Origin: Thermoleophilia bacterium
GTDB lineage: Bacteria > Actinomycetota > Thermoleophilia > Gaiellales > Gaiellaceae
Direction of reading: 5' to 3'
NCBI GenBank assembly: GCA_023382435.1
Contig: JAHDVS010000025.1
Location: 1 to 38,115, forward strand
Length of the DNA: 38,115 bases
This document shows positions 1 through 38,115 of the stretch, in pieces. Below the pieces are notes generated by a model, which worked only from the letters and a program-made list of their open reading frames with translations, was not told the origin of the DNA and ran no database searches. Numbering within the stretch: the first letter of the stretch is position 1; each line of letters starts with the position of its first letter. Position numbers and translations under genes: made by a program.

Positions 1-90
1 GGGGGCGGGCCGGGCCGGGGGGGGGGGCGCCCGCGCGCCGGGGGCGGGGCGGGGGGGGGGGGGGGGGGCCGCCCCCCCCCCCCCCCCCAC
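1..90. other. G/C homopolymer low-complexity edge
   Basis: The first ~90 bases consist almost entirely of runs of G and C with no codon structure. Normal-looking sequence begins around position 90, just before the stop of the first gene. This is most likely a sequencing or assembly artefact at a contig end rather than a biological repeat. Confidence 0.7.
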
Positions 91-110
91 GCCTCCCGAA
101 AGCGCTGTGC

Positions 111-1613
111 CTACCGGGTGCGGGAGGGCACGACGATGCCGTGCTCCTCGAAGTAGCCCGGTGCGGGCTGGGTCGGGGTCTCCTCCCGGAAGTGCGGCAC
201 CTCCTTGTCCTGCACGATCCGGCGGAAGAAGAACAGGAGCACGGAGCCGGCCAGGACGGCGAGGGCAATCACCTTCTCCTTGGTGCCGCCGTAGCCCCCG
301 GCCGCGTTCTGGAACCAGCCGAAGCCGACGAACGTGATCACGAGGCAGTAGACGGCGAGCACGGCCGCCACCGGCTGCATCCACGACGGGAGCCTGATCG
401 GCCGTGGCCAGTCGGGTCGGTCACGTCGCAGCAGCAGGAACCCGGTCAGCGCGAAGAAGTGGCAGAGGACGTAGCCCAGGTTCGACGCCGCGAGGATGCC
501 GAAGATGTTGCCGATGAAGAGCACGAACAGGATGTTCACGACCATGTCGAGCGTCATCGCCGTGCCCGGGACGTGGAACTTGTTCAGCGTCTGGAGTTGC
601 TTGATCGTCAGGCCCGCCCGCGCGACGCCGTAGAGCGCTCGTCCGCCGTCGGCCGTGGCCGTGTTCATCGTGATGACGAAGCTGGCGACGATGCAGACGA
701 CGAAGAAGTCCGTCGCGCCCGACGAGCCGACGATCGCGTTCATCGCTCCCACGTAGTCGTAGGCTGCAATCGCCTCCTCGCCCCCACCGCCCACGAACCC
801 GAGCGGCAGCACCGTGTAGACGACGAGCGAGAACAGCGCCGCCGAGCGCAGTGCCAGCCGCGTGTCCCTCACGGTCTCCTTGTACTCGGGCGCGAACGTG
901 GCGCACGTGTCGACACCCCAGGCCGACCAGGACATCAGCCAGAGCCAGATCAGGGCGAGCTGCCAGCCGCCCCAGGGGAGGCCGTCGTTGAGCTTGAACG
1001 CGAGGTTGTCGCTCGACCAGTCGCCGTTGATGAAGCTCATGAACATCATCACGAACAGCGGCACCATCAGGAGCAGGCCGGCGGCGTAGCCGAACATCAC
1101 CCCGATCCGGGCGCCGAACACGTTGAACAGCCAGACGGCGACGATCAGCCCGACCGCGATCAGCGCCGGCAGGCCGACGCTCGCGCTCCCGGTCGAGAAG
1201 TAGCCGCCGTCGAACGTCCCGCCGAGCGGCTCGCCGCTGAACCAGGCGCCCTGGACGATCTGGCCGATGAAGACGCCGTTGACGGAGAGCACGACCGACC
1301 ACCCGATCCAGTAGCCGAAGGTGGAGATAGGCCCGACGAGCGTCGAGTACTTACGCCACCCCTCGTTCGCGTACAGCGGCATCCCGTTCTTGTCCGGGAA
1401 CATCGTCGCCATCTCGGAGTAGATCGTGTTCAGGAAGACCGCGATCACCGCCGCGATGCCCCAGAGGAGCAGCGCTCCCCAGCCGCCCAGGTCGCCCACC
1501 GAGTAGCCGAGCGAGCCGAGCAGGAAGCCCGGGTTCGCGAGCGCGATCACGAACCCGTCGTACCAGCGCAGCGTCTTCAGGAGCTGCCGTTCCTCGATCA
1601 CCGCTTCTGCCAC
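111..1613 (-). CDS. APC-superfamily amino acid/amine permease
   Basis: Predicted integral membrane permease of about 500 residues with many hydrophobic segments. The N-terminal part (NPGFLLGSLGYSVGD, then SEMATMFPDKNGMPLYANE) resembles amino acid-polyamine-organocation transporters, where the small-residue loop of TM1 and the acidic loop after TM2 shape the substrate site. I choose the GTG at 1613 because GGGAGGG lies just upstream and the protein then starts shortly before the first conserved segment (LKTLRWYDGF); an ATG at 1676 would add 21 unlikely residues. The next genes process N-methyl amines and glycine-type substrates, so uptake of such a compound is a reasonable inference, but the sequence alone does not fix the substrate. 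The gene ends close to the artefactual contig edge but appears complete. Confidence 0.85.
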   Translation of the reverse strand: MAEAVIEERQLLKTLRWYDGFVIALANPGFLLGSLGYSVGDLGGWGALLLWGIAAVIAVFLNTIYSEMATMFPDKNGMPLYANEGWRKYSTLVGPISTFGYWIGWSVVLSVNGVFIGQIVQGAWFSGEPLGGTFDGGYFSTGSASVGLPALIAVGLIVAVWLFNVFGARIGVMFGYAAGLLLMVPLFVMMFMSFINGDWSSDNLAFKLNDGLPWGGWQLALIWLWLMSWSAWGVDTCATFAPEYKETVRDTRLALRSAALFSLVVYTVLPLGFVGGGGEEAIAAYDYVGAMNAIVGSSGATDFFVVCIVASFVITMNTATADGGRALYGVARAGLTIKQLQTLNKFHVPGTAMTLDMVVNILFVLFIGNIFGILAASNLGYVLCHFFALTGFLLLRRDRPDWPRPIRLPSWMQPVAAVLAVYCLVITFVGFGWFQNAAGGYGGTKEKVIALAVLAGSVLLFFFRRIVQDKEVPHFREETPTQPAPGYFEEHGIVVPSRTR

Positions 1614-1703
1614 ATCACCCTCCCGTGAAGCCGGACGATTCACCCACGCCGTGTCGCGTGGGCGCGACCGTACCACTCCGTGCCGATCAGTTCAAGGAAA
1701 ACC

Positions 1704-1735
1704 TTGCCCTGGAAGCCGCGCTATTGCCCTCAGGG
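1704..1735. promoter_or_regulatory. TTGCCCT direct repeat and CCCTCAGGG palindrome
   Basis: In the 183-bp gap between the permease start (1613) and the divergent gene (1797), TTGCCCT occurs at 1704-1710 and again at 1724-1730, exactly 20 bp (two helical turns) apart. The second copy is part of TATTGCC (1722-1728) and runs into the palindrome CCCTCAGGG (1727-1735). The combination TATTGCC plus CCCTCAGGG recurs upstream of soxD (17352-17374), and TATTGCC recurs near the IclR gene. It is a candidate operator for the permease. The rest of the gap shows nothing else clear. Confidence 0.45.
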
Positions 1736-1783
1736 AAATGGCGCGGCTTTGACTCGATCGGCCGGTGGGGGGCCTTGCTCGCG

Positions 1784-1789
1784 TACAAT
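1784..1789 (+). promoter_or_regulatory. -10 box of a probable leaderless transcript
   Basis: TACAAT lies 7 nt before the GTG at 1797. That spacing places the transcription start on or next to the start codon, the usual layout of actinobacterial leaderless genes. No Shine-Dalgarno sequence is visible before the GTG. No good -35 box is seen at 16-18 bp. Confidence 0.45.
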
Positions 1790-1796
1790 CGCCCGG

Positions 1797-2150
1797 GTGC
1801 GCGGCGTTCCGATCACGATCCGCTGCGACTGCGGCGATGCCAGGCCCGTGCACTACGGCGAGCGCTGGACGTGCGCGGCGTGCGGACGGACCTGGAACAC
1901 GGCCCAGGTTCCCGCCGAGGAGTACTGGGGGTTGATGCGCGACCTGCGCCGCTACCGGCTGATCGTCTGGGGCATCACCGCGATCATCGTCGGCACGCTC
2001 GTGCCGCTGGCGGTCATCTACAGCTTCGGCCTGTTCGTGTTCGTGATCCTCGGTCTCGGCGCTCTCTACTTCCTCGTGCTTCCCCGCTGGCGCTCGCGCA
2101 TCGTCGAGCGGATACGCGACCGCCCCACGTGGAAGCTGACGCCCGAATAG
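1797..2150 (+). CDS. Small zinc-ribbon membrane protein, unknown function
   Basis: Protein of 117 residues. The N-terminus carries a zinc-ribbon-like motif (C10-x-C12 and C26-x2-C29). Two adjacent hydrophobic segments follow (about residues 52-72 and 76-95), then a short basic tail, so it is probably a two-span membrane protein with a cytosolic metal-binding head. The GTG at 1797 is chosen because the ribbon begins right after it and a -10 box sits 7 nt upstream; upstream in-frame codons encode low-complexity sequence crossing the promoter. It diverges from the permease and converges with the GcvT-like gene. I do not recognise a characterised family. Confidence 0.65.
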   Translation: MRGVPITIRCDCGDARPVHYGERWTCAACGRTWNTAQVPAEEYWGLMRDLRRYRLIVWGITAIIVGTLVPLAVIYSFGLFVFVILGLGALYFLVLPRWRSRIVERIRDRPTWKLTPE

Positions 2151-2156
2151 CCCGTT

Positions 2157-2177
2157 GGGCGGGTCCATGACCCGCCC
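2157..2177. terminator. Hairpin terminator between convergent genes
   Basis: GGGCGGGTC, CAT, GACCCGCCC: a perfect 9-bp stem with a 3-nt loop, 6 nt after the stop of the zinc-ribbon gene and downstream of the convergent GcvT-like gene. There is no long T tract, as is common in GC-rich actinobacteria. It could serve both strands. Confidence 0.6.
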
Positions 2178-2234
2178 CGGAGGTCATTACCCCCCCTTCA
2201 CGGGTTCGGTCGCCGGGTCCGGTTGCGTCCGCCC

Positions 2235-3329
2235 CTACGCGCGCGGGCGCTTCTTTCCGGTGTCATAGAGCGGGACCGGGGCGACCGTCGCGGGCGCGGT
2301 GCCCTCGCCGGCGGCGACCTCGACCGTCTCGCCCTCGCGGGCGACGTCGGCCCGTAGGACGGCGAGGCCGATCACCTGCCCGAGCGTCGGGCTCTCGCAC
2401 GGGCTCGTCAGCGTTCCCACCGGCTCGCCGGCTCGGGTCACGGCCGCACCGTACTCGGGCACGTCGCCGTCGACAGCGAGAGTGACGAAGCGGTTTGCCG
2501 GCGCCGCGGCCTGGGCTGCGAGCGCGGCTCTGCCGCGGAACTCCTTGTCGAGCCGGAGCAGCTTGTCGAGGCTCATGTCGTAGGGGCTGGTCTCGCCCGG
2601 CGTGTAGTCGTAGCCGATGAAGATCAGGCCAGACTCGATCCGGACCGTCTCGACCGCGGCGAGCCCGTACGGGCGGGCGCCGGCGCCGGTGACCACGGCC
2701 CAGAGGTCCTCGGCGTGTCGCGGCTCGCAGAAGAGCTCGTAGCCGAGCTCGCCCGAGTAGCCGGTCCGGGAGATCCAGCACGGGACCCCACCGAGCGCCA
2801 CGGCCTCTGGCCAGAAGCGAAAATAGCGCAGGCCGCCGAGGTCGGCGCTGCACAGCGGCCCGAGCAGGTCGCGCGCCGCCGGCCCGTTGACGCCGAGCTG
2901 GGGCATGTCCGCGGTCTTCGGCTCGATCGAGACGTCGAGGCCGGCTGCGACCTCGCGCATGTGCTCGAGGTCCGAGTCGAGGGCGGTGACGGCGAGGCAG
3001 CGGTCCTCGGCGAAGCGAAACACGGTTCCGTCCCCGAGCATCGCGCCCCGCTCGTCGCAGAACGGCGCGTAGCGGACCTGCCCGACCTCGAGCCCGAGCA
3101 TGTCGTTCGTGAAGACGAGGTCGGCGGCGCGGAGGGCATCGGGGCCGACGAGCTCCCACTTGCGAAGCGGTGAAGCGTCCCAGACGCCGGCTGCCGTGCG
3201 GATCGCGTGATGCTCGGCGAGCGGGTCGCCGAAGTGGTTCGGCCAGTACCAGCCCTCCCAGTCCACGAGCTCGCCGCCGAGCTCGCGCTGGACACGATCG
3301 AACGCGGTTCTCACGATCTCGTCGCTCAT
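2235..3329 (-). CDS. GcvT-family folate-dependent aminomethyltransferase/demethylase
   Basis: The 364-residue protein has the aminomethyltransferase fold of GcvT, DmdA and the C-terminal half of dimethylglycine dehydrogenase. The N-terminal part (HHAIRTAAGVWDASPLRKW) matches the family's tetrahydrofolate-binding start, and ISRTGYSGELGYEL is the conserved GcvT core motif. The glutamate/arginine segment after ARPYGLAAVETVRIESG corresponds to the folate-binding region. The family moves a methylene or methyl group from an amine or sulfonium donor to THF. It lies 13 bp downstream of the IclR regulator on the same strand, so both are probably one transcript, and opposite a DAO-family oxidoreductase. 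Together they look like the two halves of a dimethylglycine/sarcosine dehydrogenase. No strong Shine-Dalgarno is visible at 3329. It is not the glycine-cleavage GcvT by context, since no gcvH or gcvP is nearby. Confidence 0.8.
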   Translation of the reverse strand: MSDEIVRTAFDRVQRELGGELVDWEGWYWPNHFGDPLAEHHAIRTAAGVWDASPLRKWELVGPDALRAADLVFTNDMLGLEVGQVRYAPFCDERGAMLGDGTVFRFAEDRCLAVTALDSDLEHMREVAAGLDVSIEPKTADMPQLGVNGPAARDLLGPLCSADLGGLRYFRFWPEAVALGGVPCWISRTGYSGELGYELFCEPRHAEDLWAVVTGAGARPYGLAAVETVRIESGLIFIGYDYTPGETSPYDMSLDKLLRLDKEFRGRAALAAQAAAPANRFVTLAVDGDVPEYGAAVTRAGEPVGTLTSPCESPTLGQVIGLAVLRADVAREGETVEVAAGEGTAPATVAPVPLYDTGKKRPRA

Positions 3330-3342
3330 GAACCGGTGTATA

Positions 3343-4122
3343 TCAGGCCCGGGCGGGCTCCGCCGCGTACCCGAGCTGCTCTGAGATCGCCGTGGCGTGC
3401 CCGAGCAGCCGGCGTACCGCAGCCTCCATTTCCGGATGACCGAACCGGGAGGCCGGGCCCTGCACTCCGAGGATGGCCACGAGCTCCCGGTGCTGCCCGA
3501 AGACGGGTGCGGCGACGGCGTTGAGATCGCTCTCGCGCTCTCCGAGAGCCTCCGCGAAGCCGCGTTCCGCGACGAGAGCGACCGCGGCCGCGAGCGCCTT
3601 GCGATCCGTGATCGTCCGTGGCGTGTACGCGGGGAGGGGACCGCCGGGGAGCTTGCCGCCGTTGGCGAGGAAGACCTTCCCGACGGCGGTGGCGTGCGCG
3701 ACGCTGGGGCGCCCCAAGCGGGCGACGTACTGGACCGACGCCGTGCTCTGCGCGAAGTCCACGGTGATCGCCTCGTGCTCCCCGGGGGCGGAGAGCGTGG
3801 CGGACTCGCCGGTCTCCGCGACGAGAGCGGTCAGGTGAGGGCGCGCGATCTCGCGCAGATCGAGCCGGGAGAGGACAGAGTTTCCGAGCTCGAGCAGCCG
3901 CAGGCCCAGGCGGTAGCGGCCGGTGCCAGCCACGTGCTCGACGAACCCGGCCTCCGCCAGCGTCGCGAGCAGGCGCGAGACCGTGCTCGGGTTGATCGCG
4001 GTCCGTCTGGCGATCTCGTTCGTGCCGAGCTCGGGGGGCCCCGCTGCGAGCGCGTCCAGGACAGCGATCGCTCGCTGGACGGCGGCGACGTGGCGCATGG
4101 ATGGTTGACCGGTACGGGACAT
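3343..4122 (-). CDS. IclR-family transcriptional regulator
   Basis: The 259-residue protein has an N-terminal winged helix-turn-helix (about residues 12-75; ELGTNEIARRTAINPSTVSR is the HTH) followed by the IclR effector-binding domain (from ~95 to the end, including HATAVGKVFLA and LNAVAAPVF). IclR proteins usually sense a small organic acid or amine and control adjacent catabolic genes. It diverges from the FAD oxidoreductase at 4177 and is followed by the GcvT-like gene, so these are its likely targets. The ATG at 4122 gives a short leader from the predicted minus-strand promoter; the ATG at 4098 is an alternative and neither has a good ribosome binding site. The palindrome at 4153-4171 is the obvious candidate operator. 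Confidence 0.85.
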   Translation of the reverse strand: MSRTGQPSMRHVAAVQRAIAVLDALAAGPPELGTNEIARRTAINPSTVSRLLATLAEAGFVEHVAGTGRYRLGLRLLELGNSVLSRLDLREIARPHLTALVAETGESATLSAPGEHEAITVDFAQSTASVQYVARLGRPSVAHATAVGKVFLANGGKLPGGPLPAYTPRTITDRKALAAAVALVAERGFAEALGERESDLNAVAAPVFGQHRELVAILGVQGPASRFGHPEMEAAVRRLLGHATAISEQLGYAAEPARA

Positions 4123-4140
4123 GGTAAGGTGTCACCGTCG

Positions 4141-4169
4141 ATTTTGACATGGTATTGCCGAGGAGGCAA
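4141..4169 (-). promoter_or_regulatory. Predicted promoter for iclR-gcvT
   Basis: On the minus strand a -35 box TTGCCT (4169-4164) is followed by a 17-bp spacer and a -10 box CAAAAT (4146-4141). The start codon at 4122 lies about 12 nt beyond the expected transcription start. The -35 box lies inside the palindrome, so a protein bound there would block this promoter. Confidence 0.4.
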
Positions 4170-4171
4170 TA
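4153..4171. promoter_or_regulatory. TATTGCC-GAGGA-GGCAATA palindrome, candidate IclR operator
   Basis: A perfect inverted repeat with 7-bp arms and a 5-bp centre. It sits in the 54-bp gap between divergent genes, 5 bp before the ATG at 4177. The Shine-Dalgarno sequence of the plus-strand gene (GAGGAGG, 4160-4166) is made of the centre and the start of the right arm. The element can therefore act as a DNA operator, as an RNA hairpin that covers the ribosome binding site, or both. The half-site recurs upstream of soxD and of the permease. Confidence 0.6.
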
Positions 4172-4176
4172 AACAG

Positions 4177-5493
4177 ATGACGCTTCCCGCATCCACTCCC
4201 TATCTGGTGATCGGCGCCGGCATCCACGGGCTCTCGACGGCCTACCACCTGGCGAAGGAGTTGGAGGCCCGCGGGCTCGGCGCCGGGTCCGACATCGTCG
4301 TGGTGGACAAGCACAGCCCCGGGGCCGGCGCATCGGGCATCGCCTGCGGCGTCGTGCGCAACAACTACTTCCAGCCGGCCATGTCCGAGCTGATGCAGGC
4401 CTGCGTCGAGGTCTGGGAGTCGGACCCCGCTGCCTACCGCTACCACGGCGTGGGCTACGTCGCGCTCGGCGCCGCCTGCCAGGAGTCCGACCTGGCGGCG
4501 ACGTTCGAGCGCCAGGAGCGGATCGGCTACCGCTCCGAGCTGATCGTCGGCGAGCGGGCGGTGGCCGAGCACATGAAGGAGCTGTTCCCGGACTGGCGAG
4601 CGCGCGGCGTGACCGCCTGTCTGCACGAGCACCAGGGTGGCTTCGCCTACAACGTCGACTCGATCATGGGCCTGGCAACGAAATGCGAGCAGAGCTGGGT
4701 GCGCATCCACTCGGGTGTCGAGGTCAAGGCGTTCGAGTTCGCCGCCGACGGCTCGATCGTCGCGGCGATCACGAGCCAGGGCACGATCGCAGTCGGCGAG
4801 CAGGTCGTGATCGCGCCCGGGCCCTGGGCCAAGCAGCTGTGGGCGATGCTCGAGCTGCCGCAGGCGATCGACGTTCACACGCCCACCGGCGAGATGATCG
4901 AGGGCCGGCCGATGTGGACGTACTGGAACCTGCAGGAGGGCGAGATCAGGGTCGAGCCGAAGCTGTTCTCGCTGCCCGACGGCTCGATGCCTCCGGTCAT
5001 CCATCTCGACTCGGACGCGCCGCTCGTGACGGACGACGGCAAGCTCGTGACCGACGAGCTCTGGGGGGTCTACTTCAAGCAGGACAAGCACGGCGTGCAG
5101 GGCGGCGCGTCGCCGCTCGAGGTCGGCACCGAGCTCGAGCTCGACCCCTACCCGCAGACGACGGACGTCGATCCCGACTTCCCGGACATGTGGTGCGCCG
5201 CCCTCTCCCACGCGATGAGCCGCTTCGAGGGTTGCCGTCCGCTCTACAAGCTCGCCCGCTCCGGTGGCGTCGGCGCCTTCACCGCGGACAACTTCCCCGT
5301 CTTCGACTACGTCAAGCCGAACGCCTACGGGATCTTCGACTCGAACCACGGCTACAAGATGATCGGGGTCGGTCGCGAGGTCGCAAAGGTCGTCTGCGGC
5401 GACCACTCGAGCCTGCTCCATCCGTTCCGGTTCGAGCGCTTCGAGACCGGTGACCTCCACCCGGCCTCGAGCTCGCCGTACCCCTGGTCGTAG
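4177..5493 (+). CDS. DAO-family FAD oxidoreductase, sarcosine/dimethylglycine oxidase-like
   Basis: Predicted flavoprotein of 438 residues. The Rossmann motif VIGAGIHGLSTAYHLA (about residues 11-26) binds FAD, and the D-amino-acid-oxidase fold continues to the C-terminus, where GIFDSNHGYKMIGVG matches the second FAD-contact region. Members oxidise secondary or tertiary amines such as sarcosine, dimethylglycine or D-amino acids. The start at 4177 has a full GAGGAGG Shine-Dalgarno 10 nt upstream; an in-frame extension to 3397 is only an open antisense of iclR. It resembles SoxB and the FAD half of dimethylglycine dehydrogenase, and the GcvT-like protein opposite would supply the folate half. 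The exact substrate cannot be read from the sequence. Confidence 0.8.
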   Translation: MTLPASTPYLVIGAGIHGLSTAYHLAKELEARGLGAGSDIVVVDKHSPGAGASGIACGVVRNNYFQPAMSELMQACVEVWESDPAAYRYHGVGYVALGAACQESDLAATFERQERIGYRSELIVGERAVAEHMKELFPDWRARGVTACLHEHQGGFAYNVDSIMGLATKCEQSWVRIHSGVEVKAFEFAADGSIVAAITSQGTIAVGEQVVIAPGPWAKQLWAMLELPQAIDVHTPTGEMIEGRPMWTYWNLQEGEIRVEPKLFSLPDGSMPPVIHLDSDAPLVTDDGKLVTDELWGVYFKQDKHGVQGGASPLEVGTELELDPYPQTTDVDPDFPDMWCAALSHAMSRFEGCRPLYKLARSGGVGAFTADNFPVFDYVKPNAYGIFDSNHGYKMIGVGREVAKVVCGDHSSLLHPFRFERFETGDLHPASSSPYPWS

Positions 5494-5503
5494 CATCGCG
5501 GGC

Positions 5504-6448
5504 CTATTCGCCCGTCCCGAGTAGGACGACGTATGCGGCCGCGTAGAGCCCGACCAGGACGAGCCCGCTCCAGCGGTCGTGGCGTCTGCGTTTCGCGAGC
5601 AGGAGCCCCACGACGCCGATCGCGACGATGCCGTACAGGCTTCCCGCGATCGCGAGCCGGGGCGTCACCGCTGCGGGGGCGACGAGCGGCCCGGCGCCGA
5701 TCGACAGCGTCGAGTCGACGAGCGAGCTGCCGAGCGCGTCGCCCAGGGCGATGCCCGGAGCCCCACGCAACAGCGCGGTGAAGTCGACCACGATCTCGGG
5801 GGCGGACGTCCCGAGCGAGGCGCCGAAGAACGCGATCACGAACTCGGGTACACCGGCGATCTCCGCGATCCGCACGAGTGCCCGTACCGCGAACGTGGCG
5901 CCGAAGCCCACGACGGCGAGCGTGGCCAAGACGACACCGACCATCGCCGGCCTGCGCGTGAGGCGCACGGCCGGCGGCTCGTCGGCGGGCAGCGCGGGGA
6001 GCGAGCGGACCACGAGCCACGTAAACACGGCCCAGGCGGCGATGAGTACGGCCCCCTCCCACCGTGCCAGCCAGCCGTCTGCGACGAAGCCGATGGTGAT
6101 CGCAAGCCCGGTCATCGTCAGCACGCTGATCACGCCGACTTGCCGACGGCCGATCGCGATCACCGGGACGATGAGCGGAAACAGGCCGAGTACGAGCGTG
6201 TACTGGGTCAGTGTCGACCCGACCGAGTCGCCCACGTTGACGTCTCCTTTGCCCTGGACGTGGGCGGAGATCGAGTTCGCGATCTCCGGGAGGTCGGTGC
6301 CGATCGAGACCAGGACGACGCCGACCACGAACGCGGGGGCGCCGACGGAGGCCGCCAGGGCGCGCGTGTACGCGACAGCCTGGTCGCTCGCGATCAGCGC
6401 GAGACCGAGGCTGCCGACGAAGATCAGGCTCTGAAGGGCTATCTCCAC
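5504..6448 (-). CDS. Calcium/sodium:cation antiporter (CaCA family, YrbG-like)
   Basis: The 314-residue membrane protein is built from two homologous halves, each with the alpha-repeat signature of Na/Ca exchangers. The first half has SIGTDLPE and GDSVGSTLTQ (about residues 48-80). The second has SLGTSAPE and GDALGSSLVD (about residues 210-245). The acidic residues of the two repeats form the ion site in this family. About ten hydrophobic segments are seen, as expected for YrbG-type proteins. It converges with the FAD oxidoreductase with only 10 bp between stops and is followed upstream by a second cation antiporter in the same direction. It shows no obvious functional link to the one-carbon genes. 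Confidence 0.85.
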   Translation of the reverse strand: MEIALQSLIFVGSLGLALIASDQAVAYTRALAASVGAPAFVVGVVLVSIGTDLPEIANSISAHVQGKGDVNVGDSVGSTLTQYTLVLGLFPLIVPVIAIGRRQVGVISVLTMTGLAITIGFVADGWLARWEGAVLIAAWAVFTWLVVRSLPALPADEPPAVRLTRRPAMVGVVLATLAVVGFGATFAVRALVRIAEIAGVPEFVIAFFGASLGTSAPEIVVDFTALLRGAPGIALGDALGSSLVDSTLSIGAGPLVAPAAVTPRLAIAGSLYGIVAIGVVGLLLAKRRRHDRWSGLVLVGLYAAAYVVLLGTGE

Positions 6449-6511
6449 AGCGCCGGTGGTCGAGGAAGGACGATCTCCGGACGGAGAGCGGCCCCGGAAA
6501 GCGCGGCGATC

Positions 6512-7744
6512 TTACCCCGGGAGCCGGTCTGACCGCGAATCGACGAGGCCGAGGCGTCGCGCCAGAGAGCGCTTCGTCGTGGACTGGACGAGGAGCGTGA
6601 CGATGATCGCCAGCGCGACCGTGACCGTGACGAGCTCGGCATGCGGAACCTCCAGCGTCACCATCAGCCCTGCCAGCGCGGCCGGCATGACTCCGGTCTC
6701 CCGCGTCCAGCACAGGAAAGCGAGCTCTTCGCGGGTCCAGGCGGCGCGACGATCGGGCAGGAGGCACGTCAGCACCGCCAGCGGCCGGGCTACGAACATG
6801 AGAGTGGCGAGGACGGCGAGCGCCGGGGCCCAGGAGGCCGCGATTCCGCTCCAGGGAAGCGCGGCGCCCAGGATGATGAAGATGACGATGACCATGACCT
6901 CCGCGAGTCGCTCGATCACGAGGCGCAGCTCCGCCTCGTGGCGGCCGTGCATTCCGAGCCGCAGCTTGCCCATGTTGGCAATGATCACGCCGGCCAGGAA
7001 GACGCCGAGGTAGCCGCTGCCCCCGGCCGAGTCTTCGATGAAGTAATCGGTTGCGATCAGGGCAATGGTCGCCAGCGCGGCGGACTCCCGCCAGATCCCC
7101 GAGCGCCGGCTCGAGAGCACGAACGAGAGGGTGACCCCGAAAAAGGCGCCGAGCGCGGTCGAGATCACGAGCTCCGTCGCGAGCTCGCCCAGGGGCTCGC
7201 CGAGGCCGTTCCAGCCGTGCAGGACGATGCCGGCGACTGCCAGCGCGAGCACGGCTCCGATCGGGTCGTTGAACCCCGACTCCGCGACGATCGTCTGGGA
7301 TACCTTGGCGCGCACCCCGAGGCGCTCGAACAGCGGGATCAGGATCGCGGGATCGGTCGGCGCCAGCACCGCGCCGATCAGGATTCCGACCTCCAGGGGC
7401 ACGTCGAAGACCGCCGTCGCGACGGCGCCGCAGATCACGGCCGTCAGGAGCACACCGGGGACGACGAGCAGCCCGAGGCCGAGCGCCACCCGGCGCAACA
7501 CGTCGAGCGACAGGCCGAGGCCGCCGTGGAAGAGGATCACCGAGACACCGAGGGTCAGCGCCAGCTCGGCCGCCACCGAATCGAGCGGGATGTCGACGAG
7601 CCCCGCGACGGACGGTCCGAGCAGCGTGCCCGCCAGGAGCAGGAAGATCATGCGCGGCAGGCGCGTCAGGTCGGCGACGATCTCCGCGACGAGGCCCGCG
7701 CCGAGCACGAGCGCGAACGTGAGGACCACTTCTCTCGTCGTCAC
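6512..7744 (-). CDS. Cation:proton antiporter (CPA1, NhaP-type)
   Basis: A 410-residue integral membrane protein with about 12 hydrophobic segments, typical of the Na+/H+ exchanger domain. The stretch GAVLAPTDPAIL followed by ESGFNDPIGAVLALA carries the family's ion-binding acidic residues (the unwound TM4 TDP motif and the ND motif of TM5). The GTG at 7744 is preferred because a CAGAAT -10 box lies 8 nt upstream, consistent with a leaderless message, and the protein then begins right before the first membrane span. An ATG at 7777 is a possible alternative. It probably exports Na+ or K+ in exchange for protons. Confidence 0.8.
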   Translation of the reverse strand: MTTREVVLTFALVLGAGLVAEIVADLTRLPRMIFLLLAGTLLGPSVAGLVDIPLDSVAAELALTLGVSVILFHGGLGLSLDVLRRVALGLGLLVVPGVLLTAVICGAVATAVFDVPLEVGILIGAVLAPTDPAILIPLFERLGVRAKVSQTIVAESGFNDPIGAVLALAVAGIVLHGWNGLGEPLGELATELVISTALGAFFGVTLSFVLSSRRSGIWRESAALATIALIATDYFIEDSAGGSGYLGVFLAGVIIANMGKLRLGMHGRHEAELRLVIERLAEVMVIVIFIILGAALPWSGIAASWAPALAVLATLMFVARPLAVLTCLLPDRRAAWTREELAFLCWTRETGVMPAALAGLMVTLEVPHAELVTVTVALAIIVTLLVQSTTKRSLARRLGLVDSRSDRLPG

Positions 7745-7752
7745 GGCGCCAG

Positions 7753-7758
7753 ATTCTG
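7753..7758 (-). promoter_or_regulatory. -10 box of a probable leaderless antiporter transcript
   Basis: CAGAAT on the minus strand, 8 nt before the GTG start at 7744. No Shine-Dalgarno is visible, and no convincing -35 box is found at normal spacing. Confidence 0.3.
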
Positions 7759-7818
7759 ACGCTCGGTGCGCCGACATGCCTTGCAACCCGCGGCCGCTTC
7801 GCTCACCATGGCCACACC

Positions 7819-8043
7819 GTGCTGTTCGTCCTCGTCTTCCGCGACGCGCCCGGCGCCCTGCCGATCATGCTGCTGACGCTCGCCGTCGCCATGTACCTGG
7901 CCGTGATCGAGTTGCGCGAGCTTCGGCCCCACTGGAAATGGTGGTTCTGGTGGCTCTCCGTCGTCTTCCTCATCCACTTCCCGGGCTATCTCGCCCTGAG
8001 GGTCTACGGTGCCTTCCGTCGGAGAAACCGGGCGCGGGCTTAG
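7819..8043 (+). CDS. Small two-span membrane protein, unknown
   Basis: 74 residues starting with GTG. Two hydrophobic segments (about residues 13-30 and 42-62) flank an aromatic/basic stretch with the tryptophan-rich sequence HWKWWFWW, and the C-terminus is arginine-rich. This resembles short actinobacterial membrane proteins of unknown role. It overlaps the next gene by 35 bp, so the two are likely co-translated. No clear ribosome binding site is seen, which leaves the start somewhat uncertain. Confidence 0.55.
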   Translation: MLFVLVFRDAPGALPIMLLTLAVAMYLAVIELRELRPHWKWWFWWLSVVFLIHFPGYLALRVYGAFRRRNRARA

Positions 8044-8353
8044 AGACCGCCCGCTCGGGAAGGCGCTGATCCTCGTGGTCGCCCTCCTGGCTGCGGTTCT
8101 CGTCGCCCGCAGTTGCGGGAAGGTCGACGCCGAACTGAGTCGGGAAGACGCGATCGCGATCGCGAAGGACGTCGTCGAGTTCGAGCCGAACCTCGTCCAG
8201 GTTCGTTTGATGAAGCGTGGCTTACAATCGAATTCATTCTGGGCGGTCTCGCTTTCCGTGCAGCGGCCGGACGGCCGACTCGAGAACGTCACCGTGGTCG
8301 TGGTCGATGCGCGCTCGGGTGAGATCGCCGAGATTCGCAAGTCTGCTGACTGA
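8009..8353 (+). CDS. Membrane-anchored PepSY-like small protein
   Basis: The 114-residue protein has one N-terminal hydrophobic segment (about residues 18-35, followed by a cysteine), then a domain with the PepSY-like pattern: helix SREDAIAIAKDVV followed by strands ending in VVVVDARSGEIAEI. Such domains are usually extracytoplasmic and may act as inhibitors or binding modules. The GTG at 8009 has GAGGG 6 nt upstream, inside the previous gene. Confidence in the PepSY assignment is moderate because only the helix-strand pattern was read by eye. Confidence 0.6.
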   Translation: MPSVGETGRGLRDRPLGKALILVVALLAAVLVARSCGKVDAELSREDAIAIAKDVVEFEPNLVQVRLMKRGLQSNSFWAVSLSVQRPDGRLENVTVVVVDARSGEIAEIRKSAD

Positions 8354-8358
8354 GCCGT

Positions 8359-8374
8359 GCGGGCGGTTGCCCGC
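8359..8374 (+). terminator. Short GC hairpin after the PepSY-like gene
   Basis: GCGGGC, loop GGTT, GCCCGC, 5 bp after the stop at 8353, without a T tract. Possible terminator separating this gene from the amt operon. Confidence 0.4.
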
Positions 8375-8391
8375 CGTGTGCATCTATGGAG

Positions 8392-8416
8392 GTTTCGACA
8401 CTTTGAGCGTCGAAAC
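8392..8416. promoter_or_regulatory. GTTTCGAC-N9-GTCGAAAC inverted repeat upstream of amt
   Basis: Perfect 8-bp arms with a 9-bp centre (25 bp in all), located 108 bp before the amt start in the otherwise gene-free 170-bp gap 8354-8523. It is relatively AT-rich against the local background. GAAAC/GTTTC half-sites recall the binding elements of actinobacterial nitrogen regulators such as GlnR, but the match is partial. It is a candidate operator for the ammonium transporter operon. Confidence 0.45.
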
Positions 8417-8523
8417 GATGTTGCCCTCGAACCTTGGAGCCGTCCGACCGGGGTCGTAGCCTTGGCCCCGGACGATGTTAGCGACGCTGTAGGCCGATGG
8501 ATAACCAGGGGGAGGTCGCGCTC

Positions 8524-10005
8524 GTGGACGTGCTCGCGTCGGTTCTATCCGCGCTCGCCCAGACGGTGGAGGAGCAGATCGCCGAGCTCTCGGACAAGAT
8601 CAGCCTCGACTCCGCCATCCTCGGCGAGACGTTCTATTTCTGGACCGTCGTCATCATGTGGCTGATTCACGTCGGCTTCATGATGTACGAGGCCGGGACG
8701 TCGAGGCGTAAGAACATCATGTCCACGGCGACCAAGAACATCCTCACGATCGCCGTCGTGACGCCGAGCTTCTACTACTTCGGCTGGTACATCTACGGCT
8801 GCTTCGAGCACGGCGGCCCCGCGCAGGGACACGCCGGCCCGGATCCGGAGTTCCCCGGCTTCTGCGGCATGACGTCGCCGTGGGCCGACCAGATGGGCCC
8901 TAACCTGACCGACCACATCACGCTCGTCTTCTTCCTCGCGTTCCTGCTCTTCTCCTGGACGACCGGCTCGATCATGTCCGGAGCGGTGATCGAGCGGATC
9001 CGCGTGTCCGCCTACCTGATCCTGACCGTGCTGCTCGGGTCGGGCGTCTGGATCATGGACGCCGCCTGGGGCTGGAGCGCCGGTGGCTGGCTGGTCACGA
9101 ACTACGGCTTCCACGACGCGATCGCCTCGCTCGTCGTCCATGGCGTCGCCGGCGCGTTCGCGCTCGGGGTGCTCCTCAACCTGGGCCCGCGGATCGGCAA
9201 GTACGACCGCGAGGGCAGAGCCAGGGCGTTCAGGCCCCACAACACGCACATGACCCTGTCCGGCCTGATGATGATCTTCACGGGGTTCTACGGCTTCTAC
9301 GCCGCCTGCCTCGTGATCCTCTCGACCATCAGTCCCGGCTGGCTCAACATCTACCTGTCTCCGTCAACCCTCGGGACGATCGGGATGGTGATCACGATCG
9401 GCTTCGCGGGCGGCTTCACCGGCGGCTGGTTCGCGAGCAAGGGCGACCCGTTCTGGACACTGTCCGGCGGCCTCGCGGGCGTGATCTCGGTCTCGGCCGG
9501 TGCCGACATCTACCACCCCTCGCTCGCCTACATCCTCGCGTTCTCGGGCGGCCTGCTCGCCGTCTGGGCTGGCGGCTACATCGAGAAGAAGCTGCGCATC
9601 GACGATGCCGTCGGGGCGGTAGCCGTGCACGGCGTGTGCGGCTTCTACGGGGTCCTGCTCGTCGGTATCTTCGGCGGCGGGTTCCCGACGGGGCTGAACA
9701 GCGTCGAATCGTCGTTCGGCGGCCAGCTGATCGGCATGCTGGCCTTCTTCCCGCTCGCGTTCCTGCCCGGCTACATCGCGAGCTGGCTGCTCAAGAAGGC
9801 CAACCTGCTGCGAGTTCCGCCCGAGGTGGAGCTCGAGGGCCTCGACATGGCGGAGTTCCAGCAGGACTTCTACCCCGAATTCGAGCGGCTGCCCGAGACG
9901 ATCGTGCTGCCGGACGGGGAGGAGGTCGAGGCCGCCCCGATCCTGCTCGACGCGTACAACCAGTTGAACGGCGGCCGGCCGGGCGTCAAAGTCGGCGGCG
10001 ACTAG
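8524..10005 (+). CDS. amt: Divergent Amt/MEP-type ammonium (or methylammonium) transporter
   Basis: Predicted 493-residue channel with about 11 membrane spans. Family landmarks are present: TSRRKN after TM1, D198 exactly 8 residues before H206 in DAIASLVVH, and the second pore histidine H369 in VAVHGVCGFYG, matching the Asp160/His168/His318 layout of E. coli AmtB. It differs in several places: the usual DFAGGTVVH is DAIASLVVH, the N-terminus has an extra amphipathic stretch of ~35 residues, and an acidic ~60-residue C-terminal tail follows the last span. The GTG at 8524 is chosen because GGGGGAGG sits 8 nt upstream; an ATG at 8497 would place that Shine-Dalgarno inside the gene. No glnK follows; instead two mini membrane proteins and a zinc-ribbon protein do. 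Methylammonium is a plausible substrate given the neighbours, by inference only. Confidence 0.85.
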   Translation: MDVLASVLSALAQTVEEQIAELSDKISLDSAILGETFYFWTVVIMWLIHVGFMMYEAGTSRRKNIMSTATKNILTIAVVTPSFYYFGWYIYGCFEHGGPAQGHAGPDPEFPGFCGMTSPWADQMGPNLTDHITLVFFLAFLLFSWTTGSIMSGAVIERIRVSAYLILTVLLGSGVWIMDAAWGWSAGGWLVTNYGFHDAIASLVVHGVAGAFALGVLLNLGPRIGKYDREGRARAFRPHNTHMTLSGLMMIFTGFYGFYAACLVILSTISPGWLNIYLSPSTLGTIGMVITIGFAGGFTGGWFASKGDPFWTLSGGLAGVISVSAGADIYHPSLAYILAFSGGLLAVWAGGYIEKKLRIDDAVGAVAVHGVCGFYGVLLVGIFGGGFPTGLNSVESSFGGQLIGMLAFFPLAFLPGYIASWLLKKANLLRVPPEVELEGLDMAEFQQDFYPEFERLPETIVLPDGEEVEAAPILLDAYNQLNGGRPGVKVGGD

Positions 10006-10020
10006 GAAGGGGGTGGCGCG

Positions 10021-10266
10021 ATGATCGACAGTTTCCCGTACGACGCGTGGTACCTCGGGGACGGCACCCTCGACCCGGCGATCACGACGTTCTGGACGTT
10101 CGGGCCGACCACCGGCTCGGAGGGCGGCGACCTGACGGGGACGTTCGTCCTGACAGCGCTCGGAATCCTGCTCATGGTGGCCGCTCTGATCGGATGGGTC
10201 GTCACCGAGCACCGCAAGCTCACCCACCAGGCCGAACACCTTCGGGCCGCAAGCTCCGGGGACTAG
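10021..10266 (+). CDS. Single-span membrane mini-protein in the amt operon
   Basis: 81 residues with an acidic/aromatic N-terminal part (about 40 residues, FPYDAWYLGDGTLDPAI), one membrane span (about residues 42-61) and a short C-terminal tail with a histidine/basic patch. GGAAGGGGG precedes the ATG, 15 bp after the amt stop. I recognise no family. Its place between amt and another one-span protein suggests it is an accessory subunit or assembly partner of the transporter. Confidence 0.65.
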   Translation: MIDSFPYDAWYLGDGTLDPAITTFWTFGPTTGSEGGDLTGTFVLTALGILLMVAALIGWVVTEHRKLTHQAEHLRAASSGD

Positions 10267-10276
10267 GAGGAAACCG

Positions 10277-10435
10277 ATGGCGTTCCCTCGCGACAAGCAG
10301 ATCGAGTTCCCGCCGATGCAGACGCACCTCAAGTGGATCGCGCCCGCGCTGCTTCTCTTCTCGGTCGTCTGCATCGTGGTCGTGGTCATCATTCTCCTCA
10401 CCCACCCGAGCGGGTCCTTCATCGGGCCCTGGTAG
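10277..10435 (+). CDS. 52-residue single-span membrane protein in the amt operon
   Basis: The protein begins MAFPRDKQIEFPPMQTHLKW, continues with one long hydrophobic segment (about residues 21-42) and ends PSGSFIGPW. A strong GGAGGAAACCG ribosome binding site lies directly before the ATG, overlapping the end of the preceding gene's stop region. The gene is short enough to be missed by automated calling. With the 81-residue protein upstream it forms a pair of one-span partners for the Amt-like channel. Function unknown. Confidence 0.7.
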   Translation: MAFPRDKQIEFPPMQTHLKWIAPALLLFSVVCIVVVVIILLTHPSGSFIGPW

Positions 10436-10477
10436 TACGGTAGGACGGAAGCGAACTGAAGGAGGAACACCGAACGA

Positions 10478-10708
10478 ATGGCGCTGTACCTGACGTGTCG
10501 CCTCTGCGGTCGCAAGCAGGCTGACGGCCTGCTCTCCCGCGGCCACTGGGGCCATCTCGATGCGGGCCCGTACGGGAAGCTGCAGGCGTGCCCGACCTGC
10601 AAGGAGCGTCACTCCGCCGACTGGCAGGATCAGCTCCGTGCTGCGGTGAACGGTGCGTCCGCCGCCGCTTCGCCCGCGACTCACGCGGTCTCGATCTCTC
10701 TGAGCTGA
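10478..10708 (+). CDS. Small zinc-ribbon protein, last gene of the amt operon
   Basis: 76 residues with two CxxC pairs, C7-x2-C10 and C38-x2-C41, separated by a loop rich in Gly, His and Trp, consistent with one zinc ribbon. The last ~25 residues are low-complexity and Ala/Ser-rich. AAGGAGG lies ahead of the ATG and a strong hairpin terminator follows 7 bp after the stop, so this is the end of the amt transcription unit. No known family is recognised; a regulatory or metal-sensing role is only a guess. Confidence 0.65.
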   Translation: MALYLTCRLCGRKQADGLLSRGHWGHLDAGPYGKLQACPTCKERHSADWQDQLRAAVNGASAAASPATHAVSISLS

Positions 10709-10715
10709 CTCCGCG

Positions 10716-10740
10716 GGGGCGGCCGTCTCGCGGCCGCCCC
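10716..10740 (+). terminator. Strong hairpin terminator of the amt operon
   Basis: GGGGCGGCCG, loop TCTCG, CGGCCGCCCC: a perfect 10-bp stem followed by TCT, between the zinc-ribbon gene and the convergent fhs gene. The remaining bases 10741-10853 show no gene. Confidence 0.75.
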
Positions 10741-10853
10741 TCTACGGGCGGGCGCTTCCGGGCGTTCGTGCTCGAAGGGATCGGAGCGCCACCACCCTAC
10801 TGACGTCTCGGCAGCGGGGTGCCAGGCACGAGCCCGGCACCAGCCCTCCTCCT

Positions 10854-12521
10854 CTAGAACAGCCCGACCGTGCGGCCCTCTTCGTCGATGTCGACGTTGT
10901 GGAAGGCGGGGCTGACGCCATAGCCCGGCATCGTCTGCATGTCGCCGCACAGCGCCACGATCCAGCCGGCGCCGGTGTAAGCGCGGAGGTCACGCACCGG
11001 CAGCGTGAAGCCCGTGGGGGCGTTCAGGAGCCCGGGGTCGTGGGAGATCGAGAGGTGCGTCTTCGCCATGCAGATCGGCACCGTGTCGAGACCGTCCTTC
11101 GTGTAGCGGTCGATCTTCTCGAGCGCGGCCGGCAGGAAGTGAACCCCGTCGGCGCGGTACACCCGCTTCGCGATCGCCTCGATCTTGTCGGCGATCGGCG
11201 CGTCGAGCGCGTAGAGGAAGTCGAACTCGTTCGGCTGCTCGCACGCGTCGACGACAGCCTCGGCCAGCACGACAGCTCCGTCACCGCCCTTCTCGTACGC
11301 CTCGTTCAGCTCGGCCCGGTAGGCGCCGTAGTCGAGCGCGAGCCTGCGCGTGAGCTCGCACTCCTCGTCGGTGTCCTCCGGGCGGCGGTTGACGGCGACG
11401 ACCGGCTTGAGTCCGAACTCCTTCACGATCCCGATGTGTCGACCCAGGTTCGCGGAGCCCCGCTCGATCGCGTCGAGCCCGCCGTCCGGGTCGTCGCCGT
11501 GGTGCTTGAGCGCGCGCACGGTGGTGACGACGACGACAGCGTGCGGACGCAGGTTTCCGAGCCGGCAGACGATGTGGAGGAACTTCTCCATGCCGAGGTC
11601 GGAGGCGAAACCGCCCTCGGTGATCACGATGTCCCCGAGTTTGACCCCCACCTTGGCGGCGATCAGCGACGAGTTCCCGTGCGCGATGTTGCCGAACGGC
11701 CCGCAGTGCATGAAGCACCCCTGACCCTCGAGCGTCTGGATCAGGTTCGGCTTCAGGACCTCCTTCAGGAGCACGGCCATCGCCCCCGCCACCTTCAGTT
11801 GCTCCGCGACGACGGGCTCGCCCTCGTACGTGTAACCGACGGTGATCGCGCCGAGCCGCCGCCGGAGATCGGCGAGGTCGGCCGCGACGGCGCAGATCGC
11901 CATCACCTCGGAGGCGGCGGTGATGTCGAAGCCGCTCTCGCGCGGGTAGCCGTTAGCGCGGCCGCCGAGCCCGAGCACGATCTGGCGCAGCGCGCGGTCG
12001 TTGACATCGAGGCAGCGCCGCCAGCCGATCGTGAGCGGGTCGATCCCGAGCTTGTTGCCGTGCAGCACGTGCGCCTCGAGCGCCGCCGCGAGCAGGTTGT
12101 TCGCGGCTCCGATCGCGTGGATGTCGCCGGTGAAGTGGAGGTTCAGGTCCTCCATCGGCACGACCTGGGCGTACCCGCCTCCCGCGGCGCCGCCCTTGAT
12201 CCCGAACACCGGCCCGAGCGACGGCTCGCGGATGCAGAGCACCGGCCGTCGGCCGATCTTGCCGAGGCCCTGCGTCAGCGAGACCGACGTCGTCGTCTTC
12301 CCCTCGCCCGCCTTCGTCGGGGTGATCGCCGTGACGCACACGAGCTTCCCGTCCGGGGTGCCGGCCAGCCGGTCGAGCAGCGAGAGGTCGACCTTCGCCT
12401 TGAACTTGCCGTACGGATCGTAGTCGTCGGGCCCGAGCCCGTAGCGCGCCGCGATGTCGGCGATCGGCTCGAGCGTGTGGGCCTGGGCGATCTCGAGATT
12501 CGAGGGGACTTTCGTGGCCAT
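10854..12521 (-). CDS. fhs: Formate-tetrahydrofolate ligase
   Basis: Catalyses ATP + formate + THF to 10-formyl-THF, and in catabolism can run in reverse to release formate and ATP. The 555-residue length is normal for the family. The ATP-binding P-loop TPTKAGEGKTT is at residues 67-77, and the N-terminus (MATKVPSNLEIAQAH) is typical. The ATG at 12521 has GGAGGAG just upstream, which rules out the longer open frame. It follows soxB on the same strand after 96 bp, so it is probably the last gene of the sox operon. Next to demethylating enzymes and upstream in pathway terms of a formate dehydrogenase, it links folate-bound one-carbon units to formate. Confidence 0.95.
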   Translation of the reverse strand: MATKVPSNLEIAQAHTLEPIADIAARYGLGPDDYDPYGKFKAKVDLSLLDRLAGTPDGKLVCVTAITPTKAGEGKTTTSVSLTQGLGKIGRRPVLCIREPSLGPVFGIKGGAAGGGYAQVVPMEDLNLHFTGDIHAIGAANNLLAAALEAHVLHGNKLGIDPLTIGWRRCLDVNDRALRQIVLGLGGRANGYPRESGFDITAASEVMAICAVAADLADLRRRLGAITVGYTYEGEPVVAEQLKVAGAMAVLLKEVLKPNLIQTLEGQGCFMHCGPFGNIAHGNSSLIAAKVGVKLGDIVITEGGFASDLGMEKFLHIVCRLGNLRPHAVVVVTTVRALKHHGDDPDGGLDAIERGSANLGRHIGIVKEFGLKPVVAVNRRPEDTDEECELTRRLALDYGAYRAELNEAYEKGGDGAVVLAEAVVDACEQPNEFDFLYALDAPIADKIEAIAKRVYRADGVHFLPAALEKIDRYTKDGLDTVPICMAKTHLSISHDPGLLNAPTGFTLPVRDLRAYTGAGWIVALCGDMQTMPGYGVSPAFHNVDIDEEGRTVGLF

Positions 12522-12617
12522 TCGCATCTCCTCCGGTGGGCGGGGCGTCCGGCCCCTACGTCGATCGGACCGAACGGGCACCGTCCCTGCGTTCGCGGCG
12601 CGAGGGCATCCCGTCCG

Positions 12618-13823
12618 TCAGTGGGTGACAGAGGCGGCGGCCGCCTCGGAGACAAGCGTATCCGTGTAGAAGCGCTCGAGCTTGAACGGCTCGATCAGGC
12701 GCGGCGTCGTGCCCGTCGCGACGAGCTCGGCGAGCGTGGTGCCGACGATCGGCGTCGCCTTGAAGCCATAGGTGCCCCAGCCGCAGTCGACGACGAAGCC
12801 GTCGACCTCGGTCAGACCCATGACGGGACTGAAGTCGGGGGTCATGTCGCAGAGACCCGTCCACTGCCTCAGGATCCGGGTGCTCGCGAGCTGCGGGAAC
12901 AGGTCGAGCATGTGCTTGGACAGCTCCTCGATGAAGCCGAACGTGCTCGTGAACGAGAACGTCGGGTAGGGCTCGACGCCGGAGCCCATCAGGAACTCGC
13001 CGCGGTCGGTCTGCGAGATGTAGATGTGCAGCTGGCCGGAGACGATGATCACGTCGAGAAACGGCTTCACGGGCTCGGTCACGCACGCCTGGAGGATCGT
13101 CGTCCAGATCGGGAGCTTGACGCCCGCCATCGCCGCGAGCTGGGTCGACCAGCCGGCGGTGCAGGCGATCACCGTGCCGGCGGCGACCGGGCCCCGGCTC
13201 GTCTGTACGCCAGTGGCCCTGCCGTTCGAGACGTCGATGCCCGTCACCTCGATCCCCTGGTGGATCTCCGCCCCGCCGCGGTCGGCGCCGCGCGCGTAGC
13301 CCCAGACCACGGCATCGTGGCGGATCACTCCGCCCGGGGGGTGATAGAGGGCGCCGTAGACCGGGAAGGCGCCGTCGAGGTGGATCTGCGGGCAGATCTC
13401 CATCACCTCGTCGCGACCGACCACGCGGCTGTCGATCCCGAGCAGCTGGTTTACCTCGGCGCGCTCGGCGGACACGACCATGCCGCGGTCGGAGTGCGCC
13501 AGGGTCAGGTGGCCGTGCTGGGAGAACATCAGGTTGAAGTCGAGGTCCTGCGCGAGGTGCTCGTAAAGCTTCACGCTGTCCCGGTAGAACTCCGCTCCTT
13601 CCGGCGTCCGGTAGTTGGAGCGGATGATCGTGGTGTTGCGACCCGAGCCGCCCGCGCCGATGTAGCTCTTCTCGAGCACGCAGACGTTCGTGATTCCGTG
13701 GTTCTTGGCGAGGTAGTAGGCGGTTGCGAGCCCGTGGGCGCCGCCACCGATGATGACCACGTCGTAGCGCGGCTTGAGCTCGTGGCGTCGCCACATCTTC
13801 TTCTTGAAGAAGATGTCTCTCAC
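12618..13823 (-). CDS. soxB: Sarcosine oxidase beta subunit (or N-methylglutamate dehydrogenase homologue)
   Basis: The 401-residue FAD subunit of a heterotetrameric sarcosine-oxidase-type enzyme. The dinucleotide-binding motif VVIIGGGAHGLATAYYLA is near residues 22-39. H169 in GGVIRHDAV aligns with the histidine that carries covalent FMN in the beta subunit of known enzymes (His173 in Corynebacterium), so both flavin sites are probably present. The GTG start at 13823 overlaps the soxG stop as GTGA, which implies translational coupling. Here soxB comes last (D-A-G-B), whereas classical operons begin with soxB. N-methylglutamate dehydrogenase uses homologous subunits, so the substrate is not settled. 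Confidence 0.88.
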   Translation of the reverse strand: MRDIFFKKKMWRRHELKPRYDVVIIGGGAHGLATAYYLAKNHGITNVCVLEKSYIGAGGSGRNTTIIRSNYRTPEGAEFYRDSVKLYEHLAQDLDFNLMFSQHGHLTLAHSDRGMVVSAERAEVNQLLGIDSRVVGRDEVMEICPQIHLDGAFPVYGALYHPPGGVIRHDAVVWGYARGADRGGAEIHQGIEVTGIDVSNGRATGVQTSRGPVAAGTVIACTAGWSTQLAAMAGVKLPIWTTILQACVTEPVKPFLDVIIVSGQLHIYISQTDRGEFLMGSGVEPYPTFSFTSTFGFIEELSKHMLDLFPQLASTRILRQWTGLCDMTPDFSPVMGLTEVDGFVVDCGWGTYGFKATPIVGTTLAELVATGTTPRLIEPFKLERFYTDTLVSEAAAASVTH

Positions 13824-14443
13824 TGTCTGCGCACCTCGATCGCGTCGGCGCCCGCGGGACCGCCGCCGAGCGGTTCGGCGGCGTCGAGGGCGACTTCGTA
13901 CAGGTAGTGGCCGTACTCCTGGGGGAAGACGATCCAGATGCCGTTCGCGTCCCGATCGAGAAGGTGGGCGGGCACGTGCGAGACCATGCCGCTCGCGGGC
14001 AGCTCGCACAGGTGTGTGAGGCGACCGAGCACCCGCGCTGCCTGCGGCCCCACGAGCGCGAGGATCCCGAGCGCGGCCGTCTGATCGAGGGCCAGCGGGA
14101 AGTGCCGTGCGAGCGTCGAGCGGGTCAGGAACACGTCGCGGTACGCGGTCAGGACGAGCGAGCGGTCGGGACGGATCCGGTACCACGCGAGCACGTCCCT
14201 GCTCTGCTCGGCCTCGCCGGTGCCGCGTACCTCGACCTTTCCGAGATGGGAGAGGTCGACGAGCGCGACGCTCGCGAGCCGCTCGGCCTCGCCCGGGAAG
14301 GAGGCCGCGACGAGCCAGCCGTCGCGCTCCTCGAACGTCGCTCCGCGCTCCCGCTGCGCGCGCTCGAGCGACGAGCGCAGGAGCGGCGCGAAGCCGAGAT
14401 CGGCGCGAGCGCGGTCGGGGCTGAGGAAGTCGAGCGTGCTCAC
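13820..14443 (-). CDS. soxG: Sarcosine oxidase gamma subunit
   Basis: 207 residues with the fold of the small gamma subunit, which is distantly related to GcvT-like folate-binding domains (VALVDLSHLGKVEVRG and LALVGPQAARVL are the recognisable blocks). It contributes to the alpha/beta/gamma/delta complex rather than to catalysis. Its GTG start lies in a 4-nt GTGA overlap with the soxA stop, and its own TGA overlaps the soxB start in the same way. Family sequences are poorly conserved, so the call also rests on position in the operon. Confidence 0.82.
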   Translation of the reverse strand: MSTLDFLSPDRARADLGFAPLLRSSLERAQRERGATFEERDGWLVAASFPGEAERLASVALVDLSHLGKVEVRGTGEAEQSRDVLAWYRIRPDRSLVLTAYRDVFLTRSTLARHFPLALDQTAALGILALVGPQAARVLGRLTHLCELPASGMVSHVPAHLLDRDANGIWIVFPQEYGHYLYEVALDAAEPLGGGPAGADAIEVRRQ

Positions 14444-17091
14444 GAGCGCAGCTTCGCCCCCTCCGGGTCGTGGAACGGCTGCGTGCGTACGACGGCCTGG
14501 TCGAGCTCTCCGCCGATTCTGATCTCGAAGGTCGTGCCCTCCCCGGAGAGGTCGATCGGGACGATCGCCATCCCGATCACCTTCCCGACCTGCTCGCTGT
14601 AGCGCACGCTGGTGACCCGCCCGGCGGACTTGCCGCCGACGACGACCTGCGCGCCCTCGACCGGCATCCGTCCGCTCGGCACCTCGAACCCGACGAGCAG
14701 CGAGCGCAGACCGCGCTCCTGGACGTGCTCGATCGCCCACTTGCCGATGAAGTCGTCCTTGTCGAGCTTGACGATCCACGGCATCGCGGCCTCGAGCGGG
14801 TTCGACTCGGCATCGGTGTCCTGTCCGACCAGAATGTGCGTCTTCTCGAGCCGCAGGATCCGCTGCGGCTCCAGGCCGAACGGGGTCGCGTTCCACTCGG
14901 CGCCGTGCTCGAACAGCGCGTCCCAGACGTGCTCGCCGTGGGGGCTCGGGAAGTGGAGCTCGTAGCCGAGCTCCCCGACGAAGCCGATCCGCAGGATCAG
15001 GGCGGGAACGCCGGCCACGTGGCCGCGCTTCGCGTCGAGGTAGGCGAACGCCTCGTTTCCGACATCGCCGTCGAAGACTCTCTCCATCAGCTTGCGCGCG
15101 TTCGGCCCCGTCACGTTGACCGCGGCGACAGCGCCCGTGACGTTGGCGAGCTCGACGTCCATGTGCCAGACCGCGTTCCACCACTCGAACCACTGGAACA
15201 CGCCGTCGGCACCGGTCGACGTCGTCGTGACGTAGAACTCGTCATCGGCCAGGCGGGCCACGGTACCGTCGTCGAAGATCCGTCCGGCGTCGTTCGTGAG
15301 CACCCCGTAGCGGATCCGCCCGACCTTGAGGTCGGAGAAGCGGTTCGGGTAGAGGCGGTCGAGGAACGCGCCCGCGTCCGGGCCCTTGACGAGGAGCTTG
15401 CCGAGCGTCGAGACGTCGATCACGCCGAGCGACTCGTGCACCGCGCGCACCTCCGCTTGCGGGTCGGCCGAGTAGGAGTGCGGCCGCCGCCAGCTTCCGG
15501 TCCAGAAGACCGTCGCCCCCATGTCCTTGTGGCGGTGGTGCATGGACGTGCGCTTGGCGGCCTCGTGCGGTCGGCCGGCGAGCAGCCCCATCGACACCGG
15601 GGAGGTCGGGGGGCGCGCGGTCGTCGTCCCGATCGTGCCCTCGTCGGTACGGGTCTCGCGGGCGGCCACCCGAACCGCGTTGAGGTGGCACAGGCGCCCC
15701 TGACACGGCCCCATCGTCGCGGTCGTGTAGCGCTTCGCGAGCTGAATCGAGTCGAATCCCTCCGCTACCGCATCCTTGAAATCCTTCGTCGTCACGTCCT
15801 CGCAGAAGCAGACGATCGACTTGCCCTCGCCCTCGCCGTGCGACGGGGGTGGGACCGCGGGGCTGCCGACGTCCCCCGACGCCTCGCCGGCGACCTCGAC
15901 GCCCGGGGGCAGCTCCACGGGGACGAAGATCCCGCGTCCCGGGTCGAACTCGACGCGCGCGCGAGCGTGGGCGAGCAGGCCGTAATTTGGCTGCGGGCTC
16001 CCGGACATGACGACGAGGTCGCAGTCGAAGCGCTTGCCGTCGACGGTCAGCGACCGAACCTGCTTGCGACCCTTCGCGACCACCGAGCGCGGCACGCGCT
16101 CGCGGTAGTCGACGACCTCGGCGATCTCCACGCCGGCCGCCTCGAGCTCGCGTGCCGTCTCGACGCCCCGGTCGTCTACGGTGAGGACGACCGCGCGCTC
16201 GCCGGGCCTCAGCGACCAGTAGTTCGCGAGCCGGCGCGCGCCGGCGGGGAGCATCACTCCCGGGAGGTCGTTGCCCGCGAACACGAGCGGCTGCTCGAGC
16301 GTGCCCGTGGCTGCGACGACCGTCTCGGCACGGAACTTGACCAGCGTGCTGCCGCGGTCGACCGGGACGAGGTTGCCTTCGTACAGCCCGATCGCGCGTG
16401 CGAACGGGAGGATCTCGACGCCGGCCTGGGCCGTTTCCGCGGCGAGGGAGCGCATCGTCATGATCCGCTCGCGGTTGGCCAGCTGGTGGCCGCCCGGCTC
16501 CGGGCCCTCGTCGATCAGGACGACCTGGCGCCCCGCGCGGGCGTGCGCGAGTGCAGCCTCGAGGCCGGATTGGCCTCCGCCGACGACCAGCACCTCGGCG
16601 TGGGCGTGCTCGTGGTCGACGCGCCGTCGCTCGGTCACGTGCGGGTCGAGCTTGCCGAGGCCGGCCGCGTTGCGCAGGAACTTCTCGTAGTACGGCCAGG
16701 CCCAGCGGGGCCGGATGAACGTCTTGTAGTAGAAGCCGACGGGGGTGAACGGGCCGCCGATCCTGTCCGTCACCGCCATCAGGTCCCGGTCGAGGGAGCC
16801 GACGACGTTCTGCGCCTTCACGACGGTCCCTTCGCGCGGAGGCCGCACGCAGACGCGCACGTTCGGCACGCCATCCACGGTCATCATGCAGTTCGGGCAC
16901 TGGCCCGAGCAGCAGAGCAACCCCCGGCGCCGGTGGTACTTGAAGCTGCGGCCGAATACCCGCCGGCCCGCGGCGAAGAGCGCCGAGCCGATCGTGTCAC
17001 CTGCGAACGCGCGCACCGGCTCGCCCTCGAACGTGAACGTGACGGTCTTCGAGCGATCGATCAGCTCGTGCTCGCGGGGCGGCAGCCTCAC
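14440..17091 (-). CDS. soxA: Sarcosine oxidase alpha subunit
   Basis: An 883-residue multidomain subunit that transfers the methyl-derived carbon to THF as methylene-THF. The domains are: an N-terminal 2Fe-2S-like/Fer2-type domain (about residues 15-95) with a cysteine cluster C60, C61, C65, C68, C81; an NAD-binding flavoprotein-type domain (VLVVGGGQSGLEAALAHA, about 167-184); a cysteine-rich BFD-like module (C428, C430, C463, C468); and a C-terminal GcvT-like folate domain from about 515 to the end. A proline/glycine-rich linker precedes the BFD-like part. It is somewhat shorter than classical alpha subunits (~960-1000 residues). The GTG at 17091 forms a GTGA overlap with soxD. It is co-translated with soxD and soxG. 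Confidence 0.9.
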   Translation of the reverse strand: MRLPPREHELIDRSKTVTFTFEGEPVRAFAGDTIGSALFAAGRRVFGRSFKYHRRRGLLCCSGQCPNCMMTVDGVPNVRVCVRPPREGTVVKAQNVVGSLDRDLMAVTDRIGGPFTPVGFYYKTFIRPRWAWPYYEKFLRNAAGLGKLDPHVTERRRVDHEHAHAEVLVVGGGQSGLEAALAHARAGRQVVLIDEGPEPGGHQLANRERIMTMRSLAAETAQAGVEILPFARAIGLYEGNLVPVDRGSTLVKFRAETVVAATGTLEQPLVFAGNDLPGVMLPAGARRLANYWSLRPGERAVVLTVDDRGVETARELEAAGVEIAEVVDYRERVPRSVVAKGRKQVRSLTVDGKRFDCDLVVMSGSPQPNYGLLAHARARVEFDPGRGIFVPVELPPGVEVAGEASGDVGSPAVPPPSHGEGEGKSIVCFCEDVTTKDFKDAVAEGFDSIQLAKRYTTATMGPCQGRLCHLNAVRVAARETRTDEGTIGTTTARPPTSPVSMGLLAGRPHEAAKRTSMHHRHKDMGATVFWTGSWRRPHSYSADPQAEVRAVHESLGVIDVSTLGKLLVKGPDAGAFLDRLYPNRFSDLKVGRIRYGVLTNDAGRIFDDGTVARLADDEFYVTTTSTGADGVFQWFEWWNAVWHMDVELANVTGAVAAVNVTGPNARKLMERVFDGDVGNEAFAYLDAKRGHVAGVPALILRIGFVGELGYELHFPSPHGEHVWDALFEHGAEWNATPFGLEPQRILRLEKTHILVGQDTDAESNPLEAAMPWIVKLDKDDFIGKWAIEHVQERGLRSLLVGFEVPSGRMPVEGAQVVVGGKSAGRVTSVRYSEQVGKVIGMAIVPIDLSGEGTTFEIRIGGELDQAVVRTQPFHDPEGAKLRS

Positions 17092-17339
17092 GCCGGCAGC
17101 TCCGTTCTGACCACCCGGTTCGTGGTCGTGTCCCGCTCCGCGAGAAACCACGTCCCGCAGCCGTGGCGGTGGTACCACCACTCGCGATGCACTCCCGCCA
17201 CGTTGTTCTTGAAGAACACGTACTCGTTCAGCTCGCGCAGGCCCGGCCGCTCCGTTGGGCGGGTCGTGACCTCGCCCGCGCAGCGAAACTCCTCCACCTC
17301 TCGGGGGCCGCAGTGCGGGCAGGTGAGCAGGAACGACAT
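17088..17339 (-). CDS. soxD: Sarcosine oxidase delta subunit
   Basis: The 83-residue zinc-binding subunit. C7-x2-C10 at the N-terminus and H59/C61 in EWWYHRHGCGTWF agree with the zinc site of SoxD (Cys-Cys-His-Cys). The ATG at 17339 begins the conserved MSFLLTCPHCG start; the longer frame to 17408 is promoter DNA. There is no Shine-Dalgarno; a TATAAG box ends 8 nt before the ATG, so the message may be leaderless or nearly so. It is the first gene of soxDAGB-fhs. The upstream region contains TTGCC/GGCAA and GCCCTCAGGGC elements. Confidence 0.88.
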   Translation of the reverse strand: MSFLLTCPHCGPREVEEFRCAGEVTTRPTERPGLRELNEYVFFKNNVAGVHREWWYHRHGCGTWFLAERDTTTNRVVRTELPA

Positions 17340-17351
17340 GGCGTGCTTATA

Positions 17352-17374
17352 GCCCTCAGGGCAACAGTATTGCC
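17352..17374. promoter_or_regulatory. sox promoter palindromes (GCCCTCAGGGC and GGCAA-N5-TTGCC)
   Basis: GCCCTCAGGGC (17352-17362) is a palindrome directly before the TATAAG-like box of soxD. It overlaps a second inverted repeat, GGCAA (17360-17364), 5 bp, TTGCC (17370-17374). The TATTGCC half-site (17368-17374) is the same as at the IclR divergence and upstream of the permease. Candidate operator of the sox operon. Confidence 0.5.
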
Positions 17375-17422
17375 TTTTTTGGCCTCGCGCAACCGCCAAC
17401 CGCCCCACATCGCGCCCCGCCG

Positions 17423-17443
17423 TATGTGGAGCGGTCGCACATA
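17423..17443. promoter_or_regulatory. TATGTG-N9-CACATA inverted repeat upstream of sox
   Basis: Perfect 6-bp arms in the glnT-soxD gap, about 85 bp upstream of the soxD start. It may bind a second regulator, for example the nearby PucR-type protein. Short arms make chance occurrence possible. Confidence 0.3.
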
Positions 17444-17455
17444 TCAGCCTCCGGC

Positions 17456-17473
17456 GCGGCGCGCTCGCGCCGC
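17456..17473 (-). terminator. GC hairpin directly after glnT
   Basis: GCGGCGCG, AG/CT, CGCGCCGC: an 8-bp perfect palindrome whose inner pairs must open to form the loop, 2 bp past the glnT stop. It is a likely partial terminator or attenuator between glnT and the sox operon. Confidence 0.4.
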
Positions 17474-17475
17474 GG

Positions 17476-18828
17476 TCAGAACCGCGTCAGATACTCCCGG
17501 ATCTCCCAGGGAGTGACCTGCTCGTGATAGCGGTCCCATTCGTCGCGCTTCACGCGGATGAAGTAGTCGACGTAGTCCTCGTTCGCGCAGCGCCCGAGGC
17601 CCTCCCGCAGCACCTCGCTGCGCTTGAGCTCGTGTGTCGCCTCGAGCAGGTTCGCGGGCAGCGTCTCGAGCCCCCGTCCCCGCAGTTCGTCGTAGGGGAT
17701 GGTGTAGAGGTTCTCCGTGTTCGGCTCGCCCGGGTCGATCCGGCTCTCGATCCCGTCGAGGCCGGCAGCGAGCACGGCCGCGGCGGCGAGGTACGGGTTG
17801 CAGGAGCCGTCGATCGTGCGATCCTCGATCCGGCCGGGGCCTGGTATCCGCAGCATCTGGGTGCGGTTGTTGTAGCCGTAGCTGACCCAGACCGGCGACC
17901 ACGTCGAGCCGCTCGTCGTCGTGCCGACCTTGAGCCGTTTGTAGCTGTTGACGGTGGGTGCGGTCACGGCGCTGTAGGCGCGGGCGTGCCTCAGGAGGCC
18001 GCCGGTGAAGTGGTAGCCGGTCTCGGAGAGACCGAGCCCCCGCGGGTCGGATCCGCCCAGGAACACGTTCTCGCCGTCTTTCCAGAGCGACATGTGGAAG
18101 TGGCAGCCGTTGCCGGTCAGGCTCGAGAACGGCTTGGGCATGAACGTCGCGAGCAGCCCCTGCTGCTGGGCGAGCGCGTGGATCATGTAACGGAAGAAGA
18201 TCGCGCGGTCGCAGGAGACGAGCGCATCCGCGTACGTGATGTTCTGCTCGAACTGGCCGTTCGCGTCCTCGTGATCGTTCGCGTAGTTGCCCCAGCCGAG
18301 GCCGTTCACGTACTTCGAGACGGTGGTCAGGAAGTCGTAGTTGCGCGTCAGCGCGCGCAGGTCGTAGCAGGGCTTCTCGAGCGTGTCGAGCGTGTCGGCG
18401 ATCTCGATCGACCCGTCCTCGCGCTGTCGGATCAAGAAGTACTCGAGCTCGAGCCCGATCTTGAACTCGTACCCTTTTGCCTTCGCCTTCGCCAGCATGT
18501 TCTTCAGGATCGTGCGTGGGTCGTAGGGCCAGGGTTCGCCCTCGACCGTGATGTCGCAGGCGAAGCGCGCGAGGCCGGGCTGCCAGGGAACGGGGGTGAA
18601 CGAGTCGAGGTCAGGGATCGCCGCGATGTCCGGGTCGCTCGGAACCTGCCCGATCTCTCCGGCGGCGAAGCCCGCGAAGCCGGCGCCGTTCTCGACGAAG
18701 TCGTCGAGGTTCCACGCCGGGATCAGCTTCGCGCTCGGGCGCGCGTACATGTCGACGAACTGCGCGAAGTAGAACTCGATCCCGCGCTCCTCCGACTCGC
18801 GCCGGATCTCCTCGATCGTCCTGCCCAT
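17476..18828 (-). CDS. glnT: Type III (GlnT/GmaS-like) glutamine or gamma-glutamylmethylamide synthetase
   Basis: A 450-residue ATP-dependent ligase of the glutamine synthetase superfamily. The metal-binding glutamates appear in LELEYFLI (E127, E129) and GQFEQN (E194). GNGCHFHMSLW (about 239-249) is the catalytic signature. The segment KPCYDLRALTRNYDFLT through NDHEDANGQFE is characteristic of the GlnT group, which includes the gamma-glutamylmethylamide synthetase (GmaS) of methylotrophs. The ATG at 18828 has GGAGGGA upstream. It sits between a PucR-type regulator and a sarcosine oxidase-type operon. GmaS plus a Sox-like enzyme is the hallmark of the N-methylglutamate pathway, but the synthase genes mgsABC are absent here. 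Plain ammonium assimilation or glutamylation of another amine remains possible. Confidence 0.85.
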   Translation of the reverse strand: MGRTIEEIRRESEERGIEFYFAQFVDMYARPSAKLIPAWNLDDFVENGAGFAGFAAGEIGQVPSDPDIAAIPDLDSFTPVPWQPGLARFACDITVEGEPWPYDPRTILKNMLAKAKAKGYEFKIGLELEYFLIRQREDGSIEIADTLDTLEKPCYDLRALTRNYDFLTTVSKYVNGLGWGNYANDHEDANGQFEQNITYADALVSCDRAIFFRYMIHALAQQQGLLATFMPKPFSSLTGNGCHFHMSLWKDGENVFLGGSDPRGLGLSETGYHFTGGLLRHARAYSAVTAPTVNSYKRLKVGTTTSGSTWSPVWVSYGYNNRTQMLRIPGPGRIEDRTIDGSCNPYLAAAAVLAAGLDGIESRIDPGEPNTENLYTIPYDELRGRGLETLPANLLEATHELKRSEVLREGLGRCANEDYVDYFIRVKRDEWDRYHEQVTPWEIREYLTRF

Positions 18829-18899
18829 CGATACCTGTCCCTCCTGGTCGAGTCCGGGGACGATATCGCGCCCGCGTCGTGGGGGCCGATGGCAACTTC

Positions 18900-20696
18900 T
18901 CACACGGCTTCGTGCCCGAGTGTGTCGCTACCGGCGGTCCCGAGCGCCTGCTGGAGCCGCACCAGCTTGACGGCGATCTCGACCATCAGCCAGTCGTCGC
19001 GGCGCAGGTCGATGCCGGACAGCTCCTGGATGCGCCGCAGGCGCTGGCGCAGCGTGTTCGGGTGGACGTAGAGCGCCTCCGCCGTCGCGCTGATGTTGCC
19101 GTGGCGGCGCAGGTACTCCTCCAGCGTCGCGAGCAGGGCGGTCGCGCGCCGGCTGTCGTAGTCGGCGAGGCGGGCGGCCGCGTCCCGGTGGCGGTCGCGC
19201 ACGCCCGAGTCCAGCGACATGCGCAGCAGGTACTTGTACGGGCCGAGCTCTTCGTAGCTCATCACCGCCGGCTTCGAGCCGAGCACGGAGGCGCCGAGCA
19301 GAGCGTGCTGCGCCTCCTCGAATCCGGCCTTGAACGAGAGCGCATCCCGGCAGGAGCTCGAGAGCCCGATCGAGACGGGCTGCGAGAGCTCCCGCTGGGT
19401 CCGGCGCACGCCGTCCACGAGCGACTCGTCGCGACCGCCCTGGACGCGCAGGAGCGCGCGCATCGAGTCGTCGCGGCGGTCGAACAGCGAGCCAGGGGCG
19501 AGCGAGGCGAGCGCTTTCTCGAGGCCGTCGTCCGGTGGCGTCGCCGCCAGGACGAGGTGCCGATCGCCGAGCTGGAAGCCGAGGCGACCTGCCCGCTCCT
19601 CCAGGCTGCCCGGCTGCGCCCCGGACGCGAGCTGCTCGAAGAAATCCTTGATCAGGTTCTTCTCCGTCAGCCGCTCGATCAGGTCGATCTTCTTGATCGC
19701 GACCGCCGCCTGGCTCGCGACCGCACGGGCAAGGTCGATCTTCGACGTCTCGGTCGCCTCGAGCAGCCCGAGCAGCTCGTCGTTGGCGACGAGCGGGACC
19801 GTCAGCCTGGCCGACCTGCCCGCGCGGGCAAGCTCGGGCCCGACCTCGGAGAGGCCGAGTGTTGCCCGCGCCTCCTCGCCTGTGGGGAAGGAGGCGCGCA
19901 GGCGCAGCTCCTCGCCGCCCGGCTCGAGCAGGTAGACGTGGCAGGCGGCGGCGTCGAGCAGGGCGACGGATCGGGCCGCAACCGCCGGGAGCAGGTCGTC
20001 GAGCGTCTCGGCGCGCGCGATCGTCTCGCCGAGCTCGGTCAGAAGCTCGAGCTCGCTGACGCGCAGGCGCGCCTCCGCATACAGGCGTGCGTTCTCGATC
20101 GCCCCGGCGACTAGTGAGGCGCTCGAAACGAGCGTGTCGACCTCGGCGGGCGTGAACTCCCGCGGTGCCTCCGTATGCAGCGAGATCACGCCGATCGGGT
20201 TGCCGTCCTTGGCGAGGATCGGAATCGTCACGAGCGACTGAAAGCGCTCCTCGGCGAGCTCGGGGACGTACTTGAAGCGGGGGTCGACCAGCGCGTTCTC
20301 GCGGATGAACCCGGGCTGGCGGTTCTCGACCGCCCACCACGCGAGGCCCTCTCCCCGTTCCAGCGCGATCCGCCCGACGAGCTGTCCGAACGGCTGGGAG
20401 GCCGCTCGCATGACGAGGCGCTGGCCGTCGTCCTCGATCAGGTAGACGAAGCAGGCGTGGACGGCGCTCGCGTCGGAGAGCAGGCGGACCACGGCGCCCA
20501 GGACCTGCTCGAGCTCGAGCGAGGAGGCGACGGTCGAGATGATCTCCGCGAGAACACGGGGCTCCCTATCGACTGCTGCTGCGATGGGCGCATCGTATGC
20601 GCCGTGCGCTGCTCGCGCCCGTGTCTCGCGGGGTTGTGCCCGGTGAGCCCGGTCGCGGCACCTCGGCCGATGGCATGCGACCCGCGCCCCGTACAA
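18900..20696 (-). CDS. GAF-domain PucR/CdaR-type transcriptional regulator
   Basis: Contains an N-terminal GAF domain starting near 20564 (EPRVLAEIISTVASSLELEQ), a second GAF-like region, a central PucR/GGDEF-like region (residues YEELGPYKYLL near its end) and a C-terminal PucR-type helix-turn-helix (RRHGNISATAEALYVHPNTL). Such regulators control purine, amine and amino-acid catabolism. The start is uncertain: between the conserved GAF start and 20696 there is no ATG or GTG in frame. I give the TTG at 20696; the GTG at 20726 is the next option. It is followed after 71 bp by glnT and diverges from the formate dehydrogenase operon, so it could control both. Confidence 0.8.
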   Translation of the reverse strand: MYGARVACHRPRCRDRAHRAQPRETRARAAHGAYDAPIAAAVDREPRVLAEIISTVASSLELEQVLGAVVRLLSDASAVHACFVYLIEDDGQRLVMRAASQPFGQLVGRIALERGEGLAWWAVENRQPGFIRENALVDPRFKYVPELAEERFQSLVTIPILAKDGNPIGVISLHTEAPREFTPAEVDTLVSSASLVAGAIENARLYAEARLRVSELELLTELGETIARAETLDDLLPAVAARSVALLDAAACHVYLLEPGGEELRLRASFPTGEEARATLGLSEVGPELARAGRSARLTVPLVANDELLGLLEATETSKIDLARAVASQAAVAIKKIDLIERLTEKNLIKDFFEQLASGAQPGSLEERAGRLGFQLGDRHLVLAATPPDDGLEKALASLAPGSLFDRRDDSMRALLRVQGGRDESLVDGVRRTQRELSQPVSIGLSSSCRDALSFKAGFEEAQHALLGASVLGSKPAVMSYEELGPYKYLLRMSLDSGVRDRHRDAAARLADYDSRRATALLATLEEYLRRHGNISATAEALYVHPNTLRQRLRRIQELSGIDLRRDDWLMVEIAVKLVRLQQALGTAGSDTLGHEAV

Positions 20697-20697
20697 T
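20692..20697 (+). promoter_or_regulatory. Candidate -10 box for the formate dehydrogenase operon
   Basis: TACAAT, 57 bp before the fdhA ATG, would start a ~50-nt leader. No good -35 box is found. The leader contains the palindrome GTGCCGGGCAC (20716-20726) and a full Shine-Dalgarno AAGGAGGTGA (20739-20748) ending 6 nt before the ATG. The box overlaps the putative start of the divergent regulator gene. Confidence 0.35.
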
Positions 20698-20754
20698 GAC
20701 GTCTTCGGGCCCGGAGTGCCGGGCACGGAGATCGACGGAAGGAGGTGAGATCGG

Positions 20755-22701
20755 ATGCAGACAGGCAGGCTGACAACTCCCCTTGTTCGGGACGGTGACG
20801 AGCATCGCCCCGCGTCCTGGGACGAAGCTCTCGATCGCGCTGCCCTGGGCCTCGCCCGCGCGCGCCAGGCGGACGCGACGAGGTCGTTCGGGATCTTCTC
20901 GTGCTCCAAGGCCACGAACGAGATGAACTACCTCGCTCAGAAGCTCGCGCGGCAGGTGATGCGCACGAACAACGTCGACAGCTGCAACCGCACCTGACAC
21001 GCGCCCAGCGTCGTCGGTCTGGCGACGGTGTTCGGAGCGGGCGGCGGCACGTCGTCCTATCAGGAGATCGAGGAGACGGATGTGATCCTTCTCTGGGGCT
21101 CGAACGCCCGCGACACGCACCCGATCTTCTTCCATCACCTCCTCGTCGGGGTTCACGCCGGCGCGCGCCTCTTCGTGATCGACCCGAGGCGTACGTCTTC
21201 CGCGCAATGGGCCGACGCGTGGCTGGGGCTCGACGTGGGCTCCGACATCGCGCTCGCGAGCACCATGGCCCGGGAGATCATCCACTCGGGCCTCCACAAC
21301 CGGGCGTTCATCGAGCGCGCGACCGAGGGCTTCCGGGACTATGCCGCGTCGGTCGAGCCCTTCACGCTCGAGGAGGGGGAGCGCCTGACCGGTGTCCCGG
21401 CGGAGGCGATCCGCGAGGCGGCCCACGCGTTCGCGCGTGCGGACAGGGCGATGATCTGCTGGACGCTCGGCATCACGGAGCATCACAACGCGGTCGACAA
21501 CGTCCTTGCGCTCATCAACCTCGGTCTTCTCACCGGGCACGTCGGGCGCTACGGGTCGGGTCTGAACCCGCTGCGCGGGCAGAACAACGTCCAGGGTGGC
21601 GGCGACATGGGTGCGATTCCCAACAAGCTTCCCGGCTTCCAGGACATCGAGCGCGACGTGGAGGCGCGGGCGCACTTCGAGGCCGCGTGGGGTGTTCCGC
21701 TCGACCCGCACCGCGGCTGGCATCTGACGCAGATGTTCGAGGGAATGGAGCGCGGCGAGTTGCGCACTCTCTACGTCATCGGGGAGAACCCCGCGGCGTC
21801 CGAGGCGGACGTCCGGCGCGCCCGCAGGCTGCTCGGCGGGCTCGACTTCCTCGTCGTCCAGGACATCTTCATGACGCAGACGGCGGAAATGGCGGACATC
21901 GTCTTCCCCTCCTCGGCCTCCTGGTGCGAGTCCGAGGGCACGGTGACGAACTCCGAGCGCCGGGTCCAGCGCGTGCGCAGGGCGCTCGACCCTCCGTCCG
22001 ATGCGCGCGACGACATGTGGATCCTCACGGAGTTGGCGCGACGTCTCGGTCACGACTGGGGCGCCCCCACCGCCGAGGAGGTCTGGGACGAGCTGCGGTC
22101 GCTGTCCCCGATGCACCGGGGCATGAGCTACCGGCGTCTCGAGGAGCTGGGCGGCCTGCAGTGGCCGTGCCCCGACGAGCAGCACCCGGGCTCACTGTTT
22201 CTCCACGGACGGCTCTGGCTGGAGCCGCGGGAGGGCCCCCCGGCCCCGTTCAGCGTCGTCGAGCATCGCCCGCCGTTCGAGGCGCTCGACGCGGAGTTTC
22301 CGATCCGCCTGACGACCGGCCGCCGGCTCGAGTCGTACAACACAGGCGTTCAGTCGGGACGGTTCCGCTCGCCCCTCCACAAGGGCGGGGCCATCTGCCT
22401 CTCGCCGGAGGATGCCGAGCGGCTACTGCTCGAGGACGCGGAGATCGTGCGGGTCTCTTCGCGGCGCGGCACGGTCGAGGCGCCCGTCCGGATCGATCCC
22501 GGGCTGCGATCTGGGCTGGCGTTCATGACGTTCCACTTCCCCGGCGAGGTCGACACGAACGTGCTGACGATCGACGCAACCGACCCGAGGTCGGGCACCG
22601 CCGAGTTCAAGGCGGCTGCGATCCGCATCGAGAAGATCGTGCGCCGCGCGTCCGACGGGAGCGCGAAGGTCGGGGAGCCCGCGCCCGCCCTCGGTCGCTA
22701 G
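20755..22701 (+). CDS. fdhA: Selenocysteine-containing formate dehydrogenase catalytic subunit lacking its Fe4S4 domain
   Basis: Oxidises formate to CO2 at a bis-MGD molybdenum site. The frame 20755-22701 is interrupted only by TGA at codon 81, in the context VDSCNRT-U-HAPSVVGL, which matches the E. coli FdhF active site (C-A-R-V-U-H-G-P-S-V). The following His82 and Arg274 in NPLRGQNNVQGGGDMGA match FdhF His141 and Arg333. The 648-residue product continues through the molybdopterin domain to a C-terminal MGD-binding beta-barrel (RLTTGRRLESYNTG onward). The usual N-terminal Fe4S4 domain is missing: the protein starts MQTGRLTTPLVR, the first segment after that domain in normal family members. 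The missing domain is at the end of the gene at 24554-25483. A perfect AAGGAGGTGA Shine-Dalgarno supports the start. Ordinary gene callers would break this into two ORFs (stop at 20995; restart at 21028). Confidence 0.92.
20995..21027 (+). promoter_or_regulatory. Selenocysteine UGA codon with bacterial SECIS-like hairpin
   Basis: TGA at 20995-20997 is followed by a hairpin with stem CGTCG (21009-21013) and CGACG (21023-21027), an unpaired T at 21014, and an apical GGTC (21016-21019). In the E. coli fdhF SECIS a bulged U and an apical GGUC are the SelB contacts; there the GGUC begins 22 nt from the U of UGA, counting that U as 1. Here it also begins at position 22. The element also encodes the conserved residues after Sec. 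Confidence 0.85.
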
Positions 22702-22710
22702 GATCGCCCG

Positions 22711-24552
22711 GTGGACCTGCGCCTTCTCGAGGTGAGTCCGACCGGGGCTGAACGGGCCGCCGTCGACGGGCTGCTCGGGCCGCCAGCCTCCGGCTGGGAC
22801 GGCGGTGAGCGGCGCACCGGGGCGACCGGTAACGTGGCGCGCGGTGGCCATCGTGCGCGTGCCCGGCGCGATCAGCTACTGCCGGTGTTGCTCGCGGTTC
22901 AGGAGCGCGTCGGCTGGATCAGCCCTGGCGCCCTCAACTACGCCTGCCAGCGCCTGACCGTGCCGCCAGCCGACGCGTACGGCGTTGCCAGCTTCTACGC
23001 GCTCCTCTCGCTCGAGCCGCGCCCGTCGCGGGTCGTGCACGTCTGCGACGACCTCGCGTGCCGGTGCAGCGGCTCGGGCGCCCTGATTGCGGAGCTCGAG
23101 GATCGGCTCGGGCCGGAGGGAGCTGTCGCGGAGGACGGGGGGACAGCCTCCGCCTGGTTCAGGAGCCCGTGTCTCGGGCAGTGCGATCGAGCACCCGCGG
23201 CGTTGCTGACGATCGCGGGGGACGAGCCCGAGGAGCACGTGCTCGCCCCGGCTCGCGGCGCGCTGCCGGGACTCGAGGGGGCCGCCGTCGACCCCGTGGC
23301 CCGGGTGCCGCAGCAGGGGGAGCCGGGTCTGCGCCTCCTCAGGCGAGTCGGGCGGGTCGACCCGCGCAGCCTCGATGACTACCGCGCGCACGGCGGCTAC
23401 GCCGCGCTCCGGCGGGCGTGCGAGCTCGGGCCGGAGGGCGTGATCCGCGAGCTCGTCGAATCGAAGCTCCTGGGCCGGGGGGGCGCTGCCTTCCCGACCG
23501 GACGCAAGTGGGACGCCGTCGCGCGCCAACCGGCCCGACCGCACTACCTGGTCTGCAACGCCGACGAGTCCGAGCCGGGCACGTTCAAGGACCGCGTGAT
23601 CATGGAGGGCGACCCCTTCGCGCTGGTCGAGGCGATGACGATCGCCGCGTACGCGACGGGTTGCGCCCACGGCTACATCTACCTGCGCGGCGAGTACCCC
23701 CAGGCGCGTGGGCTCCTCGAGCACGCCATTGCCGAGGCCCGCCGTCGCGGCTACCTGGGAGAGGACATCGTCGGGCATGGATTCGCATTCGATCTCGAGA
23801 TCCGGAGGGGAGCCGGCGCCTACATCTGCGGCGAGGAGACCGCGATCTTCAACTCGATCGAGGGCTTCCGGGGCGAGCCGCGCAACAAGCCGCCTTTCCC
23901 CGTCGACGAGGGCCTCTTCGGCAAGCCGACCGTCGTCAACAACGTCGAGACGCTCGTCAACGTGCTCGACATCGTGCTGGAGGGCGGCTCCGCCTACGCG
24001 CAGATCGGCACGGACGCGTCCACCGGGACGAAGCTCTTCTGCGTCTCCGGGCACGTCGAGCGCCCGGGCGTCTACGAGGTCCCGTTCGGCTCGACGCTCG
24101 GTGAGATGCTCTCTCTCGCGGGGGGCGTTCGCGGCGGTCGATCCCTCCAGGCGGTGCTGCTCGGCGGCGCTGCGGGCGGTTTCGTGCGGCCGGACGAGCT
24201 GGATCTGCCGTTGAGCTTCGAGGGGGCCCGGGCCGCCTCGGTGACGCTCGGATCCGGGGTCGTCCTCGCGTTCGACGACACCGTCGACCTGCCCCGGATG
24301 CTGATGCGCATCGCGGCGTTCTTCCGCGACGAGTCCTGCGGGCAGTGTGTTCCCTGCCGTGTCGGTACGGTGCGCCAGGAGGAGGCTCTCGCCCGGCTGC
24401 TCGGCGGAAGGGGCCGGGGAGACGAGCTCGCGCTGATCGCCGAGGTCGGCCGGTGCATGCGGGACGCGTCCATCTGCGGGCTCGGGCAGACGGCCTCGGG
24501 CGCGATCGAGTCGGCCATCGGGCGCCTCGGCGTCTTTGCCGGGAAGGGGTGA
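22711..24552 (+). CDS. Fused NuoE-NuoF-like NADH-oxidising subunit of formate dehydrogenase
   Basis: A 613-residue fusion. Residues ~50-175 form a NuoE-type thioredoxin-like domain whose [2Fe-2S] ligands are C112, C117, C154 and C158. Residues ~200-613 form a NuoF-type domain with NADH/FMN motifs (GRGGAAFPTGRKW at about 255-267; CNADESEPGTFKDR; GAGAYICGEETA) and a C-terminal [4Fe-4S] site (SCGQCVPCRVGT plus a later cysteine in DASICGLG). It transfers electrons from formate to NAD+, like FdsG+FdsB joined. The GTG start is 9 bp after the fdhA stop. The N-terminal ~50 residues are of unknown role. The two proteins flanking it in the operon supply the Mo site and the remaining iron-sulfur clusters. 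Confidence 0.9.
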   Translation: MDLRLLEVSPTGAERAAVDGLLGPPASGWDGGERRTGATGNVARGGHRARARRDQLLPVLLAVQERVGWISPGALNYACQRLTVPPADAYGVASFYALLSLEPRPSRVVHVCDDLACRCSGSGALIAELEDRLGPEGAVAEDGGTASAWFRSPCLGQCDRAPAALLTIAGDEPEEHVLAPARGALPGLEGAAVDPVARVPQQGEPGLRLLRRVGRVDPRSLDDYRAHGGYAALRRACELGPEGVIRELVESKLLGRGGAAFPTGRKWDAVARQPARPHYLVCNADESEPGTFKDRVIMEGDPFALVEAMTIAAYATGCAHGYIYLRGEYPQARGLLEHAIAEARRRGYLGEDIVGHGFAFDLEIRRGAGAYICGEETAIFNSIEGFRGEPRNKPPFPVDEGLFGKPTVVNNVETLVNVLDIVLEGGSAYAQIGTDASTGTKLFCVSGHVERPGVYEVPFGSTLGEMLSLAGGVRGGRSLQAVLLGGAAGGFVRPDELDLPLSFEGARAASVTLGSGVVLAFDDTVDLPRMLMRIAAFFRDESCGQCVPCRVGTVRQEEALARLLGGRGRGDELALIAEVGRCMRDASICGLGQTASGAIESAIGRLGVFAGKG

Positions 24553-24553
24553 C

Positions 24554-25483
24554 ATGGGCGAGATGCAGCACCTGACGGCCCGGCGGATGGTCGATCTCGA
24601 GATCGACGGCGAGCCCGTTCGTGTCCTCGAGGGCTCGACGATCCTCGACGCCTGCAGGGGACTCGGCATCGACACGCCGACGCTGTGTTACGGCGAGACG
24701 CTGAGGCCCGCGAACGTGTGCAGGGTGTGCGTGGTCGAGCTCGAGGGCGCCCGCGTGTTGGCGCCGGCGTGCTCCCGAAAGGTCGAGCCCGGCATGAAGG
24801 TACGAACCGACTCCGAGCGCGTGCGGCACAGCCGCAAGCTCGTCCTCGAGCTGCTCTCGTCCTCCGTCGACCTCTCGACGACTCCGGCCGCAGCGGGGTA
24901 CCTGGAGCGCTACGGTGCCGAGCCGGAACGGCACGGCCCGCCAGCTCCTGCGGATCCGGGCCGCGACCGCCGGCGGGCCGGCCACCACGAGGAGCCGGAC
25001 GGGCAGACAGCAGCCACCGCGGCCTCGCCGATCAAGATCGACAATGAGCTCTACGTGCGCGACTACTCGAAGTGCATCCTCTGCTACAAGTGCGTGGACG
25101 TCTGCGGCGAGCAGCACCAGAACACGTTCGCGATCGCTGTCGCGGGTCGCGGCTTCGATGCGCGGATCTCGACCGAGTACGTCGCCCCTCTCCCGGAGTC
25201 GGCGTGCGTCTACTGCGGCAACTGCATCGCGGTCTGCCCGACGGGCGCGCTGATGTTCACGAGCGAGCACGAGTTGCGGGCCGAGGGCGTGTGGGACGAG
25301 GCGCGTCAGGAGCGGACCGACACGATCTGCCCGTACTGCGGCGTCGGGTGCAATCTGACGCTGCACGTCCAGGACAACCGGATCGTCAAGGTCACCTCGC
25401 CGGATGATCATGACATCACGCGCGGCAACCTCTGTGTCAAGGGGCGTTTCGGCGTCCAGCACGTCAACGCCCGCGGTCGCTAA
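24554..25483 (+). CDS. NuoG-like iron-sulfur subunit carrying the Fe4S4 domain detached from FdhA
   Basis: Predicted electron-transfer subunit of 309 residues. It contains a Fer2 [2Fe-2S] domain (C45, C56, C59, C73), a linker (about 90-160) that lacks the His-Cys [4Fe-4S] motif usually present in this position, a pair of [4Fe-4S] ferredoxin motifs (C174/C177/C180/C184 and C218/C221/C224/C228), and finally a molybdopterin-oxidoreductase Fe4S4 domain (C259, C262, C266, C294; CPYCGVGC and GNLCVKGR). In ordinary NAD-linked formate dehydrogenases this last domain continues directly into the Mo domain; here the protein stops at NARGR and the continuation is encoded 3.8 kb upstream as fdhA. The ATG at 24554 has GGAAGGGG ahead and lies 1 bp after the previous stop. 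Confidence 0.9.
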   Translation: MGEMQHLTARRMVDLEIDGEPVRVLEGSTILDACRGLGIDTPTLCYGETLRPANVCRVCVVELEGARVLAPACSRKVEPGMKVRTDSERVRHSRKLVLELLSSSVDLSTTPAAAGYLERYGAEPERHGPPAPADPGRDRRRAGHHEEPDGQTAATAASPIKIDNELYVRDYSKCILCYKCVDVCGEQHQNTFAIAVAGRGFDARISTEYVAPLPESACVYCGNCIAVCPTGALMFTSEHELRAEGVWDEARQERTDTICPYCGVGCNLTLHVQDNRIVKVTSPDDHDITRGNLCVKGRFGVQHVNARGR

Positions 25484-25499
25484 CGTTGGCGGGGCCGAC

Positions 25500-26354
25500 G
25501 TGCCCCTGTCCCGACGCCCCACGATCCGCAGCACAGCGACCCAGACCCGCATCACCGTCGTCGACGGTGACTCCGTCACATCGCGCAGGGTCCGCGTCGC
25601 AACCGAGGAGCCCTTCCAGATCCGTGTCGCCGGTCACGGGCAGGACCCTGTCGACATCGCGGTGACGATGCGTACGCCGGGCGCCGACATGGAGCTCGCC
25701 GCCGGGTTTCTGTTCACGGAGGCGCTCATCAGCTCCCGCGACGAGATCGCGACGATCCGCTACTGCGAGCCGGAGGGGCCGGCGGAGCAGTGGTACAACG
25801 TCGCCACGGTGCACCTGCGCCGGCACTTCGACCCGGGGCGGCTCCAGCGCGCCTTCTACGCGAACTCGAGCTGCGGGGTTTGCGGCAAGGCGTCGATCGA
25901 CCAGGTCGAGATCACCTGCCCGGCGCTCGAGCCCGGCCCGTCCGTCCGGGCCTCGGTGATCCAGGGACTTCCCGACACGGCCCGCGCGGCCCAGGTCGTG
26001 TTCGAGGCGACGGGAGGCATCCATGCCGCTGCGCTGTTCGAGGCGGACGGCACGCTGGTGGCGCTGCGCGAGGACGTCGGTCGGCACAACGCGATGGACA
26101 AGCTCGTGGGCCACGAGTTGCTCGCGGGCCGGCTGCCGGCGAGCGAGGGGATCGCTTTCCTCTCCGGCCGGGCCAGCTTCGAGCTGGTTCAGAAGGCGGC
26201 CGTCGCGGGCATCCCGATCGTCTGTGCGGTCTCCGCTCCCTCCACGCTGGCGATCGGCGCTGCGCGCCGCCTGGGCATGACGCTCGTCGGGTTCCTTCGG
26301 GAGGGGCGCTTCAGCGTGTACACCCATCCCGAGCGGATCCAGCTCGGGGCCTGA
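25500..26354 (+). CDS. fdhD: Formate dehydrogenase accessory sulfurtransferase
   Basis: The FdhD family moves sulfur from a cysteine desulfurase to the molybdenum cofactor, which is needed to activate formate dehydrogenase. The 284-residue protein carries the essential SSCGVCGK motif (C125 and C128) and the C-terminal blocks EDVGRHNAMDK and FLSGRASFELVQKA. The GTG at 25500 is 16 bp after the preceding stop, with GGCGGGG ahead. As the last gene of the operon it confirms that the adjacent dehydrogenase is a Mo formate dehydrogenase. It converges with mobA. Confidence 0.95.
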   Translation: MPLSRRPTIRSTATQTRITVVDGDSVTSRRVRVATEEPFQIRVAGHGQDPVDIAVTMRTPGADMELAAGFLFTEALISSRDEIATIRYCEPEGPAEQWYNVATVHLRRHFDPGRLQRAFYANSSCGVCGKASIDQVEITCPALEPGPSVRASVIQGLPDTARAAQVVFEATGGIHAAALFEADGTLVALREDVGRHNAMDKLVGHELLAGRLPASEGIAFLSGRASFELVQKAAVAGIPIVCAVSAPSTLAIGAARRLGMTLVGFLREGRFSVYTHPERIQLGA

Positions 26355-26399
26355 ACCTCGCTCCACCGCGGCCGGCCTGGCCACGGGGAGCCGGGGTGG

Positions 26400-27050
26400 T
26401 CACGCGCACCGCCTTCGGGACGCGAGCGCCGCGAGTGCGGTCGGGATGTCGGCAGGCTCGTTCAGGTTCAGGAGCGAGTCGAGGTGCGGGTCGTCGGCTG
26501 CGAGGGCGGGATCCGCGAGCAGCCAGCCGGAGTCGAGCCACCGGACCGCGATCTCGTCGAGGAGCGACGACAGCCGAAGGCGGTCGGAGTCGAGCAGTCT
26601 CTCGATCGGGGGAAGCACCGTCAGTCGGTACGCGGCGGCCAGCGGGTGGGCATTCCCACCGCAACGCGGAACCGCGGCATCCACTCCGTCCCGGAGCGCA
26701 GCCGCGACGCGCCTGACGAAGCTCGCCTGCAGCAGCGGCAGGTCTGTCGACGACACGAAGGCACGATCGGCGCGCTCGCCGGCGGCTCTGAGGCCGGCCG
26801 CGAGACCCTCGAGCGGCCCGCGCCCCGCGCGCGCGTCCTCGGCGATCTCGACGCCGTCGGGGAGCGTCGGCAGCTCTTGCCCGGGCGCGCGCACGACGAC
26901 GATCGGCCCGTCGAGCGTCCGCGCGAGCAAGCCCGAGATGCCGGAGACGAGCGGTGTCCCGCGCCATTCGAGCGCAGCCTTGGGCTTGCCCATGCGCGAC
27001 GACAGGCCGCCTGCCAGCACCACTCCGGCGCAGGGGCTCACGAGACTCAT
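26400..27050 (-). CDS. mobA: Molybdenum cofactor guanylyltransferase
   Basis: Attaches GMP to molybdopterin to give the MGD cofactor required by the formate dehydrogenase. The nucleotidyltransferase signature LAGGLSSRMGKPKAAL is at the N-terminus and the DLPLL segment holds the metal-binding aspartate. Length is 216 residues, normal for MobA. The ATG at 27050 is chosen over an upstream ATG because the motif begins right after it and GGTGGG lies ahead. It ends 46 bp from fdhD in convergent orientation and begins 37 bp after purA, with which it may be co-transcribed. No clear hairpin separates fdhD and mobA. Confidence 0.88.
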   Translation of the reverse strand: MSLVSPCAGVVLAGGLSSRMGKPKAALEWRGTPLVSGISGLLARTLDGPIVVVRAPGQELPTLPDGVEIAEDARAGRGPLEGLAAGLRAAGERADRAFVSSTDLPLLQASFVRRVAAALRDGVDAAVPRCGGNAHPLAAAYRLTVLPPIERLLDSDRLRLSSLLDEIAVRWLDSGWLLADPALAADDPHLDSLLNLNEPADIPTALAALASRRRCA

Positions 27051-27087
27051 GCTACCCACCGGCGGCTGACCCTCCGCCTCCGCGTGG

Positions 27088-28386
<1,299 letters not shown>

Positions 28387-28428
28387 GTGCTGCGAATTAT
28401 GGCGGGCCGGCCCGCCGGCCGCGCCGGG

Positions 28429-29766
28429 TCAGACGGCGGCGAGGTCTGCGAACTTCGCGTAGCGCTTGAGAAAGGAGAGCTTGACGCTGTCGGTGGGGCC
28501 GTTGCGGTGCTTCGCGAGGATCACCTCGGCGATACCCTGTTGGTCGGACGCGTCGTCGTAGTAGTCGTCGCGGTAGAGGAACGCGACGAGGTCGGCGTCC
28601 TGCTCGATCGACCCGGACTCGCGCAGGTCGGACAGGATCGGCCGCTTGTCGTGGCGCTGCTCGACCGCGCGGGAGAGCTGGGACATGGCGAGGATCGGAA
28701 GCTCGAGGTCGCGCGCGAGCAGCTTGAGGTTGCGCGAGATCTGCGAGACCTCCTGGACGCGGTTCTCCGCCGACGTGCCGGACGTCATGAGCTGGAGGTA
28801 GTCGATCATGATCAGCCCGAGGTCGGGGTGCTTCGACTTCAGCCGCCGGGCCTTCGAGCGGATCTCCATCATCGTCACGGAGCCGGTGTCGTCGACGTAG
28901 ATCGGGGCCTTCGCGAGCTTGTCGCACGCCGCGGTCAGGCGCGGCCAGTCGTCGGGGGCGAGCCGGCCGGTGCGCAGCCGCTGCGACTCCACTTTCGCCT
29001 CGCTGCACATCAGCCGCTGGGTGACCTCCGCGGTCGACATCTCGAGCGTGAACACGGCGACCGGCGTGCGGTGGCGGATCGCGAGGTTCGCGGCGACGCA
29101 CAGCCCGAACGCCGACTTGCCCATGCTCGGGCGCGCGGCGACGATGATCAGGTTGCCGTGCTGGAATCCGGAGGTGAGCTTGTCGAGGTCGCGAAATCCG
29201 GAGGGCAGCCCGGTCACGTCCGCGCCGGACTCGAACAGCTGGGTGATGCGCTCGAAGCTCTCCTTGAGCAGTTGCTCGATGTGGGTGAAGTCGCCGTGCA
29301 CCCGCTGTTGAGAGAGGGCGAACAGGATCTGCTCGGCGCGATCCACCAGCTCGACGGGCTCGCCGACCCCCTCCCAGCCGAGCCGGGCGATCTCGCCGCC
29401 GGCGCGGATCAGCCCGCGCAGGGTGGCGGCCTCGCGCACGATGCGCGCGTAGTGGCCGGCGTTGGCGGTGGCCGGGACGAGCGAGGCGAGCTCGTGGATG
29501 CGCGCCCGGCCGCCGACGGTCTCGAGCTCGCCGCGCTCCTCGAGCTCGTCGACGACCGTGATCGCATCGACCGGCTCGCCCTTCGCGTACAGCGCGAGCG
29601 CGGCCCGGTAGACCTTCGCGTGGCTCTCCCGGTAGAAGTCCCCGTCCTCGAGCACCTCCGACACGGCCGCGATCGCGCCGGGGGCGAGCATCATCGCGCC
29701 GAGGACGGACTCCTCGGCATCGAGCGACTGGGGTGGGACGGGCGCGGTCTGGGCTACCTGGGTCAT
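28429..29766 (-). CDS. dnaB: Replicative DNA helicase
   Basis: The hexameric 5'-3' helicase of the replication fork. The N-terminal primase-interacting domain (residues ~12-110, starting PQSLDAEESVLGAMML) is followed by the RecA-like motor with Walker A ARPSMGKSAF (211-220) and Walker B LIMIDYLQLM. The 445-residue length is normal and no intein is present. It follows rplI after a 349-bp gap, longer than in most actinobacteria. No Shine-Dalgarno is seen at 29766, so it may have its own, possibly leaderless, promoter. Confidence 0.97.
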   Translation of the reverse strand: MTQVAQTAPVPPQSLDAEESVLGAMMLAPGAIAAVSEVLEDGDFYRESHAKVYRAALALYAKGEPVDAITVVDELEERGELETVGGRARIHELASLVPATANAGHYARIVREAATLRGLIRAGGEIARLGWEGVGEPVELVDRAEQILFALSQQRVHGDFTHIEQLLKESFERITQLFESGADVTGLPSGFRDLDKLTSGFQHGNLIIVAARPSMGKSAFGLCVAANLAIRHRTPVAVFTLEMSTAEVTQRLMCSEAKVESQRLRTGRLAPDDWPRLTAACDKLAKAPIYVDDTGSVTMMEIRSKARRLKSKHPDLGLIMIDYLQLMTSGTSAENRVQEVSQISRNLKLLARDLELPILAMSQLSRAVEQRHDKRPILSDLRESGSIEQDADLVAFLYRDDYYDDASDQQGIAEVILAKHRNGPTDSVKLSFLKRYAKFADLAAV

Positions 29767-30115
29767 GCGCGGGAATCGACTAAATCAGCTTCGGCGCTTC
29801 GAGTCATGTCCTGTCGATAAGTGCTCTCCACAGCCGGCTGCGGACCCGGAGCGGCGCAATTTGCAGGGAAAAGAACATTCAGGATCGCACGGGCGCCGGA
29901 CGGAATCACCCGGAGGGCCACAGCGACCTGTGCGCCCGTTGTCCGCTCGGAGCGGGAACTTCCTGGTGCCGTCCACACGGCTGTGCAGCGAGACGCTCCC
30001 GGGTGTGGGCAAGCCAGGCGGTCCGGGGCGCCGCGTCCGGATGCCCCGGCCGGCTTACCGGCCGGCCGGGGAGGGAGATGTCGATGGGGTGCGCCGTGCG
30101 GCGCGCCGCGGCGTG
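29767..30115. other. 349-bp gap between rplI and dnaB
   Basis: No plausible gene. It holds a large hairpin (30044-30071), a short inverted repeat CACAG-CGAC-CTGTG (29919-29932), and scattered TCCACA or TTATCGACA-like 9-mers resembling DnaA boxes with mismatches. A mildly AT-richer stretch lies around 29853-29881. It probably holds the rplI terminator and the dnaB promoter. Confidence 0.5.
30044..30071 (-). terminator. Hairpin after the rpsF-rplI operon
   Basis: CCCCGGCCGGC, loop TTACCG, GCCGGCCGGGG: a perfect 11-bp stem 45 bp downstream of the rplI stop. No T tract. Very likely the terminator of the ribosomal protein part of the operon. Confidence 0.6.
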
Positions 30116-30655
30116 TCAGACGACGCCGGGGCCGTCGTCGTCTGCCGGCGGAGCGGCCGCCGTGGCGGGGGACTCCCCGGGCTCCGGGTCCTCGTCTGGG
30201 AGCTCGCCGCCCTCGGGCACGACGAGGGTCTTCACGGTCACGTGGACGTCCTGGAAGACCTCGATCGGGATCTCATAGCGCCCGACCCGCTTGATCGGCT
30301 CGGGCAACACGATCTTGCGTCGGTCGATACGCACGCGGCGGACGCGCCACAGCTCGTCCGCGATGTCGGTTGGCGTGATCGACCCGAATAGCACGCCCTG
30401 TGTGCCTGCCTTCGCCTCGATGCGCAGCACCGTCTTCGTGAGGGTCTCGGCGATCGTCTGCGCCTGCTCGGCGCTCCTCGCCTCCTGGCGTCCCCGCTCG
30501 GCCTCGCGGCGCCGCACCTCGGCGACCAGCCCGGGCGTCGCGGGCTGGGCCAGCCGGCGCGGCTGGAGGTAGTTGCGCATGTAGCCGCGCGAGACGGCCA
30601 CGACCTCGCCGCGCAGGCCGACCTTGTCCACGTCAGCGAGCAACACGACCTCCAT
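30116..30655 (-). CDS. rplI: 50S ribosomal protein L9 with C-terminal extension
   Basis: The N-terminal domain (MEVVLLADVDKVGLRGEVVAVSRGYMRNYL in outline) is the L9 rRNA-binding part and is followed by the long helix and C-terminal domain. Its 179 residues exceed the usual ~148; the extra ~30 residues at the C-terminus are acidic and Pro/Ala-rich (EDPEPGESPATAAAPPADDD), probably unstructured. It begins 3 bp after the rpsR stop. The ATG at 30655 matches the family start. Confidence 0.96.
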   Translation of the reverse strand: MEVVLLADVDKVGLRGEVVAVSRGYMRNYLQPRRLAQPATPGLVAEVRRREAERGRQEARSAEQAQTIAETLTKTVLRIEAKAGTQGVLFGSITPTDIADELWRVRRVRIDRRKIVLPEPIKRVGRYEIPIEVFQDVHVTVKTLVVPEGGELPDEDPEPGESPATAAAPPADDDGPGVV

Positions 30656-30658
30656 CGC

Positions 30659-30928
30659 CTAGGCTCCGACGTAGGGGAGGAGGGCCATCTCCCGCGCGCG
30701 CTTGACGGCGACGGCGATCTGGTCCTGGTGGCGCCGGCAGGCCCCGGTGATCCGGCGCGAGCGGATCTTGCCCTTCTCCGAGGCGAAGCGGCGAAGCTGG
30801 CCCGTGTTCTTGTAGTCGACCTCCTCGATCTTCTCCCGGCAGAAGTAGCAGCTCTTTCGCTTGGCCGGGCCCTTGCCCTCACCGGGCTTGCGCCTGCGGC
30901 TCGATGTCCTGTCTCTGTCTTTGTCCAC
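30659..30928 (-). CDS. rpsR: 30S ribosomal protein S18
   Basis: 89 residues, basic, with the S18 core [33 protein letters not shown]. It retains a CYFC pair (with later C), so it is the zinc-type C+ form of S18. Binds 16S rRNA with S6. Lies between ssb and rplI in the standard order. Confidence 0.96.
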
Positions 30929-30938
30929 TGGTCCTCTC

Positions 30939-31373
30939 TCAGAACGGGATGTCGTCGTCAGCGGGCGCGAAGTCGCTCGTGTCCGCCGCGACGTCGGAGG
31001 CGGGCACGTACTGCGCCTGGGGCTGGCCCTCGCCGTCGCCGCGGCTGTCGAGGAACTGGATGTCGAAGGCGACGATCTCGACCTTCGAGCGCTTGGAGCC
31101 GTCCTGCGCCTCCCACGAGTGCCAGTCCAGCCGGCCGTCGACGCCGATTCTCCGGCCCTTGCTCAGATGGTTGGAGAGCGACTCCGCGCGGTTGCCGAAC
31201 AGCTTCACGTCGAAGAAGTTCGGCTTGTCCACCCAGTTGCCCGCCGAGTCCTGCTGCCTGCCGTTCACCGCAATCCCGAGCTGGAGCACGGGAGAGCCCG
31301 ACGGTAGGTGGCGTAGCTCCGGATCCCGGGTCAGCCGACCGACGAGCACGACACGATTGATGTCACCTGCCAT
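30939..31373 (-). CDS. ssb: Single-stranded DNA-binding protein
   Basis: The OB-fold domain ([20 protein letters not shown] onward, about residues 1-110) binds single-stranded DNA as a tetramer. A short linker leads to the acidic C-terminal tip DDDIPF that recruits partner proteins. Its 144 residues are near the normal length. It is located between rpsF and rpsR as in most bacteria. Confidence 0.97.
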
Positions 31374-31409
31374 CTCGGAGCTCCTCTCTCACGAACGGAT
31401 GTTCGTATC

Positions 31410-31739
31410 CTACTCCGTCGCCGCGACGGCGGCGTCGCGGGGCCGGGCCGAGCCCTTGGGGGCCCGCACGGCCATGTGGCGCATCGCACCGTCCGTGATG
31501 CGCAGCACGCGGCCGAGCTCGTCGAGCGCCGCGGGCTCGCAGTCGAACGTCAGCAGGTGGTAGTAGGCCTCGCCCTTCTTGTCGATCTCGTAGGCGAGCT
31601 TGCGTTTGCCCCACGGCTCCGTGCGGCCCCAGACGCCGCCGCCCTTGGCCACGATCTCCTGCAGGCGCGCGATGATCTCGTTCTGGCGCTCGTCGGTAAG
31701 CTCGGGGTCGAGCATGAGCAACACCTCGTAGGGATTCAC
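31410..31739 (-). CDS. rpsF: 30S ribosomal protein S6
   Basis: The 109-residue protein has the S6 ferredoxin-like fold: NPYEVLLMLDPEL, WGKRKLAYEIDKKGEAYY and ITDGAMRHMAVR are the family blocks. It starts with GTG at 31739, with GAAGGAGGAG as a strong ribosome binding site. First gene of the rpsF-ssb-rpsR-rplI group. The ~90-nt leader could hold an S6:S18 autoregulatory element, not proven here. Confidence 0.96.
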   Translation of the reverse strand: MNPYEVLLMLDPELTDERQNEIIARLQEIVAKGGGVWGRTEPWGKRKLAYEIDKKGEAYYHLLTFDCEPAALDELGRVLRITDGAMRHMAVRAPKGSARPRDAAVAATE

Positions 31740-31834
31740 GGTCCCGAACTCCTCCTTCCCTCGGTCTGAAGCGGCTCCGCCGGTCGCGCGCCGTTCGGGA
31801 TCTGCGGCGCGAGGCGGAACAGGAAGTGCGCCCG

Positions 31835-31840
31835 AGTATA
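31835..31840 (-). promoter_or_regulatory. -10 box for the rpsF operon
   Basis: TATACT on the minus strand, about 96 bp upstream of the rpsF start, preceded by no clear TTGACA. Predicted leader about 90 nt. Confidence 0.4.
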
Positions 31841-31892
31841 CCTGCGTCGAGGCGACTTGCCGGGAGCGCTTCGTCGTGGAAGAGTCACGGGT

Positions 31893-32189
31893 GTGAGACA
31901 GAAGCTCACGTTCCTCGCCGGCCTGGGGGTCGGCCTGGCGCTCGTGGGGTTGCTGCGTCGAAGGCGGAGCGGGCACGCCCCGGCGGAGTCGCCGGCCGCG
32001 GAGTTGCGCCAGAGGCTCGAGGCCAGCAGGGCCGCGACGCGCGAGCCCGAGCAGCGGCTGGCGCCTGAGGCCAGGCCGTCCGCACCGCCGCCGGCGGCTG
32101 TGGAGGAGGCTCGGCGCCGCGTGCACGAGGCGGCGCGGGCGGCTGCCGAGGAGATGCGTCGCTCCGGAGACGCGCCGGGAGCGCGATGA
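31893..32189 (+). CDS. Membrane-anchored coiled-coil small protein
   Basis: 98 residues from a GTG at 31893. One N-terminal hydrophobic segment (FLAGLGVGLALVGLL, about residues 6-20) is followed by a charged, Ala/Glu/Arg-rich helix that is likely a coiled coil. It resembles small actinobacterial membrane proteins with no assigned role. It diverges from rpsF and converges with the ABC permease, 22 bp apart. The ribosome binding site is weak. Confidence 0.5.
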   Translation: MRQKLTFLAGLGVGLALVGLLRRRRSGHAPAESPAAELRQRLEASRAATREPEQRLAPEARPSAPPPAAVEEARRRVHEAARAAAEEMRRSGDAPGAR

Positions 32190-32211
32190 GATCCGCCGGA
32201 TCCGGCCGGGC

Positions 32212-33834
32212 TCAACCCGGTGCGGTATCGATGCCGCGCCCGCGGGTGACGAGGACGAGGACGAGCGGCGCCGAGAGCGCGATCAGGCTGAGCGCGGGCA
32301 GCGCGGCCTGCGAGTAGGCGCCGACCGCGGTCTCCTTCCAGATCTCGGTGGCAAGCGACTCGAACCCGATCGGGCGGAGCAGGAGCGTGGCCGGGAGCTC
32401 CTTCATGGTGCTCAGGAACACGAGGGCGGCCCCGGCGAGGATCCCGGAGCGGGCGAGCGGCAGCGTCACCGTGAGCAGGACGCCGACCCGGCTGCGTCCG
32501 AGGCCGCGCGCGGCCTCCTCGACTTTCGGGTCGATCGCCGCGAGCGCGGAGCTCGATCCGGCGAGCGCCTCGGGCAGGAACCGCACGACGTAGGCGAACA
32601 GGAGCAGCCCGAGCGTCTGGTAGACGGGGCTCGCGTAGCGGGCGCCGAAGAAGACGAGGGAGAGCGCGATCACGATGCCCGGGAGCGCGTTTGGCATGTA
32701 CGCGAGCCGCTCGAGCGTCGCGGTGAAGCGGGTGCGGTGCCGTCCGGCCAGGATGGCGATCGGGAGTGCCGCCACCGCGGCTGCCGCTGCCGCTGCCGTG
32801 GCGGTGCCGAGCGAGCCGAGTGCCGGGCCCCAGGGAAGCTCGAGCGGGCCCCGGAGCGAGATCGCGCGCTCGAGCCAGTAGCCGAGTACCGTCAGCGGGA
32901 CGCCGAGGAACAGCAGGACGGTGAGCGTGACGGCTCCGAATGCCGGCCAGCGCCAGCGTCCGAGGGAAACGAGCCGTGGCGGCCGCGCGGCTCCCGGGCC
33001 GAGCGTGTGGTAGCGCCCGGCGCGGCGGGACCGAGCTTCGAGCGCGAGCACGATTACCGTCAGGGCGATGAGGACGAGCGCGAGGATCGCCGCGGGCGTT
33101 CGGTCGAACAGCGACCGGTACTGGAGGTAGATCGCCCTCGTCAGCGACGTGTACTGCATGAGCGAGACGGCCCCGAAGTCCGCGAGCGCGTAGAGGGCCG
33201 CGAGCAGCGCGCCGGCAGCAACGGCGGGTCGGACTACCGGGATCGTGACCCGGGAGAACGTCGCGAGCGGTGAGCGACCCAGGCTCGCGGAGGCCTCCTC
33301 GAGCGCCGGATCGGCGTTGCGAAGCGCTGCGGCCGTGAGGATGTACACGTACGGATACGTCGAGAGCGTCAGCGCGACGACCGCCCCCGGGAAGCCGTAG
33401 ATCTCCGGGATCCGTTCGATGCCGAAGGGCCCGGCGAGCAGCTGCTGGAGCAGCCCTCGCGGCCCGAACGCTCCCAGGAGGGCGAGCGCGGCGACGTAGC
33501 TCGGAATCACGAGCGGCAGGGCCGCGGCGATCCCGAGCGTGCGGCGTCCCGGAATGTCCGTGCGCGTGACGAGCCACGCCAGCGCGACCCCGAGCACGAC
33601 GGCAGCGACCGTGACGGTGGCGACGAGGACCCCCGTGTCGAGCAGGAGCTCCGCCGTCCCGCGTCGCGTCAGGACACTCCAGGCCTCCCGACCGCCGCTC
33701 GTGGCGCGGACGACCAGGTAGACGAGTGGCAGCAGTGTGAGGCCGACGACGGTGACCGCCGCCGCGGTCAGCGGCAGCGGGGGCCGGCGGCGGGTGCGAA
33801 CCCGGGTCCGCACCGCCGCCGGCGTCTCGCTCAC
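32212..33834 (-). CDS. Iron(III)-type ABC transporter permease (two fused permease domains)
   Basis: A 540-residue inner-membrane protein with about 12 spans in two similar halves, as in FbpB/SfuB-type iron permeases. Each half carries an EAA-like coupling motif: EEASASLGRSPLATFSRVTIP in the first and EEAARGLGRSRVGVLLTVTLP in the second. The GTG start at 33834 overlaps the stop of the binding protein as GTGA, so the two are translationally coupled. Thiamine or phosphonate-type transport is less likely because the binding protein has the tyrosine motif of iron binders. Confidence 0.88.
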   Translation of the reverse strand: MSETPAAVRTRVRTRRRPPLPLTAAAVTVVGLTLLPLVYLVVRATSGGREAWSVLTRRGTAELLLDTGVLVATVTVAAVVLGVALAWLVTRTDIPGRRTLGIAAALPLVIPSYVAALALLGAFGPRGLLQQLLAGPFGIERIPEIYGFPGAVVALTLSTYPYVYILTAAALRNADPALEEASASLGRSPLATFSRVTIPVVRPAVAAGALLAALYALADFGAVSLMQYTSLTRAIYLQYRSLFDRTPAAILALVLIALTVIVLALEARSRRAGRYHTLGPGAARPPRLVSLGRWRWPAFGAVTLTVLLFLGVPLTVLGYWLERAISLRGPLELPWGPALGSLGTATAAAAAAAVAALPIAILAGRHRTRFTATLERLAYMPNALPGIVIALSLVFFGARYASPVYQTLGLLLFAYVVRFLPEALAGSSSALAAIDPKVEEAARGLGRSRVGVLLTVTLPLARSGILAGAALVFLSTMKELPATLLLRPIGFESLATEIWKETAVGAYSQAALPALSLIALSAPLVLVLVTRGRGIDTAPG

Positions 33835-34895
33835 GACGTGAAACCGACCTCGTTCAGGAGCTCGAGCGTGGCCTCGAGCCCGGCGCCGAGCTCGTCGAGG
33901 GCGATGTCGGGGCCCACGAGCGAGTCGAGGGGCGGCAGCCCCTCGCGCGGCGCGATGCCGGCCACGAGCGGGTATTCCGCCTCCTCCGCTTCCTCCGCGT
34001 AGAAGCGCTGGCCCGCATCCGAGACGAGGAACTCGACGAACCGCGTGGCCGCGTCGAGCTCGGTGGAGCCGGTAAGGATCCCGACGCCCGCGACGTTCAC
34101 GAGCGCTCCCGGATCGCCGGGATCGAGGAAGTGGTTCTCGACGGGTGCGTCCGGCTGCTCCTCCCGGAGCAGGTACAGGTAGTAATGGTTGACGAGTCCG
34201 ACCTCGATCTCGCCGGCGGCGAGCGCCTCGAGCACCGGGCCGTTCTTCTCGTAGAGCTTCGGCTCGTTCGCCTTGATCCCTTCGAGCCATCGGCGCGTCT
34301 CCTCGTCGCCGATGCTGAGGCGCATCGCGGTCACGAAGGCCTGGAACGACGCGTTCGTGGGCGGAAGTCCGATCTTGCCCTTCCAGCGCGGGTCGGTCAG
34401 CTCGAGCACCGACCCGGGCAGGTCGTCCTCCGCGACCGCGTCCGTGTTGTAGGCGAGCACGCGCACGCGGCCCGAGGTGCCGACCCAGCGCCCGTCGGAG
34501 GCCCGGTAGCGCTCGTCGACACGCTCGAGGATGCCGGCGGGGAGCTCGGCGAGCAGCCCCGTGGCCGCGACCGCTCCCAGCGCGCCAGCGTCCTGGGCGA
34601 AGAACACATCCGCCGGCGATCCGTCGCCCTCCTCCGCGATCGTCGCCGCGAGCTCGGCGCTGTCTCCGTAGCGGACCTCGACCGCGATGCCCGTCGCCTC
34701 CTCGAAGCTCGCGAACAGCGGCTCGACGATCTCCTCCTCCCGGCCCGAGTAGACGGTCAGCGTCGTGCCGCCCTCCTGCGCCGTTGTCGCCTCGTTCTGC
34801 GTGGCCTCGTCGCCGCCGCCGCAGCCCGCTGCCAGGCCGGCGGTCGCGAGCAGCGCCGCGAGCGCGGCGGCCACCTTGACCCGATGTCTCCCCAT
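33831..34895 (-). CDS. Iron(III)-type ABC transporter substrate-binding lipoprotein
   Basis: The 354-residue protein has a lipoprotein signal peptide with lipobox LAAGC (residues 21-25; C25 would be lipidated) and a class I/II periplasmic-binding fold. VYSGREEEIVEPLF at the start of the mature domain and NHYYLYLL in the second lobe correspond to the FbpA family, where neighbouring tyrosines bind Fe(III). GGGAG lies before the ATG at 34895. It has its own promoter region with several inverted repeats after the ATPase gene. Confidence 0.88.
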   Translation of the reverse strand: MGRHRVKVAAALAALLATAGLAAGCGGGDEATQNEATTAQEGGTTLTVYSGREEEIVEPLFASFEEATGIAVEVRYGDSAELAATIAEEGDGSPADVFFAQDAGALGAVAATGLLAELPAGILERVDERYRASDGRWVGTSGRVRVLAYNTDAVAEDDLPGSVLELTDPRWKGKIGLPPTNASFQAFVTAMRLSIGDEETRRWLEGIKANEPKLYEKNGPVLEALAAGEIEVGLVNHYYLYLLREEQPDAPVENHFLDPGDPGALVNVAGVGILTGSTELDAATRFVEFLVSDAGQRFYAEEAEEAEYPLVAGIAPREGLPPLDSLVGPDIALDELGAGLEATLELLNEVGFTS

Positions 34896-34908
34896 ATGTG
34901 TCTCCCGT

Positions 34909-34949
34909 CGTAAGGTGTTATTTACAATGTAAATAAGGAATACCTTACG
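34909..34949. promoter_or_regulatory. Nested operator palindromes before the iron-binding protein gene
   Basis: Three overlapping inverted repeats: CGTAAGGT (34909-34916) with ACCTTACG (34942-34949); TTATTTAC-AAT-GTAAATAA (34918-34936), a perfect 8-3-8 19-mer; and TAAGG-AATA-CCTTA (34934-34947). Strongly AT-rich against the surrounding DNA. The 19-mer has Fur-like geometry, and TAAGG/CCTTA resembles DtxR/IdeR half-sites. A TACATT -10 box candidate lies inside. Likely iron- or manganese-responsive operator. Confidence 0.65.
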
Positions 34950-34961
34950 ACCCCGCCGTGG

Positions 34962-35990
34962 TCAACTCGTGTCGAACGCGGTGACCGTGCCCGCGTGCGC
35001 TCTGATCGCAACGCGGGCGCCGAGCGACACCGCCTCCGTGGACGGGCGCTGGGACACGAGCTCGCTCCCGTCGGCGAGTCTGACACGGTAGAAGACGTCG
35101 TGTCCCCGGAACTCCCGTGCGACGACCGTGCCGGGGCCCGTCGTGTCGGGCCGGAGCTCGAGGCGCTCGGGCCGGACGAGCACGTCGACCGCGTGGTGGC
35201 CGTTCGCTGCAAGCACCGCGAACGTGCCGAGCTCGGTCTCCGCGCGGCCAGCGACAACGTGCGCGGGGAGGAAGTTGGCGGCGCCCACGAACGTCGCTGC
35301 CCAGCGGGTGGCCGGCTTGTAGTACACGTCTTCGGGAATGCCGGCCTGGACGACCCGCCCGTCGTGCATGAGGGCGATCCGGTCGGCGATCGAGAAGGCC
35401 TCCTCCCGCTCGTGCGTCACGAGCACCACCGTGACGCCGACCGCGCGCAAGATCGACGCGAGCTCCTCGCGCATCGAGGTGCGAAGGAGAGGGTCGATGT
35501 TGCTCCAGGGCTCGTCGAGCAGCACGATCGCGGGCTGCGGGGCGATTGCGCGGGCGAGCGCGACGCGTTGCTGTTGGCCCCCGGACAGCTCGTGGGGGAA
35601 GCGCGGCCCATGGCCCGCGAGCCCGACGAGGTCGAGGGTCTCGGCGACCCGGGCGGCTCGCTCGCGCCGCGGCAGGCCGAAGCCGACGTTGGCCTCGACG
35701 GACAGGTGGGGGAAGAGGGCGTAGTCCTGAAAGACCATGCCGACGCTCCGCCGGTCGGGTCGGACCCACACTCCTCCGCCCGCGACCGGCTCCCCGTCGA
35801 TTTCGACGGTGCCGGCGTCGGGCTCCTCGAAGCCGGCGACGAGTCGGAGCAGCGTCGTCTTCCCGCAGCCGCTCGGGCCGAGGAGCGCGAGGAACTCCCC
35901 GCGTTCGACCGCGAGATCGACGCGATCGACGGCGTCGATCGCGTCGAAGCGCTTCGACAGCGAGCGGAGTGAGATGATCGGTTCGGTCAT
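34962..35990 (-). CDS. Iron(III)-type ABC transporter ATP-binding protein
   Basis: A 342-residue ATPase of the FbpC/PotA type. Walker A GPSGCGKT is at residues 38-45, then the Q-loop (VFQDYALFPH), the ABC signature LSGGQQQR, Walker B IVLLDEPWSNID, and a C-terminal TOBE regulatory domain from about 240. Powers the permease encoded two genes downstream. It is separated from the binding-protein gene by 66 bp of operator DNA, and has its own related operator upstream at 36020-36033. Confidence 0.9.
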   Translation of the reverse strand: MTEPIISLRSLSKRFDAIDAVDRVDLAVERGEFLALLGPSGCGKTTLLRLVAGFEEPDAGTVEIDGEPVAGGGVWVRPDRRSVGMVFQDYALFPHLSVEANVGFGLPRRERAARVAETLDLVGLAGHGPRFPHELSGGQQQRVALARAIAPQPAIVLLDEPWSNIDPLLRTSMREELASILRAVGVTVVLVTHEREEAFSIADRIALMHDGRVVQAGIPEDVYYKPATRWAATFVGAANFLPAHVVAGRAETELGTFAVLAANGHHAVDVLVRPERLELRPDTTGPGTVVAREFRGHDVFYRVRLADGSELVSQRPSTEAVSLGARVAIRAHAGTVTAFDTS

Positions 35991-36019
35991 CGGCAGATAA
36001 GTCCGACGAGAATCAGAAA

Positions 36020-36033
36020 TAAGGGTACCCTGA
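36020..36033. promoter_or_regulatory. TAAGG-GTAC-CCTGA operator-like repeat before the ATPase gene
   Basis: Near-palindrome 30 bp upstream of the ATPase start, preceded by AAA as in the operator at 34934-34947 (AAATAAGG in both, then TACC). It includes the perfect palindrome AGGGTACCCT (36022-36031). Probably bound by the same metal-dependent regulator. Confidence 0.5.
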
Positions 36034-36103
36034 CTGCAGGGCTAAATGCAACCTGACGGGCGTGCCGCCACGTCTTGCCGCGTGCGGCCCGAACCGGACT
36101 CGC

Positions 36104-36109
36104 TACCCT
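36104..36109 (+). promoter_or_regulatory. -10 box of a probable leaderless transcript
   Basis: TACCCT, 6 nt before the GTG at 36116, with no Shine-Dalgarno. Confidence 0.35.
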
Positions 36110-36115
36110 GACGCG

Positions 36116-36559
36116 GTGCCGTACTTCATCTGCCCGAACTGCAAGCGGCGCGTGTTCGACGCCGACCGTCGGGACGGGATCACGCACCAGCCGGTCGGCT
36201 GCACGAGTTGCGGCTTCGGCTTCCTGTTCGAGTTGCTCGAGGACTACTATCCAGGGCCGAACACGGGCCTCGTCGCGTGCGATGGCCGGCGCCGCGTGAT
36301 CGCGATCGGGCGCGGGGTGCTGGAGTTGACGGGCTACCACGAGCGGGACGTGCTCGGCCACGACGTGATGGAGGCGTTCGGGTTGCTCGGCGAAGACGGC
36401 GAGGATCCGGCCGCCCTGGCCCTCGAGTGGGGTGTGCGCCGGCTCGGGCAGCGCCTGACCCTGCGGCTGCGCTCCGGGGCGCGACGCCCGGTCGTCTGCG
36501 ACTTCTTCCCCGCCTACGACGAGGACGGGGGACTGCTCGTCGCGCTGTCGCCGGGCTAG
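36116..36559 (+). CDS. Zinc-ribbon/PAS-domain protein
   Basis: 147 residues. The N-terminus has a zinc ribbon with C6-x2-C9 and C29-x2-C32 (CPNC, CTSC). From about residue 48 a PAS-like sensor domain follows (NTGLVACDGRRRVIAIGRGVLELTGYHERDVLGHDVMEAF in outline), ending FFPAYDEDGGLLVALS. The combination suggests a small redox, metal or ligand sensor that acts through protein contacts, since there is no enzymatic or DNA-binding output domain. The GTG at 36116 begins the ribbon and follows a -10 box by 6 nt. Function unknown. Confidence 0.7.
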   Translation: MPYFICPNCKRRVFDADRRDGITHQPVGCTSCGFGFLFELLEDYYPGPNTGLVACDGRRRVIAIGRGVLELTGYHERDVLGHDVMEAFGLLGEDGEDPAALALEWGVRRLGQRLTLRLRSGARRPVVCDFFPAYDEDGGLLVALSPG

Positions 36560-36593
36560 CCTGGCGGTCGTGTGCCGGGAGGCCGGGCCGGCT

Positions 36594-36625
36594 CGCGTTC
36601 GAGGCCGGGCAGGCCGTCGAACGCG
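36594..36625. terminator. Long hairpin terminator between convergent genes
   Basis: CGCGTTCGA (36594-36602) pairs perfectly with TCGAACGCG (36617-36625), and the 14-nt interior can add GGCC/GGCC pairs. It lies between the PAS gene and the minus-strand mini-gene, suiting termination in both directions. Confidence 0.6.
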
Positions 36626-36638
36626 CAGAAGCGGTCGC

Positions 36639-36797
36639 TCAGAGGGACCGCTGGAGGCCGCGCAGGGAGAGGATCAGCTCGACGGCTTCTCGCTCGTCGC
36701 GGCGGCTGGCCTCCGCGCTCACGCGGCAGATGCCGAGCAGCAGCACCGAGCTCAGGGAGACGGTGACCGAGACGAGAAACCAGGCCCACCAGGGCAT
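36639..36797 (-). CDS. 52-residue single-span membrane protein
   Basis: A short minus-strand gene easily missed by length cut-offs. The product starts MPWWAWFLVSVTVSLSSVLL, forming one membrane span with an aromatic N-terminus, then a cysteine, and a charged amphipathic helix (SRRDEREAVELILSLRGL). A candidate AATACT -10 box lies 7 nt before the ATG, and a hairpin terminator follows 14 bp after the stop. No relatives are recognised. Confidence 0.5.
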   Translation of the reverse strand: MPWWAWFLVSVTVSLSSVLLLGICRVSAEASRRDEREAVELILSLRGLQRSL

Positions 36798-36895
36798 GGG
36801 GCGGAGTATTGCCCCCCTCCCCCGAACGGGTCATGGTCTGATCTGATCAACTTCGCGCTGCGGGGACCTGCCGCGTCCGGTGGAGCCCGGTCTCG

Positions 36896-36901
36896 TAGGC
36901 T
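36896..36901 (+). promoter_or_regulatory. -10 box of a probable leaderless transcript
   Basis: TAGGCT, 7 nt before the GTG at 36909. No Shine-Dalgarno is present. Confidence 0.3.
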
Positions 36902-36908
36902 TTCCGCG

Positions 36909-38066
36909 GTGGAGGCGAATTTCGGCTCGAGCGAGCTCTACAGCCTCGGAATCGAGGAGGAGTTCCAGATCCTCGACGGTGAGAGCCTCGAGCTCGTGCC
37001 GCGAGTGGACGAGCTGCTGGCATCGATCGGGCGCAGCGACCAGCGCGGGTGCGTGAGCGAGCGTGTGGCGCACGAGCTGTTCCAGTCGGAGGTCGAGATC
37101 TCGACAGGGGTCGCCGGGTCGGTGGCGGAGGCAGTCGAGGAGCTGGCCTTCCTGCGCGGGCGCCTCCAGGAGGCGGCGGCGTCACGTGACTCGTTGATCG
37201 CGTCCGCGGGTACGCACCCCTTCGCGTGGTACGAGCGGCAGGAAGTGACGGAGGAGCCGCGCTACCTCGACATCCTGGAGAGCATGCGCTGGGTTGCCGA
37301 GCGGGGCCTCGTCTTCGGGCTTCACGTCCACGTCGGGCTCGACTCGGCGGACAAGGCGGTCCATTGCGCGAACGCGCTGCGCAACTCCCTGCCCGAGCTG
37401 CTCGCCCTGTCCGCGAACTCGCCGTTCTGGCGGGGCCGGGCGACCGGGCTCGCCTCGACCAGAGCAAAGGTGTTCGAGAGCTTCCCGAGAAGCGGCGTCC
37501 CCCCGGCGTTCGGTTCCTTCGCGGAGTTCGAGTGCCTGGTCGAGCGTGGCGCACGCACCAATTCCTTCCGCGACTACACGTACATCTGGTGGGACGTGCG
37601 CCCGCATCCTCGCCTGGGCACGGTCGAGCTGCGGGTGTGCGACGCGCAGACGAGGCTTACGAGCGCGGCCTCGCTCGCGGCGCTTGCGCAGTCGCTCGTC
37701 GCGACGGCGGGCGAGGCCTTCGAGCGCGGCGAGAGCGTGCGGGTCGAGCCGCTCACCCTGCTCGAGGAGAACAAGTGGCGGGCGATGCGCGACGGGCTCG
37801 ACGCGCTCCTCATCGACCTCGCGACCGATACCGAGCGGCCGGCGCGGGAGGCGGTGGCAGCGCTCGTCGAGCGCAGTCGCCCGGCCGCGCGCGCGCTCGG
37901 TTGCGCCGCGGAGCTCGACGGCGTGCGCGAGATCGTCGCGCGAGGGAACGGGGCGGACGAGCAGCGCCGCGCGTACGACGAGCTCGGGAGCCTGCACGCC
38001 GTTGCGCGGTGGCTGGCGGAGGAGACGGCACGCCTGTCGCCGCCGCAGCCCGGCGTGGCCCGCTAG
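36909..38066 (+). CDS. Carboxylate-amine ligase, glutamate-cysteine ligase type 2 (YbdK family)
   Basis: The 385-residue ATP-dependent ligase begins with the family motif SLGIEEEFQI (about residues 12-21). The active-site strand GLHVHVGL (about 137-144) and the arginine-containing C-terminal part (HPRLGTVELRVCDAQT) are also conserved. Members form amide bonds between a glutamate-type carboxylate and an amine; E. coli YbdK has weak gamma-glutamylcysteine synthetase activity, and actinobacterial members may act in other gamma-glutamyl pathways. The GTG at 36909 is followed closely by the first motif and preceded by a -10 box; the longer frame from 36570 crosses other features. Confidence 0.88.
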   Translation: MEANFGSSELYSLGIEEEFQILDGESLELVPRVDELLASIGRSDQRGCVSERVAHELFQSEVEISTGVAGSVAEAVEELAFLRGRLQEAAASRDSLIASAGTHPFAWYERQEVTEEPRYLDILESMRWVAERGLVFGLHVHVGLDSADKAVHCANALRNSLPELLALSANSPFWRGRATGLASTRAKVFESFPRSGVPPAFGSFAEFECLVERGARTNSFRDYTYIWWDVRPHPRLGTVELRVCDAQTRLTSAASLAALAQSLVATAGEAFERGESVRVEPLTLLEENKWRAMRDGLDALLIDLATDTERPAREAVAALVERSRPAARALGCAAELDGVREIVARGNGADEQRRAYDELGSLHAVARWLAEETARLSPPQPGVAR

Positions 38067-38077
38067 ATGATTGATTC

Positions 38078-38093
38078 CACGGCGATGGCCGTG
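38078..38093 (+). terminator. Hairpin after the carboxylate-amine ligase gene
   Basis: CACGGC, loop GATG, GCCGTG followed by TT, 12 bp after the stop codon at the edge of the window. Confidence 0.4.
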
Positions 38094-38115
38094 TTCAAGG
38101 GATTTGTTGCAGAGA

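Follow-up and report, generated by a model that had tools for sequence, protein, structure and literature searches.

The locus raises the question of what an Amt-type channel transports, and with which partners, when it is followed not by glnK but by two one-span mini-proteins and a zinc-ribbon protein. A preliminary description of the window, by which we mean the whole 38,115-nucleotide stretch analysed here, proposed a new type of multi-subunit ammonium or methylammonium transporter. We consider it probable, at roughly 0.6, that the gene encodes a channel for the uptake of methylammonium, belonging to a separate branch of the Amt family and working with dedicated one-span partners, a reading in which we infer the substrate, the direction of transport and the physical complex.

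The divergent Amt/MEP channel gene lies on the plus strand at 8524..10005 and encodes 493 aa from a GTG at 8524, or 502 aa from an ATG at 8497. The GTG is preferred because it fits the starts of homologues better and because a GGGGGAGG ribosome site precedes it. The protein scores 207 bits against Pfam PF00909 (cut-off 23.2), which places it in the Amt/MEP/Rh family, and 218.8 against TIGR00836, below the cut-off of that amt subfamily model (343.3). It is about 26% identical to E. coli AmtB and carries both N- and C-terminal extensions. The Asp/His/His pore layout had been described as preserved within an altered motif, and this was borne out: the motif reads HDAIASLVVH, with D160 and H168 kept, as is H318 (E. 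coli AmtB numbering here and below).

All four ORFs are present in the order originally claimed, with almost no gaps between the genes. The channel is followed on the plus strand by an 81-aa one-span protein (p81, 10021..10266), a 52-aa one-span protein (p52, 10277..10435) and a 76-aa zinc-ribbon protein with two CxxC pairs and a weak TFIIS-type ribbon match (10478..10708). The ribosome binding sites noted for the two mini-proteins are also there, GGAAGGGGG before p81 and AGGAGG before p52, and AAGGAGG precedes the zinc-ribbon gene at a long spacing. Of the strong terminator said to close the unit, a GC-rich hairpin on the plus strand at about 10714..10741, 3' of the zinc-ribbon gene, can be found, and it folds moderately better than shuffled sequences (z -1.8); it has no T-run, and the terminator scan called no intrinsic terminator with a T-run after the zinc ribbon. 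Two further plus-strand genes lie upstream of the channel, encoding a small hydrophobic protein conserved in Gaiellaceae (p74, 7819..8043) and a membrane-anchored PepSY-like protein (p114, 8009..8353; PepSY E 0.004, below the cut-off). The PepSY-like protein stays with the unit across families, upstream in Gaiellaceae and after p52 in other families.

The motif of p81 is F-W-T-F-G...TM...E-x-R/K-K-L and its predicted topology N-out/C-in, while p52, with the motif KQI(E/D)FPPxQ ... SxxC, is predicted to be N-in/C-out. Of 12 p81-type sequences checked, 11 carry two to five K/R residues on the C-terminal side of the helix and none on the N-terminal side, where the exception has a single K. The charge pattern of p52 is the reverse, and these opposite positive-inside topologies are consistent across sequences. 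Median dN/dS values of 0.35-0.43 for p81, p52, p74 and the zinc ribbon indicate purifying selection. No Pfam or NCBIfam model covering p81 or p52 and no recognisable signalling domain in them was found, no Rfam element was found within 7500-11500, and the PHROG comparison gave weak matches only. CcmD was set aside as an identity for p81, the matches being sub-threshold only.

Canonical Amts of the same class, of other phyla and of PDB entries were included in maximum-likelihood trees, in which 40 relatives form a monophyletic branch supported at 100/100, its stem measuring 1.9 substitutions per site. Support was taken from the unrooted split; when the tree is rooted on a group of Amt-like proteins that lack the pore histidines, the branch is separated from that group with a support of 0.74 only. 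A divergent protein of Methylobacterium DM1 behaved as a rogue long branch, and the branch was retested without it. Judged by its sequence, and in line with the preliminary description, the window channel is a member of a separate Amt branch and not a standard AmtB.

Two other kinds of Amt-like protein were seen beside this branch. The highly divergent DM1 protein, encoded on a plasmid of Methylobacterium sp. DM1 (L111:1474-3068), groups loosely with it on a long branch, and its gene overlaps a 66-aa one-span ORF. A second, very divergent protein, in which H168 is Tyr and H318 is Phe, was found at L038:2351-3781 and on the complement at L065 and L068; genes of this type have no one-span partner, and in two genomes they adjoin the DAO gene that is part of the neighbourhood described here.

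Five substitutions (F103A, Q104F, L208I, W212F and S219C) mark the branch: all of them are fixed among its members (40/40), and the other sequences show none (0/29). Three of them, F103A, Q104F and S219C, lie around the outer cation site. Positions 162, 165 and 216 are altered in nearly all branch members, and two subclades can be told apart by residues 162 and 216, one with Ile or Tyr at 162 and Tyr at 216, the other with Gly at 162 and Leu at 216. W148, H168, F215 and H318 are common to all the sequences compared, and F107 and D160 to nearly all; all six, the twin-His pore among them, are kept in every one of the 40 branch members. The canonical C-terminal HGExAY-like stretch has become xDxYPE-like in the branch.

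The absence of glnK after the channel was confirmed: one-span ORFs stand in its place and no P-II gene adjoins. P-II genes occur in 0/33 branch neighbourhoods, the 38-kb window included, compared with 12/16 canonical controls. The genome encodes a canonical Amt as well; this second protein scores 383 bits with PF00909, and its gene has a P-II (GlnK) gene immediately upstream. The branch thus shares with the AmtB-GlnK system the Amt fold, the twin-His pore and F107/W148/D160/F215, and differs from it in having no adjacent P-II, in its altered C-terminus and outer site (F103A, Q104F, S219C) and in its one-span partners.

Had the small proteins been missing next to close homologues of the channel, the proposal would have lost its ground; they are there. 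Downstream sequence was available for 44 distinct branch loci. At 43 of them the Amt is directly followed by an SD-led ORF, 36-130 aa long and predicted to span the membrane once; such an ORF is seen at 1/22 ordinary Amt loci (Fisher p 5e-15, a guide only since the sequences are related). The odd branch locus (L050) has an ORF that is closely homologous to the partner counted at L048 and narrowly misses the hydropathy threshold, and the single ORF at an ordinary Amt is GC-rich and likely spurious. Across 399 genomes of the class, most genomes examined being MAGs, profile searches found p81 (E<1e-10) in 31, all of which have the branch Amt, and the branch Amt itself in 33. p81 is missing from two of these 33: G024 has a second type of partner (type 2), and in G669 the Amt runs off the contig end. 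Similarly, p52 was found in 24 of the 399 genomes, and all 24 also have the branch Amt and p81. By their coordinates p81 and p52 adjoin the Amt with two exceptions, p52 in G710 and one of two p81 copies in G655; there the Amt contig breaks off and they are found on another contig.

The partner found in Proteobacteria is homologous to p81 (profile-profile hhalign E 4.5e-7), and type 2, which occurs in Ruegeria and some Actinomycetota, aligns with p81 only weakly but is of the same build. In Actinomycetota outside Gaiellaceae the unit mostly comprises the Amt, a one-span protein of 38-113 aa, p81, p52 and the PepSY protein. In Gaiellaceae that first small protein is missing, a zinc ribbon is added, and p74 and the PepSY gene lie upstream. 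The zinc ribbon gave tblastn matches in Gaiellaceae loci and none in sister families, and p52 was seen in Actinomycetota only. Hence the idea of a conserved four-gene operon held for the synteny of the Amt and the small ORFs and failed for the zinc ribbon, which is not a core part because it is confined to the Gaiellaceae versions. On this distribution the core is the Amt with one p81-type protein, to which p52 was added in Actinomycetota and the zinc ribbon locally.

These data bear directly on the possibility that the small ORFs encode commonplace membrane mini-proteins that have nothing to do with the channel, CcmD-like ones for example, and lie downstream by chance. Apart from a weak match of p81 to CcmD, below the cut-off, the observations point the other way: co-occurrence with the branch Amt is exclusive, adjacency extends across families and phyla, and no cytochrome c maturation genes were seen among the neighbours. 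Conservation across families, dN/dS below 1 and near-invariant synteny make the small ORFs more than chance neighbours. The co-occurrence test has largely refuted this explanation, which we regard as hardly credible.

The surroundings of the unit point to its substrate. On the minus strand, convergent with the Amt unit, is a formate-tetrahydrofolate ligase gene (FTHFS, 10854..12521) that is syntenic in relatives. At higher coordinates, also on the minus strand, lie a SoxB-SoxG-SoxA-SoxD-like operon resembling N-methylglutamate dehydrogenase (mgdABCD, 12618..17339) and a gmaS-type gamma-glutamylmethylamide synthetase gene (17476..18828; TIGR03105 616 bits, cut-off 470), the sole gene in the genome above that cut-off. 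The PDB entries that match this GmaS best are 7cql (Rhodovulum GmaS, 441 bits) and 9qur ('Glutamate--methylamine ligase', 426 bits); true glutamine synthetases reach 274 bits. Of the residues described as setting GmaS apart (PMC7948447) it keeps D177, E179, E186, N188 and W300, and the Asp that binds ammonium is replaced by Ala. The SoxA-like protein scores 711 bits against a cut-off of 1164, a level of homology that cannot separate an N-methylglutamate dehydrogenase from a sarcosine-oxidase relative. Formate dehydrogenase-like genes, named from their sequence only, are also found in the window. No mgsABC was found within the window; paralogous sets occur elsewhere in the genome, and its best N-methylglutamate synthase candidates are 52-58% identical to Ruegeria MgsC, compared with 77% for the MgsC of complete clusters in class relatives such as that at L098. 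A DAO-type flavoprotein gene lies at 4207-5493 of the window; counterparts 73-78% identical are found close to the Amt unit in Gaiellaceae and, in G024, close to the Amt.

Across the branch, gmaS, mgsABC, mgd, dmm or tdm genes are present in 29/32 neighbourhoods against 0/16 neighbourhoods of ordinary Amts, where the glutamine synthetases are only ordinary ones (27-37% identity). Methylamine genes are absent within the fetched flanks of L042 and L047, and L040 has FTHFS alone on a short contig. Gly162/Leu216 members lie mostly beside dmm/tdm, and members with Ile or Tyr at 162 and Tyr at 216 mostly beside gmaS/mgs/mgd, with exceptions such as L092, L097 and L115; we treat this pattern as a lead on selectivity. 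The neighbourhood evidence supports methylammonium over ammonium as the likely substrate, and such enrichment by itself is no proof of substrate. The fold alone does not prove dedication either, since ordinary Amt channels carry methylammonium too. The branch Amt is nevertheless a strong candidate for a methylamine importer, because the branch sits in methylamine clusters and has a one-span partner that ordinary channels lack.

The same genes could instead accompany an ammonium channel that is co-regulated with methylamine catabolism and recaptures or releases NH4+ from methylamine oxidation, the small proteins aiding assembly or regulation only. The twin-His pore and F107/W148/F215 are indeed kept, the amt of such clusters bears the label of an ammonium transporter in three papers (PMC5520151, PMC4744692, PMC7574528), and according to one of these Rhodobacteraceae release ammonium from methylamines (PMC7574528). 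However, the genome already has its GlnK-paired canonical Amt, every one of the 40 members has Cys for Ser219 at the outer ammonium site, and residues 162 and 216, by which the subclades differ, roughly track the type of amine gene nearby. We consider this explanation unlikely.

Amt-fused sensors are known, and the channel might likewise be a methylamine sensor (transceptor) whose small partners relay a signal to a regulator. Regulator genes are near, a GAF/PucR gene at 18900-20492 and an IclR gene at 3343-4098. Furthermore, the nearest solved Amts by sequence, 6eu6 and 8qj3 (122 and 110 bits), are of the same family, and 8qj3, with 644 residues, is a long Amt with an extra C-terminal part. 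The window channel differs from both in having no fused C-terminal domain of such size, and we know of no one-span partner for either. The two regulators belong to different families, neither adjoins the Amt unit, and no signalling domain can be recognised in p81 or p52. A sensor role is in our view very improbable.

For the favoured reading, a methylammonium importer, the following mechanism can be proposed. CH3NH3+ would bind at the outer aromatic site of an Amt homotrimer core, remodelled by F103A, S219C and the changed residues 104, 162 and 216, and would then pass inward along the twin-His pore. p81 (N-out/C-in) and, in Actinomycetota, p52 (N-in/C-out) may flank the channel as subunits that serve its assembly, stability or gating, and may substitute for GlnK control. 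Inside the cell, GmaS, N-methylglutamate synthase and the Mgd complex would convert the methyl group to methylene-THF, with FTHFS and formate dehydrogenase completing the pathway. In known Amt structures the C-terminus is cytoplasmic, which together with the predicted outside position of the p81 N-terminus fits separate genes and not a fusion. AlphaFold modelling of a fused Amt-p81 chain gave a mean pLDDT of 49.5 with 17 sequences, too poor to inform on contacts. A more far-reaching version would have the one-span proteins as obligate subunits that act with the altered outer site to make an importer of methylated amines out of an ammonium channel, the two 162/216 subclades being tuned to mono- and to di/trimethylamine; this is possible and we hold it tentatively, leaning somewhat against it.

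Members of the branch have been met before under a more general name. The amt of Roseobacter methylated-amine clusters, near dmmDABC, mgsABC and gmaS, appears as an unspecified ammonium transporter in papers on them (PMC5520151, PMC4744692, PMC7574528). The Ruegeria and Ponticoccus members fall in the same branch and have a one-span ORF directly downstream, whose product carries the annotation 'hypothetical'; unlike the window unit, these loci have neither p52 nor PepSY. The 'marine subtype' ammonium transporter model TIGR03644 describes another member of the Amt family, and the window channel, at 184 bits against a cut-off of 514, does not belong to it.

Both in the sea and in soil, methylamines are a widespread source of nitrogen and carbon, and the enzymes that degrade them are known. 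A full-text search of open-access papers found no such bacterial methylamine importer and no one-span Amt partner, and the literature searched names no dedicated importer; how marine bacteria transport methylated amines is a question that the authors of PMC7948447 hope to answer. The branch Amt offers a concrete, widespread and genetically accessible candidate for this importer, and the p81-type family, conserved small proteins outside Pfam and NCBIfam, a candidate Amt subunit. Its pore variants form a natural set for studies of selectivity between ammonium and its methyl derivatives.

Two further sets of loci were noted. On plasmid 1 of P. aeruginosa RW109 a canonical AmtB (L114:4579-5907) lies between mgsC and dmm genes, beside gmaS-mgs, and has no partner, and a branch member with its one-span partner (L051:7956-9469) lies on the opposite side of the same dmm genes. 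A methylamine cluster can thus contain a canonical AmtB too, which speaks against the favoured reading. Bacterial microcompartment loci at L059 (G000:C20:9000-20000) and L060 (G000:C20:24000-33000) encode BMC shell and EutN/CcmL proteins and aldehyde dehydrogenases, and also have mgsABC-like GATase, GXGXG and FMN glutamate-synthase genes, with glutamine-synthetase-like genes nearby.
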